This document shows, piece by piece, positions 1 to 64,000 of a stretch of 64,000 bases of DNA. The position numbers were made by a program, and so were the translations under genes. Within the stretch, counting starts at the first letter, position 1. The number at the start of each line of letters is the position of its first letter. Location: positions 9,610,001 through 9,674,000 of the forward strand of contig NZ_JACHMO010000001.1 of assembly GCF_014205015.1 (NCBI RefSeq), in the 5' to 3' direction. Origin of the DNA: Saccharothrix ecbatanensis. Its GTDB lineage: Bacteria > Actinomycetota > Actinomycetes > Mycobacteriales > Pseudonocardiaceae. The notes beneath the pieces were generated by a model. That model ran no database searches. It was not told the origin of the DNA and saw nothing but the letters and a program-made list of their open reading frames with translations.

Positions 1-195
1 CAGTTCGTTCTGGGGCACGCTCAGCTGACGACCACGCAGATTTACCTGACGCCCCGCAAGGAGGACGTGATCCGCAGGGTGCTGGCCCACCACGCCGAGC
101 AGACCCGGCAGGCGGCCGCACGCACGCTTCCGGCTCCCGCGCCGGGTTACCGGCCGGAGTCCTTGAACGTGCTGTTCGGCGCGAGTACGTCATGA
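1..195 (+). CDS. Tyrosine recombinase, C-terminal fragment (cut by window edge)
   Basis: The frame is open from the first base and ends at TGA 193-195. It encodes 64 residues containing LGHAQLTTTQIYL, the motif that carries the distal catalytic His and the nucleophilic Tyr of tyrosine recombinases. The start lies outside the window, so the full length cannot be judged. The stop overlaps an ATG at 192 (ATGA), the coupling expected between tnpA- and tnpB-like genes of Tn554-type elements. A second fragment of the same kind of recombinase, ending just before this motif, lies near 36.7 kb on the other strand. Subfamily assignment is inferred from the neighbouring gene. Confidence 0.8.
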   Translation, partial: QFVLGHAQLTTTQIYLTPRKEDVIRRVLAHHAEQTRQAAARTLPAPAPGYRPESLNVLFGASTS

Positions 196-259
196 CCACG
201 GTCGTGTCTGTCCCGGCGTCGCCGACGCGCTCGGCCGGGCCGAGGCTGGGCGTGAGGCG

Positions 260-1594
260 ATGCGCACGAGGTTCCCGCCTCGTCCTGTCGCAGCGACCTG
301 GCCGACCACGCGCTGCGACCGCCGGACGGCGATCCGGCTGGCCACCGCCGACCCGCTCGTGATCGGCAACCCTGTGGTCCAGGCCAAGCGTGTCCGCGGC
401 CTGCGGCATCTGCTGGACTGGCTCGCCGACGAGACCGGCGACACCTGGCAGCAGCGGTGGACCAACAGTGGCGCGGAAGCCCTCGGCGCACGATGGCGCC
501 AGGCACCGATCGCCTGGTTGGAAGCACGGGGCCGTCGATCGGCCTGGTTGCCGTCGGAGCTGTCCTCGGCGCTTCTGGCGCTGATCTTCGCCGATGTGGT
601 GCGTCCGGCGCTGCGCTGGCTGGTCTCCACACCCTCGATCAAATCCGAACTGGCCAACGGCCTGGCCCTGGACCGTGATCCCAGTGGATTCGCACGGCTG
701 CGTGAGCACTGCCAGGCACACTCCGGGATCCCTGAGCGGGCGGCACGACTCACCGCGCAACGCGGCGCCGTGATCGTCGCCGCCAAGGGCGGAACCCTCG
801 CCGACATCACCGTCGGCGATGTGCTGGAGTTGGTGGACACCGAGACCGCGATGTCGGCGGCTTGGCCGCGCGATGTTCCGGCGTTTTATCAGATCCTTCG
901 TGACCTTGGGTTGCTTGGTGAGCAGGCTCCGTTGCGGTTCCGGCAACTACGCACCGGCGGCCAGCTCACACCCGGGCAACTGGTCGACCGCTACGGGCTC
1001 GCCTGCCGCCCGGTCCGGGACCTGCTCGTCGCCTACCTGCACGAACGGCAGCCCAACCTGGACTACAACAGCCTCAAAGACCTGTCCTACTACCTGGCGC
1101 GGCGATTCTGGAAAGACCTTGAAGTCCACCATCCGGGCATCGACTCGTTGCGCCTGACGCCGGAGGTCGCCACCGCGTGGCGGGAACGGCTGCTGAAGAA
1201 ACAACCTCCAGGCTCAAGCGCCGGCACCGACGTCGGCGAGCCGATCCCCCGGATCGCCTACCGCGAGTGCCTGGTGAAGGTCCGGGCGTTCTATCTCGAT
1301 CTCTCGCAGTGGGCGCTGGAGGATCCAGCCCGCTGGGCACCGTGGGTCGCGCCGTGTCCGGTCGGACGCGATGTTGAGCATCGCAAGTTCAAGCGCCATC
1401 GCAAGGCGCGTATGGATGCCCGCACCCGTGAACGTCTGCCGGTCCTGCCGGTGTTGGTCGCCACGGTCGAGCGGCGGCGAATCGTTGCCGCAGAGCTGCT
1501 GGCCATGGCGCAGGCCGTCGAGCCGGGACAGAGCTTCACCGCCGACGGACATCAACTCACCCGTCTGGGAGCCTGGTCCGGGAAGCTGAGGTGA
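260..1594 (+). CDS. Tn554 TnpB-like recombinase, N-terminal part (split gene)
   Basis: This 444-residue frame has no catalytic motif of its own. It resembles the long N-terminal region of actinobacterial TnpB-like site-specific integrases (DPLVIGNP start, KGGTLADITVGDVLEL). Its last residues run into the next frame, which carries the catalytic domain, with a GTGA overlap at 1591-1594. In the family these are one protein of roughly 750-800 residues, so a frameshift near 1580-1594 probably split the gene. The natural start may be the ATG at 192, which overlaps the upstream stop but is in another frame, so a second shift near 260-300 is possible. The gene is probably inactive unless frameshifting occurs. 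Confidence 0.65.
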   Translation: MRTRFPPRPVAATWPTTRCDRRTAIRLATADPLVIGNPVVQAKRVRGLRHLLDWLADETGDTWQQRWTNSGAEALGARWRQAPIAWLEARGRRSAWLPSELSSALLALIFADVVRPALRWLVSTPSIKSELANGLALDRDPSGFARLREHCQAHSGIPERAARLTAQRGAVIVAAKGGTLADITVGDVLELVDTETAMSAAWPRDVPAFYQILRDLGLLGEQAPLRFRQLRTGGQLTPGQLVDRYGLACRPVRDLLVAYLHERQPNLDYNSLKDLSYYLARRFWKDLEVHHPGIDSLRLTPEVATAWRERLLKKQPPGSSAGTDVGEPIPRIAYRECLVKVRAFYLDLSQWALEDPARWAPWVAPCPVGRDVEHRKFKRHRKARMDARTRERLPVLPVLVATVERRRIVAAELLAMAQAVEPGQSFTADGHQLTRLGAWSGKLR

Positions 1595-2616
1595 CCGACT
1601 CCGCCGGTCGTCGGCACGATCTGCGACGCGAGGAGGAATACGCGTTCTGGGCATGGGCCGCCGTGAACGTTCTGCGCCTGACCGGAGTCCGGATCGAGGA
1701 GCTGATGGAGATCACCCACCACAGCGTGATCCAATACCGACTGCCCACAACCGGCGAAATCGTGCCGCTGCTGCAGATCGCGCCGTCCAAGACCGACGCC
1801 GAGCGGCTGCTGGTGGTCAGCCCCGAGTTGGCCGACATCCTGTCCGTCGTCATCGTCCGGGTCCGCGACGACACCGGCATCGTCCCGCTTGTCCCGGCCT
1901 ACGACTGGCACGAGTGCGTCTGGCGGCCACCGGCCCCCGTGTTGTTCCAGCGCATGTTCAGCGCCGAAAGCCGGGCGATCAGCCACGGAACGATCCGCAA
2001 GATGATCCAGGCGGCCCTGGCCGACACCGGCCTGACCGACCCGGTCGACGGCAGGCCGCTCAACTACACGCCCCACGACTTCCGCAGGCTCTTCATCACC
2101 GACGCCATCCTCAACGGACTGCCACCGCACATCGCCCAGGTCATCGCAGGACACCGCGACATCAACGTCACACTCGGCTACAAGGCCGTCTATCCCGAGG
2201 AGGCCATCCAAGCTCACATGGCCTTCCTGGCCCGACGTCGAAGTCTGCGCCCCAGCGAAGAATATCGCGTCCCCACAGACGAGGAATGGGAAGAGTTCCT
2301 CGGGCACTTCGAGCGACGCAAGGTCTCCACAGGACTTTGTGGCCGCGCCTACTCCACCTCTTGCATCCACGAGCACGCCTGCCTGCGATGCTCGATGCAC
2401 TGGCCAGATCCGGCTCAACGGCAACGAATCTTCGAGATCCGCGACAACCTCATCGCCCGGATCGCCGAGGCCGAACGCGAAGGATGGCTCGGCGAAGTCG
2501 AAGGACTCCGGATCAGCCTGGCCGGCGCCAACGAAAAACTCGCCCAGATCGACAAACGCACCAACGCCACGCGAACCGTCAACCTCGGAATTCCCACTCT
2601 CACAAGGGATTCCTGA
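1591..2616 (+). CDS. Tn554 TnpB-like recombinase, catalytic C-terminal part
   Basis: This 341-residue frame holds the tyrosine-recombinase core: Arg34 (TGVRIEEL), Lys67 (SKTDAERLL), His162/Arg165 (PHDFRR), His188 (AGHRD) and Tyr197 (TLGYK). After the core come a cysteine cluster (about residues 248-266) and a C-terminal helical tail, as in TnpB-type integrases of actinobacteria. It would cut and rejoin DNA during transposition or integration. The GTG at 1591 is probably not a true start, because the upstream frame supplies the missing N-terminal half. No tnpC-like gene follows. The catalytic assignment is firm; activity is doubtful because of the split. Confidence 0.75.
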   Translation: MTDSAGRRHDLRREEEYAFWAWAAVNVLRLTGVRIEELMEITHHSVIQYRLPTTGEIVPLLQIAPSKTDAERLLVVSPELADILSVVIVRVRDDTGIVPLVPAYDWHECVWRPPAPVLFQRMFSAESRAISHGTIRKMIQAALADTGLTDPVDGRPLNYTPHDFRRLFITDAILNGLPPHIAQVIAGHRDINVTLGYKAVYPEEAIQAHMAFLARRRSLRPSEEYRVPTDEEWEEFLGHFERRKVSTGLCGRAYSTSCIHEHACLRCSMHWPDPAQRQRIFEIRDNLIARIAEAEREGWLGEVEGLRISLAGANEKLAQIDKRTNATRTVNLGIPTLTRDS

Positions 2617-3169
2617 GCACCAGCCAGGACTCGACGCGCACCTCTGATCAAGTTCAGAGAATCCGCCACCGCATCCTCCTGGGGTGACACCACCGAAAGT
2701 GCGCCAGAGCCGATAATGGGATAGACCTCGAGGGTGCTCCGGCCGGTCGACCGTTGCGATCGACGCAGACGAAGTGCGGGTTCGTGGACCGAACAAGCAA
2801 CGCATGGCTTTCGCCGATGAACGGATGAAGCCAGGACAGTCCGTAATGGCACGGTGGTGGTTTGTGACCACCAGCGATAAATGGCGGATCTTCCATCCTT
2901 TTCCTGCGGGTACAGGGGAAGCTCTCAGCGGTGGTAGGCGGGTTTTCCCAGAGATGGTTGACGGGCGGCGTCGAGAGGCCGCATCGGTGGTGGTTGTGGG
3001 CTCCGACTGGGTGGACCTCAGCGGGATGTCTTGTCGCGTCGGTCTTCGATCCCGTTCGCTGCTGCCTCTGTTCGGGCGGTTTGGGTGCGGCCGTTCGGGT
3101 GCTCCGGTGTTTGGGTGGCGGTGGGGTGGATTCGATGGGGCGGTGTCACTTGTCGATCGGGGCTCGTTG
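2617..3169. other. Stretch without a supported gene
   Basis: No reading frame here shows a recognisable motif, a convincing ribosome binding site or consistent coding character. Several overlapping frames on both strands are open only because of the high GC content. Confidence 0.5.
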
Positions 3170-3480
3170 CCGGGGCGACACCACAGTGCGGGCTCTGCTG
3201 CACGAGCGCGCCGGAGGCAACCCCGCCGTGCTGGCGGCGGTGCCCGCGACTTGGAGCGGTCGGCAGCCGGCGGCGCTGGAGGACCCGGTCCCCGCGCAGC
3301 GCGCGGGGTTGTCGTTGCGGGTGGAGCACTTGTTGGAGGCCGACACCGGGTATCGCGCCGGTTCGCCGTCGCGTGCGGCGCCGGGTGAGCCCAGGGCGGC
3401 CTACGACCCGGCGGGGACCACGTTGCGCGAGCGGGCACCGATCGTTTCACCAGCGCCAGCCCGACCGGCCGAAGGCTGCC
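3170..3480 (+). pseudogene. Remnant of a Mu-type/rve transposase N-terminal region
   Basis: In one forward frame (about 3178-3450) the translation includes VRALLHERAGGNP, LLEADTGYRAGSP and YDPAGTTLRER. These resemble the region before the catalytic core in large actinobacterial Mu-type transposases, where a YDP...TTL stretch precedes the helix-turn-helix part. No catalytic domain follows and the frame soon degenerates. The match is from memory of the family and is weak. It may instead be unrelated GC-rich sequence. Confidence 0.3.
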
Positions 3481-3669
3481 AGGACCGGTCTCCAGCGCGT
3501 GCGGCCGCTGCTTCGCAAGCGATCGCGTTATGGGATCTGAAGGCGGCGCCGAGCACTGATGGCCGGCGCGATCGTGGCCGGCACGGGTGACTGCGGCCTG
3601 ACACCGAGGGGCGTGCCGAATGTGACTCTGACAGTGACTGCGTCGCGCCGATGACACTATAATGCCACG

Positions 3670-4680
3670 GTGCCACCTGAGGCGCCTTCCTTGTCGAGCC
3701 ACCTCATCCTGCTGGGGTTGTCGCCCGACGCGGCCGTTCTTTACGCCGAGTTGTTGACCCGTCCGCCGGAACCGCTCCAGGCCCGCGCAGGATTGTTCGA
3801 CGGCGACGAGGCTGGCGAGCGGCTAGCGGCAGCAGCCGCGGGGCTGGTGGCGCTGGGCCTGGTCGAAGCTACCGGCAGCGCCGGTCAGCCGCTGGTGCCC
3901 GTGTCCCCGGCGCGGAGCCTTGAGCTGCTCGGTCGACTACGCACCGGTGAGGTGGATCACGCGCAGATCGCGGTCTCCGGTGCGTACGAAAGTTTCCGAC
4001 GGCGCAAGCTCAGTGCAATCGCCGGCTCCGCGGTCGAGGCCGTCACCGGGGCCGACGCCATCGAGCACCGAATCAACGAAGCGCTCGAGGGAGCACGTCG
4101 GGAGATACGGATGTTCGACTCGCCGCCGTACTTCCGCCCCGTTGACCTCGGGACCGAGCAGGCCCTCAGGCTGTTCGCCCGCGGTGTCGGGCACCGCGTG
4201 GTGTACTCACGAGCCTCTCTAGAGCAGCCCGGGAACTTCTCGGTCAACATCGAACCCTGCCTGCAGGCCGGCGAACAGGCCCGCTTCATGGAGAAGGTGC
4301 CGGTGAAGGTGACGCTCGTCGACGACGACCTGGCGCTGGTGTCATCGTCCGTCGAAGAGGCCGACATCAATCTCTCGCTGCTACTGGTACGTTCCGGCGG
4401 GCTGTTGTCGGCCCTATCCGCCCTGTTCGAGCTGATGTGGGAGCAGGCGATGCCATTGGAGCACCGCCATCCGAAGCTGCGGTCCACCGCCGTGCTGCAT
4501 CCCGCCGAACGACACATCCTCACCCTGCTTTTGGCGGGGGTGAGCGACAACCAGATCATTCGCGAGCTCGGCGTCAGCAGGCGGACGTTCTTCCGGCGCA
4601 TGGAGCTGCTGCTGGCGAAGGCAGGCGCCACGACTCGCTTCCAGCTGGCGGCGCGGGCGCGCCAGTACGGGTGGATCTGA
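3670..4680 (+). CDS. LuxR-family transcriptional regulator
   Basis: This 336-residue protein has a C-terminal LuxR/GerE helix-turn-helix from about residue 272 (LHPAERHILTLLLAGVSDNQ, then RELGVSRRTFFRRME). The rest has no receiver-domain signature. The N-terminal 60 residues look like a TrmB-type winged helix and the middle like the associated sensor region found in many actinobacterial one-component regulators. The start is GTG at 3670. It lies 192 bp upstream of a co-directed secreted subtilase gene, which it may control (inference). No ligand can be predicted. Confidence 0.8.
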   Translation: MPPEAPSLSSHLILLGLSPDAAVLYAELLTRPPEPLQARAGLFDGDEAGERLAAAAAGLVALGLVEATGSAGQPLVPVSPARSLELLGRLRTGEVDHAQIAVSGAYESFRRRKLSAIAGSAVEAVTGADAIEHRINEALEGARREIRMFDSPPYFRPVDLGTEQALRLFARGVGHRVVYSRASLEQPGNFSVNIEPCLQAGEQARFMEKVPVKVTLVDDDLALVSSSVEEADINLSLLLVRSGGLLSALSALFELMWEQAMPLEHRHPKLRSTAVLHPAERHILTLLLAGVSDNQIIRELGVSRRTFFRRMELLLAKAGATTRFQLAARARQYGWI

Positions 4681-4872
4681 GCCGGTCGGACACACACCTC
4701 GACCTGGGCATGATCCACCAAGGGGTCTGGCGGGCCGCAGCTATCACCTAGTGAATGGCACATCTGTGCCACGGGCATGACGGTGCCGCCGGAAGGACCC
4801 GTTCCTGTCGAAACTTCCTCCCCGAGACACCGGTTGTTCACGGTGTCCTTCCCTGCTCGAGGAGGCAACACC

Positions 4873-6624
4873 TTGAAACGGACCAATGCCGCGCTCAGCG
4901 CCGTCTCTGCGGCACTGTTGCTCGTCGTGGCCATGGCGCCACAGGCAGTATCAGCTGCCGAACCGCGCGGGACGATACTCGGTGCAAACGCACCCGACGC
5001 AGTCGACGGCAGCTACATCGTCGTACTCAAGGAGTCCGGTATCTCTCGCGGAGGCCAGCAGGTCGCATCCGCCGCCGACTCCCTGACCCGGCAGTACGGG
5101 GGCAAGGCGAACTTCAAGTACGCCGATGCGCTCCTCGGCTTCGCCATGAGTGCCACCGCAGCCGAGGCCGAACGCCTGGCCGCCGACCCGTCCGTCGCTT
5201 ATGTGGAGCAGGACCGCCTCAACCACATCGAGGACACGCAACCCAATGCAACCTGGGGTCTTGACCGTATCGACCAGCGCTCGCTGCCGCTGAACAGCAC
5301 CTACAACTACTCGACGACCGCCAGCAACGTGACCGCGTACATGATCGACGGCGGCATCCGGATCAGCCACAAGGACTTCGGCGGCCGGGCCTCTTACGGC
5401 TACGACTTCGTCGACGGCGACTCCGTCGCCCAGGACTGCAACGGGCATGGCACCCACACGGCCGGCAGCGTGGGCAGTGCTACCTATGGCGTCGCCAAGG
5501 GCGTCTCCCTGGTGGCGGTCCGCGTCACCGACTGCGGCGGCTCCGGCACGAACTCGCAGGTCATCGCGGGCTACGACTGGGTTGCCAGGAACGCCGACGG
5601 GCCTTCGGTGGCCAACGCCAGCATCGGCGGCTCCCCGACCGATGCCAAGGACGCCGCAATCCGGGGCGTGGTGGACGCCGGCGTCACTGTCGCCGTCTCC
5701 GCTGGCAACGGCGACACCAACGCCTGCAACCAGTCGCCGGCCCGCGTACCGTCGGTGATCACGGTCGCCGCGACCTCCAAGACCGACGCCCGTTCCGACT
5801 ACTCCAACTACGGCTCCTGCGTCGACATCTTCGCACCCGGCGACTCGATTCTCTCGCTCGGGATCAGCAGCGACACCGCCACCGCCACGATGAGCGGAAC
5901 GTCGATGTCCTCCCCACATGTGGCCGGTGCGGCGGCGCTGTACCTGGCGAGCCACCCGTCAGCATCCCCGGCCGAGGTCACGTCCGCCCTCAACACCGCG
6001 GCCACCACCGGCAAGGTCACCGACCCCGGCTCGAACTCGCCGAACCGCCTGCTGTACACGGCTGCGGACGACACACCGCCGGGCACCACCGTTTACAGCG
6101 ACAACTTCGACACCGCCACCGGCTGGACCGCCAACCCGGCCGGTACCGACACGGCGACCACTGGACGCTTCGAGCGCGGGATCCCGCAGCAGACGTTCTC
6201 AACGTACAGCGACCAGATCAAGCAGCTCAGCAGCAGCTGGGGCCTCGTGACCGGAGCAGCTGCCGGCGCATCGTGGGGGACGAATGATGTGGACGGCGGT
6301 GTCACGTCGATCCGGTCGCCGCAGATCACCATCCCTGCCGCTGGGACCTCCACGCTGACCTTCGGTTACAGCGTTGCCCACGGCGACAACTCCGGTTCGA
6401 ACGACTACCTGCGGGTGAGCGTGGTGGACGGCACCACGATCACCACGGTGTTCGAGCGGGGCGGTGCCGCTTCCGAGGTCGCCGGCTCATGGCGGGACGG
6501 CTCGGTCAGCCTCTCGGCGTATGCCGGCAAGACCGTCCGGTTGCTGGTCTCCGCAGCTGACGCCGGAACCCCCAGCCTGTTCGAGGCGCAGGTCGACGAC
6601 GTCAAGATCGTCAACAACTCCTGA
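4873..6624 (+). CDS. Secreted S8 subtilisin-like serine protease
   Basis: The start is the TTG at 4873, preceded by GAGGAGG. This gives a clean signal peptide: MKRT, a hydrophobic core ALSAVSAALLLVVAMAP, and cleavage after about residue 29 (VSA). An inhibitor I9-like propeptide follows (SYIVVLKE), then the peptidase domain with the triad Asp159 (MIDGG), His192 (GHGTHTAG) and Ser344 (GTSMSSPHVAG). The C-terminal roughly 160 residues after the catalytic domain look like a jelly-roll accessory domain (DNFDTATGW at its start). Length is 583 residues. The enzyme should be an exported, self-processing endopeptidase for extracellular protein. The first catalytic motif has IDGG in place of the usual DTG. 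Confidence 0.93.
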   Translation: MKRTNAALSAVSAALLLVVAMAPQAVSAAEPRGTILGANAPDAVDGSYIVVLKESGISRGGQQVASAADSLTRQYGGKANFKYADALLGFAMSATAAEAERLAADPSVAYVEQDRLNHIEDTQPNATWGLDRIDQRSLPLNSTYNYSTTASNVTAYMIDGGIRISHKDFGGRASYGYDFVDGDSVAQDCNGHGTHTAGSVGSATYGVAKGVSLVAVRVTDCGGSGTNSQVIAGYDWVARNADGPSVANASIGGSPTDAKDAAIRGVVDAGVTVAVSAGNGDTNACNQSPARVPSVITVAATSKTDARSDYSNYGSCVDIFAPGDSILSLGISSDTATATMSGTSMSSPHVAGAAALYLASHPSASPAEVTSALNTAATTGKVTDPGSNSPNRLLYTAADDTPPGTTVYSDNFDTATGWTANPAGTDTATTGRFERGIPQQTFSTYSDQIKQLSSSWGLVTGAAAGASWGTNDVDGGVTSIRSPQITIPAAGTSTLTFGYSVAHGDNSGSNDYLRVSVVDGTTITTVFERGGAASEVAGSWRDGSVSLSAYAGKTVRLLVSAADAGTPSLFEAQVDDVKIVNNS

Positions 6625-6655
6625 CCGGATAAACCTGTCCTCAGTGTGAGCAGAG

Positions 6656-6690
6656 GGTCGTCACCTGGCCGACCGGCGAGGTGACGATCC
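6656..6690 (+). terminator. Hairpin after the subtilase gene
   Basis: CGTCACCT (6659-6666) pairs with AGGTGACG (6679-6686), and flanking GG/CC can extend the stem. It lies 31 bp past the subtilase stop. There is no T-run, as is usual for actinobacterial terminators. Confidence 0.55.
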
Positions 6691-6815
6691 GTGCCACCGT
6701 CGAAGTTTTGGCGGTCGGGCCCGCCGCATCCCGATCGGAGCGGTCGGGCCCAAGGCATCGTGGCATCAGCCGCCATGGTGTGGGGTGCCATAAGTGGGCC
6801 ACCGCTGCCTGACCT

Positions 6816-7307
<492 letters not shown>

Positions 7308-7349
7308 ACCGGGCATCAGCTTGCGGGGTTGCTCTCGGCAACCTGGCCG

Positions 7350-7560
7350 CGGTGGCAAAGCACCACCTGGAGCTGGTGCAGGTGGGTGATGCAGTTCTTC
7401 CGGGCGCCGTCCCCGTAGTTCCAGGTCCAGATGAAGAACAACAGGAACAGCACGCCCAGAGTGGGCGGGCTGATCGGGCACTACGATCGGCACCAAACGT
7501 CTGCCACTTGTTCGCACCGTCGACGCGGGCGGCCTCCCAGCAGTTCACGCGGGAACCCGC
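7350..7560 (-). pseudogene. Sugar ABC-transporter permease remnant
   Basis: On the minus strand, 7496-7544 encodes WEAARVDGANKWQTF, the conserved EAA loop of binding-protein-dependent permeases that contacts the ATPase. Just downstream in another frame comes LFLLFFIWTWNYGD, resembling the next membrane helix. Frames are broken and no full gene remains. Nearby, at 7640-7740 on the same strand, there is a signal-peptide-like piece (VFLVLLATAVTATPAQA) that ends quickly. This was probably the partner of the permease at 9012. Confidence 0.6.
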
Positions 7561-7776
7561 CGAGGCACGAGGCCGTCTACTACCGCAAGCACCAGCCAAC
7601 CCCGGCTGGAGCGATCAACCAATCGAGTCTCCAACAAGGCTGTAGCGCTTCAGTCCGGCCTGCGCCGGGGTGGCCGTGACCGCCGTGGCGAGCAGCACCA
7701 GGAATACGGTCGGCGCGGACCGGACGATGGGGTTCGGGGTACCTGTTCTTCCTTGAGCAGGTTCGGTGTGGGGGAG

Positions 7777-9015
7777 TCATTCGCTGAGTAGGGCGTTGCA
7801 CTCGCGTTGGAGCGTGATGTCCTGCCACATCGGGTGGTGCGGGGCGGCGTTGGAGCACACGACCGAGCCCCACGCCCCGACTCGTGCGGATTCGGTGGCG
7901 GCGGTGCGGCAGAAGGCGGCGCCGACGGGGCCTTCCTCGAAGGTCCCGTGCAGCGGGGTGTAGCCGATCCAACCTTCGCCGAAGACCAGGGGGACGCGGG
8001 TTTCGGCGGCCCAGTCGGCGGCGGCGTCTATCCAGGTGGTGAGCTGCCGGTGCATGGCGGTGCGGTGGGTGGCGTAGCGGTCGTAGAGCCAGGCGTCCCA
8101 CTTGTCGGGGTCGCACCAGTCGTGCACGTACACCTCGCGCCGCCCGACGATCGTCGCCTCCAGTCGCCAACGCTGGTCGGGTGGCGGCAGCCAGTCGTCG
8201 AAGTCGGGAGCGCCGGGGCGCAGCAGTTCCCGGTGAGCGCGGCCCTGTGGGAACGGGCGGGACGGGTCGCGCAGGGCGAACTCGTCGAGCAGGTCGTCCA
8301 GTACGCCGTAGACGTACGGGTGGAACACCGCGACGTCCACGCTGCGGGGGACGCCGCGCATCGAGCCGACCGGGACTCCCGCGTAGTTGGCCGTGACGAG
8401 CCGGTCGGGGTGGCGCTGCTTGAACCGCGCTATCCCGCGTTCCAATCGTGGTCGCAGCGCGACCACGGGGTCGCCGTCGAGCCCGTCGGCCAGGTGCCCT
8501 GCCTGCACCTCGTTGTGCAGTTCGGTGAACGCCACGCGGTCGTCCAGGCCGTGCGACGCGAGGAAGTCCACCAGGTCGGCCAGCGCGTTCGCCAGCGCCA
8601 CGGCGCGGTCCTCGGGGTCGATCGCCATCACCGCGTCGAACCAGGCGCGGTCCAGGGCGAACGACGGGCTCTGCTGGTACTCCCAGCTGGACAGGATGAC
8701 GTGGCAGTTGTGCCGCCGTGCGGCGTGGAACAGCGCCAGCAGCCATGCGCGCGCGTTGACGACGGTCTCCGCGCCCACGTCGTACCAACGCACCCGCGAC
8801 CCGTAGCCGCCGCCCAACGGCCCCAGCCGCAATCGCGTGGTGTCCACACCCGAGCCGAACAGCAGCAGGGGCATGGCGCAGATCCGCACGGTGTTGTAGC
8901 CGCGCTCGACCGCCTCGGCGAAGGCGTTGTCGAGGTCCTCGAAGGGCTCGCCCGGCCCGGTGCGGGTGTACCAGGTGAAGTCCCACAGGGTGATGGTCAG
9001 CTTGTCCGGGGTCAT
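7777..9015 (-). CDS. Cellulase-like glycoside hydrolase (GH5-type TIM barrel)
   Basis: The 412-residue protein starts at ATG 9015, overlapping the permease stop by ATGA, so the two are translationally coupled. The N-terminus (KLTITLWDFTWYTR) and the arrangement fit the Cellulase-like family of clan A glycoside hydrolases. Glu169 in TELHNE is the likely acid/base and Glu347 in VFGEGWIGY the likely nucleophile. There is no signal peptide, so it probably acts inside the cell on oligosaccharides imported by the adjacent transporter. The substrate is unknown; rhamnogalacturonan-derived sugars are suggested by the neighbouring lyase (inference). Confidence 0.8.
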   Translation of the reverse strand: MTPDKLTITLWDFTWYTRTGPGEPFEDLDNAFAEAVERGYNTVRICAMPLLLFGSGVDTTRLRLGPLGGGYGSRVRWYDVGAETVVNARAWLLALFHAARRHNCHVILSSWEYQQSPSFALDRAWFDAVMAIDPEDRAVALANALADLVDFLASHGLDDRVAFTELHNEVQAGHLADGLDGDPVVALRPRLERGIARFKQRHPDRLVTANYAGVPVGSMRGVPRSVDVAVFHPYVYGVLDDLLDEFALRDPSRPFPQGRAHRELLRPGAPDFDDWLPPPDQRWRLEATIVGRREVYVHDWCDPDKWDAWLYDRYATHRTAMHRQLTTWIDAAADWAAETRVPLVFGEGWIGYTPLHGTFEEGPVGAAFCRTAATESARVGAWGSVVCSNAAPHHPMWQDITLQRECNALLSE

Positions 9016-9707
9016 GCCTTCACCGCCCCGGCGGTGAGGCCTTCCAGCAGTTGCTTGCGCAGCAGGAAGAACACCAGCAGGCTCGGCACGGCGGCCAGCA
9101 CGGAGCCGGCGAGCACCAGGTCGTACTGCCGTCCGGTGGCGCCGAAGAGGGCCTGGATTCCCATGGGCAACGTGTAGTCCTCCGGTTCGCTGATCACGAT
9201 GAGCGGCCATAGCAGGCTGTTGTAGCTGTTGAGGAACGACCACACGCCGAGCGCGCCCAGCGCCGGACGCAGCAGCGGCAGCACGACGCGGCGGAACAGG
9301 CCGAACTCGGTGCAGCCGTCCATCCGGGCGGCGTCGAGCAGCTCGTCGGGAACCGACTGCTCGGTGAACTGGCGCATCATGAAGATCCCGAACGCCGGCG
9401 CCACCCACGGCACCACGAGGGAGAAGTACGGCTCGGTCAGACGCGCCTTGGCGACCATGATGAACAGCGGCACGATGATCACCGCGAAGGGCACGGCCAG
9501 CGAGCTGAACATGATCGTGAACAGCGCGTTGCGACCGTGGAAGCGGTACTTGGCGAACGCGAAACCGGCCAGCGAGCACAGCAGCACCGAGACCACCGTG
9601 GCCAGCACGGCGACGACCGTGCTGACGGTGAACCAGCTCCAGAACGGCTGCGCCGCCAACAGCCCGCGGTAGTTGTTCCTTCCGGGTAATAGCCGCACAT
9701 CCGGCAC
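9012..9707 (-). CDS. Sugar ABC-transporter permease, N-terminally truncated
   Basis: This is a MalG/CUT1-type inner-membrane permease with the EAA loop ELLDAARMDGCTEFGLFRRV and about five membrane helices. Family members are near 275-300 residues; this one has 231. Homology seems to begin only at NYRGLLAAQPFWSWF, so the first cytoplasmic segment and helix are missing. The frame starts inside a 40-bp palindrome at 9693-9732 that follows the lyase gene, so the first dozen residues are probably spurious. A deletion likely fused the lyase 3' end to an interrupted permease gene. Without its partner permease (remnant at 7350-7560) it is unlikely to work. Confidence 0.75.
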   Translation of the reverse strand: MPDVRLLPGRNNYRGLLAAQPFWSWFTVSTVVAVLATVVSVLLCSLAGFAFAKYRFHGRNALFTIMFSSLAVPFAVIIVPLFIMVAKARLTEPYFSLVVPWVAPAFGIFMMRQFTEQSVPDELLDAARMDGCTEFGLFRRVVLPLLRPALGALGVWSFLNSYNSLLWPLIVISEPEDYTLPMGIQALFGATGRQYDLVLAGSVLAAVPSLLVFFLLRKQLLEGLTAGAVKA

Positions 9708-9732
9708 GCCGCGCGGCGTGCCGGATGTGCGG
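9693..9732 (-). terminator. 40-bp perfect palindrome after the lyase gene
   Basis: CCGCACATCCGGCACGCCGC (9693-9712) is followed directly by its exact reverse complement (9713-9732), with no loop bases. It begins 5 bp beyond the stop of the minus-strand lyase gene and fits a factor-independent terminator of actinobacterial type. It also marks the junction with the truncated permease. Confidence 0.75.
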
Positions 9733-9737
9733 TTCGG

Positions 9738-12620
9738 TCAGCGGGTGGTGCAGGTGAGGGCCGGTGTGGATGGGTTGCCTGTTGCGGTGTAGCCGAAAGT
9801 GGTGGAGCCGGACGGTGAGAGTGCGCCGTTGTAAGAGAGGTTTCCGACGGACACCGTCGATCCGTCCACGTTCAGGGTGCCGTTCCACAGTTGGGTGATG
9901 GACTGGCCGCTGCTCGACGTCCAGCCGACGGTCCACCCGTTGATCGCCGAAGCACCTGCCGTGACCGTCACCTCACCCTGGAAGCCGTCGGGCCACGCAT
10001 TGGTCGTGCGGTAAGCGGCGCTGCATGTACCGCCAGGCCCTGTCGTGGGTGTCGTCGTTGCGGTAGTCGTCGTCGTTGGAGATGTGGTCGTTGGAGGTGT
10101 CTGGGTGGTGGTGTCCGGTGGGGTGGTCGAACGGGGTTGCCAGACCGCGAAGTCCCGCAGGGTGAAGTGGCTGTCCACGGTTCGGAACCCGAACCAGCCC
10201 TGGGTGTAGGGCTGCGAGTCGGCGTAGTCGAAGACCAATCGGCCATCGACCCAGTACTGGATCTTGCCACCATCGGACACAAGCCGGATCCGCTGCGGAC
10301 GGTTCGCGGTGAGCAGCGGCTCGGTCCGATCGAAGATCAGCGGCCGGTTGCCGGGCTCGCCGACGTAGCGGCGCATCCGGGTGGTGGTGTTGCCGTTGGC
10401 GCCGTGGCCCACGTAGTAGGTCTTGAGGTTGTCGTAGTCGGCCAACCGGCCCGATCGGCGGCTCGCGAAGAGGTCGTTCGGGGAGCGTGCGTCGGTGGCG
10501 CTCCAGAAGGCGTTGAGGTCGGACACGCGATCGTTGGCCCCGCCGGCGCTGACCGGCGTGGCGGTGTACTCGATGATCGTCGGGCCGGCGAACTTCTGCC
10601 GGAACCACACCGTCGCGCCGCCCGGCACGTCGATGTCCAGCGCGCCGTCGCGGGCCTGGACGGTGCCGCCGCTCTCGAGCTCGGCGGTCCACTTGCCGGT
10701 GCCGTCCCGGAAGTCGTCGGAGGCGACCATGGCCCACTCGGGTGTGGCATCGCCGCCGACGGTGGTGATGTTGGGTGCCGGGGGCTGGCTCATACCGGTG
10801 CCGAGGTAGTAGTCGACGAGCAGCGATTGCAGGTAGCCGCGGACGGTGAATCCCAGGCGGTAGGCCGGGTTGTGCGCGAGGGTGTACAGCCGCGTGCTGG
10901 TCGGTGCGGTGGTGGTGTAGATGCGCATCGCCGTGTGATCGGTGGTTTCAGCGAGGATCTCCTCGCGCCAGTCACCGATGATGTCGCCGTACATCGGCAC
11001 CGCTGCCCGCCAGGACGAGCGGACGCCGGACGGGTTGAAGATCCGGCCGACCGACTGCGAGCCTGGATTCCACTTCTCCACGTACGTGTTATCGAGCAAC
11101 TCGGAACCGAGGTCGCCGTCCCACCAGATGCGGAAGTTGACGCTCGGAGTCCGATTGGAGATCCGCTGGCCCCGGACGTTGAAGAGCCCGGCCCCCGGCT
11201 CGCCGGACGCCACGGTGGCCCAGTACTCGTAGCCGGGGTGACCGGGGTCGATGTCCGCCGTGGTGCCGCGAGCGACGTCGGTTGACGTTCCGGAGTGCGC
11301 GCCGGTCACCAACCGCTGGCCGGTCGCCGCGTCGTAGTAGTACCAGGGGAATGTGCTCGACGAGCCGCCCTCGGTCTGCTGGATCGCGTAGCCCTCCAGC
11401 CCTGGCCGGCTCGGGTCCAGGTCGCCGATGTGGAACCGGTCGCCGTGGATGGAGCCGGGCACGACGTACCGCAGCGTGCCATTGCTGTTGATCACCTTGT
11501 TGCCGTCGGCGATGTCGTCGCGACCGTCTCCGTCGACATCGACGATCCGGATCTGGTGGAACGAGCAGCACGCATTGTTGATCATTTTCCAGCGTTGGGT
11601 CAGCCGGGAGCCGTCGTAGTCCCACGCGACGTACAGGGTGTTGAACCCGCCGGTTCCGGCGCCGGTCCGGTTGACCATCTTCGTGATCAGGCTGGGGCGT
11701 ACGCCGTCCAGGTAGCCGACTCCGAAGTGCCCGCCCGACGGCCCATTCGCGACCAGATCGGTCGGCACCGCCGCCCGGGCCCGCTCCGCGCCGGTCCGAC
11801 CGTCGATCACCGAGACGAACTGGTTCGCGGCAGGGGCCGACACAGTCCGCCCGTCGGCGAACCGCACGCCGTTGGCCGTGTGCACGAGCACCTCGGCGCG
11901 GCCGTCCAGGTCGAGGTCGTACACCGTCACGTTGTCGTCGTTGCGGAAGCCCGCGACGTCCCCGTAACCGGAGATCGCCGCCGGCGCCGGCTCGTTGGCC
12001 CCGTTGCCGCCAAGCCGGGTGTACGAGGCCGGACCGAGGTCGACCCGCCACAACCGTGCGCCCGAGAGCGAGTACGCCTCCAGATACGACGGCCTGCCGG
12101 CCGCGAACGGCAACCGGCTCACCACTACCTCGTACCGGCCGTCGCCGTCCAGGTCGCCCGGCCAGCCGTGCTGCACGTAGTAGTCGGCCGCGGCCGCCCC
12201 CGGGATCGACGCCAGCGGAATGTTCCCGTAGCCGTTGCCGAACACCGTCGCCGGAGGGCTCGCCACCTGCTCCTTGCCGTCGACGACCGCGCGCACTGTG
12301 TACGTGCCCGAACCGGCCGTGCGGTCGGTGAAGTTCGTCCCACCGGTCAGCGGAGTCGGGTTCAGCTTCGTCGAGTTCTTGTACACGTTGAAACCGATGC
12401 CACTGCCCTGCTCCGGGCCCAGCAGCCGCCAGCTCAGGAAGGCGCCGTCGGAGGTCGGCACCGCCGTCAGGCCCCGGTCCAACCGCTCCATCACTCGGGC
12501 CGCCGGGGCAGCGGTCGGACTCGGACCCGCATTCGCCGTGAGTGATGCCGCCGCCAGCGACACCGTCAGCACAGCGGTCATGGCACCCGCAACCAAGGCG
12601 AGGCGTTTTCGATTCATCAC
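9738..12620 (-). CDS. Secreted rhamnogalacturonan lyase (PL11) with CBM2
   Basis: This 960-residue protein has a signal peptide (KRLALVAGAMTAVLTVSLAA, cleavage near residue 31). A PL11 YesW/YesX-type eight-bladed propeller follows (ERLDRGLTAV start, then calcium-type DGDGR/DVDGDGRDD repeats). Next come a laminin-G-like domain (about 640-800), a Thr/Pro-rich linker (about 815-850) and a C-terminal CBM2 (CSAAYRTTNAWPDGFQGEV). The enzyme cleaves the rhamnogalacturonan I backbone by beta-elimination outside the cell, with CBM2 anchoring it to plant wall polysaccharide. The start has two adjacent ATGs. A palindrome at 12821-12836 between it and a LacI gene suggests repression. Confidence 0.93.
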   Translation of the reverse strand: MMNRKRLALVAGAMTAVLTVSLAAASLTANAGPSPTAAPAARVMERLDRGLTAVPTSDGAFLSWRLLGPEQGSGIGFNVYKNSTKLNPTPLTGGTNFTDRTAGSGTYTVRAVVDGKEQVASPPATVFGNGYGNIPLASIPGAAAADYYVQHGWPGDLDGDGRYEVVVSRLPFAAGRPSYLEAYSLSGARLWRVDLGPASYTRLGGNGANEPAPAAISGYGDVAGFRNDDNVTVYDLDLDGRAEVLVHTANGVRFADGRTVSAPAANQFVSVIDGRTGAERARAAVPTDLVANGPSGGHFGVGYLDGVRPSLITKMVNRTGAGTGGFNTLYVAWDYDGSRLTQRWKMINNACCSFHQIRIVDVDGDGRDDIADGNKVINSNGTLRYVVPGSIHGDRFHIGDLDPSRPGLEGYAIQQTEGGSSSTFPWYYYDAATGQRLVTGAHSGTSTDVARGTTADIDPGHPGYEYWATVASGEPGAGLFNVRGQRISNRTPSVNFRIWWDGDLGSELLDNTYVEKWNPGSQSVGRIFNPSGVRSSWRAAVPMYGDIIGDWREEILAETTDHTAMRIYTTTAPTSTRLYTLAHNPAYRLGFTVRGYLQSLLVDYYLGTGMSQPPAPNITTVGGDATPEWAMVASDDFRDGTGKWTAELESGGTVQARDGALDIDVPGGATVWFRQKFAGPTIIEYTATPVSAGGANDRVSDLNAFWSATDARSPNDLFASRRSGRLADYDNLKTYYVGHGANGNTTTRMRRYVGEPGNRPLIFDRTEPLLTANRPQRIRLVSDGGKIQYWVDGRLVFDYADSQPYTQGWFGFRTVDSHFTLRDFAVWQPRSTTPPDTTTQTPPTTTSPTTTTTATTTPTTGPGGTCSAAYRTTNAWPDGFQGEVTVTAGASAINGWTVGWTSSSGQSITQLWNGTLNVDGSTVSVGNLSYNGALSPSGSTTFGYTATGNPSTPALTCTTR

Positions 12621-12820
12621 AACACTCCAGATTGTATTGTGTTGTCACGGAACTCAGGTAAGGGCTTTCCGAAGGCCCGAGGTGCTTTTGGGCGACTCTG
12701 CAATCACTTGCGCATGGCGAACGAAGCCGACTCGGCGGTGGTCACAGAGATCTCCCTGCATGGGGGTGTGGAGGCAGACAGGCACGCAGACAAGGACGGG
12801 GCGACGGCCTTGTCGGCGCG

Positions 12821-12836
12821 GTTGAAAGCTTTCAAC
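12821..12836. promoter_or_regulatory. Putative LacI-family operator
   Basis: GTTGAAAGCTTTCAAC is a perfect 16-bp palindrome with the central CG-less GAAAGCTTTC core often seen in LacI-family operators. It lies between the divergent lyase (start 12620) and LacI-type regulator (start 13064) genes, 201 and 228 bp from their starts. Binding by the adjacent regulator is inferred. Confidence 0.6.
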
Positions 12837-13063
12837 TCGCGCCCATAAAAGTTTCACACCGTATGCAGCCAGGGCGGCGACGGTGTTCAGATCGGCTGCA
12901 AGGACAACGGTGGTGCCTACACCAGCCCCGCATCGATCGAGGTCTGTGACTTTACATACACGACACGATGATGGCAAGCATCGAAAGGTCCGACTGTCCG
13001 ACACTGTCATGTCGACCGATCGGCCTGGGTAGACTCGACATCCTTGACGTTGGGGGGAGGCTG

Positions 13064-14077
13064 ATGTCCCGACCGGTCCGCCCGCGATACGGCATCCGCG
13101 AGGTTGCCGCGGCCGCCGGCGTCTCCGTCGGCACCGTCTCGAACGTGCTCAACAACCCCGACCTGGTCGCGTCGGAAACCCGCGAACGAGTCGAGCAGGC
13201 GATGCGCCAGGTCGGGTTTGTCCGAAATGGGCTGGCCCACCAGCTACGCCTGGGGCGCTCCAACACCGCCGCGGCGATGGTCTTGAGCATCGGCAACCCC
13301 TTCTTCACCGAAGCGGCACGCGGCATCGAGGACCGCCTGGCACAGGCGGACTGCATGCTGATCCTCTGCAGCACCGACAAGGACTCCGGCCGAGAGGCGA
13401 GGCAACTGCGGTCGCTCGAGGAGCAAGGCGTCCGCGGCTTGATCATCACGCCGGGCCACATGCAGACCGAACCACTGCTGGCACTGCAGCGCCGGGGTAT
13501 CCCTGTCGTCCTGCTCGACTGCCCCAGCCCGACGCCGGAACTGTGCTCCGTCTCCGTCGACGACGTCCACGGCGGAGAACTCGTTGCCACACACCTGCTC
13601 AGCCAAGGGCATCGGCAGATCCTGTTCCTCAACGGATGCAGGGAGGTCTACCAATGTGTCGCCCGCAGCCGCGGCGTCCACCGGGCCCTACAGGCTGAAG
13701 GGCTGGAGCCGTCCCGGCACCTACTCGAGGTTTCCCTGACCGACGTCGACGACGACGACGCGGAGCGCGCAGTCGAACAGATTCTGGGCTTGCCCGAATG
13801 GCCGACCGCCATCATGTGCGTCAATGACGTCGTAGCCCTCGGCGTGCTGCGCTGCCTGCGCAAGCGCGGCATCAAGGTGCCCGACGACATCGCCGTCGTG
13901 GGATACGACGACGTGTCCTTCGCGGCGGAACTGTCCACACCGCTAACCACCGTGCGGCAGCCCACTTACCAGCTCGGATACACCGCGGCGGCATTGCTGC
14001 TGGCCGACGCGGACGGTGCGACCGACCACCAGCGGGTGGTGTTACAGCCGGAGCTGGTGGTACGGGATTCGGCCTAG
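13064..14077 (+). CDS. LacI-family transcriptional regulator
   Basis: The start ATG 13064 is preceded by GGGGGGAGG. The product has 337 residues: an N-terminal LacI HTH (YGIREVAAAAGVSVGTVSNV) with hinge, then a periplasmic-binding-protein-like sensor core ending in the usual GYDDVSFAAELSTPLTTVRQ. It should repress the divergent rhamnogalacturonan lyase gene and perhaps the hydrolase/permease genes until a sugar ligand is present (inference). The TAG stop lies inside the left inverted repeat of an IS982-like remnant, so the last residues may have been altered by that insertion. Confidence 0.9.
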   Translation: MSRPVRPRYGIREVAAAAGVSVGTVSNVLNNPDLVASETRERVEQAMRQVGFVRNGLAHQLRLGRSNTAAAMVLSIGNPFFTEAARGIEDRLAQADCMLILCSTDKDSGREARQLRSLEEQGVRGLIITPGHMQTEPLLALQRRGIPVVLLDCPSPTPELCSVSVDDVHGGELVATHLLSQGHRQILFLNGCREVYQCVARSRGVHRALQAEGLEPSRHLLEVSLTDVDDDDAERAVEQILGLPEWPTAIMCVNDVVALGVLRCLRKRGIKVPDDIAVVGYDDVSFAAELSTPLTTVRQPTYQLGYTAAALLLADADGATDHQRVVLQPELVVRDSA

Positions 14078-14529
14078 ATGAGTAGGTCCTAAGCGCGGGT
14101 GGTGTCCGGGATGGACGAAGGGTGTTCAAGATCAGTTTGTGAGGACCGACCTGAACACCGAACTGGTCACCCTGGCCGTGGCCCAAGCTCTGCTCGGCAT
14201 CACCTCGGAGACCCGGTGGCTTCGGTTCCTGCCCCGTCGTCTGCCCGGCGCGTTCCGCTACGTGCCCCAGCAGTCCGGCTACAACAAGCGCCTGCGCAAT
14301 GCCATGCCGCTGCTCCAGCGGGCGATCCGGATACGCTCGCGGTCGACACCGACCTCTGGGCGACGCGACCTGGATCGTGGACCCCACCCCGATCGAATGC
14401 GCCCGTTGCCGCGAGACGGCCAAGCGGTCGGGGTTGGACGGATGGGCCGGCTACCGTTACTGCGCAAGCCATTCCGCTTTTCCTGGGGTCTGCGCCTACG
14501 ACCACTGGCCGGTTAGGACTTACTCATCT
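14076..14529 (+). mobile_element. Degenerate short IS982-family element with intact ends
   Basis: Terminal inverted repeats of 17 bp with one mismatch bound the element: AGATGAGTAGGTCCTAA at 14076-14092, and its complement at 14513-14529. Between them lies a fragmented transposase spread over three frames (ETRWLRFLPRRLPGAFRYVP, then WIVDPTPIECARCRETAKRS, then GWAGYRYCASH). These match the N-terminal half of IS982-type transposases. The C-terminal half is deleted, leaving about 454 bp, which could move only with a transposase supplied in trans. No convincing target duplication was found. Confidence 0.75.
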
Positions 14530-14538
14530 GGTGTCTTG

Positions 14539-14880
14539 TCACGCAGCCTTGGCCGGGTGATTGGTCCAGGTACGGATGAGTGAGTCGGTGGCGAAGGCGG
14601 TCTTGGGCTGGGCTCGGGCATTGTCAGCGGACGAACGAGCCGATGGCGGCGTTCTGTTCGGCATGGGTGAGGTGGTCGGTGCCGTTGAGGGCGAAGTAGG
14701 GCAGGACGGCGAACTCGGCGGCTGTCTTCGATGCGCTGGGCTGCGTCGACAGGCGGAGAGCACGAAGTACCGGCGATAGGTCACGACATGGCTGCACGGG
14801 GAGGTCGACTGCGCCGCCCTCCTCCAGGCAAGCGTCGCCGAACGTCGGCTGTACTTCGGGCGGGCCGGGGCATCCGGCAC
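14539..14880 (-). pseudogene. Transposase C-terminal fragment, low confidence
   Basis: The minus strand encodes, across two frames, YFALNGTDHLTHAEQN, AIGSFVRWHNAR and FATDSLIRTWTNHP, ending at 14539. This resembles the end of IS630-type transposases. Only the tail is visible and the reading frame is broken. It starts about 10 bp beyond the IS982-like remnant, so this is a nested pile of insertions. Confidence 0.35.
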
Positions 14881-14908
14881 GTTCCTGCCCTGCGTTCGGT
14901 CGCCGCGA

Positions 14909-15982
14909 TCAGGTCGCGACGCTACTTCCAGCCGTCCAGGATGGCGTAGCTGTGTCGCCGGTCGGCCGGCTCCGGGGGCCATCCGGTGGAGAGTCGGTGG
15001 CTGGGTGGTCGGTGTGGAGCGATGTCGTGAAGGTTTGGTGCGTGGCCGGTTCGTCCGCGATCGCGGCGTGTGCGAGGAGGATGGCTCCGGCGGTCCAGGT
15101 GGCGCGTTCTGATGGCCAGAGGACTTGGTTGGCGTATTGGTAGCCGGTCCAGTAGGAGCCGTCGGTGTGGCGTAGTCGGGCGATGTCGCGGAGGAGTTCG
15201 CGGGCGGTGTCGTGGCGGCCGCGGGTGGCGAGGGCGAGGGCCAGTTCGGCGGTTTCTCCGCCGGTGACCCAGGGCTGGTCGTGGACGCAGCGCACGCCGA
15301 GGCCGGGTGCGACGAAGCGGTCCCACCCTTCGGCGATCCGGGTTGACGCCGTCGCGGGGGTGAGCACGCCGCAAAGCACCGGGTAGTACCAGTCCATGGC
15401 GTGCGGCTTGGTGGTGAACGTGTCGGGTGCGTTCGTGATGGCCTGGCGCAGGAGGTCTGCGGCGGCTCGCCACCGGGTGGGTGGTTGGTCGAGGTCGGTG
15501 GCAAGGTCGGCGGCGCACAGCAGGGCCTGGTGGATGCTGGAGCACCCGGCGAGCATCACTTCCTCGGTGGCGACGCCGAACCTGTTGAGGCGCCAGGGTA
15601 TCCGCCCATCCGGTGCTTGCAGCGCCACCACGAAGTCGAGGGCCCGGCTCACCATCGGCCGCATCCGGGTGAGGAAGCGCGTGTCGCCGGTCAGCAGCCA
15701 GTGGTGGCGTACGCCGACGGCGACGTAGGCGGTGAAGCTGGTGTCGCGCGAGCGGTCCGTGGCGTGGCCGTCGCGGTAGGCGGCGAACCACGAGCCGTCC
15801 GGGTTCTGGGTCCGGGCGAGCCAGGTGTAGGCGGCTTCCGCCTCGTCCCGAAGTCCGGCGACCGCCATGCCCATCGCGGCTTCGACGTGGTTCCACGGGT
15901 CGACGTGGCGACCGGGTTCCCAGGGGATGGAGCCGTCGGCTTGCTGTGCGGCGGCGATGGTGCGTGCGGTCTCGTGGTCCAC
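14909..15982 (-). CDS. Alpha/alpha-barrel protein (prenyltransferase/squalene oxidase-like repeats)
   Basis: The 357-residue protein has repeated helical-toroid motifs (AAAQQADGSIPWEPG, WLARTQNPDGSWFAAY, ALQAPDGRIPW, LRHTDGSYWTGYQY). This is the QxxDGSW pattern shared by terpene cyclase-like and GH-type alpha/alpha barrels. The start is GTG 15982, 4 bp after the methyltransferase stop, so it is the third gene of an operon with a GT4 glycosyltransferase and a methyltransferase. Similar three-gene sets occur in actinobacteria, but the product is not known to me. The last 30 residues, rich in Pro, Ser and Thr, may be altered by the downstream rearrangement. Confidence 0.7.
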   Translation of the reverse strand: MDHETARTIAAAQQADGSIPWEPGRHVDPWNHVEAAMGMAVAGLRDEAEAAYTWLARTQNPDGSWFAAYRDGHATDRSRDTSFTAYVAVGVRHHWLLTGDTRFLTRMRPMVSRALDFVVALQAPDGRIPWRLNRFGVATEEVMLAGCSSIHQALLCAADLATDLDQPPTRWRAAADLLRQAITNAPDTFTTKPHAMDWYYPVLCGVLTPATASTRIAEGWDRFVAPGLGVRCVHDQPWVTGGETAELALALATRGRHDTARELLRDIARLRHTDGSYWTGYQYANQVLWPSERATWTAGAILLAHAAIADEPATHQTFTTSLHTDHPATDSPPDGPRSRPTGDTATPSWTAGSSVAT

Positions 15983-15986
15983 TGCC

Positions 15987-16694
15987 TCAGTCCTTGACCG
16001 CGTAGACGACCAGGCTCTTGCCCAGAACCGGGTCGAGCGCTCGTTCCGCGAAGCGGGTCATCGCGTTGCCCCGTTCGATCTCCCAGCACAGGGCTTTGTG
16101 GTAGCCGCGGACCAGGGCGTTGTCGTTGTCGGGGCCGAAGGCGCATTTGAGCCACCAGTACGGCGTGTGGAACGCGTGGGCGTGGTGTGAGCCGATGGGG
16201 CGGAGCCCGGCCTGCCGGAGCATGTCGAGCAGGCCGCTGCGGCGGTAGATGCGCACGTGTCCGCCTTCGACGAGGTGGTAGGCCTCCGACAACGTCCAGC
16301 AGATCCGTTCGGGCAGCCAGCGGGGGACGGTGATCGCGATGTGCCCGCCGGGTGCGAGCACGCGGACGAGTTCGGCGAGCGCCACGTCGTCGGCCCGGAT
16401 GTGCTCCAGGACCTCGGCGGCGATGACGCGGTCGAAGGACCCGTCGGTGAACGGGAGGGCGAAGCCGTCGGCGCGTAGGGCGTTGGCTTGGGCGGTGGGT
16501 GGTGCTTCGCCGACGTAGGCCATCGCGGCGAACATGTCGCGGACGTCCTTGAGGACGGTGTCGTCACGGTCGAGTGCGACGACGTCGGCGCCGCGTCGGT
16601 AGGCCTCGAAGGCGTGTCGTCCGGTGCCGCAGCCGAAGTCGAGCACTCGGTTGGTCGGGCCGACGGGGAAGCGGTCGAAGTCGATCGTCAGCAA
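15987..16694 (-). CDS. Class I SAM-dependent methyltransferase
   Basis: The 235-residue protein has the SAM-binding motif VLDFGCGTGRHAF near residue 17, the motif II acidic region VVALDRDD, and AAEVLEHIRADDVALAEL followed by VLAPGGHIAI. The best start is TTG 16694, which overlaps the end of the glycosyltransferase gene by 7 bp; longer frames upstream lie inside that gene. The C-terminal half (TPYWWLKCAFG) is typical of small-molecule or lipid-linked substrate methyltransferases. It is the middle gene of the GT4-methyltransferase-barrel operon. Confidence 0.85.
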   Translation of the reverse strand: MLTIDFDRFPVGPTNRVLDFGCGTGRHAFEAYRRGADVVALDRDDTVLKDVRDMFAAMAYVGEAPPTAQANALRADGFALPFTDGSFDRVIAAEVLEHIRADDVALAELVRVLAPGGHIAITVPRWLPERICWTLSEAYHLVEGGHVRIYRRSGLLDMLRQAGLRPIGSHHAHAFHTPYWWLKCAFGPDNDNALVRGYHKALCWEIERGNAMTRFAERALDPVLGKSLVVYAVKD

Positions 16695-17944
16695 GTCGCG
16701 CCGTTCTTCCGGTTGTTGTGCACCAGGGCCCGGTAGACGTCCGCGGTGGCCGCCGCGGTCGCAGTCCAGGAGAACCGCTCCGACCTGGCTGCGGCCCGTG
16801 TGCCCATGGCGGTTCGGAGGACGTCGTCCTCCAGCAGCACCCGGAGCTGCTTGGCAAGCGCGGCCGGGTCCGCCGGCGGGACGAGCAATGCGCACTCGCC
16901 GTGCGCGCCGACGACCTCTGGAAGCGCGCCGGCGGTCGTCGTGACAAGCGGGGTGCCGCACGCCATCGCCTCCACCGCGGGGAGTGCGAACCCTTCGAAC
17001 AGCGAGGGCACGCAGACCACTTGGGCGCTGCGCAGCAGATCGGCGAGTTCCACGTCGTCCAGTCCTGTTCGGACGGTTACGCGGTCCCGCAGACCGAGCT
17101 CGGAGATCAGGTGGAGGGTGGGACTGGTGGGGGAGATCCGGCCGACGACGACCAGTTCGGCGTCGGGCACGTCGGGCAACGCCGCCACCAAGTGGCGCAG
17201 ACCCTTGAGCGGCACGTCGGCGCTGGCGGTGGTGACGATCCGGCCCGGCACACGGCGCACGTCGGAGTCGACGAAGAACACGCCGCGGTCCACGCCGGGG
17301 TGCACGACACTGATCCGGCGGTCCGGAACCCCCATGCACCGGGTGATTTCGACGCGTGCCGCGGTGGACACGGTCAGCACGGCGGGCAGCGTGCGGGCGA
17401 CGCGGTGCTGCATCGCGGTGAACCCGTACCAGCGTCGCGCGCCCCGCGCCGCCTCGCCTTCGGCCGATTGCAGGGTGAGGTCCCGGTCGATGGTGATCGG
17501 GTGGTGCACGGTGGCCACCAGCGGCAGTCCCAGCGCGGGGACGCCGAGCAGTCCGTAGCCGAGGCCCTGGTTGTCGTGCACGACGTCGAACTCGTGCCGG
17601 CGCGAGCGCAAGTACGCCAGCGCGCGCAACGAGAACGCCAGCGGCTCCGAGTACCGTCCGCGCAGCCGCCAGTCCAGGTATTCCACCCAGTCGCCGACCC
17701 GCCGCAGTTCCCGCAGCGCGGGCTTGCGGAACGGGTTCGGCTCCGCGAACAACTCCAGACCGGGCAGCCGGGTCAGCCGCACACCGCGGTCGAGGCGGGG
17801 GTAGGGAGGCCCGGCGATCACCTCCACGCGGTGCCCGAGCGCGGTCAGCTCACGACTGAGGTGCCGGACGTAGACGCCCTGACCACCGCAGTGCGGTGCG
17901 CCCCGGTAGCAGAGCAGGGCGACGCGCAACCCGTTGCCGCTCAC
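16688..17944 (-). CDS. GT4-family glycosyltransferase
   Basis: The 418-residue GT-B protein starts VALLCYRGAPHCGGQGVYVR, with the glycine-rich acceptor loop. It has ATVHHPITIDRD, HPGVDRGVF and the C-terminal donor-binding signature PSLFEGFALPAVEAMACGTP, whose EX7E motif (FEGFALPAVE) is typical of GT4 retaining enzymes. It likely transfers a sugar from an NDP donor to a lipid or small-molecule acceptor at the cytoplasmic side of the membrane. First gene of the operon; start ATG 17944, only 15 bp from the end of the next minus-strand gene. Confidence 0.9.
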   Translation of the reverse strand: MSGNGLRVALLCYRGAPHCGGQGVYVRHLSRELTALGHRVEVIAGPPYPRLDRGVRLTRLPGLELFAEPNPFRKPALRELRRVGDWVEYLDWRLRGRYSEPLAFSLRALAYLRSRRHEFDVVHDNQGLGYGLLGVPALGLPLVATVHHPITIDRDLTLQSAEGEAARGARRWYGFTAMQHRVARTLPAVLTVSTAARVEITRCMGVPDRRISVVHPGVDRGVFFVDSDVRRVPGRIVTTASADVPLKGLRHLVAALPDVPDAELVVVGRISPTSPTLHLISELGLRDRVTVRTGLDDVELADLLRSAQVVCVPSLFEGFALPAVEAMACGTPLVTTTAGALPEVVGAHGECALLVPPADPAALAKQLRVLLEDDVLRTAMGTRAAARSERFSWTATAAATADVYRALVHNNRKNGATC

Positions 17945-17959
17945 CGCGAACGCTCCCTG

Positions 17960-20647
17960 TCATCGCGGGCGCTCATCGGGTCGCCCCGACCAGAAGTCGA
18001 GCTGCACCATGATTTGGTGCGTGTCCGGATGCCACGGTCCCAGGACGCGCTCGCAGTCCGGCAGCAGCGCGTGGAACTCGGCGAGCGCCGCCGAGACCTC
18101 GCCGCGCTTGGCGGAGAACAACGCCTGGTGGTAACGCGCAGTGAGCGTTTCCGGGTGATCCGGTCCGACCGAGTGGACGAGGTCGTCGACCAACCGGGAC
18201 CACCGAGAGGCAACGGGGGGGGGGTGCTCCGTTTCGGCTTCCCAGTAGAGGATGTTGTGGCGACTACGCAACGTGTCGACGTGATCGGGGCCGATCACCC
18301 GTTCACGCAGCCCCAGCACCTCGCGGAACCCGCGCAGCGCCTCCGGGACATCGGGGACATTGGCAGCAGCCAAGGCCATGTGGTGACGAGCGCTGAGCGT
18401 CTCCGGGTGCTCCGGGCCGAGGTGGGCGGCGCATTCGTCCGCGAGTTCGGCGAACATCCGTCCGGCGGCGGGCCAATCACCGGTGTAGCCGGTCCAGAAC
18501 GCGACGTTGTTCCGCAGGCTCAACACATCGACGTGCTGCGGCCCGAGCACGGCGACGGCCTGTTCGAGCACTTCGCGGAGCACGGGCAACGCCGTCTCCG
18601 GGTCGCCGCTCTTCGCCGTCCAGGTCGCCACGCGTGCGCGGGCCCGGAGCGTGAGGACGTCCCGGGCTCCGAGCTCGTCGCCGGCCGCCGCGGCGATCAC
18701 CGACCACCTGGTCCGGTTCTCCAGCGGGATCGCGGACTCGTGCGCATCGACCTGCTCGACCGCCTCGGCCCGCTGCCCCACCGCCCACAGGTGGCGGTGC
18801 AGCGCGGCGATCGCGTAGTCCGAGGGCATCTCGGCAGCTACCGACGCCAACGCGCGGTGTCCCGCCTGTTCGTCCACAGCGGTGTCCCGGTCCTGACGCA
18901 AGAAGTCGGCAAAGGCGCGCTCGGCGATGCCGACGTGCTCGTCAGGCGTGCCGGCCCGACCACGCACGACCACGGCGTCCAGCCGGAGCAGCAGGTCGCG
19001 CAACGGCCCGACCGCACCGTGTCCGAACGAGTCGCGCACGGCGGCGAGCAGCACGGTGAACGGCAGCACCGGCCCGATGCCCGCCGCCAGCAGCACGGCC
19101 AGCACCGCCCGGAGCTGTTCGGCTTGCTCGTCGCGCCGCAGCAGTCCGGCGCGTCGCAGGTAGGCCCGGTACACGTCGTCGAACTCAGACGGTGTCGGAC
19201 CGGCGGCCGACAGGGAGGTCGTGGTGGCCAGCAGCCCATCGGTGATCAACCGCGCCGACAGCCAACTGCCCCCGCTCAGCGTGACCACGTTCGCCACGTG
19301 GTGCGTCGGCAGTCCGCGCAGTTCGGCGTAGCGGGCGAGGGCAGGCGCGTCCGGACGGTCCAGGGTCACCACGTGTGCGGACGGCAGGTGGTCGCCCGCC
19401 TTGTCTCCCGTGATGACGAGCTGGACGTGGGCCAGCTCCGGCTCGGTGGTGACGCGGGCCAGGGAGGTGAGCAGCGCGTCGCGGGTGATCGGGTCCTGGG
19501 TGTCCGTGCCGTCGATCACGAGGCGCACCCGTTCGGTGATGTGCTGCAGCGGACCGAGTACGTGTACTTCCAACGCGTCCACGTGCGGCCACCGGTCCGG
19601 CAGTTCCTCGTTCCAGTAGCGGGCACTCGCCTCGGCGAACCCGAGGCCGTGGGCGCCGAGCTGACGTGCCAGCTCGACCGCGACCTGCTCGGCGGTGGTC
19701 GCGCCGGTGAGGAACACCGAGGCGTGCACACCGACGTCCCGTCGAGGGTCGACGAGCGTGGCGACCGTGGCGGACTTCCCGGAACCGGCGGGACCGGTCA
19801 CCACGACGCAGCGCACCCCGTCGCGCACCAGTTCGTGCACGACATCGCACGCCCGCGTCGGCTCGTAGTGCTCCACCAGCCGCTCGACCTGCGCCATCGC
19901 GCTGGTGTCCGCGAGCGGGGACGAACGCCAGGCCAAGGCGGCGTTCACCGCCAACCACAGGCCGGCGTCGCTGCGCAGCACCTCGCGGCTGCCGTCGTAG
20001 GCCAGGTGCACCGCCACCTGGTACTGGCACGAGTCGTCCACATGCGTCTTCAGATCGGCGCAGTGCAGCCGCTCGCCGACCGCGGGCACGCCGGTGCGGA
20101 TCATCCTGGCCAGCGACCGCGTCAGGCAGGCGCCGAACGCCGGGCCTTCGTCGGTCGCCGTCAGCAGCTCGAACCGGCGGCGGGACCGGCGCATCGGCGC
20201 CAGCCACTCCCGACCCGCCGCTTCGGCCGCCAGCCCGGAGTGGCAGGCGTCGATGAGCATGACCAGGCCGTCCAGGTTCGAGTACCGGCGCAGCAGCTCC
20301 TTCACCCGCTGTCCCACCAGCACGGCCTGTCGGGAATCGGCCGCCGAACTGTCCTTCGCCAGCAGGTAGAAGTCGTCGTCCTCGAACCCGCCGTGCCCGA
20401 TGAACACCAGGAACAGCGTCGCCTGCTCGTCATGAGCCTGTCGGATCGACGCGACGATCGCGTCGTCCAGTTCGGCCGCGGTCGGGTCGATCACCGTCGG
20501 GCCGGTCGGCAACGCGGGCGTGCAGCCACCCAACTCGGGCCGCACCAGCACCTCGGCCAACTCGTGAGCCGCGCGCGGAAGCACAGACAGCTCCAGGTTC
20601 GCGGCGTCGCACTGCGACCCCACCACCAGCACCAAGCGCCCGTTCAC
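17960..20647 (-). CDS. Caspase-like peptidase fused to P-loop NTPase and TPR repeats
   Basis: This is an 895-residue, three-part protein. Residues 1-200 form a C14 caspase-like domain with catalytic His85 (FIGHGG) and Cys135 (LIDACHSG). An NTPase follows with Walker A GPAGSGKS (285-292) and Walker B RLVIDG (375-380). From about 690 there are Kinesin-light-chain-type TPRs (VLGPQHVDVLSLRNNVAF, HLGPEHPETLSARHHMA). Such fusions are known from bacterial conflict and programmed-death systems: the TPR/NTPase part senses and the caspase executes. The gene is divergent from the alpha/beta hydrolase gene (84-bp gap). A C10 run in the coding strand encodes Pro near residues 809-811, and slippage there would cut off the last roughly 85 residues. 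Confidence 0.88.
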   Translation of the reverse strand: MNGRLVLVVGSQCDAANLELSVLPRAAHELAEVLVRPELGGCTPALPTGPTVIDPTAAELDDAIVASIRQAHDEQATLFLVFIGHGGFEDDDFYLLAKDSSAADSRQAVLVGQRVKELLRRYSNLDGLVMLIDACHSGLAAEAAGREWLAPMRRSRRRFELLTATDEGPAFGACLTRSLARMIRTGVPAVGERLHCADLKTHVDDSCQYQVAVHLAYDGSREVLRSDAGLWLAVNAALAWRSSPLADTSAMAQVERLVEHYEPTRACDVVHELVRDGVRCVVVTGPAGSGKSATVATLVDPRRDVGVHASVFLTGATTAEQVAVELARQLGAHGLGFAEASARYWNEELPDRWPHVDALEVHVLGPLQHITERVRLVIDGTDTQDPITRDALLTSLARVTTEPELAHVQLVITGDKAGDHLPSAHVVTLDRPDAPALARYAELRGLPTHHVANVVTLSGGSWLSARLITDGLLATTTSLSAAGPTPSEFDDVYRAYLRRAGLLRRDEQAEQLRAVLAVLLAAGIGPVLPFTVLLAAVRDSFGHGAVGPLRDLLLRLDAVVVRGRAGTPDEHVGIAERAFADFLRQDRDTAVDEQAGHRALASVAAEMPSDYAIAALHRHLWAVGQRAEAVEQVDAHESAIPLENRTRWSVIAAAAGDELGARDVLTLRARARVATWTAKSGDPETALPVLREVLEQAVAVLGPQHVDVLSLRNNVAFWTGYTGDWPAAGRMFAELADECAAHLGPEHPETLSARHHMALAAANVPDVPEALRGFREVLGLRERVIGPDHVDTLRSRHNILYWEAETEHPPPVASRWSRLVDDLVHSVGPDHPETLTARYHQALFSAKRGEVSAALAEFHALLPDCERVLGPWHPDTHQIMVQLDFWSGRPDERPR
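18216..18225. repeat. G10 homopolymer inside the caspase gene
   Basis: Ten consecutive G on the plus strand (C10 on the coding strand) encode part of His-Pro-Pro-Pro. The reading frame is currently open. Tracts of eight or more G/C are classical slippage sites in phase-variable genes of other bacteria; the meaning here is inferred. Confidence 0.9.
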
Positions 20648-20731
20648 GGATCAACATTCGCCTACCGGACCCGCTGCGGGCAAGCAACGCCATACTACGG
20701 AGCGTCGCCACCCGGGCAGAAGGGTCGAAGC

Positions 20732-21703
20732 GTGACGGAGATCATTCTCGTGCACGGCATCGGACAAGAGCACCGTTCCGCCGACTGGCTGGAAAGCCAA
20801 TGGCTGCCCAGCCTCGCCGGAGGCGTGCGCACCGCCGGTCACCCCGAACTCGCCGACGCCCTGTGGCGGCACGCCCGACCGGGCACCCCGACCACCCGCA
20901 TGGCCTACTACGCCGACCTCTTCCGACGCGCCGACCAGCAAGGATCTGCCGCCGACCTGGTCGGGCTCAGCACACCGGACCGGCAGCGGGTGATCGACGA
21001 CCTGCTCGCCGAGCTGATCGCCAACGCGGGTGCACGCGCACAAGGCCCGAACGACCAGCGTGAAGTCGAGCAAGCCCTGCGTGTGCTGCGCGGGGATGTC
21101 CCGGACGCGCAAGGACTCGGCGCGCTGGCCCGGCCGCTGCTCAACGCGTTGCTGCGCATCGGTCCCTTCGCGCGCCTCGGTCACGCGGTCGCGGAACGCT
21201 TCCTCGTCGCTGCACTGCGCCAGGTGACCCTCTACCTCACCGACCCGGAGATCAGGCAGGCCGCGCAGCAGCGTGTGCTGTCCCTCGTCGACGTCGACAC
21301 GAAGGTGGTCATCGCCCACTCGCTGGGCACCGTGGTCGCGTTCGAGGCGCTGCACCGCGTGGACCACCCCATCCCACTGCTGATCACGCTCGGATCACCG
21401 CTCGGGATGCGCACCCTGATCCACGGGCGCCTCCACCCGCAACCGACATGCGTGCCGCCCACGGTGAAGCGCTGGGTGAACATCGCGGACCGGGACGATC
21501 TCGTCGCCTCGACGCTCGACCTGACCCCGTTGTTCGCCGGCGGGGACGGGGTGCTGGAAAACCACTCGACGGTGGACAACGGCTCCAAGCCCCACGAAGC
21601 CACCTACTACCTGGGCAAAGCGGTAGTCGGCGGACCATTGGCCGAGGTCTGCCATTCGGGTGATGGCTTAGGCGATCCGCCTGCGACATCAGCGTCGGCA
21701 TGA
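20732..21703 (+). CDS. Alpha/beta hydrolase (lipase-like)
   Basis: The 323-residue protein starts at GTG 20732 with EIILVHGIGQ, the oxyanion-side HG motif of alpha/beta hydrolases. The nucleophile elbow is AHSLG with Ser197, and a late Asp and His are available (NIADRDDLV; NHSTVDNG). It could be an esterase, lipase or peptidase; no substrate is evident. It begins 84 bp from the divergent caspase gene and is followed after 30 bp by an NLR-like gene on the same strand, so it probably belongs to the same functional unit. Hydrolases of this fold are used as effectors in several immune-type loci (known for the class, inferred here). Confidence 0.78.
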   Translation: MTEIILVHGIGQEHRSADWLESQWLPSLAGGVRTAGHPELADALWRHARPGTPTTRMAYYADLFRRADQQGSAADLVGLSTPDRQRVIDDLLAELIANAGARAQGPNDQREVEQALRVLRGDVPDAQGLGALARPLLNALLRIGPFARLGHAVAERFLVAALRQVTLYLTDPEIRQAAQQRVLSLVDVDTKVVIAHSLGTVVAFEALHRVDHPIPLLITLGSPLGMRTLIHGRLHPQPTCVPPTVKRWVNIADRDDLVASTLDLTPLFAGGDGVLENHSTVDNGSKPHEATYYLGKAVVGGPLAEVCHSGDGLGDPPATSASA

Positions 21704-21733
21704 TCCAATCCGGCGTACCTTGGGGAGGCAGGC

Positions 21734-23758
21734 GTGAGTTCCTACTTCGGCCCGCGCAGGGCGAATCCTTTTCTCAACCGCGCGGGTGTTCGGCGGGCAA
21801 TGCGTGAATGCTTGAGGGCCCGGCGCGCACAACGTCGGCCGTGCCTGATGTTCGTGCACGGTCCTGAGGGCATGGGGCGCGCCAGTCTGATCAGCGAGTT
21901 CTACCACGAGGACCGGGATGCGTTCGGCCGCGTGTACATCGAAGTCGCCGCCCGGCAGGCCGACGGCACGATGGTCCCGCCGGGGGAGATGCTCGGGCAG
22001 GTGCTTCGCGGGCTCGGTGTGCCCGACACCGAGCTGGACAGTTCGGACGCGGCGCGGTTATACGCCTTCCACCGGGTGTCCGCCGGCAAGCGATTCCTCC
22101 TGGTCATCAAGGACGCGGTCAGCGTCGAGCAGGTGACGAACCTGATTCCCGCCGCCGCCCCGGACGCGGTGTTGGTCGTGACCACCCGCACGATGGTGCG
22201 CGACCTGCTGCTGCACGACTTCGCCGACATCCCGCTCGGGAAACTGCCCCAGGCCGAGTCGAGGGAACTGCTGACCGACCGACTGAAGTCCACCGCGGGC
22301 AAGATCGCCGCGGACACGCTGCGCGAACTCGCCGACCTGTGCGACGGCTACCCGCTTCTGATCAAGATGCTGGCCGCTCAGCTGACCGGTCGCGCGCGTG
22401 TCGTGGAGCGGTTCCTGGCCGACCTGCGCCGCTCCGGAGCTGCGCTGATCGAGATGGACCGGTCCCAACAAATGGCCAGGTTCCTGGATCTGGCCTATGA
22501 GAACCTGGAACCCGGGCTCCCACTCGTCTACCGGCGTCTGGCCTTGCTGCCCGGCCAGAGTTTCGGCGCCGATGCCGCCGCCATCGCACTGGACGTCCCG
22601 CCGGTCGAAGCCGAACGCCTACTAGACCAGTTGGTGGACATGAGTCTGCTGGTGTTCGACGAAGACACCGACCGGTACTCGTTCTACCGCGTCGTCCGCG
22701 CCGATGCGCTCCGTCGTGCGCAGGAAGTCGACGGCCCACGGGAATGCGGGTCGGCACGCGCCCGGATCGTCACCTGGTACCTCGACCAGGCGGTGCCGAT
22801 GGACGCGGCCCTGTCCCGGCGGTGGCGGGTCGGCCCGGTGTTCGAGCGGTACGCCCGCGCCGGTGGCCCGGTCGTCGCGCGGGAGGAGGCGACGGCGTGG
22901 TTCGACGCCGAATGGCCCGCGCTGGTGGCGTCGGTCGGCATGGCACACGAGGACGGGCTGCACGAGATCGCCTGGCAGACCTGCGTGGCGCTGTTCAAAT
23001 ACCTCCATCTCCACGGGCACTACGACGCCTGGCTGGACACCCACCGGCTCGGCGTGTTGTCGGCTCAGACGGCGGACGCCACGGCCGGGCTGATGCAGGT
23101 GATCTCCCAGCGCGGCGCGGCGCACCTCGCATTGGGGGAGCTCCGCTCGGCGCGTGCCGACTTCACTGCGTCCCTGGAATCAGCCGTGCGGGCAGTCCAT
23201 CCGTTAGGCGAGCAGAGCGCGCACGAATGGCTCGGGAAGGTCGCCGCCGCCGAGCGGGACATCGACACGGCCCTGGACGCCTACGACAAGTCCGAGGCGG
23301 TGATCGCCCGGGTCGCCGACGCGATCCCCGCCGACCAGCAGGGCCGGATGCGGGCACTGCTGGACCTGCACCGCGCCCGGGCGTTGCTCGTCCGCTCGGA
23401 GTGGGCGCGGGCCGCGGCCCTGGTGGCGGACGGCCCGCGGTTCTTCGAGCGGATCGGCGAGGCCGAGAACCAGGCGAAGTGCCGGATGGTCCTCGGCCGC
23501 GCCGCGCACGGCTCCGGTGATCAGTCGGAGGCTGTCCGGTGCTTCTCACTCGCGGCAACCCTCTTCGAGGGTGACAATGCGCGTCGCGCGCAGGCGGATG
23601 CGCTGCGTTGGCTGGGTGACGCGTTGGCCGCCGCCGGGCGTCGGGACGAGGCGCTCCAGGCCTACCTGTCGGCCAAGGAGCTCTTCGTCAGCCTTGGCGA
23701 CGCGCGGGCCGATGCCGTGCAGGAACGGATCGACGCCCTGCTCAACGAGGACGGGTGA
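21734..23758 (+). CDS. NLR-like protein with degenerate NB-ARC and TPR repeats (NLR1)
   Basis: The 674-residue protein starts at GTG 21734. Residues 1-300 follow the NB-ARC/STAND layout (FVHGPEGMGRASL, LLVIKDAVSVEQV, DLCDGYPLLIKMLAAQL), but both nucleotide motifs are damaged. The Walker A Lys-Ser/Thr is replaced by Arg49-Ala50, and the first Walker B Asp by Lys. The C-terminal half is a TPR array (RGAAHLALGELRSARADF, RWLGDALAAAGRRDEALQAY). It may therefore bind ligand or a partner without hydrolysing ATP. It overlaps by 17 bp, tail to tail, the GT-B-like gene at 23742. The intact counterpart is NLR2 at 31021. Confidence 0.8.
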   Translation: MSSYFGPRRANPFLNRAGVRRAMRECLRARRAQRRPCLMFVHGPEGMGRASLISEFYHEDRDAFGRVYIEVAARQADGTMVPPGEMLGQVLRGLGVPDTELDSSDAARLYAFHRVSAGKRFLLVIKDAVSVEQVTNLIPAAAPDAVLVVTTRTMVRDLLLHDFADIPLGKLPQAESRELLTDRLKSTAGKIAADTLRELADLCDGYPLLIKMLAAQLTGRARVVERFLADLRRSGAALIEMDRSQQMARFLDLAYENLEPGLPLVYRRLALLPGQSFGADAAAIALDVPPVEAERLLDQLVDMSLLVFDEDTDRYSFYRVVRADALRRAQEVDGPRECGSARARIVTWYLDQAVPMDAALSRRWRVGPVFERYARAGGPVVAREEATAWFDAEWPALVASVGMAHEDGLHEIAWQTCVALFKYLHLHGHYDAWLDTHRLGVLSAQTADATAGLMQVISQRGAAHLALGELRSARADFTASLESAVRAVHPLGEQSAHEWLGKVAAAERDIDTALDAYDKSEAVIARVADAIPADQQGRMRALLDLHRARALLVRSEWARAAALVADGPRFFERIGEAENQAKCRMVLGRAAHGSGDQSEAVRCFSLAATLFEGDNARRAQADALRWLGDALAAAGRRDEALQAYLSAKELFVSLGDARADAVQERIDALLNEDG

Positions 23759-25451
23759 GGCACGCGGTGAACACCTGACGGCCCAGTCGCACGGTGAGCG
23801 TCTCGGGGAGCTCCGACCATTTCCGTCCTGCGGCGAGCCAACCGTAGATCGCAGAGCCACACACGATCACCCCGTCGGGCGACGAGGAATCGGCGAGAGC
23901 CACCGACAGACGGGTGCCATCGCGGTGCGCGATGCTGTCGCCGGCCACGACCAGCACGGTGGACGGACGGCTGTCGAAAACCGCCTCCACGGCGCTGTCG
24001 CCCTCGCCGTCGATCACCACGATCGCGGCGTTGCCACGCAGATCGCGGCGTGGGTGCCCGCCGGCCACGACCAGGTGGCGGGCGGCGTCCGGGGTCTGAT
24101 CCTCCCTGGCGAGCACATCGGCCGGCCACCGGGTGACCACGACCTCGTCCACGTCCCTCGGTTCGGCGGCCACCCACCACGCCCGCACCGGTTCCTCCTC
24201 GGGCACCAGACCGCCGACGGAGTATCGGGGGAGCAGCGTGGTGCGGGACGGCTCCGGTAGACGCATGAGGTCGTAGAACACCCTGCGCAACAGGTCCGCG
24301 CTTCGCCCCGGGACGGACGTCGTCAGGTCGCGGACCTGCGACCACCGGTCGGTTGCGGTGTCGGTGAGGGCGGTCCGGATCTGCGCCTCGAACGGTCCGC
24401 GCCGGTCCAATCTGGCTGCGGTCCGCCCCAAGGCGTCGATGGCAGATCCTGCTGCCACTTCCGGCACCGGGAACGAGGCCAACAGCGTCGGCCGCCCCAG
24501 CGCGGCGCCGTACCCCGTCACCGCGCCGTGGTCACCGATCACCACGTCCGAAGCGATCAGTGCCTGCTGCCAACCCTCCGCCGGCGGGATCAGTCGCAGA
24601 CCCGCGCGGAGGCAGTCACCGAGCCACAGCCGGATCTGGTGTGGACCGTGCGCGAACCAGACATTCGGGTGCAACACCGCCGCGACCACGTACCGGTCGA
24701 CCGGCAACTCGGCCAGTAGATGTCCCGGCAGGTCCGGCATGGTTCCCAGCAGGGAACGATCACCCCAGGTCGACGTCAGCACCACCACGGTGGTGTCGTC
24801 GCCGGCTCCGAGCACCCGCCGGTAGCCCGATCTTCTCTGCTCGCTGGCGACCAGGCGATCGAAGCACGGATCCCCCGCCACGACGGCAGCGGACAGCGCC
24901 TCCGGCACCGACTCGCCAAGCCGCGCACACTGTTCCTCGTGGGACAAAACGATCGCGCTCGGCACGACGTCTCCGGAATGGATCAACCACTCGCGGGAAA
25001 GGCCGTAAACGGAACGGCTTCCGGCTTCCGGCTTCCGGCTTCCGGCTTCCGGCTTCCGGCTTCCGGCTTCCGGCTTCCGGTGTGAATTCTTAGTATATCC
25101 CATTCCGTGGGACAGGACGATGAGCGGCGCGTCGATTTCGTGCAGGTTCCCGCTGTTGTGCACCGACAACGCGAGGTGGAACTTGGTCGACACGGCTTGA
25201 TCCCACGGAATCACCAGGGCTCCGGTCGCGGCGAGGTATCCCTCGACATCGGCGGTGACGGCCGAGGCGGCCGGAAAGGTGAAGACCAGCTGGACCCGTC
25301 GATCGGAGTCGAACACAGAGAGGATGTCGGCGAACCGGTTGACCGCCGTGATCGTGTGCACCACCACGAGGACAAAACGCTCGGCCGCAACGGTCGTCCA
25401 GCGCGGCCCCTCCGGGCCCAGTGGCACGCCGAGCCAACGGGTGGTGGACAA
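23742..25451 (-). CDS. GT-B-like protein of unknown function, paralog 1, with internal repeat
   Basis: The 569-residue protein is clearly paralogous to the one at 33139 (shared STWG..SLLGT, ELPVD.Y, HPNVW, ASD.VIGDHG). The SDVVIGDHG segment with following small residues recalls the C-terminal nucleotide-binding half of CDP-glycerol glycerophosphotransferase and other GT-B enzymes; this family link is tentative. Directly after the conserved HG.G..K motif, about residues 124-146 are three copies of a Gly-Ser-Arg-Lys-Pro-Glu-Ala heptapeptide encoded by a 7-bp DNA repeat. The paralog lacks this insert. The start is TTG 25451. It is convergent with NLR1 (17-bp overlap) and divergent from the gene at 25534. 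Confidence 0.75.
   Translation of the reverse strand: MSTTRWLGVPLGPEGPRWTTVAAERFVLVVVHTITAVNRFADILSVFDSDRRVQLVFTFPAASAVTADVEGYLAATGALVIPWDQAVSTKFHLALSVHNSGNLHEIDAPLIVLSHGMGYTKNSHRKPEAGSRKPEAGSRKPEAGSRSVYGLSREWLIHSGDVVPSAIVLSHEEQCARLGESVPEALSAAVVAGDPCFDRLVASEQRRSGYRRVLGAGDDTTVVVLTSTWGDRSLLGTMPDLPGHLLAELPVDRYVVAAVLHPNVWFAHGPHQIRLWLGDCLRAGLRLIPPAEGWQQALIASDVVIGDHGAVTGYGAALGRPTLLASFPVPEVAAGSAIDALGRTAARLDRRGPFEAQIRTALTDTATDRWSQVRDLTTSVPGRSADLLRRVFYDLMRLPEPSRTTLLPRYSVGGLVPEEEPVRAWWVAAEPRDVDEVVVTRWPADVLAREDQTPDAARHLVVAGGHPRRDLRGNAAIVVIDGEGDSAVEAVFDSRPSTVLVVAGDSIAHRDGTRLSVALADSSSPDGVIVCGSAIYGWLAAGRKWSELPETLTVRLGRQVFTACLTRPR
25015..25080. repeat. Heptanucleotide repeat, 9.4 copies, within coding sequence
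   Basis: Nine perfect GGCTTCC units occupy 25016-25078, with partial units at each side. Three units make seven codons, so the present number is in frame, but gain or loss of one unit (7 bp) would shift the frame about 120 codons into the protein. This is a textbook layout for slipped-strand on/off switching. Confidence 0.95.
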
Positions 25452-25533
25452 CTACGCTCCTGGGACGCTCGATGACCGGATCACCGTACCTCCACCGACG
25501 GCGGTCACCACCCTCCTCGGTACGGTCGCCGGT

Positions 25534-25989
25534 GTGACCCCGATTTGGCTGACGATCGTCGTGGCCGTGCTCAGCGTCAGCGGTGCCCTCGCGGCGCAAT
25601 GGCTCGCCAGCTCCCGCGCATACCGCCTGGCGTTGATCGAGCGGGAAACCCGCCGCGCCGAACGCGACCGGCAGAGCCGCGAGGACGCCTACACGAAGTT
25701 CCTGGCCGCCGCACGGGCCATAAAGCCTGGAAAGCAGCCAACGGCGGACCCCTCGGCGACCGAATCCGCGTCCACAGCCCTGCGCGAAGCAGCTGCCCAC
25801 ATCGAGCTGTACTCACCGGACCTCGCCGAAGGACCGCTGGCCGTCGCGCTCGCCGCCGCCGAACGCCTGCTCACGCTTCCGCTGGCCATGTCCCCATCCG
25901 CACCCGCGGTCCGGGAGGCCGAGCGCGAGTTCGACGAAGCGCTGGCCAAACTACGCAGGGCCATGCACTCCGACTTGGACGACTCGTGA
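25534..25989 (+). CDS. Small membrane-anchored coiled-coil protein
   Basis: Starting at GTG 25534 gives 151 residues: one N-terminal membrane helix (PIWLTIVVAVLSVSGALAAQ) followed by a charged helical stretch (LIERETRRAERDRQSREDAY) and another amphipathic helix. Bacteria encode many such anchored helical proteins near defence genes, but no family can be named. It is divergent from GT-B paralog 1 (82-bp gap). Confidence 0.65.
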   Translation: MTPIWLTIVVAVLSVSGALAAQWLASSRAYRLALIERETRRAERDRQSREDAYTKFLAAARAIKPGKQPTADPSATESASTALREAAAHIELYSPDLAEGPLAVALAAAERLLTLPLAMSPSAPAVREAEREFDEALAKLRRAMHSDLDDS

Positions 25990-26614
25990 ACCGGCGGCTC
26001 GGCTGAGGATCAGATCAACGGTCGAACTCGCCGCAGCGGGCGGCGCGATCCATTGCACGGGTGCGCTTCTCGTCACTCGGCCGATACCCGTTGCCGAGCG
26101 GGTCGACCGTCGTTCGCGTCGAGGTCGGCAAGCTGCTCCTCCATCGCGCTCACGCGTTGACGAGCTTTGTCGACCCTCTTCTGCAAGCGATCCTCTTCGA
26201 CCCGAGCCTTGGTCAACGACTCTTGCAGGCTGCGCCTTTCGGCTGTGAGTCGTGCATCGCCCGGTGGAAGTTTGACCGAGGAGACGATCCCGCGTACCTG
26301 CTGACACTCGGGACAATTCGTCACGCTGCGGTACCAGTACGTGTTCGTGTGGTGCTGAGTCGCCTCGACCAGGTGGTCGCACGTCAGGGTCAGTTGCCAG
26401 GTGTCGAGCTCCGAAGGGTCCGGCTTATTGCTGTTGAAGATCTCTCGGATTGTCGCGACCTGCTCTTCGCTCAGCGGTGGTGGTGGGCAGCAGTACCCAC
26501 AATGCGTTGCCCTCGATCCTTGAAGGGTCCAGCGGTGGCTTCGGCAATCCGCGTGGCGTCGGTTGTACTCCGCTTCCGCCAAGTCGTACTGCTCCCGTTG
26601 TCCCGTGTCCATCT

Positions 26615-28108
26615 CAATGCCGCTTAGTTAGTGGCCTTGGTGTGCGGGTTGAGGCGAGTGGATTGGTTGGCAGTACTGTTGATCAGTGCCGTCTGCTCGC
26701 CGTTTCACCGATGGGATCAGCATCGGTGTGCTGGCCCGTGTGTTCGACCGGGATCTGGTGGACGAGGTGCTCGCGGAAACGGGGCGTCGGGAGAGGCGGT
26801 CGCGTCTGCTGCCCGCGCGGGTGGTCGTCTACTACGTGCTGGCGCTGTGCCTGTTCTTCGATGACGGTTACGAAGAGGTGATGCGCAAGCTGGTCGACGG
26901 TCTGCGGTTTCTGGGCACGTGGCGGCAGGGGTGGACGGTGCCCACGACGGGGGCGATCTCCCAGGCGCGGGGGCGGTTGGGCGAGGCGCCGCTGCGGGTG
27001 CTGTTCGACCGGGTGGCGGTGCCGATGGCCCATGCCGGAACGCGGGGGGCGTGGTTTCACGGGTGGCGGGTGATGGCGGTCGACGGTGTCGTGCTGGACT
27101 TGCCCGACACGGCGGCCAACGTAGCCGAGTTCGGCAAGAAGCCGCACAAGGGCGGGCAGAGCCCGTTTCCGCAGGTGCGGATCATGGGGCTGGGCGAGTG
27201 CGGCACGCATGCGATCGTGGCGGCGGAGTTGGATTCCTGGCGGGTGCAGGAACGCGGCTTGTGCGAGCGGTTGGTGGCGGCGTTCGAGCCGGACATGCTG
27301 GTGCTGGCCGATCGCGGTGTGTTCTCCTACGACTTGTGGCAGCGGGCGCGCCGGAGCGGGGCGCAATTGGTGTGGCGGGTCCGTGACGATGTGGACCTGC
27401 CGGTGTTGGGGTGGCTTCCCGACGGGTCCTACCGCAGTGAGCTGCTGCCCTCGAAGGTCAAGGCGGACCTGAAGCGGGGCAAGCGGTCGCGGGCGCCGGA
27501 GGGGTCGCGGTTGCCGGTGCGGGTGGTGGAGTACTCGGTGACCGACCGCGGCGGGCAGCCCGAGATGATCCGCCTGGTGGTGTCGATCATGGATCACGAG
27601 GTGGCGCCGGCGGTGGAGTTGGCGGTGCTGTATCGGCAGCGGTGGGAGTTCGAGCTGACCCTGGACGAGATCGAGACCCATCAGATGCCGCATGGCAGGG
27701 TGCTGCGGTCGAAGTCCCCGGAGTTGGTCCGGCAGGAGATCTGGGCGTTGCTGCTGACCCACTACGCGGTGCGGGCGTTGATGTTGGAGGCCGCCGAGGG
27801 CCTCGGTCCGGACGACGGGCTCGACGTCGACGGGTTGTCCTTCGTCCGAAGTCTCAACGCTGTGCGCCGCCAGGTCACCAACCAGGCGGGTTTTTCCCCC
27901 TCACCGCCTGAAGAACGCGATCATCGAGACGCTTGAGGAGATCCGACACCGACGCGCCCGGGGCCGCCGCCACCGCTCCTACCCACGCGTGGTCAAACGC
28001 AGCAACGTCGGCAGCAAGCTGATCAAACGCGCGCACCACACAGGCACCCGCTACGACCGGCCACCTGGCATCCACCTCTTCGGCAAGATCACTAACTAAG
28101 CGGCATTG
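26615..28108 (+). mobile_element. Complete IS4-family insertion sequence (1494 bp)
   Basis: Perfect 19-bp terminal inverted repeats bound it: CAATGCCGCTTAGTTAGTG at 26615-26633 and its complement at 28090-28108. It is flanked by a 10-bp direct target duplication GTGTCCATCT (26605-26614 and 28109-28118), a size usual for IS4-type elements. It carries one transposase gene reading left to right. The target duplication contains the first codon of the apparently free-standing downstream gene fragment, which is therefore an artefact of the insertion. Confidence 0.95.
26686..28099 (+). pseudogene. IS4-family transposase with a frameshift in a T5C5 run
   Basis: From GTG 26686 the frame encodes a DDE transposase: first Asp in VMAVDGVVLDLPD, second in VLADRGVFSYDLW, and the YRQRWEFELTLDE Y-R-E signature, here with Glu where the family has Lys at the end. 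It stops at 27936. The expected ending (LKNAIIETLEEIRHRRARG to FGKITN, TAA at 28099) is intact but in another frame, entered at TTTTTCCCCC (27891-27900). One C fewer would restore a single frame of about 470 codons. Either the element is inactive, or ribosomes shift on the proline codons, or the run was miscounted in sequencing. Confidence 0.85.
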
Positions 28109-28515
28109 GTGTCCATCTGGAGCAACGGTGGCCAGCGGCCGAGGCCGTCTGCTACGGGTAGGCCGCATCCGCGACAAGCTGCTCCCGCATTGATCTCGGC
28201 GCGAGACAGGTACATTCCGTTCGCCTCCCACTCACGCCGCCTTGCCTCCCGTCGGATCTCGTCTTGCTCGGCCTCCAACGCGGCCTTGCGACGGCGGCTC
28301 AGCGCGCGCCGCGCCTTCTCTTCCTCGGTCAGCTTCGCCATTGCACCCTCTCCGGTCTGCAGCGTCCGGGAACCGTGCTCTCGGTATCGGCCCACGCCCC
28401 GGCGAGCTGAACCTTTCTCGGCAACCAGTACCCGTAGAACGGACTCACCCGTCGGCATGTGGCTCTTGAGAGCGCCTGTCGTAGCGGCTGGACTTCGACA
28501 TCGAGTCGTGACTCA

Positions 28516-29361
28516 ATGTCGGCCATGCAGATCGGCGAGCACCGGGTGTTCCGCGACCGGCCGAAGGCTTTGGGCGAGCCGGTTCACCGCGTAGAAGTGG
28601 TCAGGCTCGACGGACCACGGCGTCAGGGCGACGTTCACGTGCGCTTCCTGGCGGGCGAGGAAGCCGGGCTCCAGGAGTGGGTGGCGCGCGGACAACTGGT
28701 CGCTCCTTGGGAGGACGTGGAGTCGTTCCTGCATGACGACCGGCGTCGCCTCGCGGTGGTCGAGGAGTCCGTCGACGTGCGAGGTACGCCCGAGTTCGAC
28801 GCGGCGCGCTTCGTGTTCGAATTCGTGCGTCCCAAGAACGTGCTCCGTCTGCACACGACGAAGGCGGACGCCGGCGTGGCGGAGATCTTCGATCTCACAA
28901 AGATCGCGACGTTGGTCGGTATCGGACCCGATGAGCTGACCGCCCAGCCGCGCTGCTTCGTCGATCGCAACGGTGTCCTTGTCTGTCCGTGGTCGGCGAC
29001 CCGAACCCTGGCACGCCGGGTAGCCGACAAGCTCGGCGAGGAAGTCCTGGGCAAGGCTCTCGACCAGGAGCGGCGTCTGCGGGACCACTACGAAGGCGAG
29101 CCGTCGTGGCGACGTGACGACAAGGAGTTGCGGCAGTTCGAACGTGTGGCGAGCGTGCTGCGCGAGTGGTGCACCGGCGAGGCCGTCGAGCGTTTCGACG
29201 AACTGCGGGCCCTGCGGGCGGAGGTGGTCCGACTGGGTGGACTTGTTCAACGAGCCGTGGCCGAACTGCGCCAGCGGAAGGCGCACGCTATCGCTGCCAC
29301 CATCGAGCGCGACCTCGGAGTCCTGGATGCCACGCCTGCTGCCGGGACCAGTCGGCGTTGA
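28516..29361 (+). CDS. Conserved-looking protein of unknown function
   Basis: The 281-residue frame (ATG 28516; ATG 28525 also possible) is an alpha/beta protein with a segment PRCFVDRNGVLVCPWSATRT and a C-terminal helical region (ALRAEVVRLGGLVQRAVAEL). I recognise no family, membrane helix or catalytic motif. It is divergent from the interrupted zinc-ribbon gene, and its end overlaps the convergent gene at 29288 by 74 bp. This tail-to-tail arrangement recurs in this region. Confidence 0.6.
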   Translation: MSAMQIGEHRVFRDRPKALGEPVHRVEVVRLDGPRRQGDVHVRFLAGEEAGLQEWVARGQLVAPWEDVESFLHDDRRRLAVVEESVDVRGTPEFDAARFVFEFVRPKNVLRLHTTKADAGVAEIFDLTKIATLVGIGPDELTAQPRCFVDRNGVLVCPWSATRTLARRVADKLGEEVLGKALDQERRLRDHYEGEPSWRRDDKELRQFERVASVLREWCTGEAVERFDELRALRAEVVRLGGLVQRAVAELRQRKAHAIAATIERDLGVLDATPAAGTSRR

Positions 29362-30796
29362 CCTGCGGCGTCGGTGCGGTGTGCGGCGCGCGGTACTCCT
29401 TCTCTGGGCGGTGCGGGCTCCATTCGCCCAGGTACGGCCGGAGTTCGTCCGGTGTGGGAGGACGGTCGAACCCGTTCGCGGTGAGTGCCTTGGGGTCGTG
29501 CACCGGATCGATGCTGTCAGCCATGGACCGTCCCCAGTCGATCCACGACGTCAGGGCGTCACGACTATCGGGTGAGGCCTCGGTGAGTTCCGAGAGCGCG
29601 TCGCAGAAGGCGCGGACCTGGTCGGCGGTCAGCCAGGAGTCCAAGGCACGACTGAAGATTTCCGCGCGGCGCTCCTCTGTCGCGCGGACGCGGGCCTGAG
29701 CCATCGCCTGTTCCCATTGCGCGAGCTTTTCCGCTGCCTCACCTCTCAGCTGGGCTTCGAACTCCTCCAGTGCCCGCCTGTGTTCGCGGTCGCTCTCCTC
29801 CTCGGCAGCCACACGGTGCTCGATCTCGTCGATGACCTGGTCGAGCATGTTCTCAAGACGGGCCCGACCTTTATCGCCCCACGTGCTACGGCGTGCGTGG
29901 CGAGATTCCACGAGCTCCAGTCGGAGGCGACCGGACGGAACCGACTCGTGTACCAGGGGCTGGCGTTGCCACGAGTAGCGCTTACTGCCGACAGTCCCTT
30001 GATCGGATGTGCGCGCGACCTCCTCGTACTCCTCTTTGAGCGTCACAGTGAACTTTCGTTCGCCCGCTTGGATGAAGAGTCCCTTGTTCTTGCGCTTCTT
30101 GGACATCGCCAGCGTGTAGCCCCGCCGCCCCGCACTCCGTGACAATTCCTCGACAAGTCCGAGGGCGCGAGGCATCGACGACTCGGAGACCTCCATCACG
30201 TCTGGATTGGCTCGCAGCATCCTGGTCAGTTCAGGCGTCGCCGCCACCTGATCGCGAACGCCGAGCCTGATCCGGTTCCACTCGGTCTCGTCAGGGTTCG
30301 CGGCGTCCACGAGTTGGATGATCAGATCGCCGCCGTTGCGACCGGTGTGCCGGAGAAGGAATCCCTCCGGCACGAGCCCGCGCTGCGTCGCCGCGTGGAT
30401 GGCACGACGGTAGGCCGCGCGCGACGTCTCGTCCGGATTCTCGATCCGAAGAGTCCCGGCGTCCGTCAGTAGCTGAACGAGCCTCGTGGCATCGGGGAGG
30501 TCGGATGTGCCAGACGTGACGGTCGTGTTCTCCACCTGAGGATCGGGATGACGCCCGTGTCGCAGGTAGAAGTCTCCCGCATCGGTGATCCGTGCTGTCC
30601 AAGCCCCGTTCTCCCGAGGGGTCGTGACCAGCCCTCGTGCGCGAAGCGCGTAGACGGTCGCGGCAAAGTCGGGCGTGTGGGAGCCGACTTGCCCGTCACC
30701 CGCTGAGACTTGGCGGAGAACGGACACCTGACGGTCATTCAGTTTCGCGCGCCGCTGCACACGGCCAGCACACACCGTCGCGGGCGTAACAGGCAA
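29288..30796 (-). CDS. Unknown actinobacterial protein with winged-helix-like N-terminus
   Basis: The 502-residue frame begins with a helix-turn-helix-like segment (LNDRQVSVLRQVSAGD, then VYALRARGLVTTPRENGAW, TDAGDFYLRHGRHP) that looks like a winged helix. The middle is mixed alpha/beta (SKKRKNKGLFIQAGERKFTV) and a long charged helix follows (about 310-385). Similar proteins occur in many Streptomyces-type genomes as uncharacterised genes. The start may be TTG 30796 or a GTG 18-33 bp further in. It is separated by 224 bp from the divergent NLR2 gene. Confidence 0.6.
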   Translation of the reverse strand: MPVTPATVCAGRVQRRAKLNDRQVSVLRQVSAGDGQVGSHTPDFAATVYALRARGLVTTPRENGAWTARITDAGDFYLRHGRHPDPQVENTTVTSGTSDLPDATRLVQLLTDAGTLRIENPDETSRAAYRRAIHAATQRGLVPEGFLLRHTGRNGGDLIIQLVDAANPDETEWNRIRLGVRDQVAATPELTRMLRANPDVMEVSESSMPRALGLVEELSRSAGRRGYTLAMSKKRKNKGLFIQAGERKFTVTLKEEYEEVARTSDQGTVGSKRYSWQRQPLVHESVPSGRLRLELVESRHARRSTWGDKGRARLENMLDQVIDEIEHRVAAEEESDREHRRALEEFEAQLRGEAAEKLAQWEQAMAQARVRATEERRAEIFSRALDSWLTADQVRAFCDALSELTEASPDSRDALTSWIDWGRSMADSIDPVHDPKALTANGFDRPPTPDELRPYLGEWSPHRPEKEYRAPHTAPTPQVNADWSRQQAWHPGLRGRARWWQR

Positions 30797-31020
30797 GCCG
30801 ACTCACCGCGGGCTTCTCGCGTTGTCGTCCGACCGATGTCGCCCATGCGGCGGTGATAGCGAGGCCGGGTTCGGCCAGTACTCGACGGTGCTTGCCGAGA
30901 GGGCGCCGCAGGATGGCGGATGCCGTGTAGGGCCAACGGGTGAAGGTTCGGCTGTGGTGCGTGGATCGTCGTTGCTGAGACGTCGCATGGCGTAACGTTG
31001 TTGTTTGATCACGACGGCGG

Positions 31021-33138
31021 ATGTGCGGGGCGTGGATGGAGCAGCCGGATTCGAGTCGGCCTCGGAAGGTGACCGATGTCGGCAACTCGGTGGTGGACGT
31101 CAGTGGGCCCGTGGTTCAGGCGGGCTCCGTCGGCGGCAATGTCGTGATCAACCACCATCCGGCGTCGCCCGTCGAGGTTCCGGACCAGCTGCCGCCTCCG
31201 ACCGCGGGATTCGTGAACCGGGTTCGTGAGTTCGAGGCGTTGGACGGTGTGCTCGCCGCAGCGGGTGCGCGTCCGTCCGGGTGTGCGGTGGTCACCGGCT
31301 TGGCCGGCGTGGGGAAGAGCGCGTTGGTCCACACGTGGGCGGCGGGTCGGAGCGAGCGGTTCCCCGACGGCCGGATGTACATCGACTTCACGGCGCTGCG
31401 GACGCCAGGCGGAACGGCCGTGGGCGACGCCCTGGCCGAGTGCTTGCGGGCGTTGGGGGTCCACGAGGAGCACATCCCGCCGACGCTGGCGGGACGGACG
31501 GCGCTGTTCCGGACGAAGATGGCGACCGGCCGGCGCCTGGTGGTGCTCGACGACGTCACGGAACCTGCTCACGTGCAGCCGTTCCTGACCCGATCGACCG
31601 GATCCGTGGTCGTGGCGACGAGCAACGAGCGGCTGGTCGAGTTGGCGTTGGACGGCGCGACCGCCGTGCCGCTGGCCCCGCTCGGACTCGAGGACGCCGT
31701 CCGCGTGTTGGCCGCGTTGTGCCCGGACGGCCGGCTCGACGCGGATCAGACGAGTGCGGAAGCACTGGTACGGCTGTGCGGAGGATTACCGGTGGCCTTG
31801 AGGGTCGCCGCGGGCAGGCTGCTCGGCAGGCCGCACCTCACGCCTGCCGCCTTGGTCGACCAGCTCTCCGACGAGGCAGGACGGCTCGAAGGGCTGGCTT
31901 TGGGAGGGGAGCGTGTCGTGTCCGCCGTGTTCGACAACTCCTACCGCAGCCTCCACCCGGCCGCCGCCGCCCTCTACCGGCGACTCGGCCTGCTGCCCCT
32001 GCTGGAGATCCCCCGCCACGTGATCGACGTTGTCGCCGTCCGCGCCGACGACGCGGTGGAAGCGCTCGTGCGGGCGCATCTGCTCGACGAGATCGGGCCA
32101 GACCGGTACGCCTTCCACGGACTCGTCGCACTGCACGCACGTGGTCGTGCGGCGGAAGAGGAGACGGCGGGGGACGCGGACCGGCTGCTGGCGACGGTTC
32201 TCGGTCACTACCTGGAGCGCCTGTGCCATGCGGATCGCACGGTGATGGAGGATCGGCTGCGGATCGCCGCCGTGGCACCGTCGACGCCCACGCCGTTCGG
32301 TGATAAACGCCAGGCGCTGGAGTGGCTGGTGACCGAACGCGCGAACCTGCTGGGGCTGGTGCGGTCGGCCGAGCTGCGCGGGTACGACGAGGTGGCGTGG
32401 CAGATGGCCGAGGCGCTCACCGCCCTGTACCTGAACCGCCGCTACGTCGCGGATTGGATCGAATCGGCGGACATCGGCGCGCGCGCCGCACGGCGGGTCG
32501 GTGATCCGGCCGCCGAGGCACGGCTGCGCAGCGTGGTCTCGCGCGCCTACACCGATCTCGGGCGGCTGGACCGGGCGGAGGAGGAGTTGGCCCTCGCGCG
32601 GGAACTCGCCGCCCGGAGCGACAACCCCGTGCTGGTGGCGTCGGTGTGGGAGTTCACCGGCCGGTACCTGGACCACGTGGACCCGCACGAGGCGATCGCG
32701 GCGTACCGGAACGCTTTGGCGGTGAACTCCGACATCGGTGAACGTCGGGGCGCCGCGTTGGCCACCTACTTCATGGGCTGCTCGCTGCACGCGACCGGTG
32801 AGGACGACGAGGCGTTGGCGGCCCTGTCCCATGCCCACGCCGAGTTCGAGGCGGTGGACGACCCCAGGATGGCGGCCCGTGCGCTGATCGGCTTGGGCGC
32901 GTTGCGTCGGGACGTCGGGGACTTCGCCGCTGCCCGGGAGGACCTGGAAACCTCCGTTGCGCTGTTCCAGCAGTCGGGCGCCGAGCACTACGAGTCCCAG
33001 GCGCTGGTCGTGCTCGCCGACGTGCTCGAAGCGCAAGGGCAAGACAACCTGGCGCGGGAGCACTTGGCGCGTGCGTTGACGATCCGGGAAGCTGCCGGCG
33101 CCGACGTGTCGGACCTGCGGGCCCGCCTGGGCGAGTGA
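31021..33138 (+). CDS. NLR-like NB-ARC/TPR protein with RHIM-like N-terminal motif (NLR2)
   Basis: The 705-residue protein has three parts. Residues 22-43 contain GPVVQAGSVGGNV within a Gly/Val/Asn pattern like the RHIM-related amyloid motifs described for actinobacterial NLR-like proteins (BASS3-type). The NB-ARC domain is complete: Walker A GLAGVGKS (93-100), Walker B LVVLDDV and GLPVALRVAAGRL. From about 440 there are TPR-type repeats (RSVVSRAYTDLGRLDRAEEEL, ARALIGLGALRRDVGDF). It should be an ATP-regulated sensor or switch that could seed an effector through the amyloid motif; no effector with the same motif was found in the window. ATG 31036 is an alternative start. Its TGA abuts the stop of the GT-B gene at 33139. 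Confidence 0.85.
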   Translation: MCGAWMEQPDSSRPRKVTDVGNSVVDVSGPVVQAGSVGGNVVINHHPASPVEVPDQLPPPTAGFVNRVREFEALDGVLAAAGARPSGCAVVTGLAGVGKSALVHTWAAGRSERFPDGRMYIDFTALRTPGGTAVGDALAECLRALGVHEEHIPPTLAGRTALFRTKMATGRRLVVLDDVTEPAHVQPFLTRSTGSVVVATSNERLVELALDGATAVPLAPLGLEDAVRVLAALCPDGRLDADQTSAEALVRLCGGLPVALRVAAGRLLGRPHLTPAALVDQLSDEAGRLEGLALGGERVVSAVFDNSYRSLHPAAAALYRRLGLLPLLEIPRHVIDVVAVRADDAVEALVRAHLLDEIGPDRYAFHGLVALHARGRAAEEETAGDADRLLATVLGHYLERLCHADRTVMEDRLRIAAVAPSTPTPFGDKRQALEWLVTERANLLGLVRSAELRGYDEVAWQMAEALTALYLNRRYVADWIESADIGARAARRVGDPAAEARLRSVVSRAYTDLGRLDRAEEELALARELAARSDNPVLVASVWEFTGRYLDHVDPHEAIAAYRNALAVNSDIGERRGAALATYFMGCSLHATGEDDEALAALSHAHAEFEAVDDPRMAARALIGLGALRRDVGDFAAAREDLETSVALFQQSGAEHYESQALVVLADVLEAQGQDNLAREHLARALTIREAAGADVSDLRARLGE

Positions 33139-34779
33139 TCAGACCGCTGACACGGTGACGCGACCCGTGCGTCCGCCCGCGCGCAGCTCGAACGAACCCG
33201 GGAGTTCGCGGTCGTGGACCAAGAGCGTGTAGAGCGCCGAGGTCAGCAGCCCGGTGTCCCGGAGCTGTGGGGGAGCGGTCAACGCGACGCCCCGACCGTC
33301 CCGCAGACGGACCTGGCACCCGGTCGACGTGGCGTGGCCGGCCATCCGGCACCCCGGGAACGCGTCGAGGGTCTCTCCGAGCCATCTCGCCGCCTCGTCC
33401 GACCGTCCTGCCGCACGGACGATCGTCGCCGCGTCGGCGAACCGCCGGACGTCCCGTTCCCTGTCGTCCACGCTGACGTGCCGCACCTCGACCGGCGTGA
33501 CGTGCGGCACCGTGACAAACGGATACCGCCGCAAGGTGACCGCGCCACCGCTGACGGAACCCACGACGTGGAGGCTGTGCAGGTCCGGCAACGCCTGTGC
33601 GGGGTCCTCCGCGATCGCCGACTCCTGCGCCCAGGCCGGCTCGGGCAGGCCCAACGCGTCGTAGCACCAGGTGCGCAGCAATCGCAGCGCCTGTCCCGGC
33701 GCCGCGAACACCGTGTCGGCGGGCACAAGGGCGGCATGCCGGTCACCGATCGCCTGCTCGACCTGTGCACGCAGGTCCCGGTGGCGGTCCAGGCGGATCG
33801 CCTTACGGCCGAGGTCGGCCATCACCGTGTGCGGGACTACCTCGTCGCCGAACGCCGCGAGCCGCAGCGGGACACCCGTGGTCGCGGCATACATGCTCAA
33901 CGAGCCGTGGTCGCCGATCACGAGGTCGGACGCGACCATCGTGGCGTGCCAGCCCATGGCCGGGTCGACAAGCAGCAGACCGCCGCGCAACGCGTTGTCG
34001 ATCACGCGCCGCAGCTCCCAGCCGCCCTCCCAGGTCCAGACGTTGGGATGGGCGACGAGCGCTACCCGGTACTCGTCCACCGGCAACTCGCGCACGAGCG
34101 CCGTGAGCAGACCGGGATCGGTACCCAACAACGACTCGCCACCCCACGTGGAGGAGACCAGGACCAAGCGCCGGCGGTCGTCCACCCCGAGCGCCGAACG
34201 GTAACGAGCCCGCTGCGGAACACTCGTGGTGAGCAGGTCGAAGCTCGTGTCGCCACCCAGAACCGTCCGCCCCACCGTCGCCGGATCCAACTCGGCCAAC
34301 TGGCGTTGCTGGGACGGATGGGTGACCAACATCCGGACCTGGTCACCGCGCAGCACGGCGGGATCCACGAGGCCCGACACCCTGGTGCCCGTGGTGTCCA
34401 CATCGGGTACGTACTTGTGGAACCCGACACCGTGCGGGATCACCAGCATCGGCACCGGTTTCCGCGTCCGCAGGTCGAGCTTCTCAGTGGCCGCGATCAC
34501 CAGTCTGCAGTCGAGGTCGGCGACCCGATCCCACGGCACGATCGGAGCGGGCAGACCGCGGATCAACGCCGAGACACCATCCGAGTTGCGCGACCGCTCG
34601 TCCACCGCGAAAGCCACCCGCACCCGGTCATCGCCGGCGAACACCGGAAGCGCTTCGAGCAGCCGTATCGCCGAGGTGAGCGTCCTGACTACCGCGAGCA
34701 CCGTCGGCTTCGACCGGAACGTGCCCCATCGCGCGGATTCCGACGGCTCCATGGCTGGATCAAAGCCCATGGACCCCAC
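33139..34779 (-). CDS. GT-B-like protein of unknown function, paralog 2
   Basis: The 546-residue protein is a paralog of the product of 23742-25451. Both share an N-terminal Rossmann-like strand (TVLAVVRTLTSAIRLLEALP), PHGVGFHK, VSSTWGGESLLGTDPG, HPNVW and ASDLVIGDHGSLSMYAATTG, the last like the nucleotide-binding half of GT-B transferases. Here the position of the heptapeptide insert is occupied by unique sequence (YVPDVDTTG). Possible starts are GTG 34779, ATG 34770 and ATG 34752. The first lies only 18 bp from a 15.5-copy 8-bp repeat, so the repeat occupies the leader or promoter region. An in-frame TGA between the repeat and GTG 34779 rules out read-through from the repeat. It is convergent with NLR2 with no gap. 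Confidence 0.75.
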   Translation of the reverse strand: MGSMGFDPAMEPSESARWGTFRSKPTVLAVVRTLTSAIRLLEALPVFAGDDRVRVAFAVDERSRNSDGVSALIRGLPAPIVPWDRVADLDCRLVIAATEKLDLRTRKPVPMLVIPHGVGFHKYVPDVDTTGTRVSGLVDPAVLRGDQVRMLVTHPSQQRQLAELDPATVGRTVLGGDTSFDLLTTSVPQRARYRSALGVDDRRRLVLVSSTWGGESLLGTDPGLLTALVRELPVDEYRVALVAHPNVWTWEGGWELRRVIDNALRGGLLLVDPAMGWHATMVASDLVIGDHGSLSMYAATTGVPLRLAAFGDEVVPHTVMADLGRKAIRLDRHRDLRAQVEQAIGDRHAALVPADTVFAAPGQALRLLRTWCYDALGLPEPAWAQESAIAEDPAQALPDLHSLHVVGSVSGGAVTLRRYPFVTVPHVTPVEVRHVSVDDRERDVRRFADAATIVRAAGRSDEAARWLGETLDAFPGCRMAGHATSTGCQVRLRDGRGVALTAPPQLRDTGLLTSALYTLLVHDRELPGSFELRAGGRTGRVTVSAV

Positions 34780-34797
34780 CAGCCCGACGCGTCAGCC

Positions 34798-34921
34798 GGC
34801 TTCCCGGCTTCCCGGCTTCCCGGCTTCCCGGCTTCCCGGCTTCCCGGCTTCCCGGCTTCCCGGCTTCCCGGCTTCCCGGCTTCCCGGCTTCCCGGCTTCC
34901 CGGCTTCCCGGCTTCCCGGCT
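34798..34921. repeat. Octanucleotide repeat, 15.5 copies, upstream of GT-B paralog 2
   Basis: Fifteen perfect GGCTTCCC units run from 34798 to 34917, followed by GGCT. The unit is the 7-mer of paralog 1 plus one C. Changes in copy number would alter the distance between any upstream promoter and the start codon and the structure of the leader, rather than the reading frame. Confidence 0.95.
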
Positions 34922-35183
34922 GAGGGTTAATCCTAGGGCGCGCTTGGCCTCAGCACGTCCACCGACGCCGCGTGGCGCACGTGTGTCACCAGATCGTGGA
35001 CGGCACCTTGGGATGAGTTCGACAGCGCGGTGATCACACATGGCGCTGACGCCTCGAGAGCCCCGGTGATCCGCGCACGCCGTAGATCATAGCTGGACCG
35101 GCGCCCGCCACCTGCCAACATTTGACCAGCCCGATCGCCGTGCCTAGCTGGTTCGCGGCGGTGCCTGCGTCGAGTTCCCCTCA
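34922..35183. other. Stretch without a supported gene
   Basis: No convincing coding sequence was seen. It presumably holds the promoter of the minus-strand GT-B paralog 2, on the far side of the 8-bp repeat. Confidence 0.5.
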
Positions 35184-35519
35184 GTGAACGTCGGATCCGG
35201 CCGGCTGGTCGGCCACCACGGCCTGCACAACCTGATCTGGGTGTGGAACTCGATCTCGCCGGACTGGTACCCCGGTGACGACATGGTCGACGTGGTGAGC
35301 GCGGACGTCGGAGACCATAGCGCGCTCGTCGGCCAGTACGACCGGTTCGTGCAGTTGGGCGGCGACAGGAAGTTGGTCGCGCTGGGCGAGGTCGGCTCCA
35401 TCTCCGACCCCGACCTGGTCCGCGCCTACGAGGCCCGCTGGTCCTGGATGAACCCGCCGGACCAGGTGACGAGCCAGGACCAGCGGAACTCGTGGACGCG
35501 GAAGTTCCCTTTCCCCGGC
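35184..35519 (+). pseudogene. GH26 beta-mannanase C-terminal fragment
   Basis: The frame contains HNLIWVWNSISPDWYPGDDM and VDVVSADVG, followed by LVALGEVGSISDPDL and a tryptophan-rich end. This is the pattern of the second half of family 26 glycoside hydrolases, with the nucleophile Glu expected in the ALGEVG segment. The N-terminal half and any signal peptide are missing. It is a relic of a plant-polysaccharide gene. Confidence 0.6.
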
Positions 35520-35559
35520 AACCAGAAGATCGCCCGGGGCCTGGTCGGCAAATGGAACC

Positions 35560-35863
35560 ATCTCGACCGAGGTCAACGGCGACGAATGTCCGTGCGGCAA
35601 CGTCGGGTGCCTGGAGAACACGCCGGTCCATCGGCCCTGGTCCGGCAGCCGCTGGCGATGCCGGAGCTCGCCCGGCGACTGGCGCCCGACCCGGCCGCCG
35701 ACGACTCGCCCTCACCACGGCGGGCGGGGTGTTCCGCAAAGGACTCTGGGGCGACCCCGACAACACCAACCCACCGCAACAGTGGGCGATCTACCCCGAG
35801 ATCACCTCGTCCCGCCACGGCGCCTCCGACCATGCCGCGGTCTGGATCGATCTCGATCTCTAG
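35560..35863 (+). pseudogene. Mosaic of ROK-protein and phosphatase-like fragments
   Basis: At 35572-35620 one frame encodes NGDECPCGNVGCLE, the zinc-binding CxCGxxGCLE motif of ROK-family regulators and sugar kinases. A second frame at 35711-35863 ends SSRHGASDHAAVWIDLDL, resembling the SDH-containing end of the endonuclease/exonuclease/phosphatase fold. The pieces are joined without a functional frame. Confidence 0.45.
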
Positions 35864-36399
35864 TCAATGCGCCACGACGAGCACCTCGGTACTTCTGACG
35901 GCACCACCTCGCCGCTCGCAACGCGTGGGCAGCGTAGGTGCCTCGCAGTGGTGATCTGGCCGGCATCGGCGCAGGGATCCTTGCCTCCTTGGCCGAATCT
36001 CACCTGGCCGAGTCCGTTCTTCTCGGTACCACCGCTGCGGCAGTGCCTTGCTCGCCCTGGGTCGTCATCCGCGGCTGTTTCACCGACAGGGCAGGAGTCG
36101 TACGACGGAAGGTTCGGAAGGCCGTCCGGTGGTGTCAGGACAGTGGTTCGACGGTGGCGCCTTCGTGGGGTTGTTCGGCTGCGTCGTCGTGTCGGATGTC
36201 GTAGACGCGGGAGTGTCGGTCGGGGAGGGCGGTGATGTCCTCGTTGGTGATGTTGATCGCGGGTTTGCGGTCTTTGAGGTGCAGGGCGAGTTGGCGTAGG
36301 GGTAGATGAGTTCTCGGATGAAGGAGTCGAAGTAGCGTCCGGAGTTCTTGGTGATGGCGTCGCGTCGTCGGGTGAACTCGTCGTGGGGGACGCGGCGAC
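35864..36399. other. Degenerate stretch without an intact gene
   Basis: Weak minus-strand continuity with the nucleotidyltransferase relic at 36400 can be followed for about 150 bp in shifting frames. Nothing else is supported. Confidence 0.4.
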
Positions 36400-36657
36400 G
36401 ACCTGGATGGCGATGTCGAGGTCGTCGAGGCGGTCCCGGGTGGGGTCGACGTAGGTGCCGAAGACTGGGACGTGGGTGGTGCTGTAGGGCTTGGTGCGGT
36501 CGGCGTTGTAGGCGCGGACGCGCTGGAGCAGGCCGTCGAGGTGTCGTCGGGCGGTGTCCTGGGTGATGGGTTTGGAGAAGCTGGCGCCGGCGAGGGCGTT
36601 GCCTTTGATCGTGGTGAACCAGCGGGGACCGGCGTCGTCCTGTTCGGTGATCTCGAA
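36400..36657 (-). pseudogene. Nucleotidyltransferase-like fragment
   Basis: The minus strand encodes WFTTIKGNALAGASFSKPI, then HVPVFGTYVDPTRDRLDDLDIAI. The GTY...DRLDDLDIA segment matches the GSx...D.D nucleotide-binding core of pol-beta-type nucleotidyltransferases. The frame breaks shortly afterwards. It is fused on its 5' side to a recombinase fragment. Confidence 0.5.
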
Positions 36658-36659
36658 CT

Positions 36660-36834
36660 GGACATCGGTCAGCGGCAGCTCGGGGTCCTCAGCCATCCGG
36701 TAGGCGGCCGTGTGGCGCAGGGCATGCAGGGTCGCCGTGCTGCCTGCCGCCTCGGCCGCGTGCGCGAACATGCGGGGTGCGCCGCGTGGTAGGTCAGCGG
36801 GCCGCAAGGGGCGTCGCAGGGTCCGCCACAATGG
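36660..36834 (-). pseudogene. Tyrosine-recombinase fragment
   Basis: The minus strand encodes RMFAHAAEAAGSTATLHALR followed by HTAAYRMAEDPELPLTDVQ, the HxLRHT catalytic region of a TnpA-like recombinase. It breaks off exactly before the GHxxxxTTxxY segment, the segment with which the window itself begins at position 1. Confidence 0.65.
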
Positions 36835-36837
36835 CTG

Positions 36838-37258
36838 CCGACGTCCTTTCGATGGTGTTGGACCCACGTTGTCGGGCCTGGAGCGCCACCTCCGACGCGA
36901 GGACTTCTGGGACCGCTTGTCCGATGGTGCGGACGATTGGGACCCGATGGCGGCTCGCGAGGTCGTCGAGGTCTCGGTCGACATCGTCGACTTCGATCAC
37001 GAGACGGCGGTCCTGACGGCTGAGTGACGCTCTCGTCCAGCAGGAGCCGATGCGGGCTCGTCTGACCTACCGGTTTGCTCCTGTCGACACCGGCGTGGAG
37101 GAGGCGGGCGGGGAGGTGAAGTACCGCGCGATCATCTTCGGCGGTGACAACGACGACCTGGAGGTGGCCAGTGATCTGAGCGGCTACCTGTACCTAGTCT
37201 TCCTGCACGCGCTGCGCGATGTCGAGTCCGACCTCAACACTGGCGCCCTTGCCGCTGC
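36838..37258 (+). pseudogene. OLD-family ATPase fragment (Gabija GajA-like)
   Basis: Two frames joined near 37023 together encode TLSGLERHLRREDFWDRLSD, VEVSVDIVDFDHETAVLT, LSDALVQQEPMRARLTYRFA and YLVFLHALRDVESDLNTG. This is the region after Walker A in OLD/RecF-type ATPases, including the LHALRDVESDL segment seen in Gabija-like GajA proteins. Walker A, the signature motif and the TOPRIM nuclease half are missing, and a frameshift interrupts the fragment. It runs directly into a UvrD-helicase start. Confidence 0.6.
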
Positions 37259-37460
37259 GCGCAAGGGCACTGTGTGGTGCTCGCGCCACCCGGCAGCGGC
37301 AAGACCAAGCTGCTCACCACACGAATGGCCTACGACCTGTTCAACAAGATTCCGCAACCAAACGGCGCCGCCTACATCACCCTCACCAACGCCGCCGCGG
37401 GAGAACTCCGCCGCTGCCTCGACGAGACCCCCTCGAACGATGATCGACAGGAGGAGATCG
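37259..37460 (+). pseudogene. UvrD/Rep-type helicase N-terminal fragment (GajB-like)
   Basis: From 37274 the frame encodes VLAPPGSGKTKLLTTRMAYD, with Walker A GSGKT, followed by YITLTNAAAGELRRCLDE, the next conserved SF1 helicase segment. It ends abruptly at the neighbouring gene. An OLD-ATPase relic followed by an UvrD-like start is the gene order of the Gabija anti-phage system, here collapsed by deletion. Confidence 0.6.
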
Positions 37461-38552
37461 TCAGGCTCTCCAGTCCAGCAGGACTTCCGAGAGTCGGTTC
37501 AACGTCCCGTCGATGTTGCCGACGACCGACTCGTAGGTCACGTCTGTCGTTGCCTGCACAAGCCCGTAGTCCGGCGACTTCGTGTCCTGGATCGTCAGGT
37601 GTGAGGGAACGCCGTAGTGCATGCACCTGTTCCTGAGCGGCCTGATCGCGTCGCTTATCAAGTACTGTGCGGCGGGTGTGTTGAGGAGCGTCTGAACCGC
37701 CGTCATGCCGGGCCTTGCGGCCAGTGCAGGGAAGCGTTCGACGATCTCGGCCAGCGCCCGCAAAGCGTGAACTGTACTGATCAGCCGGGCTCGGAACACC
37801 GGCCCGGGAAAGTACTGCGTGTATGCCGAGAAGATGAACAGGCTGGTGTTGACCGTGGACTCGATCACGCACAGCACGTCTTTCAGCGCTTCGGGGAACT
37901 CCGGTTCGTAGCTGTGTCGGTAGAATGTGGCCGCCTGCATGGAGCGCTCGGTCGGCGCCTCGCCGTCGGGCAGGGGCACATCGACCGGCTCCATCGGAAT
38001 CAACACGCCCAGGTGGAGGAGGATGAGGGGCAGTGACTCGCCCATGTCCAACCCCAGGCGGTAGGCGTGGCTGTGAGGACCGGCCTGACCGCGCTGTGGC
38101 GTGTCGCCCAGGGCACCGTTGTAGTCGGACACCCTCGAGGTGGTGAACAGACGGCCGTCGCGGCTCATCACGGCCAGATCGTTGAAACGTCCGAGAGTAG
38201 CCCGATGGGCCTCGGCGATCCGGGTGAAGTCCGCTACCACCCCGTCGTACAACTTGCCGGTGTCGTCCAGCAGCTTCACCGTATGGCGCGCGGCTGCGAT
38301 CTCGGCTCCGAACCGGAGCCGGACGCTGTTGGCGGACGCCGGGTGCTTACGGCTTAGGTGAAGGTGACTCTCGTGGACGACCCGCGCGATGTGCGGGAGC
38401 GCGGTCAGCCCGAGGACGGCCTGCCAGGCCTCGTCTCGAGTACCGGCTGCGGCGAGAGCATGAAGCCAGTCCACATCGTCGGAGATCATTCTCGCGTCTA
38501 GCGAGGACCAATCGCGCTTCGGGGTGGTCTTCTTGTTTTTCCTGCGGCTCAT
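37461..38552 (-). CDS. Unknown protein, mostly helical
   Basis: Starting at ATG 38552 (MSRRKNKKTTPKRDWSSLD) gives 363 residues; a longer upstream frame is not convincing. The protein is largely alpha-helical without membrane segments. The region with HLSRKHPASANSVRLRFGAE and a C-terminal RPLRNRCMHYGVPSHL segment suggest an enzyme-like fold, but I recognise no family. RxxxxH-type motifs as in RNRCMHY occur in HEPN-like ribonucleases; this is only a hint. It lies between defence-gene relics and a two-zinc-ribbon gene on the same strand. Confidence 0.6.
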   Translation of the reverse strand: MSRRKNKKTTPKRDWSSLDARMISDDVDWLHALAAAGTRDEAWQAVLGLTALPHIARVVHESHLHLSRKHPASANSVRLRFGAEIAAARHTVKLLDDTGKLYDGVVADFTRIAEAHRATLGRFNDLAVMSRDGRLFTTSRVSDYNGALGDTPQRGQAGPHSHAYRLGLDMGESLPLILLHLGVLIPMEPVDVPLPDGEAPTERSMQAATFYRHSYEPEFPEALKDVLCVIESTVNTSLFIFSAYTQYFPGPVFRARLISTVHALRALAEIVERFPALAARPGMTAVQTLLNTPAAQYLISDAIRPLRNRCMHYGVPSHLTIQDTKSPDYGLVQATTDVTYESVVGNIDGTLNRLSEVLLDWRA

Positions 38553-38767
38553 CGGTGTTGTGTCCAACCTGTCGCACGTGCTCAACCGAGTTTGTCTGCT
38601 CAACGGATGCGGGCAACCGCGCGTGTCACACCACTGGGCCAGGTGGGTACTGCGGTACGTGACTGACCACAGAGCCCACCCTCTCACGAACCTTTCTTCC
38701 TTGGACTCGTCGTCGGCTGCACTGGCGGGCCGCGCGAAGTTGCCAGAAGAGGCGATGAAGCGTTCGG

Positions 38768-39823
38768 TCAGTGAGTGGTCAGCGTTGCGATCGCGCGGCA
38801 CAACGCCTCGGTGTCGGTGATGGCTTGTCGACACGTCGCCTCGGTGATCGTCAACCGCTGGCCGGGGCGTGCCGTGTTGTCGGGCACCTTGGCCAGGTAC
38901 TTGGCGTCGACGATGCCGTCGTTGTGGGTGAACACGTGGCGGACAGCCCACGCCTTCTGGAGACGTTTCCAGGTCGCGGCGTCCAGCGAGGTGCGCAGGT
39001 CCGGGTATCCGCCCTCGACGAACAGATCGGCGGTGTCGACGAGACGTTGGAAGATGTTGCCCTTGCCCTTCAGCCTTGCCGCGGCGTCGTCCACGGCGGC
39101 GTGGAAGGTTGCGGATGCCAAGGCTTCCACGATGCCCACGAGGTTCTCCATCGTGTCAACCCATAGCCGGGTGAAGACGCCTTGCTCCCTCAATGTCGCC
39201 ACGGCTTCCGCTGGCAATTGGGCCAGGCCGTCGAGTCGGGCCGTTTCGGCGCCCAGGGCGTCGAAGGCAACGACGTCAGCCGGCAGCGGCCCGCAGACCG
39301 GGCAGAAGCGGTGCTCGCCGAACACCGCGTACCGCACCTCACAGCCGGCACAACTGCGTACCCGGATGAGCTGTTCTTCGTCGATACCCGGGAGCGGCTG
39401 CGGGTAGAACGGCGTCGAGCGGAAACTGACCTCGACGGCGAAGCCTGATCGACCGGGACTCCGTTTCGACCGCCGGCCGAAGATCTCCTCAGCGGCCCGC
39501 CCCAACAGTTGGACACCCAGGTCCCCGACTGCACGCCTTGCCCTGTCGATCTGCTGCTGGGTCACGAAGTCGGTGTGCTCGGCGTGGTGACCGCAGTACA
39601 CGCACGACAGCTCAAGATCGTCCGGCAACCCTTCATAGTCGGCGGCGTCGACCCGGAACATCTGGGCACAATCCGGGCACTGCCTACCGATGAAGCCGTG
39701 GTCGTCGGGCGGCATGCTGACCCGCATTTCGAACGTGTCGCCCCGCCTGCCGACCATCTCGGCGCCCTCGGGCATCCGGAACCTGCGCTGACCGTGCCAC
39801 CGCCCGCTTCCGTTGGACCGCAT
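38768..39823 (-). CDS. Double zinc-ribbon protein of unknown function
   Basis: The 351-residue protein has two cysteine pairs forming a first ribbon (RQCPDCAQMF, then SCVYCGHHAEH) and a second (SCAGCEVRYAVF, then RFCPVCGPLP). A helical C-terminal region follows (WAVRHVFTHNDGIVDAKYL), whose RHxxxHNDG stretch recalls HEPN/MAE_28990-type helical domains (R-x4-6-H; tentative). ATG 39775 (MPEGAEMVG) is a plausible shorter start. Nucleic-acid binding is likely for the ribbons. It may be a defence-associated ribonuclease, but this is inference. Confidence 0.6.
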   Translation of the reverse strand: MRSNGSGRWHGQRRFRMPEGAEMVGRRGDTFEMRVSMPPDDHGFIGRQCPDCAQMFRVDAADYEGLPDDLELSCVYCGHHAEHTDFVTQQQIDRARRAVGDLGVQLLGRAAEEIFGRRSKRSPGRSGFAVEVSFRSTPFYPQPLPGIDEEQLIRVRSCAGCEVRYAVFGEHRFCPVCGPLPADVVAFDALGAETARLDGLAQLPAEAVATLREQGVFTRLWVDTMENLVGIVEALASATFHAAVDDAAARLKGKGNIFQRLVDTADLFVEGGYPDLRTSLDAATWKRLQKAWAVRHVFTHNDGIVDAKYLAKVPDNTARPGQRLTITEATCRQAITDTEALCRAIATLTTH

Positions 39824-40089
39824 GGAGGCATTGTGCGCTTCCCTTCGTGCGGAAGGAACATCTGGCCGCTACCAAGTCGGCACATCCGGGTGGGTGACCG
39901 GAGTTGGCCACCCCGTCGGCTCGGGGCTTTAGCCCGTGGAGGATCAGGCGATCAGCTCGACGCGGCGGATCCCGAGGATTTGATCAACGTCAGGTGTGAA
40001 CGGGGCGTTGGTCACCGGCCGACAGCGACCCAGCAGTGGGTGTTCACTGCTCAGCCGCCGTTGGGCGTGCCGCACGGGCCTGGAGTTCC
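39824..40089. other. Intergenic stretch
   Basis: No supported gene. The minus-strand desulfurase relic ends at its right border; nothing else distinctive was seen. Confidence 0.4.
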
Positions 40090-40890
40090 TCATCGGTCGC
40101 GCCGGAGTGATGTGGTGATCAGGTCGGCCGCGTGGTCGATGTCGGCGGATGTGTTCCACCGGCCCAGTGCCAGCCGCAGCGCCGACAGGGCCCGGTCGGT
40201 GTCCAAGCCCATCGCGGTCAGCACCGGTGAGGGCTCGTGGGTTCCGCTGTGGCAGGCGGAGCCGGTCGACGCGGCGATGCCGGGAGTCGCCGCGAGGAGG
40301 GTGTGCCCGGCGATTCCGCTGATGCTGACGTTGAGGGTGTTGGGCAGGCGGGCGTTCACCGGTCCGTTGAGCAGCACTCGCCCGCCCAGGTCGGCGGTGA
40401 GTCGGTGGTGGAGCCGGTCGCGCAGGTCGCGGATGCGGTGGTGCCCGCCTGAGGCGAGGTCGTCGGTGGCGAGTTGGGCGGCGGTGCCGAGCGCGACGGC
40501 GAGGGCGACGTTTTCGGTGCCCGCGCGCAGCCGGTGGTCCTGCCCGCCGCCGTAGATCAGCGGTTCGAGCGTCACGCCGGGGCGGATCCACAGCGCGCCG
40601 ATGCCCTTGGGGGCGTACATCTTGTGGCCGACCACGGTCAGCAGGTCGACGCCGTGGGCTTCCGCGTCGAGGGAGATCTTGCCGATGGTTTGGGCGGCGT
40701 CGCAGTGGAACACCGCGCCGTGCTCGTGGGTGAGGTGGGAGAGTTCGGCGACGGGTTGCAGGGCGCCGGTTTCGTTGTTGGCCGCCATGATCGACACGAG
40801 GACGGTGCGTTGGGTGATGACGTGCGGCCGGTCGACGCCGGCGGCCAGGACCGTGCCGCGGATGGCGAGGTTGTCGGCCTCGGACCCCGA
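40090..40890 (-). pseudogene. Cysteine desulfurase (NifS/IscS-type) with deletions
   Basis: The minus strand reads SEADNLAIRGTVLAAGVDRP, HVITQ, then directly TVLVSIMAANNETGALQP. The PLP-Lys segment VVGHKMYAPKGIGALW, the RAGTENV motif and the catalytic Cys in STGSACHSGTHEPSPVL are all present. The first 70 or so residues are missing and about 40 residues between HVITQ and TVLVS, including the cofactor-binding His, are deleted in frame. The protein from the ATG at 40797 would lack an intact active site. Such enzymes supply sulfur, among others as DndA in DNA phosphorothioation loci; no other dnd gene is visible. Confidence 0.75.
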
Positions 40891-40929
40891 CCGAGTTCTG
40901 GAACCCCATAGGCCACCGGCCCGCAGCCG

Positions 40930-40956
40930 GGTGAACCGGCTCGCGGACGGTTCACC
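40930..40956. terminator. Hairpin between relic and nuclease gene
   Basis: GGTGAACCG (40930-40938) and CGGTTCACC (40948-40956) form a 9-bp perfect stem with a 9-base loop. It could terminate transcription or be a leftover end of an inserted element. Confidence 0.4.
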
Positions 40957-41131
40957 TTTCGATGACCCGACTCTGTGGCACAGCCGCTGCCGCAGTGACT
41001 GCTCAACTCATTGAAGGGGACGGAAAAACTCCGGACGGAACAACCAGCCGGTGGTGTGACTGCATCACGGGCATCAGTGCTTACGGGGTGGGTTGCAGAC
41101 GTCGCATTGACCACGGACAAGGAGCACCTGT

Positions 41132-42817
41132 CTAACGGCGCTTGCGTGACGAGCGCGTTCTCCGGCGGGGTGGAGGGAAGCCCTGGAAGGCTTCAGGACC
41201 CTTGAGCGGTATCCGAGAGCACAGCGCGTCCAAAACAGGGTCGGGGCCGGGAGCGCGGTTGTCGTAGGAGGTGCTGATCAATCTCCCCTGGGAGTCGTAG
41301 AGGAGGCCGAAGCTCCGGTCGAGCTGGAGTTGGTGCTTCTTGGCGGTCGTGTACTCGCGGAGACGCTGTTGCGACGCCGTCGTGGGGACAGTGGGCGGCG
41401 TGGTCATCAATACGAGCAGCACGCTGTCGCCACGTCGCGTGCCCATGGGGATGGCTTGGTTGTGGGGTAGGCCGTCCGACCTGGTCTGGGCAGCGAGGTG
41501 GGTGCCGAGGGTCGCGCAGCGGCGCTGAGCGCTCCCGTCGAGGTGCAGCAGAGTTGCGGTCATGGCTAGCCAGCCGGGGTCTCGTCGTTCGGCGAGTTCG
41601 TCGATGAGGTTCAGCATGGCGGGATTGGCCTTCATGCGGGGTTTGTCGATTGGTGTCGTGCGGATGCCAAGCTGGTGGAAGTACCAGGCGTCCGGGGGGT
41701 TTGTGAGACTGGTCAGCAGCTCCAGGCCCTGCTGGCGGTGTCGGCGCCGATCCCTGGTGCGGGGTGTGCCGAGTTGGGGCAGCGCGTCGTGGACTTCGTC
41801 CGGGTCGGGTTCGACGTAGAGCTGTGCGGCGAGGAAGTGCAGGAAGAAGTCGAGTTCGTCGACGGCGTGGAACCGGCGAGTGGTGTCCGGTTCGGTGCGG
41901 CGGCGCAGGTAGAGCAGCAGTTCGGTGGGGCGGTCGATGAGTTCGCTGATGATGCGCAGGTCGTGGAGAGAGACGGTCCAGGGAAGGTCGTCGGTGGTCA
42001 GCAGGCCGCTGGTGACCAGTTCGCTGGTGATGGTGGCGATGCCGGACAGGTCTTCGAGGCTGACCGCGACGGTGTGGATTTCGCGGATGGTGGTGAGGTC
42101 GAGCCAGGTCTCGTCGCGCAGGCGCAGTCCGCGGTCGTGGAGGATGCGGCGGCGGAGGCGGTCGCCCTGGTCGGCGGCATCGGTGACGATGCGGCGCAGA
42201 TCTTGGCGCAGTCGAAGCGGGTCTCCGGTGCGTGAGCGCGGCCGCAGGGCCACGGCCTTGGCCTCGATGATGATTGCGATGTCGTCGAGCAGCAGCAGTC
42301 CGTCACTCTCGACAAGCTTGGTATAGGAGGCGGGGTCCGTCTCGGTGTCCCGCGCGGGGACGAAGTACTCGAACCCGAGGTGTTGTGCGCAGCCGGGCAG
42401 GTGAACGGTGATCAGGCGCGCCGCCTCTGCTTCCAAGTGGGCGCCGCGGTGTTTGCTGTAGGTGTTCCAGGCGGCGGTGTGGTGACGCAGCGCGTCTTCG
42501 ACGCGCTCGCGGATCGCCGGAACCAGCAGCGCGTGGTGCACCACGGTGTACTCGCCTTCGGGGGTGGCTGGACACCCTCCTCGGTACGGCCGGATCTGCG
42601 ATCGTGAACGCGGGTGGCGAGCTACTGGTTCAGCCGACTCAGCGGCCACCGACCGAACGTGCCGAGCGGTCCAAGCAGAGCGAACAGCAGGAGCGTGCCC
42701 ACAGACGGGAGGGCCGTGCCGACAACGCCGCTCAGTACCGCCGCCGCCAGTGTGGTCAGAGCAATTGCGAACGTCCAAGTACAGCGTCATGCACCCGATG
42801 CCAACAGTGCGGCCCAC
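41132..42817 (-). CDS. Putative PD-(D/E)XK nuclease-like protein
   Basis: The frame encodes up to 561 residues. An internal segment LVESDGLLLLDDIAIIIEAK has the acidic residue, hydrophobic strand and E-A-K spacing of the PD-(D/E)XK nuclease core as in NERD-type domains. Helical sequence on both sides and a basic C-terminus (PPPRRRTRSSRKRR) support DNA binding. The first 90 residues are unusually rich in Arg, Cys and His and may be non-native; GTG 42544 (VVHHALLVPAIRERV) is the better-looking start, giving 470 residues. A restriction or defence role is suggested by the neighbouring relics, but no partner methylase is present. Confidence 0.6.
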   Translation of the reverse strand: MGRTVGIGCMTLYLDVRNCSDHTGGGGTERRCRHGPPVCGHAPAVRSAWTARHVRSVAAESAEPVARHPRSRSQIRPYRGGCPATPEGEYTVVHHALLVPAIRERVEDALRHHTAAWNTYSKHRGAHLEAEAARLITVHLPGCAQHLGFEYFVPARDTETDPASYTKLVESDGLLLLDDIAIIIEAKAVALRPRSRTGDPLRLRQDLRRIVTDAADQGDRLRRRILHDRGLRLRDETWLDLTTIREIHTVAVSLEDLSGIATITSELVTSGLLTTDDLPWTVSLHDLRIISELIDRPTELLLYLRRRTEPDTTRRFHAVDELDFFLHFLAAQLYVEPDPDEVHDALPQLGTPRTRDRRRHRQQGLELLTSLTNPPDAWYFHQLGIRTTPIDKPRMKANPAMLNLIDELAERRDPGWLAMTATLLHLDGSAQRRCATLGTHLAAQTRSDGLPHNQAIPMGTRRGDSVLLVLMTTPPTVPTTASQQRLREYTTAKKHQLQLDRSFGLLYDSQGRLISTSYDNRAPGPDPVLDALCSRIPLKGPEAFQGFPPPRRRTRSSRKRR

Positions 42818-43313
42818 GGGCGGTGCGCCCAGTAAGACCGCAGTTACCTACCATGCCGCCGTGGCGCCGACCGTGAAAGTGATCACCCTGGCCGCCGCAA
42901 TTACCACGACCGTCGGTGCCACCGCCCGCCATAAGGACCGCGACCCAAGCCGCAGGAACACGGTGCTGCCGAACGCCAGCGCTCGGCGGTGACCAGCACG
43001 AGCAACCCCAGGTGTACCGCGTTGTGACGTACCCAGCTATGCAGTCGGCGGGGTGCTGGTGGTGAGACGACCTGCACCACGCCGAAGGCTATGGCTGTGC
43101 TGCGGTCTGCGAAGACGCGGGTCACTTGATTCACGCACTGGCGTTCGAGGCTCGCTGCGGTCGACACAGGCCTGTAGTGGGAGGAAGATGGGAGGAAATT
43201 GGGAGAAGTCAAGGTGGGACAACAGGATCGAGCTGCGCTCAAGTGCATCCAACGGTGCCGTCGCGACCTGCCGATTCGACGTTTTCGCAGGTCAGGCCAT
43301 GATCCAATCCACC
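42818..43313. other. Non-coding stretch next to the integration site
   Basis: Only short GC-rich frames without motifs were seen. It is the chromosomal sequence next to the tRNA-Pro half-site. Confidence 0.45.
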
Positions 43314-43355
43314 CTGGGGGTCAAGGGGTCGCAGGTTCAAATCCTGTCGTCCCGA
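43314..43355 (+). tRNA. 3' half of tRNA-Pro(GGG): AICE attachment site
   Basis: CTGGGGGTCAAGG reads as the anticodon loop (anticodon GGG) and the 3' side of its stem. GCAGGTTCAAATCCTG is a perfect T-arm and GTCCCGA the 3' acceptor strand with discriminator. No matching 5' half (acceptor, D-arm) lies upstream, so this is not a complete gene. It is the duplicated core left by integration into tRNA-Pro, the same target as used by pSAM2. The intact tRNA and the other att copy should lie beyond 64 kb. Confidence 0.8.
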
Positions 43356-43361
43356 CGGTCT

Positions 43362-43411
43362 GAAACAGCCCCGCTGATCTAGGTGAAATACCTGATCAGC
43401 GGGGCTGTTTC
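43362..43411 (+). terminator. Long terminator hairpin after the tRNA-Pro half-site
   Basis: GAAACAGCCCCGCTGATC (43362-43379) pairs perfectly with GATCAGCGGGGCTGTTTC (43394-43411), and AGGT/ACCT close the apical part. It follows the tRNA end by 6 bp and is most simply the terminator of the tRNA transcript. Confidence 0.85.
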
Positions 43412-43456
43412 GTGTCTATCAGTCGATCTTGCTCGTGATCTACTCGGCGCGCAGTT

Positions 43457-43475
43457 GTGGACCATCCGTGGACCA
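43457..43475. repeat. Direct repeat near the element's left end (candidate arm site)
   Basis: GTGGACCA occurs at 43457-43464 and 43468-43475, with starts 11 bp apart. The same pair with the same spacing recurs at 63920-63938, near the other end of the window and probably of the element. Paired repeats flanking att cores are typical arm-type integrase sites (inference). Confidence 0.5.
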
Positions 43476-43520
43476 ATCCGGCTGCGGGCTTGATCCTGGG
43501 TGGGGTGCTCCTGCGGACCG

Positions 43521-44240
43521 CTAGGCCGAACTGCCTGGGTCCCACGATGGTTCGAGCAGCTCGCTCACGCAGAGTTTGCCGTAGTCGGTCACCCACCAGG
43601 TCGGCATGCTGGAGAGGAAAGTCGAACCAGCGTTGCTCGTGATGAGTCCTTGTGCTTCGAGGCGCGGAATCACAGCGTCGAGAACGGTTCCAACTTCGGG
43701 TAGGTCCATCGCTAGGCTTGGCCCACCTTCGCTGTCGTATTTCCGCCACTTGCGGTCCTCCTCGCTACACATGTGGAGGAGTACTTTGACATCTACGGCA
43801 TCTAGCGCGGCCAAGCTGGAGAAGATCCGCTGTGCTTCGTCTACACGCGCGGTGTCTTCGGCGAGTACGCCTTTGGCTGCGATCCGGCCATAGAAGCGAA
43901 CGCGTTGGTGGTCCGCTGTCTTCTGCGCGCTCTCAAGGGCTTGAGCAAGTAGCTCGATCTTCCTGTCGTCGTCAAGCGCTGTAGTGAGCAGCTCGTCCAG
44001 GTCACCGCCTACGTGGGTTGCCTCATCAAGTGCGATCCGTAGTCGCTGCTGTCTACGTTCAATGACGCTGATGAGGGCGGGATGCGCACTCTTGACCAGG
44101 CCACCGACGGTGCCTCCTACTGCGGAAGCAGATATTGCATCGAAGCCAATGAGTACGGCTATGGCTTTGGCAACTTCGTTCGAAACGTTGCTTAATACCT
44201 CGCTTGCGATCGAGTTGCGGCGAGGCTCTAGGTCGGTCAT
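43521..44240 (-). CDS. Unknown AICE cargo protein
   Basis: The 239-residue protein has a glycine-rich hydrophobic segment near the N-terminus (AIAVLIGFDAISASAVGGTV, then GGLVKSAHP) that could be a membrane hairpin. A long charged helix (ERRQQRLRIALDEATH and onward) and a winged-helix-like C-terminus (VIPRLEAQGLITSNAG, WWVTDYGKLCVSEL) follow. Base composition looks less GC-rich than its neighbours, suggesting recent acquisition. It lies between the attachment site and the integrase, a common position for cargo such as phage-exclusion genes. No family recognised. Confidence 0.65.
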   Translation of the reverse strand: MTDLEPRRNSIASEVLSNVSNEVAKAIAVLIGFDAISASAVGGTVGGLVKSAHPALISVIERRQQRLRIALDEATHVGGDLDELLTTALDDDRKIELLAQALESAQKTADHQRVRFYGRIAAKGVLAEDTARVDEAQRIFSSLAALDAVDVKVLLHMCSEEDRKWRKYDSEGGPSLAMDLPEVGTVLDAVIPRLEAQGLITSNAGSTFLSSMPTWWVTDYGKLCVSELLEPSWDPGSSA

Positions 44241-44285
44241 GTAGTGAAATATACAGCCAAAGTAGAGCGACGGTGTTGCGTATGG

Positions 44286-45494
44286 CTATCCCACGACACG
44301 CAACCTAGAACCCTCTGTAGACCGGCGAAGGTGTTTTGACAGCAGGTCGCCCGCATCGGTGACTGATCGGCGGTCCGGGTGCAGGTACCTCTGCGTGGTC
44401 GTCAGCGAGCCGTGTCCGGCGATCCGTTGCAGGTGGTGGACCGGCACGCCCGCATCGGCCATCCACGTCAGGCCGGTGTGCCGCAGGTCGTGACGGCGCA
44501 GGTGTTCGTAGCCGAGCTTGTTCACCACCTCGTCCCAGTGGGTGGCGTCGCGGAGGACGGATGTGACGATCCGGCCACCTCGTGGACCGGTGAACAGCCG
44601 AGCATCTCCCGTCCCGTCCGTTTCGGCGATCCGCCGTTCCACGAGTTCCCTGATCTCTTCGATGATGGGGACGCGACGTGCGCGTTTGCCCTTGGTGCCC
44701 TTGTCGATCAGCCCGCCCGGCCCGTTGGTGGTCTGGCGCCGCACGGTCCAGGTCCACTCGGTGGTGTCGAGGTCTTTCACGCGACAGCCCGACACCTCAC
44801 CGATGCGTGCCGCGGTGCACGCGGCGAACAGGACGACGTCGCGCCATCCCGCGTACTCGTCGGAGGATCTGGCGACCAGTGCATCGGCAAGCCGGGTGAG
44901 CGCGGTCCAGTCGGCCAGTGCGAGGGATCGCGGGTCGTCCAGCTCGTCTTCCGCGCGGGCGTACTCGCGCTGCCACCCGGAGATCCGGGCCGGGTTGCGG
45001 TCGATGATCTCGTCGCGCAACGCCTGCTCCATCACGCGGACCAGGACCGCGATGGTGTTCTTGACGGTCGAGCGGCTGCACTCGTCGGCGATCCAGGCGT
45101 GCACGGCGCGGTCGACCACGCCGTGCGTGACCATCTGCACGGGGATGTGCCCGATGGTCGGCACGACCCGCTTCCGCCATCCGGCCAAATAGGGATCGGT
45201 GGTCTTCGCTTCCAGCCCGCGGAGCGCCAGCGGCATGTTGGCGTTCCCGTAGTCGGTGAGCGGCATCGATCCAGCGTCGGGATCGGTGCCGCCGGCCGCC
45301 ACGCGTTTCATGGCGTCGATCCAGGCTTGGGCCAGTTCCTCGGTCTGGCACGACTCCGACAGTGATGGGCGCTTGCCGGTGGTCGGGTCGGTCCAGCGGA
45401 CGCGGGCGCGGTAGGGCGTCGGCCGGTCGGGAAGGTGCTCGATGTCGTCGGACAGCTTTACGTCGATCGGCGGACGTCGTCGGGGCTTGGGCAT
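44286..45494 (-). CDS. int: AICE tyrosine integrase
   Basis: The 402-residue protein has an N-terminal AP2-like arm-binding region (YRARVRWTDPTTGKRPSLSE), a SAM-like core-binding domain and the catalytic domain. Active-site residues are the Arg in TAARIGEVSG, His/Arg in RRHDLRHTG, the His in AGHGSLTTTQ and Tyr in RYLHPD. It should integrate and, with the excisionase encoded at 55976, excise the element at tRNA-Pro. It lies 930 bp from the att core, on the minus strand. Its upstream region holds an array of 9-bp repeats that could control its expression. Confidence 0.93.
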   Translation of the reverse strand: MPKPRRRPPIDVKLSDDIEHLPDRPTPYRARVRWTDPTTGKRPSLSESCQTEELAQAWIDAMKRVAAGGTDPDAGSMPLTDYGNANMPLALRGLEAKTTDPYLAGWRKRVVPTIGHIPVQMVTHGVVDRAVHAWIADECSRSTVKNTIAVLVRVMEQALRDEIIDRNPARISGWQREYARAEDELDDPRSLALADWTALTRLADALVARSSDEYAGWRDVVLFAACTAARIGEVSGCRVKDLDTTEWTWTVRRQTTNGPGGLIDKGTKGKRARRVPIIEEIRELVERRIAETDGTGDARLFTGPRGGRIVTSVLRDATHWDEVVNKLGYEHLRRHDLRHTGLTWMADAGVPVHHLQRIAGHGSLTTTQRYLHPDRRSVTDAGDLLSKHLRRSTEGSRLRVVG

Positions 45495-45514
45495 GGCTGG
45501 GGCTCCTCGGGGCT

Positions 45515-45850
45515 CCGCAGAATCCGCAGAATCCGCAGAATTGACCGGCGGTGGTCGTTTACGCAGGTAGACGGCTTATGGGGTGATCATGGTCAGACTC
45601 CGCAGAATCTCCGCAAAACCTCCGCAGAATTCACGGGGGCCGGTCGCGGCCGGGTTGGACGGGTGCTCGACGTGACGCGGGCGGGTGCGTCCGGTGGTTC
45701 GTGCGCTGGTCGCCCGATGGTCGGGCCTGGTGGATTCTGCGGAGGTTCTGCGGAGGTTCTGCGGAGACCACGACCGTTTGACGCGCACCCCCGGTGACCT
45801 GTGGAAACAGTCGGTTCGGTGAGATTGTGCGGATTGTGCGGATTCTGCGG
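45515..45850. repeat. Array of twelve 9-bp iterons in mirror-symmetric arrangement
   Basis: CCGCAGAAT occurs three times in direct tandem at 45515-45541. Three more copies (one variant CCGCAAAAC) follow at 45600-45630 with 11-bp spacing. The inverse orientation, (A/G)TTCTGCGG, occurs three times at 45734-45764 with 11-bp spacing, then three tandem copies of ATT(C/G)TGCGG at 45824-45850. Outer and inner groups mirror each other about 45683. It lies between the integrase start and the DUF3987 gene end. It may be the replication origin or an Int/Xis binding region. Confidence 0.9.
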
Positions 45851-45854
45851 AGGC

Positions 45855-47390
45855 TCATGAGTCACCTCCGGCTCGGTGGGAGGGGTGGACGTAGTACGTC
45901 GGCGACGGCTTGCGGCCGGGGCCACGTCGTTCGGGCGGTGGTGTGTGGTGGATGTGGCCGTGCTGTTCGAGCAGGTCCAGCGCGGGGGTGAGGTCGCCGA
46001 CCTTCTTGAACCTGGCGCGGTTCATCGCGGTGAACAGCTCCCGCACGCTGAACGAGGTCGGGCGGGTGCGCTCGATCCAGTCCAAGACGACGTGAGCGTC
46101 GTCAATCACGGGATCGCAACCCATGCGGTCGAACGCGGCCAGGGCGTGGGCAGCGGCGTAGTCGGTGATGCGGCGTGCCGCGGTGAAGGTGTCGGTGGTG
46201 ATGGCACCGGCCCAGCTCGTCGGGTTGTGGGCGAGGTGGAGCAGGGCGGCGATCCGGGCGGTGAGCCCGGCCTGCTTCCCGCCCCAGTCGCCCAGGTATG
46301 CCCAGGAACCGGTCACGGGGTGCAGGCGCGGTTCGATCTCGTCTTGCAGGTCGGCCATGAGGTCGTCGGCGGCCGGGGTGAACACGAGTACGGCGGGATC
46401 GGTCCACTCGGCGAGTTCCCGCACCAGCGACCGGATACGGACGTCGTAGGCGTCGGCGATTTCCGGCGCCGCCGGAGTGGGGCGGGAGATGCGGTTGCCC
46501 ACGGTGTTGACGGGCAGGGAGTACATGATCCGCGCGAGCAACCCGGTTCCCCGGAAGGTTTCGTTGCGGGCCAGTCCGTCCAGGATCGACGGCTGAATGG
46601 TGAGTCCGAGCGTGATGGCGGGTTCTTCGACGGCGGTGGCTTCCCGTCCTTGCCGGTCCACCAGGTGGAGGTCACCGGCGTGGCCTTTGAGGAACACGTC
46701 CAGGTTGGGCGATCCCGAGTAGCGACCGGCGAGCGTGCCGAACAAGCCGCCTTCTGCCGACAGCACGGCAATACGGCCGCCGTGATCGGCGAGCAGGGTG
46801 GCGACGACTTCGGGGGTGGCGTCGTCGGCAATGAGCCGCGGGGTGATCGGCATGGCGCTCTTGTCGACCTGCATGGCGGCGTTCACGGCGGCTTCCAGCG
46901 CTGCGTCACGCTCGGACATGTCGGCGGACAGCACGGCCTTTTCCGCGCGGGCAGCGAACTCTTCGGCCGCACGACGCCCGATGCGGGCCGACTCGATCTC
47001 TGCTTTCGCTTCGGCGACGAGTTCCTTCTCCACCGCGCGGATGGGTCGGGTCATGGCCTTGAACACGGCGGACTTCCGTGACGCGGGCGGGAGCACGACA
47101 ACGGAGTAGAGGTTGACCGGTTCGTCCCAACCGGGCCGCACCTGAACCCGCACCCGCCCGCCGGCCGCTGTGGACAGCGCGACCAGGGCGAGGCACCCGG
47201 CGAGATCGGGCGGGGTCTGGGTCAGGTTGGCGACCGCGGTGACGTGGTCGGCGAGCCAGGTCGGGAAGGCGTCGATCGGGAAGGGCGGGACGGCGCGGCT
47301 GGTGCCCAGCGGCATCGGCGCTTCCCACTCTGGCGCTGCCGTGGTGGCGGTGGTTTCCGTGACGGCGTGCAAAGGCCGTGCGGTGGTCAT
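45855..47390 (-). CDS. DUF3987 replication protein (helicase-like)
   Basis: The 511-residue protein matches the DUF3987 pattern: a P-loop region YSVVVLPPASRKSAVFKAM, in which the canonical GK is altered to RKS; an acidic strand GRIAVLSAEGGLFGTLAGRY; and a C-terminal winged helix with FTAARRITDYAAAHALAAFD. In AICEs and plasmids such proteins accompany primase-polymerases and probably act as replicative helicase or initiator. It overlaps the Prim-Pol gene by ATGA, indicating coupled translation. The iteron array lies just beyond its 3' end. Confidence 0.85.
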   Translation of the reverse strand: MTTARPLHAVTETTATTAAPEWEAPMPLGTSRAVPPFPIDAFPTWLADHVTAVANLTQTPPDLAGCLALVALSTAAGGRVRVQVRPGWDEPVNLYSVVVLPPASRKSAVFKAMTRPIRAVEKELVAEAKAEIESARIGRRAAEEFAARAEKAVLSADMSERDAALEAAVNAAMQVDKSAMPITPRLIADDATPEVVATLLADHGGRIAVLSAEGGLFGTLAGRYSGSPNLDVFLKGHAGDLHLVDRQGREATAVEEPAITLGLTIQPSILDGLARNETFRGTGLLARIMYSLPVNTVGNRISRPTPAAPEIADAYDVRIRSLVRELAEWTDPAVLVFTPAADDLMADLQDEIEPRLHPVTGSWAYLGDWGGKQAGLTARIAALLHLAHNPTSWAGAITTDTFTAARRITDYAAAHALAAFDRMGCDPVIDDAHVVLDWIERTRPTSFSVRELFTAMNRARFKKVGDLTPALDLLEQHGHIHHTPPPERRGPGRKPSPTYYVHPSHRAGGDS

Positions 47391-48370
47391 GCTGCGCCCC
47401 TACGGGTTTTGTTGGGGGGTGCGGTGCGTGGGCGTTGTTCGCCGGCGCGCAGGCCCTTCTCGATCACGCGGCGGATCTCGCGTTCGGTGCACCCGCATGA
47501 GCCGTTGATCATGTGGGTGGCGGCTGCGTACAGGGCTTGTTCGGCTTGAAACGCGGGGAGCATCCCGCCTCCGACGAGTTGTCCCAGTTGCCCGGATGCG
47601 GCGTACAGGACGGCGTTGTGCTCGTGTGGTGCGGCTTGTGCGACGTAGTGGCACTCGCCCCGGACTGCGGCGTCTACGTAGGCGGGCAACCGTTGTGAGG
47701 CGATCTGAGGGGCCGCTGTGGTGGCCGTGACGGGCTTCGGAGACAGGCGGTGGACCAACCAGGTGGGCAGATCGGCCACGGGGAGGTCTTCCACGAGTTC
47801 GTATCGGCCGGTGGGGGTGGTCGATCCGGGAGCGACGACGTAGCCACCCCAACCGCGGGTGTCGACCTTCCAGCCGAGTCCGTTGCCGGTGGCTCCTTGG
47901 GTGTTGCGCAGCTGCACGTCGCGCGGCGCCCGGAAGTAGAGGTGTCGGCCGCCGCTGGGGGTGTCGACGGTCAGCGTCTCCCACGGCACCGGTTGTCCGG
48001 CTTCCTCGCAGATCACGGCGAACACGTCGTGCCCGTCACGGACCCCCACCCGTTTCCAGCCGTCCGTGGGCACGTCGGCGGGTGAGTCGACGGAGTCCAG
48101 GTCGACCACGAGAAGTCCGCTGGGACCGGTGGCCACGCCGACGTTGCACCCGGCGTAGCGGCGGCTGGTCCAGAACCACCGCACCTGGTCCGGGTCGTTC
48201 ATCGCGCGCTGCTCCCAGCCCTGGTGCGTGGTGGCGCAGATTCCCGAACGGGGGCAGTCCTTCTCGCCGTGCAGGGCGGGGGGCTTCTTGGAGTTGGGCC
48301 GGAGAGGGAAGACGTGCCAGCCCCGCGCGACGGCGTCGAGGGCGACGGCGAGCATGTCGGTCGCGTTCAT
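47387..48370 (-). CDS. Bifunctional DNA primase/polymerase (Prim-Pol)
   Basis: The 327-residue archaeo-eukaryotic-primase-like protein starts at ATG 48370. The Prim-Pol signature is visible: an ALDAVARGWHVFPLRPNSKK N-terminus, NVGVATGPSGLLVVDLD with the acidic pair, PSGGRHLYF with the catalytic His, and GWKVDTRGWGGYVVAPGS. A small Cys-rich C-terminal stretch (NGSCGCTEREI) follows. It would prime and extend DNA during AICE replication, replacing the rolling-circle RepSA of pSAM2. Second-to-last gene of the long minus-strand operon. Confidence 0.9.
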   Translation of the reverse strand: MNATDMLAVALDAVARGWHVFPLRPNSKKPPALHGEKDCPRSGICATTHQGWEQRAMNDPDQVRWFWTSRRYAGCNVGVATGPSGLLVVDLDSVDSPADVPTDGWKRVGVRDGHDVFAVICEEAGQPVPWETLTVDTPSGGRHLYFRAPRDVQLRNTQGATGNGLGWKVDTRGWGGYVVAPGSTTPTGRYELVEDLPVADLPTWLVHRLSPKPVTATTAAPQIASQRLPAYVDAAVRGECHYVAQAAPHEHNAVLYAASGQLGQLVGGGMLPAFQAEQALYAAATHMINGSCGCTEREIRRVIEKGLRAGEQRPRTAPPNKTRRGAA

Positions 48371-48467
48371 TGCGTGGGCTCCTTCCGGGTGGTCGAGCAC
48401 GTGGTGGCCGGACGGGCTCGTTATCCGGCCACCACGCGAGAGCAGTTCACTCACTCCTTTGGTGCTG

Positions 48468-49181
48468 TCAGGGACTCTTTGACCTGTTGTTGCGCGTCGT
48501 GAGTTCGCGGGCACGCTCAGCGCAGATCCCGACAGGGTGGAGCTCGTGGCGCAGGGTCTTGGCGGCCCTGACGGCCTTGCTGAGGGCGTATTCCGTGTCG
48601 CGGTGGGCGGTGATGGCGGCTTGGGTGGTGGATCCCTGGGCGAGACGTGCTGCACCGGACGCGGTCCGGCTGGTCAGGTCGGTCAGACGAGAGGTGATGT
48701 GGGTCAGTCTGAGGACGACCGTGGGCAGGACGGCCGGGTCGGTGACGGGGTGGCCGTTGTCGGACAGTCGGGCAGCCGCGATCTCCAGCAGCTCGCGGAC
48801 GTCCTCTCCGGTCATGGGCGAACGCTCTCCCGGTCCCGGCTCCCGCGTGTTGTGCGCGTTCCAGGCTGCTTCGTGTGCGCGCATCAGCGCTCGACGCACC
48901 TCACGTGCGGCGGCGCGCGCAGTGGACGCGGCTTGGTACGTGTCGTGGTGGACCTCGGCTGCGGTGGGGTTGTCGGTCTGTTCGGACAGGGAGCGCGCGC
49001 CGGTAGCACAGTTGCCGAGTGTCAGCGCCACTCCGCGCGCGATCTCGGCCAGATGACCAACGGCCGCCGCTAGGCGAGTCCGGTTGACGTGCCCGAGATC
49101 AACCGTCACTTGGTATGCGCGGTCGAGAGCCTTGGCCGCGTCGGTGAGTCTGTCGTGGGTGTCCTGGTCGTGTCGGTTCAT
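48468..49181 (-). CDS. Helical protein of AICE operon, unknown function
   Basis: The 237-residue product (ATG 49181) is almost entirely predicted helix (AARAAREVRRALMRAHEAAW) with many Ala, Arg and Thr. It has no membrane helix and no Cys-rich motif. It lies between the Prim-Pol and M41-like genes in the same direction, with 98- and 22-bp gaps. I recognise no family. A structural or DNA-binding role in element maintenance is possible. Confidence 0.65.
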   Translation of the reverse strand: MNRHDQDTHDRLTDAAKALDRAYQVTVDLGHVNRTRLAAAVGHLAEIARGVALTLGNCATGARSLSEQTDNPTAAEVHHDTYQAASTARAAAREVRRALMRAHEAAWNAHNTREPGPGERSPMTGEDVRELLEIAAARLSDNGHPVTDPAVLPTVVLRLTHITSRLTDLTSRTASGAARLAQGSTTQAAITAHRDTEYALSKAVRAAKTLRHELHPVGICAERARELTTRNNRSKSP

Positions 49182-49203
49182 CGGTTCCTCCTGTGTGGAC
49201 GGT

Positions 49204-49689
49204 TCAGGCGTGGACGTGGTGCATGCGGGGGTGGTCGACCAGCCGGGCGGCGAGGCGTTCGATGCGGTCCCAGGACCGGACCACCAGCAGGGCGGCGTCG
49301 CGTTCGATCTGGCGGTAGGTGGGGCGTTCGGCGCGGGTGATGTGGGCCAGGCAGTCGCGTGCCTCGTTGCGGTCGTGGGCGCTGCTGGCGTGCACGTCGT
49401 GGGGCAGGGCGGTGGCGGGCACGCCGTGGAGGTCGAGCCAGTGCAGTTCGGTGGGCGCACCGGCCAGCAGTGCGGTTGCTGCGGCGCGGTTGCCGTCGTT
49501 GGTGCTGGGGAAGGTCATGGCGACGTTGCCGAACCACCGGGCGGGGCCGGTCTTCCACATGCGGATCTTCGGCACCGTGCCGCCCAGTCGGAGTGCGATG
49601 ACGGCGTGGGCGGCTTCGTGGTGGGAGATCACGCCCAGGGCGTAGGTCGCGGTCCGGTCGGCGGTGGTCTGGTGCGGGGTGTCGGTCAC
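49204..49689 (-). CDS. Small HEXXH metallopeptidase-like protein (M41-type)
   Basis: Choosing GTG 49689, which has GAGGAG at correct spacing, gives 161 residues. The sequence has YALGVISHHEAAHAVIALRL, the zinc-binding HEAAH helix as in the FtsH/M41 peptidase domain, without an AAA ATPase or membrane part. Stand-alone M41-like proteins are found in many actinobacterial mobile elements. It may process element or host proteins, but the third zinc ligand is not obvious, so activity is uncertain. Confidence 0.7.
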   Translation of the reverse strand: MTDTPHQTTADRTATYALGVISHHEAAHAVIALRLGGTVPKIRMWKTGPARWFGNVAMTFPSTNDGNRAAATALLAGAPTELHWLDLHGVPATALPHDVHASSAHDRNEARDCLAHITRAERPTYRQIERDAALLVVRSWDRIERLAARLVDHPRMHHVHA

Positions 49690-49797
49690 TGGTGTCAACT
49701 CCTCAACTGATTACTGTCCGTAGCGTCAGATGGGTATGGGGAGCTGGACCGACGGGGTGCCGGCCTTGAGTCAGAACGGTGTTATGAAAGGTGTTTC

Positions 49798-49817
49798 GCG
49801 CGCGCACGTGCGCGCGC
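49798..49817. repeat. 20-bp perfect palindrome of alternating purine/pyrimidine
   Basis: GCGCGCGCACGTGCGCGCGC is self-complementary and strictly alternating, a sequence type prone to cruciform or Z-DNA. It lies between the transfer gene terminator and the M41-like gene. It could be a cis-acting transfer locus or part of a terminator. Confidence 0.7.
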
Positions 49818-49834
49818 ACGCATTGGGGGCGGGT

Positions 49835-49881
49835 GCGGGCGTGCCTGACGTGACGTCACGTCAGGCGTCAGGCACGCCCGC
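49835..49881 (-). terminator. Nested hairpin after the FtsK/TraB gene
   Basis: GCGGGCGTGCCTGACG (49835-49850) pairs exactly with CGTCAGGCACGCCCGC (49866-49881). An alternative 18-bp perfect palindrome TGACGTGACGTCACGTCA occupies 49846-49863. It starts 6 bp beyond the translocase stop, so termination is the simplest reading. Confidence 0.7.
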
Positions 49882-49887
49882 CCGTGT

Positions 49888-51876
49888 TCACGCTGCGTTA
49901 CGCATCGGGAGTGCGTAGCGGATCGCGTTGCCGTCCGTTCCGGCTTCGACCAGCAGGCCCTGACGGGCGAAGTCGGAGAGCACCCCGGACAGCCACTGCC
50001 GGGACCGGTCCAGCAGCTTGGGGTCGGGCAGGTCCCGCACGGTGATCGCGGTGTGGCCCTGTGCGGCGAGTTCGTCGATCGAGTTGCGGATCATGTCGAG
50101 CGCCTGCTTGCGGGTGGGCCGTCCACCGGGCAGCGCCATGTCGGGGTCGTCGGGCAGTTCCGCGTCGGGGTCGACGTCGAGGTCGGGTTCGTGGTCGATC
50201 GGCAGGGTGTCGAGCTCGTCGTCGGCGGGCAACGGCATGGAGTCGAGGTCGTCGTGGTCGACCGGCCCGGCGGGGGACGGCTGGTGTGCGGACACGGCGG
50301 TTCCCTTCGTGGTCGCGGCACTCGCCAGGGTCGGCAGTCCGAGAACCTTCGCGGTGGGCGCCCACAGCGGCGGGCGGATGCCCTGGTGCACCCCGATTTC
50401 GGTGGCCATCTCGTCGTCGGTGACGTCGAAGGTGCGCCCCGGCACGGCGAACCGCTCTTCGGCGATGCCGGGGCCTTCGAGGTAGTTGCAGCCCGGCCGG
50501 CGGTTCTTCCACCGGTCCGGCCGCGCCCCGGCGTCGATGGTCTCCTCGGACAGGGTGAACGCGGCGTCCTCGATGTCGTTGACCCCGAAGCACCACACGC
50601 CACCGAGCTGGGAGCGGATGTCGGTGTTCATCTGCCGGAAGCTGGCCTTCTGCAACGACAGCACCAGCGAGATGCCCGCCGATCGGGCTTCCTGTGCGAT
50701 GCGGGTGACGGTCTTGGCGTCCTCCAGCACGCGCGGTGCTTCCTCGATCCACAGCACGAGGTAGGGCATGCCGTGCTTGGCGAACACCTCGGGGGTCCAC
50801 TGGTCGTAGCCCCACTTGCCGAGCTGGGATGCCCGGTCGGTGATCGCGTCCGGCACGCTCGTGACCAGGTTCCTGCACGCCTGGTGCCCGATGACGACGT
50901 GCGCGTTGTCGCCCAGGAACCCCACGGTCTGCTCACCCTTGGACGGGTCCAGCACGATCAGGTTCGCGTCACGGCGGGTCAGGATCTCGGTCCAGGTGAG
51001 CTTCGCGCCGTGGGACTTGCCCGACCCGTTCATGCCCTGCACCACGTAGTGCGTCGCGTTGCGCTGGGTCTTCTTGTCGCCGGGCAGAAACAGCTGCTGC
51101 GGGTCGTTGTCCTCGTACAGGCCCGGCACCAGGGCTTCGGTGATGGAGCCGCCGGGCGCGGACGGGCCGGGCCACGGCTGCGGGTGCCGGAGCACGTCCT
51201 GCGGGACGATCGCCATGGTGGCGCGGCTGAGGTCGTCCGGGTCGCCGACCACCCGCACGGACCCCTTGTGCAGCCCCAGCACCTGGGCCACCTTGTCGGC
51301 CTTCTGCTGGACGTCCTCGACGCTGACCTCACCGGCCGGCAGCGCCAGCGGCACGGACACCTTGTTCGGGGAGACCTCCACCGGGCCGGTGCGGACCCCG
51401 GCGAGCTTGATCTTCTCGAACAACCCCGACGCCCCGTCCCCGTCACCGCCGGAAGACAGCACGCGGCGGATGTTCCACGACAGCGCGACCGCGGCACCGC
51501 CGTACAGGCACAGACCGGTCATCGGCTGCGTCCACGGTGCGACGATCGAGCACGCGGTCAACCACAGTCCGCCCAGGGCGGTGGTGGCGGTGGCGTGCAG
51601 GCGGGTCACCATGCCGCGTGCGGCACCGGCCTTCCACGCCACCGCCGACAACCCGGTACCCAGCAACGTCAGACCGGGCGTGACCCAGGGCAGCACGTCG
51701 GAGTCCGCGCACAGCAGGTGCGTACCGGCACCGGCCGCCCACATGGCACCCACAGCCGCCCACTCACCGGCGTACGGGGCCACACGCGACGCCCAGTACT
51801 TGCGCGGGACGAAGTACCCGAACTGCTTGTCCTGCTCGTGCTCGGTGACCGCGTGGCCCCCGTTGCGCCTGCCCAT
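49888..51876 (-). CDS. traB: FtsK/SpoIIIE-type DNA translocase (TraB/TraSA-like)
   Basis: The 662-residue protein has about four N-terminal membrane helices (residues 35-150), then a FtsK motor domain with Walker A in YVVQGMNGSGKSHG, Walker B in MPYLVLWIEEAPRVL and the downstream SLQKASFRQ sensor region. A winged-helix-like DNA-binding tail follows an acidic linker (LDTLPIDHEPDLDVDPDAEL). In AICEs this single protein moves double-stranded DNA between mycelia at the membrane. Start ATG 51876. An imperfect double hairpin follows the gene. Confidence 0.9.
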   Translation of the reverse strand: MGRRNGGHAVTEHEQDKQFGYFVPRKYWASRVAPYAGEWAAVGAMWAAGAGTHLLCADSDVLPWVTPGLTLLGTGLSAVAWKAGAARGMVTRLHATATTALGGLWLTACSIVAPWTQPMTGLCLYGGAAVALSWNIRRVLSSGGDGDGASGLFEKIKLAGVRTGPVEVSPNKVSVPLALPAGEVSVEDVQQKADKVAQVLGLHKGSVRVVGDPDDLSRATMAIVPQDVLRHPQPWPGPSAPGGSITEALVPGLYEDNDPQQLFLPGDKKTQRNATHYVVQGMNGSGKSHGAKLTWTEILTRRDANLIVLDPSKGEQTVGFLGDNAHVVIGHQACRNLVTSVPDAITDRASQLGKWGYDQWTPEVFAKHGMPYLVLWIEEAPRVLEDAKTVTRIAQEARSAGISLVLSLQKASFRQMNTDIRSQLGGVWCFGVNDIEDAAFTLSEETIDAGARPDRWKNRRPGCNYLEGPGIAEERFAVPGRTFDVTDDEMATEIGVHQGIRPPLWAPTAKVLGLPTLASAATTKGTAVSAHQPSPAGPVDHDDLDSMPLPADDELDTLPIDHEPDLDVDPDAELPDDPDMALPGGRPTRKQALDMIRNSIDELAAQGHTAITVRDLPDPKLLDRSRQWLSGVLSDFARQGLLVEAGTDGNAIRYALPMRNAA

Positions 51877-51932
51877 CTCGAACTCCTCTCGTGTGTGTGC
51901 TGCTCGCGGTCACCCGGCCTGGTACGGGTAGG

Positions 51933-52289
51933 TCAGGCGTTGAAATCGAACGGACGACCCTTGTCCTTGTGGCCGGCCGCGTCCAGCTCGACCACGTAGT
52001 GCTTGCGGAAGGACAGGTAGGTCTTGACCATGGACGTCTGCGCGACCAGCAGGGCGTCGGCGGCGTGGCGCATGTGCCGGGCCACCAGCGCGGCCCGCAC
52101 ACGGGAGTCCGCACCGAACAACTTCGGGTCCGCCGACTTCACGTACTTCAATGCCGCCGCCAGCTCCTCCGCGCTCACCATCAGCTCGTGGTGCATCGGG
52201 CGGAGCACCTTACGGGCGTTGCCGCAGTAGTCGCGGATCTGGCTGGTGGAGAAGAACTCCGGCTCACCGAACGCCATCATCTCGGCCAT
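51933..52289 (-). CDS. Conserved-looking small AICE protein
   Basis: The 118-residue product (ATG 52289) is predicted mainly helical (AEELAAALKYVKSADPKLFG, ALVARHMRHAADALLVAQTS) and soluble. It sits immediately upstream of the translocase gene (56-bp gap), in the place where small transfer or spread genes are usually found. No family was recognised. Confidence 0.65.
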   Translation of the reverse strand: MAEMMAFGEPEFFSTSQIRDYCGNARKVLRPMHHELMVSAEELAAALKYVKSADPKLFGADSRVRAALVARHMRHAADALLVAQTSMVKTYLSFRKHYVVELDAAGHKDKGRPFDFNA

Positions 52290-52393
52290 TACGGGTGTCC
52301 TTTCGGGACAGAGGGAATGGTGACGGTCTGCGCTTTCGGGCCGACCGGGCGACGACACCCGCAAGGGGAGGGCGGGTGCCGCACCCTGGACGG

Positions 52394-53173
52394 TCAGACC
52401 GCGTCGACCAGCGACAGCGCCGGAACCGGCGCGTCCTCGTCGGGACCGGTGGCCAGCAGCCCGACCTGTCCGAGCAGCTTCCGGGCGCGGTCCACGCCGC
52501 ACCCGAGTTCACGTGCCGCACGACGTACCGGCACGGTGCCGTCCTCGTCACGGGCGACCAGTTCGGGATAGGACAGGATCGCCAGCAACTCGTCATCCGG
52601 ACGCGGGGCTTTCGGCGCGGTACGGGCACCGGCCGCAACAGCCTTGCGCGTCGTCTGGGGTGTACCGGTACGCACGGCGGTTGCACGTACCGGCGTCGGC
52701 TTGTCCGCCACCGGATCGCGCCGTACCGGGGCCACGTCGGTACGCGGCGGGTGGACCGGCGCGACCGGGGGAACGGGTACCGGTGCCGGGGCCGGTGCGG
52801 GCTGCTCGTCCACCGACAGCGTCAGCAGGTGTGACAGCAACCCGGCCAGCACGACCGGCCCAGCGCCCACCGCGATAGCCGCCGGAGTCGGCAGGTTGCC
52901 CACCGACAACGCGTGCCACGTGTTGAGCCCCAACTCCATGCCGCCGGCCAATACCAACACCAACCACGCCCACAACCGCGCCGACTTGCTGTGCGCCACG
53001 GTCACCTCGTGCAGCGCCAGCAGCGTCGACAACGCGAACACCAGCGCCAGCACCACGGCCATAGGCGTGCCCAACAGCGGCTGCACCGCCTGCACCTCAC
53101 CACCCACGGTCAACCCGAGGGCGCCGGACATCACCGTGAACAACCCGATCTTGCGGACACCGATCTTCGCCAT
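52394..53173 (-). CDS. spdB: SpdB-like spread protein (DUF2637)
   Basis: The 259-residue protein (ATG 53173, overlapping the upstream stop as TGATG) has four N-terminal hydrophobic segments (GLFTVMSGALGLTVG, MAVVLALVFALSTLLALHEV, LWAWLVLVLAGGMELGLN, VVLAGLLSHLLTLSV). A Pro-rich linker and a C-terminal winged helix (VPVRRAARELGCGVDRARKL) follow. This layout is that of SpdB/DUF2637 proteins, which help distribute transferred elements along hyphae. Confidence 0.82.
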   Translation of the reverse strand: MAKIGVRKIGLFTVMSGALGLTVGGEVQAVQPLLGTPMAVVLALVFALSTLLALHEVTVAHSKSARLWAWLVLVLAGGMELGLNTWHALSVGNLPTPAAIAVGAGPVVLAGLLSHLLTLSVDEQPAPAPAPVPVPPVAPVHPPRTDVAPVRRDPVADKPTPVRATAVRTGTPQTTRKAVAAGARTAPKAPRPDDELLAILSYPELVARDEDGTVPVRRAARELGCGVDRARKLLGQVGLLATGPDEDAPVPALSLVDAV

Positions 53174-53445
53174 CACTGCCCCCGCTTCGAACGGCGCTCA
53201 CGGGGGGAGATGTGCACCGTGCCGCGATCCAACGACCGCAGCAGCCCACGCGCACCGGCCATGAACGCCGTGAACGCGCCCAGCAGGTAGACGGCCACCG
53301 CAGCGAGCACGACCGGGAACCACCCTGAACCGTCCGGGACCACGATCCACGCGACCACCAGGATCACCGCCGGCCAGAACAGCAGCCGCACCAGCGACCA
53401 CGCCAACACGAACGGCAGCAACGCCACCTTGATCACGCGGCTCAT
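53173..53445 (-). CDS. Small two-helix membrane protein
   Basis: ATG 53445 gives 90 residues with hydrophobic helices VALLPFVLAWSLVRLLFWPA and FPVVLAAVAVYLLGAFTAFM and a basic tail. It overlaps both neighbours by TGATG, so it is translated in tight coupling. Small membrane proteins of this kind accompany SpdB in spread operons. Confidence 0.7.
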   Translation of the reverse strand: MSRVIKVALLPFVLAWSLVRLLFWPAVILVVAWIVVPDGSGWFPVVLAAVAVYLLGAFTAFMAGARGLLRSLDRGTVHISPRERRSKRGQ

Positions 53446-53729
53446 CACGACTTCCCCTCGTCCATGTGGTCCAGGTCGATGAACTCGTTCTCCAGCTCGG
53501 CGCGCGGGGTGCGACGCCGCACCGGCCGCCCCGGCTTGTCGATCCGGACCGCCGGCGGCTGAACCGGCGGCTGCTCCCGCAGTGGCGCGACGGTGACGTA
53601 GACACGGCCCAGCGCCGACGTGCCGCGGTTGGCGTAGAACCGGCTGACCTCCTGCACCTCGAACACCTGCCGCAGCGACTGCACAGCCGAGTCGACCTCG
53701 TCCGCAGTGCCCTCGACCCTGATTTTCAC
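53445..53729 (-). CDS. Small unknown protein of the transfer operon
   Basis: GTG 53729 gives 94 residues: an alpha/beta N-terminus (KIRVEGTADEVDSAVQSLRQ) with two beta strands (EVQEVSRFYANRG, LGRVYVTVAPL), resembling a small ferredoxin-like fold. A Pro/Arg-rich stretch and acidic end (FIDLDHMDEGKS) follow. Overlaps both neighbours. No family named. Confidence 0.65.
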   Translation of the reverse strand: MKIRVEGTADEVDSAVQSLRQVFEVQEVSRFYANRGTSALGRVYVTVAPLREQPPVQPPAVRIDKPGRPVRRRTPRAELENEFIDLDHMDEGKS

Positions 53730-53947
53730 GACCAGTCCCCCTCGTCGTCGTAGTCGTCCTCGTCGCCGTAGTCCGGTCCGTCGATCACCTCGGTGTGCAG
53801 CTCCACCAGCCGACCGGTGTGCTCGCCCTCGGCGGTGGAGAGGTGCTTCCGCAGTCCCTCCTCGGCGCTGTCCTGGTGGGTGAAGGTGATGAAGGAGGTG
53901 GACCCGCATGAGCAGTCCCAGCCGTAGCTGGTCTCCCAGCCGTCCAT
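53726..53947 (-). CDS. Small acidic protein with zinc-knuckle-like Cys pair
   Basis: The 73-residue product has one CSC pair near the N-terminus (YGWDCSCGSTS) and a strongly acidic C-terminus (PDYGDEDDYDDEGDWS). It overlaps the preceding and following genes by 1-4 bp. The overlap pattern and position in the operon are the main support for its reality. Confidence 0.6.
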   Translation of the reverse strand: MDGWETSYGWDCSCGSTSFITFTHQDSAEEGLRKHLSTAEGEHTGRLVELHTEVIDGPDYGDEDDYDDEGDWS

Positions 53948-54351
53948 CAGGCGACCTGCCTTTCAGCGGCGGTGGCGTCCTCGGTGACCCGAGCGGACGG
54001 CGTGAGGCCCGCACGCACGCGGTACTCGCGGTGCTCGCACCGGTCGCACCAGGCGAACTGCCGCAGGCACGTGCCGGTCGCGTCGTGGTCGTGCCCGGAC
54101 AGCGGCGGCTTGCACCGGCAGTCGTGCCAGACGTCGAACACGTGCCCGTGTGCGGCGCACAGCCGCTCGGCGACGCACCGGCCGCAGCTCAACGCCCGGC
54201 CGTCATCGGTGACGTGCCATCCGCGTTCCGCCAGCCACGTCATGGCTTCGGACTCGGTGGCGAAGTGGATGGTGGTCTCCCACTCCTCGTCGCGGTACTT
54301 CTCGCCGCACGTGTCGCAGACAGCCGTCACGCACGTTGTCGTGGTCAACAT
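53947..54351 (-). CDS. Cysteine-rich putative zinc-binding protein
   Basis: ATG 54351 gives 134 residues with three Cys pairs: CDTCGEKY; SCGRCVAERLC; and WHDCRCKPPL with CDRCEHREY. Several zinc ribbons are likely. Such Cys-rich proteins are common in actinobacterial mobile elements and probably bind nucleic acids or partner proteins. A longer frame upstream overlaps the neighbouring gene and is not chosen. Confidence 0.68.
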   Translation of the reverse strand: MLTTTTCVTAVCDTCGEKYRDEEWETTIHFATESEAMTWLAERGWHVTDDGRALSCGRCVAERLCAAHGHVFDVWHDCRCKPPLSGHDHDATGTCLRQFAWCDRCEHREYRVRAGLTPSARVTEDATAAERQVA

Positions 54352-54800
54352 CAGGCGGCCCTCCTTCCGTAGTCGTCGGTCGAGTCGGCGAAAAAGCAGG
54401 GCAGGCACTGCTTGCGCGGCCCGCGCACCACGTGGTCGACATGGGCCAGGTGGTCGGGGTCGTGGCAGAAGCGGCGGGCACGCATCGCGGCGTCGTGCGC
54501 CTTCCACATGGCCGGCGTCATCGTCCGGACCGGAACGGCGATCTCGTCGCGCCACAGTTCGCACACCTCCTCGGTGCGCGCGGGGATCCGGTGCCGGAAC
54601 ACCAGCAACGCGTCCGGGTCAACCCCGCCGGGCCGCAAACCCTTGGCCCGCAATTGCCGCCGGGTGTACAGGCCCCTGGGCACCCCGCCCGGCCTGGTCC
54701 CCCAACCGAACACCGGCAACCCGTCCCGCGAACCGCGGCACGTCACCGCCATCCCGTTCCACGGCAACACCACCGTGCCCAGCTGCACGCGGCGGCCCAT
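54351..54800 (-). CDS. Conserved-type AICE protein, RRQL-containing
   Basis: ATG 54800 gives 149 residues. The core WGTRPGGVPRGLYTRRQLRA, followed by LRPGGVDPDALLVFRH, is a pattern of small proteins repeatedly found in actinobacterial integrative elements. The C-terminus has a Cys/His cluster (RARRFCHDPDHLAHVDHVV, then KQCLPCF) that may bind zinc. Function unknown. Overlaps both neighbours (TGATG). Confidence 0.7.
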   Translation of the reverse strand: MGRRVQLGTVVLPWNGMAVTCRGSRDGLPVFGWGTRPGGVPRGLYTRRQLRAKGLRPGGVDPDALLVFRHRIPARTEEVCELWRDEIAVPVRTMTPAMWKAHDAAMRARRFCHDPDHLAHVDHVVRGPRKQCLPCFFADSTDDYGRRAA

Positions 54801-55075
54801 CACGCCACCGCCCCGAGGTCGACATCACGCGACTGCACCGGCCACGGCGTCACCGGCACGAGGTCAACCAGGCGCTTCGCCTCGGACTCGGCCTCCTCCA
54901 CGAAGTTCTGAACCCGTTCCCACTCGAACGGGTCCTCGGTCTTCCGGCCCAGGACGGACAGCAGGTCGGCGCGCTCGAACCACCAGTCCGCTCGAGCCGC
55001 CGGCGGGGCGGTGTCCTCCGGCTTGCGGAAGTCGTGCGCCATCACGGCCGACAACGCGCTGAAGTAGGTCGTCAT
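54800..55075 (-). CDS. Small unknown AICE protein
   Basis: ATG 55075 gives 91 residues, mostly helical, with WWFERADLLSVLGRKTEDPF in the middle. It overlaps both neighbours by 1 bp (TGATG), which supports its being a gene of this operon. No motif recognised. Confidence 0.6.
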   Translation of the reverse strand: MTTYFSALSAVMAHDFRKPEDTAPPAARADWWFERADLLSVLGRKTEDPFEWERVQNFVEEAESEAKRLVDLVPVTPWPVQSRDVDLGAVA

Positions 55076-55653
55076 CACGCCGCCTCCCGCGCGCCGTCCA
55101 GCGCGTCCAGCACCGGTGCGAGGTCGTGGTTGATCACGTGGACGATCGAGCTCACCGCGCACTTGGCGGCGTTGAGGTCGGGCGCGCCGTGGCGCAACCG
55201 GGGCACGGGCAGGCAGTCCACCGGGACCGGGACCAGCACCCGCACCTGCGGCAGCACGGCCCGACGGTCGTTGTCGTACGGCGCCGACCACCGTGGCGCG
55301 CCGTCGAACCAGTCACTACGTTCCCGACGCCACCCTGCCCACCGGGCGCACACACCCGCCAAACGGGCAGGCAGCTCGCTGACCAGCGTCACCGCGATCG
55401 CCAGCCGCCCCTCGTCGTCCCAGTGCGGTTCCACGTCCAGCACCCGCGGGTGGGTCAGGACGTAGCCGGGCGACATGACCGGCGGCAACGCCACCCGCAA
55501 TGCCGCCGTCGCGAACTCCGCCGGCAAGTCCTCCAGGTCGGCGAACCGCGCCGCGTCCTGCCGCAGGTAGGCCCCGTACCGCGACACACCGTCGCTGGCC
55601 AAGTCCTGGTCACGCCGGTTGTCCACCCGGAACGCCTGGATACCGTGGCTCAT
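55075..55653 (-). CDS. Unknown AICE protein
   Basis: ATG 55653 gives 192 residues with a strand-rich middle (EGRLAIAVTLVSELPARLAG, VLPQVRVLVPVPVDCLPVPR) and a helical end. No membrane or catalytic motif is evident. It sits directly after the WhiB gene, sharing the TGATG overlap. Confidence 0.62.
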   Translation of the reverse strand: MSHGIQAFRVDNRRDQDLASDGVSRYGAYLRQDAARFADLEDLPAEFATAALRVALPPVMSPGYVLTHPRVLDVEPHWDDEGRLAIAVTLVSELPARLAGVCARWAGWRRERSDWFDGAPRWSAPYDNDRRAVLPQVRVLVPVPVDCLPVPRLRHGAPDLNAAKCAVSSIVHVINHDLAPVLDALDGAREAA

Positions 55654-55976
55654 CACGCCACCTCGCCGATCCGCTCGGCGACCACCTGGTCGCGCCGGTC
55701 GCGGATCAGCTGCTGGCGCTCGTTGGCGGTCTTGCCGCCCCGGACGCCGTGCTGGTTGTAGATCCCCTGCGTCAGCTCCGACTCCAGGCACTCGACCTTG
55801 ATCGGGCAGCCGGCGCACACGGCCTTCGCCGTGCGGATGCGGAACACTTCCTCGCTCTTCGTCTCCCGCAGCTCGCGCGGCACGTCGTCCGACGGGCCGA
55901 ACCACAACTCCAGATCCGTGCCCTGACACATCCGGTCCGGCCAGTCCTTGAGCTTCTTGAGCGCGGTCTCGTCCAT
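55653..55976 (-). CDS. WhiB-family iron-sulfur transcription factor
   Basis: The 107-residue protein has four Cys in the WhiB arrangement: one near residue 17 (RMCQGTDLELWF), then AVCAGCPIKVEC with CxxC and a fourth Cys after five residues. The diagnostic turn GVRGGKTANERQ follows. WhiB proteins bind a 4Fe-4S cluster and sigma factors. Mobile copies are frequent in actinobacterial elements and probably adjust element gene expression to host physiology. Confidence 0.92.
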   Translation of the reverse strand: MDETALKKLKDWPDRMCQGTDLELWFGPSDDVPRELRETKSEEVFRIRTAKAVCAGCPIKVECLESELTQGIYNQHGVRGGKTANERQQLIRDRRDQVVAERIGEVA

Positions 55977-56203
55977 CACGCCACCACCGGCAACTGCGGT
56001 GCCGACGCGGCAGCGGCCTCCTGGCACGCCTTCACGTAGTCCGCGACCGCGTCCTCGGGGATGCGCAACGCGCCCTTGCCCGTGCCGATCTTCAACGCCC
56101 GAAGGACGCCGGACTCGATCGCCCGGTAGATCGTCGCGACCGAGACGTCCAGCATCTCCGCCACGGTCTTCACGCGGTACATCCGCGTCACCTGCTGATT
56201 CAT
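55976..56203 (-). CDS. xis: Excisionase-like small HTH protein
   Basis: The 75-residue protein has a MerR/excisionase-type winged helix: YRVKTVAEMLDVSVATIYRA followed by the wing GVLRALKIGTGKGALRIPED. It is the first gene of the long minus-strand operon reaching down to 45.9 kb. Its expected role is to bend att DNA and direct the integrase to excision. It is far from int, unlike in pSAM2, where xis is adjacent. Confidence 0.85.
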   Translation of the reverse strand: MNQQVTRMYRVKTVAEMLDVSVATIYRAIESGVLRALKIGTGKGALRIPEDAVADYVKACQEAAAASAPQLPVVA

Positions 56204-56361
56204 CCGATGCTCCTAGCGAGTCCCGAGAGCCCTGCAACGTGGGCAACTAGTGCTAGTGCTGATGTTAGGACTAAAACTAGCAAGGTCAAGTGGGTCCACG
56301 GGAGTTTCCTCCCGCGCTGCGCTAGCGTTCGGCCCTGAAATCAGCAGCTCAGGGAGGCTTT
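56204..56361. promoter_or_regulatory. Divergent control region of the AICE operons
   Basis: This 158-bp gap separates the xis-first minus-strand operon from the plus-strand regulator at 56362. It contains CTAGTGCTAGTGCTG (56248-56262) and the inverted pair GCTAGT (56252-56257)/ACTAGC (56276-56281) in an AT-richer patch. These are likely operators for one of the two XRE-type regulators encoded next to it (inference). Confidence 0.5.
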
Positions 56362-56712
56362 GTGTCAAAGGACTGGGACGCGGTCTCGGCAGCCATCACC
56401 ACTCGAATGGTCGAACTCGACATGAAGCAGACCGAGCTGAAGGAGCGCTCTGGACTCGCCTTGCAGACGGTTCGGGAGATCCAGCTCAACCTCCAGCCGC
56501 GGGACCGAAGCAAGCGCACGCTCGCGGCGCTGTCCGAAGCGCTGGGCTGGCCCGGCGACCACCTGTGGTTGGTACTGGAAGGCAAAGACCCTGGAGACCC
56601 TGACGCCAACGATCCGGTGCTCGCCGAGCTGGTGGCGCTGAAGGATGCGATCACTGTTCTTGCCGACCGTGTCGACGCGATCGAGCGGCGGCTAACTGCC
56701 GACGACGAATGA
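56362..56712 (+). CDS. XRE-family HTH regulator
   Basis: GTG 56362 gives 116 residues. Residues 10-65 form a Cro/CI-type HTH (ITTRMVELDMKQTELKERSG, LALQTVREIQLNLQPRDRSK), followed by a coiled-coil-like C-terminus (ELVALKDAITVLADRVDAIE) suited to dimerisation. It is divergent from the xis operon and is a candidate for the KorSA-like repressor of transfer/excision genes. Confidence 0.82.
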   Translation: MSKDWDAVSAAITTRMVELDMKQTELKERSGLALQTVREIQLNLQPRDRSKRTLAALSEALGWPGDHLWLVLEGKDPGDPDANDPVLAELVALKDAITVLADRVDAIERRLTADDE

Positions 56713-56860
56713 CCATGAGGCGGTCCAACCGCTGGTTGACCTGCACGGCAAGGCTGCGGACGTCTGCGGCTACCGCCCTTGCGTCGTCCCCCTGTGACAC
56801 CACTGACCTCCTGAGAACACCGCGATCACTGCGATGCCAGTAGCGTCGGACGAAGTGGGC

Positions 56861-56893
56861 GACGTACCCCGGAAAAACCTTCCGGGGTACGTC
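56861..56893. terminator. 14-bp-stem hairpin between two regulator genes
   Basis: GACGTACCCCGGAA (56861-56874) pairs perfectly with TTCCGGGGTACGTC (56880-56893), loop AAACC. It lies 26 bp before the start of the next gene. It may end the 56362 transcript, act as an attenuator, or serve as an operator. Confidence 0.6.
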
Positions 56894-56918
56894 AGCGATC
56901 TGCCGAGAGGCTGAGGCC

Positions 56919-58133
56919 ATGCGCGGAATGACGAACTCACTGACGATCGGCGAGCGCGTTGCGTGGTACCGCCGGCGCAGGGGAGTGCCTCAGGAGGTAC
57001 TCGCCGGTCGAGTCGGCCGAACCACCGATTGGCTCAGCAAGGTTGAGAACAACCGCATCGACCTAGACCGGCTGTCGGTGATCCGGAACCTCGCCGACGC
57101 CCTGGACGTGTCGGTCGGCGACCTGATCGGCGAACCGACGCTGCTCGACTGGAACCAGGAGAGCGGCACGAAGACCGTTCCCGCACTGCGTGCCGCGCTG
57201 ATGGACTACCGGCAGTTGACTCCGCTACTGGCCATGCCGAGTACTGGCGCGGAACCGGTTGACCTGGATGAACTCCGGCGTGAGGTCGGAGTGGTGTTCG
57301 ACGCGTACCAGGCGTCCAAGTACGGGTTCGTCGCTGGTCGCGCGCCACTGTTGCTTGCCGACGCTGTCCAGGCCGCACAGGCGCACGGAGCGGAAGCTCA
57401 AGGGCTACTGGCACTCAGCTACCAGGCCGCAACGTCGATGCTCACCAAACTGGGGGAGACCGATCTCGCCTGGATCGCCGCCGAGCGCGGGCTTTCCGCA
57501 GCACAGCAGACCGGTGATCCTGTCGTGCTCGGCTCACTGTTCCGCTCGGTCGTCCACGCCTTGCTCTCGACTGGCCGGTACGCGCCGGCTGTGCAGCTCA
57601 CCGAGACGGCGGCGGGTCTTCTCCAGCCCGAGCTGTCGCACGCGGACAGCGCGATGCTTTCCATCTACGGCAGCCTGTTCCTCGCTGGATCGATGGCAGC
57701 AGCACGAACCGACGACCGCGGGCGAACCCAGGACTTCCTGCGGGAAGCACAGGATGCGGCCGACCGCTTGGGCGCCGATGCCAACCACGTGTGGACCGCG
57801 TTCGGCCCGACCAACGTGAAGATCCACCGAGTAGCCACCGCGATGGAACTCGGCGACGTCCAAGTCGCCGTGGACCTTGGCCCTGCCGTCGACACGTCTG
57901 GCCTGCCCGTCGAGCGCCAGGTAAGGCACTCGCTGGAGACGGCGCGTGCGTTGAGCGCGTGGAACCGGACAGACGCAGCACTCTCGATCGTGCTGGAAGC
58001 CGAGCGGCACGCTCCCGAGCAAGTTCAGCACCACTACCTGAGTCGGCAGCTGGTGCTCACGTGGATGCGCCAGCAGCGCACCAAGCCCGGACATGCCCTT
58101 GCAGGCTTGGCTCAGCGGCTGCGGCTGGAGTAG
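56919..58133 (+). CDS. XRE HTH regulator with TPR-like sensor domain
   Basis: The 404-residue protein (ATG 56919 or 56928) has an N-terminal HTH (GERVAWYRRRRGVPQEVLAG, TTDWLSKVENNRIDLDRLSV) followed by about 300 residues of helical repeats (ALLSTGRYAPAVQLTETAAG, LETARALSAWNRTDAALSIV). The architecture matches peptide- or ligand-controlled regulators common in actinobacteria. It is followed after 35 bp by a Nudix gene, as in the regulatory module of pSAM2-like elements, and probably activates replication/excision (inference). Confidence 0.85.
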   Translation: MRGMTNSLTIGERVAWYRRRRGVPQEVLAGRVGRTTDWLSKVENNRIDLDRLSVIRNLADALDVSVGDLIGEPTLLDWNQESGTKTVPALRAALMDYRQLTPLLAMPSTGAEPVDLDELRREVGVVFDAYQASKYGFVAGRAPLLLADAVQAAQAHGAEAQGLLALSYQAATSMLTKLGETDLAWIAAERGLSAAQQTGDPVVLGSLFRSVVHALLSTGRYAPAVQLTETAAGLLQPELSHADSAMLSIYGSLFLAGSMAAARTDDRGRTQDFLREAQDAADRLGADANHVWTAFGPTNVKIHRVATAMELGDVQVAVDLGPAVDTSGLPVERQVRHSLETARALSAWNRTDAALSIVLEAERHAPEQVQHHYLSRQLVLTWMRQQRTKPGHALAGLAQRLRLE

Positions 58134-58168
58134 CGCGCACATCCGACGCCACCCTTAGGCTCTTCTAC

Positions 58169-58672
58169 ATGGATACGGACGCCGACCACTTCGCAACGCC
58201 CCGGATGGCTGCCGGGGCGTTGTTCGTTGACGACCACGACCGAGTCCTTCTCGTGCACAAGACCTACAGCAACGGCTGGGACGTCCCAGGTGGTTACGTC
58301 GACATCGGGGAGTCGCCAGCTGCGGCGTGCCGCCGGGAACTGCTGGAGGAGTTGGGCCTCGATCGAGAGCCGCAGCGTCTACTAGCTGCGGACTGGGCAC
58401 CGAACGAGGGGGAAGGCGACAAGGTGCTCTGGCTGTTCGACTGCGGAGCACTCGGCGAGGATGAGCAGAGGATCAAACTCGACGGCGCAGAGCTGGACCG
58501 GTGGGAATGGGTGCCAGCTGCACGGCTCGACGACTACCTGATTCCGCGGCTTGCCCGTCGACTCGCTCAAGCTCATGCTGCTCAGAGCCGGGGCGATACG
58601 GTGTACCTCGAACACGGCCACTTGCCTGGTCTCAACGCACGGACACCTCAATTGCGCGCAAAAGACGAGTAG
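58169..58672 (+). CDS. Nudix hydrolase
   Basis: ATG 58169 gives 167 residues. The Nudix box is complete: GGYVDIGESPAAACRRELLE followed by ELGL, i.e. G-x5-E-x7-REU-x-EE-x-GU. It sits in a small alpha/beta protein starting AAGALFVDDHDRVLLVHKTY. Nudix enzymes hydrolyse nucleoside-diphosphate derivatives. A Nudix gene next to the activator gene is also present in pSAM2, where it is linked to transfer regulation; a similar role is inferred here. Confidence 0.92.
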   Translation: MDTDADHFATPRMAAGALFVDDHDRVLLVHKTYSNGWDVPGGYVDIGESPAAACRRELLEELGLDREPQRLLAADWAPNEGEGDKVLWLFDCGALGEDEQRIKLDGAELDRWEWVPAARLDDYLIPRLARRLAQAHAAQSRGDTVYLEHGHLPGLNARTPQLRAKDE

Positions 58673-58711
58673 TCCTGCTGTAATTGCCGTGGCTACAACC
58701 GGCAGTGGGTC

Positions 58712-59179
58712 ATGACAGAGCGACTTGGGGAAAGATTGAAAAGTCTAGGCTTAGGTAATCACGATGAGAACGCGCCTGAAGTTGACAGGTTGCTTGAAGA
58801 GCGGGTAAAACTGCTGCGCGAATTTCGTAGCTATCAGCGTCAAGTGCATAGGTGGACTATCTCGTTAGGTAAGCTTCGGTTTAGTCGCCCCGTCAGTAGT
58901 CAAGGTGTGGCATGGTTGTTTCTTGTGTGGCACCTGACGGCTGGTGTCGCAGGTGTTGTCATCACGATTATATGGTCGAGCAATCGGGCGCTGGGTATTG
59001 CGCTGGTCGTGGGGTCATTGTTTGGTTTTGGCAGCTTTCTTTCTCAGGTGTGGGGTCAGGCGATAGGTCGGGAGAAGGATTATTTGGCGAAGATCTGGGC
59101 GGATGACGAAATTGAGGAGATGCGTGTTAAATGGAAGCGAGTTAGGGAAATTGAGGCGCGCCTAAGGGAAATCGTATAG
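58712..59179 (+). CDS. Membrane protein with flanking coiled coils (cargo)
   Basis: The 155-residue protein has a helical N-terminus (LLEERVKLLREFRSYQRQVH), two membrane helices (VAWLFLVWHLTAGVAGVVIT, ALGIALVVGSLFGFGSFLSQ) and a charged helical end (EIEEMRVKWKRVREIEARLR). This resembles the helix-2TM-helix layout of SLATT-type proteins, which are associated with nucleotide-signalling defence systems; the match is structural only. Base composition and codon choice are clearly less GC-rich than the surrounding genes, which supports recent acquisition. Confidence 0.7.
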   Translation: MTERLGERLKSLGLGNHDENAPEVDRLLEERVKLLREFRSYQRQVHRWTISLGKLRFSRPVSSQGVAWLFLVWHLTAGVAGVVITIIWSSNRALGIALVVGSLFGFGSFLSQVWGQAIGREKDYLAKIWADDEIEEMRVKWKRVREIEARLREIV

Positions 59180-59660
59180 TCTGTGTGTTGGGTGGTGAGT
59201 ATGGCTACGCATTGGCCGGGGGCACGGTTCACGTCACACTTTTGCCCCAACGAAACGACGGCAGACGACCACGAAGCACGATCCACAGTGGTCGTTCGCG
59301 GACGTTAAGCGGGCTGGTGGCTGTGGGTGCTGGCAGAGGTCGACAGGCGATGGGGGAGACGGCCAAGATCCGTTAGGTCCTCGGTCGGGCAAGCGTCAGG
59401 CGTAGATTCGCGCACTTGACCCGGGAGCACTCATGCGTCCGACTTGCGACCTGACGGATTGTTAGCCGTCTTGTTCGTTGTCTGCCGACACCTGCCCGAC
59501 GCTGCCACCAGCGCGCTTAGCGTCCGCGAACGACCACAGGGACCGTGCTTCACGGTCTTCTGCCGTCATTTCATGGAGCAAAAGTGCGGCGTTGATCTTT
59601 TCTCGCCGGCCGCCACCGGCACGATCGAAGGCATGCACCAGGGCGACTTGTCGGCAAGCC
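59180..59660. other. Stretch without a supported gene
   Basis: Several short frames on both strands lack ribosome binding sites and motifs. It separates the plus-strand regulator/Nudix block from minus-strand cargo. Confidence 0.45.
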
Positions 59661-60659
59661 CTACTGCCGGTTCGTGCCATCCAGAAGACTAGGCTCGGCA
59701 CGTAGGGGAGCGATCGACTCCAGCGAGTATCCCTGCCCCTTCGCCTGGTTCGTGCCTTGGGCATAGGTGGTCACGACGGTGAAGGAGGCGACTACCGGCA
59801 GGTCACGGTGTCCGCCAAGTAGAGCAACTTGCTCCGCCAGATGCTCAGGGACAGTCGCCCGGAACGGACGGCCAGCCGTAGGGACGAACCCCACCGTGCT
59901 CGAAGACCAGGTCCACCCGTCGATGGTGCCTTCGAGTGTCGCGCTGGCGACTTCTTGTGCTTCCGATCGAGAAGCCCTGTTCAGACGTGAGGCGGCTGCC
60001 CGAGACAGTTTGACCGCAGCAGTACCTCGGCGTGGGTCGTGCCACACTCCTCTGACCTCGAACTCTCCCTTCAACGTCGCCAAGGCGAAGGCACCCACCG
60101 CTCGCCGAGCAGACATATTCAGATCTTGCAGTGCCGCAGCCACCTCAGCACCGGTTGGGTCCTCGGTGTTCTCAGCCACCGCCATTAGAGCGACAAGACG
60201 TCGTAGACCAGCAGTTTCAACGCGTGCCAAACGCTCAGGCGAGATTGCGCCGGGAGGGGCTTCGGGAGCACTGGGAGTGAAGGTCAGTCTCACGCTGCCA
60301 GTACCGGGCATCACCTGAAGGTTCGAGACCAGACGCCTCAACCCTTGGATACTCTTCGTGACCTCCTTGACCACGGCCGCTGACGCCCCCACGAACCGAG
60401 CCAGCAGTGCCGCGTCAGTGGCGTGTCCGCGGACGGACTCGCCGTCCAAGTGGAGGTCGAGCTCAGGAGTCTTCCCGTACAGCGCTGTCACCAACTCCTC
60501 ACGGTGACGCCTCAGCCCACCTAGACCCGGGTAGTCAGGCGACAGCGTGCGCAGGAGCTGATCGACCTTGCCCAGGTCTTCGTGCGGATCGACGGGCCTA
60601 GCCAGCCCCACGCTACGACGGAAAAGCACAGGTGGGAGCGGTTCAGTCATGATGACCAC
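59661..60659 (-). CDS. Unknown cargo protein paired with a nucleotidyltransferase
   Basis: The 332-residue protein has a helical first half (DQLLRTLSPDYPGLGGLRRH, AVVKEVTKSIQGLRRLVSNL) and a strand-rich second half (VRGVWHDPRRGTAAVKLSRA). There are no membrane segments and no recognised motif. Its start overlaps the end of the nucleotidyltransferase gene by 13 bp, so the two form a translationally coupled pair transcribed from 61.2 kb. Such pairs are typical for toxin-antitoxin or defence modules (inference). Confidence 0.65.
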   Translation of the reverse strand: MVIMTEPLPPVLFRRSVGLARPVDPHEDLGKVDQLLRTLSPDYPGLGGLRRHREELVTALYGKTPELDLHLDGESVRGHATDAALLARFVGASAAVVKEVTKSIQGLRRLVSNLQVMPGTGSVRLTFTPSAPEAPPGAISPERLARVETAGLRRLVALMAVAENTEDPTGAEVAAALQDLNMSARRAVGAFALATLKGEFEVRGVWHDPRRGTAAVKLSRAAASRLNRASRSEAQEVASATLEGTIDGWTWSSSTVGFVPTAGRPFRATVPEHLAEQVALLGGHRDLPVVASFTVVTTYAQGTNQAKGQGYSLESIAPLRAEPSLLDGTNRQ

Positions 60660-61222
60660 CTCACCTCCACAAAACCCTTGCTGTTGTCGTAGGAGACGAA
60701 CTCTTGCTCTCCTCCAGTGTGCCCGCTACTCCCCACCTTGACACGAGACCAGAGGGCTGACCAGTGGTCCAGCTCGCTCACGCTGTCGTGGTAGAAGTCA
60801 TGCCCCTCGGGGAACCAGTAGATGCCCCTGAAGTCCGTGAGATGTTCCGACGCCATCCCACCCGGCTCGTAGCGTTCTTCCAGGCAGTGGCGGACTCGCC
60901 TCGTCGCCTCCACATGATCCACATCGCCGCCCTGCCAGATCGACTTCAGCTCAGGCCCGTTGACCAACACAGCGATGTCGATGTCGGACGGCTGCTCGAC
61001 GCTGGTGACGAACGAGCCGTTCACCCACACAGCAGCAATCGGCACCTTGAGCGCGGCCATCTGCTCTAGACGGCTGCGTGCAGTCAGGAGCATCGCCATC
61101 CGCATGTGCGAACCACCGAAAACGCGTTGAATCTCATCCCAAGTGGCCGCATGAGGTACCTCGGACACAGGAAGCACCTTCAGCTCCGGAGCGACAGGGC
61201 ATGTAACCAGAGCTGGGAGCAT
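60647..61222 (-). CDS. Nucleotidyltransferase-like protein (minimal pol-beta fold)
   Basis: ATG 61222 has a GGAGG upstream and gives 191 residues; a longer start at 61255 lacks one. The core WVNGSFVTSVEQPSDIDIAV has the GS...DxD motif of nucleotidyltransferases, with the two metal-binding Asp in SDIDI. The C-terminal half (DFRGIYWFPEGHDFYHDSV) resembles the DUF6932-type family. It may modify a nucleic acid or protein. First gene of a two-gene unit with the overlapping 332-residue protein gene. Confidence 0.75.
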   Translation of the reverse strand: MLPALVTCPVAPELKVLPVSEVPHAATWDEIQRVFGGSHMRMAMLLTARSRLEQMAALKVPIAAVWVNGSFVTSVEQPSDIDIAVLVNGPELKSIWQGGDVDHVEATRRVRHCLEERYEPGGMASEHLTDFRGIYWFPEGHDFYHDSVSELDHWSALWSRVKVGSSGHTGGEQEFVSYDNSKGFVEVRWSS

Positions 61223-61367
61223 GCGGCCTCCACGGTCGACGACACATCGGTCCATCGACGCCTGGTGATGAGTTGTTACACAACGCTATGCGCTAGGACT
61301 GCTACGTAGAGACAAACAAGGCAGGCGATACGATTACGTTACGTGACGGACCCTCTAGAGAGGGCTT

Positions 61368-61500
61368 CGTGTCATCCCGCCGACCTGGCTCGTCCCAACG
61401 CACGCGTCAAGGGGGCGCGTCGACAGATGATGCAAGGTTGGGCTGGGAGTGCCCCTTTTGACGCGTGCGGTTGCCCTCGGGGAGGTCGGCGGGTGACACG
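61368..61500. ncRNA. Candidate structured RNA: large imperfect dyad
   Basis: Two nested long stems are visible. The outer one pairs CGTGTCATCCCGCCGACC (61368-61385) with GGTCGGCGGGTGACACG (61484-61500), leaving one bulged base. The inner one pairs CGCACGCGTCAA plus G-rich bases (61399-61416) with 61451-61469. It lies in a 1-kb stretch without a convincing long gene. An RNA function is inferred from the folding potential only; inverted ends of a small mobile element are the alternative. Confidence 0.45.
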
Positions 61501-61765
61501 ACGCCCCGGCCCCACGCTGGTAGCCGAACCAGCGGTGCCGTTCGGTCATCCTGCTGGCCTGCCGCGCGGCGAGCGCTTCTGTTGGTCTCTTGCGGTCGCC
61601 TTCGGGGTCGCTGGCTGTTCCTCGCCGACGTCGGGACCGGCGCCCTTTCCTCGCGTGGCACGCCCGCGGGCCGCCAGGCCCGCTAGGGCGTACCGCACTA
61701 CTGGGCGTCGGTCCTTCGGCGTTGGTCTGACACCAACGGCCAGCGGCCCACGAAGGTGAGCCGCC

Positions 61766-61858
61766 ATGGTGAAGAGAAGAATCTGCGAGCACGAGACGAT
61801 CGACGCGGCCTACGCCTGGGCCAAGATCGATCGGCGCGCTTGTCAGGTCATCAAGTGA
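61766..61858 (+). CDS. Possible 30-residue small protein
   Basis: ATG 61766 follows AAGGTGAG at a suitable distance and encodes MVKRRICEHETIDAAYAWAK and ten more residues, rich in charged residues with two Cys. There is no homologue I can name. It may be a genuine small gene or a leader within the structured stretch. Confidence 0.3.
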   Translation: MVKRRICEHETIDAAYAWAKIDRRACQVIK

Positions 61859-62108
61859 ACCCAGCCCGCGTCCCTGCTGGTTCGGCCGGTGGCTTTCATA
61901 GACTGACTCGGTTCGTCGCCTCTGCGGGGCTCTCGGGCCGCCCTGTGCGGCGTTCTGCGTCGTCGACCAGCCTCGACAGGCCTGTTCCGCGCTCTGGTGG
62001 CCATGTACTACTACTGCTCTTCCCTTCTCAGGATCAGAAGGCAAACCCGAAAACCCGCAAGAGGCGGACGAAGTGTGCTCTGACCTGCGCTGATGATCTG
62101 CGGGGGTT

Positions 62109-62151
62109 GGGTGCGGGTTTTGCTAAGGCGGCGGGTTTGAAACCCGCACCC
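62109..62151. repeat. Strong hairpin in the non-coding cargo stretch
   Basis: GGGTGCGGGTTT (62109-62120) pairs perfectly with AAACCCGCACCC (62140-62151). Together with the dyad at 61368 and the hairpin at 62159 it makes this 0.8-kb stretch unusually rich in structure. Confidence 0.7.
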
Positions 62152-62158
62152 GCAGGAC

Positions 62159-62191
62159 GGCCCTACTACCCCCGCGCTGGCTAGTAGGGCC
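62159..62191 (-). terminator. Hairpin downstream of the PIN-domain gene
   Basis: GGCCCTACTA (62159-62168) and TAGTAGGGCC (62182-62191) form a perfect 10-bp stem with a C-rich loop. It lies 47 bp past the stop of the minus-strand PIN gene and fits a terminator. Confidence 0.65.
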
Positions 62192-62238
62192 GCATGTCAC
62201 TCCTCGTGGTCCGGCCGACCGTCACCCACACAGCTGAA

Positions 62239-63594
62239 CTAAATTTCATAGATACTCACGGAGATCGGAGGCGAACCTCCCAATAGGCCTGAGTAGTACG
62301 CCTTGGTTGTACCGGCGAACGAAATATCCTCGTTGCGCCAGACCGCCACCCAGCCACCTTTGATTAGCTTTGCCATGGTCGATTCTGAAGGAGGAGAATT
62401 CAGCAGGAACGCCGGTCTGGAAGGTTGCACCTTCTGGCGGCCAACTTCGTACTCGTTCAACTTGGGACGGAGGCTGAAATCGGACGGGTCGAGGAACGCG
62501 CTAGCGACAAAATTAAAGCGGTACCTTTCGCCATCGATCGCGTTGACGATCACCTGGTCGTTGAGTATTAAGGGATCCATGCCTCTTGGCTGGAGGTAGG
62601 CCACAAAGTCGACTATAACGGAATATCTTAGAAACTGGTACTCGTCGTATTCTTCCACGACATTTACGTTCGTTACCGAGTCGTGGGCAATGGACAATTT
62701 ATGGTCAACGCTAATTCGGCTAAGCAGCGAGTCCGGACGACTCATGTACAAGCGTACGCCAGCTATCGACCGCATTTCTTCATAAAGCTCCGGCCTCGGC
62801 CCCTTGCGTTCACCGGACTCGATCCGCCACCAATCTGGTTTCGCGTCTCCGGTTACGAATAGTACATCCACCCTTTGCTTTACGGCATGTCTGAGCGTCT
62901 GTGTCCAGACAAGGTAATCGCCACGTGGATCACCTGTCTTTTTTCCTTGATCTTTGAACCCTGGCGGCACTTTCTCCAACATGCGCCTTTCGGCTTCTTT
63001 TAAGGCGAACTTATGGTCGGTCGCCGAAAGTGCGGGCCCAACCCGCCCTTCGAGTATAGGTTCAAGTTCGCGAAGCACGGGATCCTTTGCAGTGTCGAAG
63101 GCGTCGCCGATGTCCGACGGCTCCCCCAGTCTCCTAATCTCCTTGTCGACGTGGTTGAACGCTGAGGAAATTTTCTGCCGTAGAGGATCTAGCTCGGTAT
63201 TGGGAAGCGAGATCCGTCCGGCCCATTGTTGCAACTTCTCGAAAGCGATATCGGCGACTGAAGAAATATCATCAGCCGTTCGTTCCGATAGGCCTCGCGC
63301 CTCGCCTATGACATTTTCACGGTTGCGCCAGAACTCCTCTGCAACCTGATGCGGTATCCAGATCCTGTCGATAACAGCCCTGAGTGCCTCTAGGAAATCG
63401 GCGCGCGCAGTTGGCGTGTAACGATATAGGTTGAGAAGTGCATTGGTGTCGAACACCAGTATTCCCTCGCGCAATACGCGTGAGTAATCTTCTTCTGACA
63501 CTGAACTGTATGCGCCAAAGCTGGTGGAAAGTCCCACATTGCTCTCAACGGAGGATGGGCCTATATCGTCGCCTGCCGTGTCTTCAGAGGTCAC
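62239..63594 (-). CDS. PIN-domain (PIN-like) nuclease, defence-type cargo
   Basis: GTG 63594 gives 451 residues; a longer frame upstream is unlikely to be coding. The PIN core is visible: ILVFDTNALLNLYRY (first Asp), WIPHQVAEEFWRNR with the conserved Glu, GDYLVWTQTLRHA and VDVLFVTGDAKPDWW with the late Asp. This is the layout of the PIN_8 family. A unique C-terminal half of about 200 residues follows (DEYQFLRYSVIVDFVAYLQP). It is probably a metal-dependent ribonuclease used in a toxin or anti-phage role. Base composition is markedly less GC-rich than the AICE backbone, indicating horizontal acquisition. Confidence 0.78.
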   Translation of the reverse strand: MTSEDTAGDDIGPSSVESNVGLSTSFGAYSSVSEEDYSRVLREGILVFDTNALLNLYRYTPTARADFLEALRAVIDRIWIPHQVAEEFWRNRENVIGEARGLSERTADDISSVADIAFEKLQQWAGRISLPNTELDPLRQKISSAFNHVDKEIRRLGEPSDIGDAFDTAKDPVLRELEPILEGRVGPALSATDHKFALKEAERRMLEKVPPGFKDQGKKTGDPRGDYLVWTQTLRHAVKQRVDVLFVTGDAKPDWWRIESGERKGPRPELYEEMRSIAGVRLYMSRPDSLLSRISVDHKLSIAHDSVTNVNVVEEYDEYQFLRYSVIVDFVAYLQPRGMDPLILNDQVIVNAIDGERYRFNFVASAFLDPSDFSLRPKLNEYEVGRQKVQPSRPAFLLNSPPSESTMAKLIKGGWVAVWRNEDISFAGTTKAYYSGLLGGSPPISVSIYEI

Positions 63595-63919
63595 GCCTTG
63601 AAAGAGTAGGACAAACAGCACGCTGAGACACCATGATCTTGAGAAGTCGTGCGTTGCGGCAGGCAGGCTGGCTGCCGCACTTTCGTGCTGGTGGTCAGGT
63701 GTATGGCAAGACAGGTCTGGGACCGGAGACAGCACCCGTCTCCGGAGGGCGGTGCGATCACTTGCGCTGACAAGCCGTCTACCAGGATAAACGGCAAAGC
63801 GATCTTGTCCTTGAGGGCGGCTTTGGCCCGTATTTGGCACACATGGCGGTAGGACCAGCGCGCCCGACCTCCGTCGGCCGGCCGTGCTACCTGACCGGGC
63901 ATCAAGTAGCGCGGCGCTC
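63595..63919. other. Upstream region of the PIN gene without a supported gene
   Basis: It probably contains the promoter of the PIN-domain gene. Short frames present here show no motif. Confidence 0.4.
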
Positions 63920-63938
63920 GTGGACCACGTGTGGACCA
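63920..63938. repeat. Direct repeat matching the one near the AICE left end
   Basis: GTGGACCA occurs at 63920-63927 and 63931-63938, starts 11 bp apart, the same unit and spacing as at 43457-43475. This suggests that the second end of the element lies close to the right edge of the window. Confidence 0.5.
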
Positions 63939-64000
63939 GGAACCCAGCAACGGCAGCAAAACCCGAGACAGTAGCTTGCGTGAGTCGACAGTGGAGACTG

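Follow-up and report, generated by a model that had tools for sequence, protein, structure and literature searches.

Why do two NLR-type genes of Saccharothrix ecbatanensis each face, tail to tail, a GT-B-like (GT) gene accompanied by a long array of short tandem repeats, and could such arrays switch the enzyme? These questions are raised by the stretch of 64,000 nucleotides analysed here (the window), which spans positions 9,610,001-9,674,000 of a genome assembled as one contig of 9.69 Mb. The answer that we favour, and judge on the whole probable, is that each pair forms an NLR conflict module, with a repeat-driven switch placing the enzymatic partner under contingency (phase-variable) control. 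Four other explanations, which exclude neither one another nor the switch, are weighed alongside the evidence.

Two convergent NLR/GT pairs and their arrays

The first NLR gene, NLR1 (P0001; 21734..23758, forward strand), overlaps the convergent GT1 (P0002, 569 aa; 23742..25451, reverse strand) by 17 bp, and the second, NLR2 (P0003; 31021..33138, forward strand), abuts GT2 (P0004, 546 aa; 33139..34779, reverse strand) with no gap, just as an earlier note on this DNA had described. Both NLR proteins feature NB-ARC and superstructure-forming TPR repeats above the Pfam cut-offs (NB-ARC 1.2e-7 and TPR_2 7.6e-10 in P0001; NB-ARC 2.8e-6 and TPR_12 2e-14 in P0003). Read from the translations, the Walker A motif is canonical in P0003 (GLAGVGKSA) and non-canonical in P0001 (GPEGMGRAS). 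Near its N-terminus NLR2 encodes GPVVQAGSVGGN (31105..31140, forward strand), which we take to be a putative BASS3/RHIM-like amyloid-signalling motif; the regular expression used for it did not match P0001 and found no second copy in the window. None of the four proteins matched PADLOC-DB 2.0.0 (2023) at E 0.01, the neighbouring caspase being the sole match among the window proteins tested.

Each GT gene has a perfect array on its own coding strand, one inside the gene and the other before its start, which bears out the long repeats that had been noticed there. In GT1, the 7-mer GGAAGCC is repeated 9.4 times (25015..25080, reverse strand; 100% match) in frame, encoding RKPEAGS repeats right behind HGMGYTK, a position referred to below as site A. 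The GT2 array, of site-B type, consists of 15.8 copies of the 8-mer GGGAAGCC just upstream of the start codon (34796..34921, reverse strand; 100% match); a -10-like hexamer, TAGGAT (34930..34935, reverse strand), stands 8 nt before it, and an in-frame stop follows it, which leaves the array untranslated in the frame of GT2. No 7/8-mer array of at least 22 bp arose in fifty Markov copies of the window, and three GGAAGCC units with 0-3 bases between them are confined, in the 9.69 Mb genome, to the GT1 and GT2 arrays. The source genome encodes two further GT paralogues, each with a convergent NLR: the third has GGAAATC x4.3 at the position of the GT1 array in the protein, and the fourth is a short form without an array.

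P0002 has 38% identity to P0004 over its residues 14-382. The GT-B-like label, originally given from sequence alone, agrees with the predicted fold of P0004, in which residues 2-379 form a TagF-like GT-B and the best structural match is TagF, a wall teichoic acid polymerase (PDB 3l7m and others). Identity to TagF is only 10%, and P0004 differs from it in an extra C-terminal domain (about residues 400-546) beyond the GT-B fold. Neither P0002 nor P0004 has an accepted Pfam match, including to PF04464 (CDP-glycerol glycerophosphotransferase), a profile that 9 of 34 members of the GT family do match with an E-value of at most 0.01 (best 1.3e-9).

Recurrence of the pairing and of the arrays

Two samples were compiled. 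Set 1 consisted of 60 fetched loci (2 from the source genome and 58 from related genomes), 80 named loci of the GTDB species collection, which are the best 80 of 519 confirmed places, and the window; three small fragments from related genomes (G005 twice, G035 C537) were left out, and removal of duplicates reduced 150 GT places to 148, in 141 loci. Set 2 was taken from 393 genomes drawn evenly from the class regardless of arrays, among which the GT family was present in 43, two of them through weak partial matches. It comprised 60 loci, with at most three GT candidates scored per genome (the source genome has four), and left out seven short or partial places (G376, G268 at 1.58 Mb, G171, G309 C614, G243 C53, G352 and G091) and the fragments L278, L287 and L303. 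Long and short GT forms were separated by match length, long being >1350 nt in set 1 and >1400 nt in set 2. Three array-bearing set 2 matches of short length (L278, L283 and L301), which are late matches or pieces at contig ends, were kept out of the short class, and the array of L245 lies at the gene start, so it falls outside site A.

With the best 80 of 519 GTDB loci included, set 1 holds 114 long GT genes (68 with a site-B array, 14 with a site-A array and 32 without) and 34 short ones, so that a 7/8-mer array accompanies 82/114 long genes and 0/34 short genes. In set 2, arrays were found in 29/41 long genes (22 at site A and 7 at site B, with 12 array-less) and in 0/15 short-form genes. 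A convergent NLR, defined in set 1 as a tblastn match to P0001 or P0003 at no more than 900 nt, stands beside 108/114 long and 30/34 short GT genes of that set (best 80 of 519 GTDB loci included); 25 of these 34 short-form loci have an NLR on the opposite side too. The six long genes of set 1 that lack a convergent NLR by this definition include L153, which has one at 925 nt, and L100, which is near a contig end. For set 2, tblastn gave convergent NLRs at 31/41 long genes and 15/18 matches of short length. Six of the ten remaining long genes have NLR/TPR-like ORFs in the translations: that of L244 is further off, L277 and L297 were judged by eye, and the partner ORFs of L248, L265 and L276 gave a TPR match alone in Pfam, which for L265 fell just short of the cut-off. 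The longest facing ORF of the other four (L250, L256, L270 and L271) contains no NLR. The earlier note had proposed that an NB-ARC/TPR gene would be convergent in most genomes and that short repeats would recur in or before the GT-B gene; the two samples bear out both points, and in neither do the GT homologues mostly lack NLR neighbours and repeats. Partner NLRs have a non-canonical Walker A, as in P0001, at 19/35 site-A, 10/73 site-B, 5/33 array-less and 2/48 short GT genes.

ORF clustering over the 141 loci (best 80 of 519 GTDB loci included) showed that only the GT and NLR families are widespread, the next family occurring in 12/141. A caspase gene (17960-20647) and an alpha/beta hydrolase gene (20732-21703) had been counted in the same block; they are neighbours in the window, the hydrolase being weakly supported (Pfam E 0.0018, under the cut-off), and since no families other than GT and NLR are widespread we do not mark them as parts of the module. 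The same clustering revealed no recurrent teichoic-acid gene beside the GT. On another view, the GT would alter a surface glycopolymer used as a phage receptor, as in classical receptor switching, with the NLR as a loosely linked second defence gene. Phase-variable surface glycosylation is a common theme, and the TagF-like fold and the PF04464 matches in 9/34 members would suit such a role; however, the NLR is the sole widely recurrent neighbour and is nearly always convergent, which makes this explanation unlikely in our estimation.

Position, composition and turnover of the arrays

Period-7/8 arrays are concentrated at the long GT genes. In set 1, again with the best 80 of 519 GTDB loci, 85 occur in 94 kb of sequence from -400 to +450 nt of long gene starts and 5 in 1,894 kb from other parts of these loci; set 2 has 32 in 37 kb near long gene starts versus 6 in 643 kb elsewhere. 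This corresponds to enrichments of about 92- and 342-fold at two fixed places. Near the gene start the periods are 7 and 8, with three exceptions over both sets, and elsewhere they are scattered. Arrays at site A are found 326-376 nt from the beginning of the matched part, directly behind an HGxG motif; the P0004 model places this site in a predicted hairpin that joins strands 122-125 and 132-134. In L076 there is a second array further downstream. Site-B arrays were examined for promoter-like elements in 64 loci, those without 70 nt of clean upstream sequence being dropped. A -10-like element lies 6-20 nt upstream of the array in 62/64 (16.4 in shuffles), and GGTTG is present in 31/64, in 28 of these at 34-42 nt upstream. 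Standing right behind a -10-like element, the site-B array is probably the first transcribed sequence, as judged by consensus matching rather than 5'-end mapping.

A quick GT tree, with 80 of its 200 inner branches weakly supported, was built from the part behind the array; on it only 3 changes between sites A and B are needed among 111 genes, as against 29 for array absence. We take this to mean that the place of the array is old and that arrays themselves come and go. Their composition is constrained as well: 112/121 arrays have no T on the coding strand (81/86 in set 1, with the best 80 of 519 GTDB loci, and 31/35 in set 2). Without T, a repeat holds neither a start nor a stop codon, whichever frame is read, and the rule suits leader arrays and coding arrays alike. 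Site-B arrays appear to be of both kinds. Among the 68 site-B genes of set 1 (best 80 of 519 GTDB loci included), 28 have a stop in the GT frame between the array and the GT core, so frame switching is inapplicable there, while 10 have no start codon behind the array in that frame, so the protein would require translation of the array. In Amycolatopsis L160 and L174, a TTG directly before the array reads into the GT.

At site A the consequences for the reading frame can be read directly. Over both sets, 23/36 site-A genes are in frame across the array and 13/36 are out of frame, and in all 36 the sequence behind the array stays open over 1200 nt or more; in-frame alleles exceed one third (p 1.7e-4). 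The sister copies L249 and L274 (87% identical) differ by 14 bp in the array, one being in frame and the other out, and in L253 and L275 (95.5% identical) the frame differs through an indel at the array edge rather than by whole units. Three close pairs with an out-of-frame member gave dN/dS values of 0.13, 0.21 and 0.27. Copy number differs in 7/7 uncut array-bearing pairs at 84-91% DNA identity, some of which differ in the unit too, each comparison being between species with one genome per species. The largest arrays reach 67 (L171) and 76 copies (L277). The description of the module as switchable in the earlier note thus gains substance from out-of-frame alleles with an intact downstream part and from the 14-bp difference; switching itself we infer from these comparisons between species.

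Two explanations would account for the arrays without a switch. Arrays might act mainly at the protein level and tune activity, forming either a flexible loop of variable length next to the active site (site A) or an N-terminal tail. The predicted hairpin behind the invariant HGxG motif and the low-complexity repeats encoded by in-frame arrays are in keeping with this, but periods of 7 and 8 are not multiples of 3, 13/36 site-A alleles are out of frame and many leader arrays are untranslated in the GT frame, and we hold it to be improbable. Alternatively, the arrays could be neutral or selfish hot spots, slippage-prone 7/8-mers that are tolerated at these places without a role in switching. 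Similar arrays are also found, though sparsely, in other places (a 400 kb sample of the source genome has 2, both of period 8), and part of the site-B arrays lie outside the coding frame. Against this, the arrays are strongly enriched at two fixed places, absent from the sampled short paralogues, clade-stable in site and T-free on the coding strand, with an excess of in-frame alleles, and this reading seems very unlikely to us.

A putative switch on the partner of an NLR

Under the repeat-driven switch that we favour, slippage would add units to the arrays and remove them. In coding arrays, at site A as well as at site B, each length change would shift the reading frame and thereby turn the enzyme ON or OFF; in untranslated leaders, array length might tune expression as for hmw1A, which is a guess. 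A mycelium would then be a mosaic of enzyme-bearing and enzyme-free cells. The NLR would sense an invader or a disturbed cell state, and the GT would modify a glycan, lipid or protein as the second arm of the response, so that a switchable enzyme could serve as a hedge between protection and self-damage. Any of the roles guessed at in the earlier note, self-recognition, anti-phage defence or developmental cell death, may apply. Points that weigh against the switchable module are the long genes without an array (32/114 in set 1 and 12/41 in set 2), those that lack a convergent NLR, the site-B genes with a stop behind the array, the frame difference of L253 and L275 at the array edge, the minority of NLR ORFs with an amyloid motif and the missing PADLOC matches.

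How the NLR might signal is suggested by the amyloid motif. The regular expression for this motif matched 47/180 NLR ORFs and 0/136 clustered GT ORFs (best 80 of 519 GTDB loci included). Small tail-motif ORFs adjoin four loci, and tail-motif proteins are also encoded elsewhere in the source genome, one of them a candidate executioner. NLRs with the N-terminal motif would probably signal via such an executioner encoded elsewhere. Because the motif is absent from the GTs and present in NLRs and tail-motif proteins, the GT does not resemble an amyloid-recruited executioner. For this reason the main rival is that the GT serves as a self mark or bait subject to phase variation, and that the TPR part of the NLR reads either the enzyme or its product; an amyloid-tailed executioner would kill, and switching would diversify kin or self recognition. 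The convergent layout, in which the GT has its own promoter-like element, is compatible with this, and in fungi the HET-E/HET-D NLRs and the glycolipid-transfer protein HET-C offer an analogy. On the other side, contact between GT and NLR and the ligand are purely putative, and out-of-frame alleles in 13/36 site-A genes indicate that loss of the enzyme is tolerated; we give this alternative a modest chance.

For the switchable conflict module, the parts are of known kinds. Most known cases of repeat-driven phase variation concern surface genes of pathogens with small genomes, and hmw2A has 7-bp promoter repeats. Haemophilus influenzae hmw1A has 7-bp tandem repeats in its promoter region too, where more repeats give less expression according to the published account (PMC8262952), a likeness to site-B arrays. 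That gene encodes a pathogen adhesin, whereas here the arrays belong to an NLR-paired enzyme across actinobacteria, lie just after the -10 or inside the gene, and have variable, mostly T-free units. An effector role of the GT is plausible given the GT4-STAND conflict systems, described as coupling a glycosyltransferase to STAND/NLR-type NTPases, with inactive partner NTPases too (PMC8195603). In that account the GT4 domain commonly forms one protein with the NTPase or belongs to an operon with two NTPases, in contrast to the stand-alone, TagF-like convergent gene with arrays seen here, and the main texts of PMC8195603 and PMC7159879 contain neither the term 'tandem repeat' nor 'phase variation'. 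NLRs with an N-terminal RHIM-related motif are described from BASS/Bell-NLR amyloid signalosomes of filamentous bacteria (PMC7889193), which share this feature with the 47/180 NLR ORFs matched by the motif expression; their partner is a Bell protein, unlike the motif-free GT. Diversification of an NLR-type system component is described for DGR-hypermutated NACHT/ternary conflict systems of multicellular bacteria (PMC10907252), although there a putative sensor is changed by error-prone reverse transcription and here tandem-repeat length changes in an enzyme gene. In the literature searched, mostly open rather than subscription papers, none of the titles and abstracts listed described the combination of NLR, GT-B and array.

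Bacterial NLRs are a growing field, and phase variation and an NLR meet here in a two-gene module. The arrays may explain why draft assemblies break beside the GT gene (contigs end inside the array in 9 of the 80 named contigs, the best 80 of 519) and why some GT copies resemble frameshifted pseudogenes; if the switch reading is true, the array is also an easy marker for finding such modules. It is possible, and we suggest it tentatively as something short of an even chance, that in multicellular actinobacteria an innate-immune enzyme is subject to a heritable lottery played out cell by cell, in which old T-free 7/8-bp arrays at the transcription start or the active-site hairpin, with letters turning over, would set a mosaic of armed and unarmed cells against a constant NLR. 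That the arrays lack T and keep to periods 7 and 8 may hint at a mechanism dedicated to generating them. Should switching prove true, these pairs would offer a way to test how the cost of cell-death immunity is kept within bounds in a multicellular bacterium.

Walker A motifs of the NLR partners

The Walker A motif is non-canonical in 19 of the 35 NLR-like (NB-ARC/TPR) partners of GT-B-like genes with a site A array (inside the gene, after HGxG), whereas this is the case for 10 of 73 partners of genes with the array at their start (site B). The window's NLR1 (21734-23758) is among the site A partners with a non-canonical motif. These sequences hint that such site A partners may be inactive NTPases.

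Tandem pairs and arrays in other genomes

Tandem GT-NLR pairs, two per locus, occur in L114, L124, L139, L152, L157, L160, L171 and L174, and in seven of these eight loci both GT genes carry arrays, with differing units; the exception, L174, has an array on one GT gene only. At L173, a second 7-mer array (GCCGCGT, 11 copies, L173:6207-6283) lies approximately 700 bp upstream of the GT gene. In the databases, 'Translation initiation factor 2' is the name given to several proteins of this GT family, an identity unsupported by the predicted fold.

Neighbouring genes and further arrays in S. ecbatanensis

An IS4-type transposase gene (26686-27936, + strand; Nterm_IS4, 4.2e-33) lies between the window's two GT-NLR pairs. 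The caspase-NTPase-TPR gene (17960-20647, − strand; Pfam Peptidase_C14, 9.3e-5; PADLOC caspase, 5.9e-7) is a conflict-type gene separate from the adjoining GT-NLR module. Four additional short arrays of 9- and 11-mers, TCCGCAGAA, CTCCGCAGAAT, TTCTGCGGAGG and GATTGTGCG, are found at 45514-45851 and are iteron-like in appearance. Elsewhere in this genome, an 8-mer array (GTTGCCGG, 10.5 copies; L211:15405-15488, contig C1 near 8,375,405), whose complementary strand lacks T, adjoins an alpha/beta hydrolase gene.

A candidate executioner

A small protein with a BASS3-like amyloid-signalling tail at its C-terminus is encoded in the same genome (L304:1501-2067, − strand; contig C1 near 8,749,711), and is a possible executioner for P0003 (NLR2, 31021-33138).
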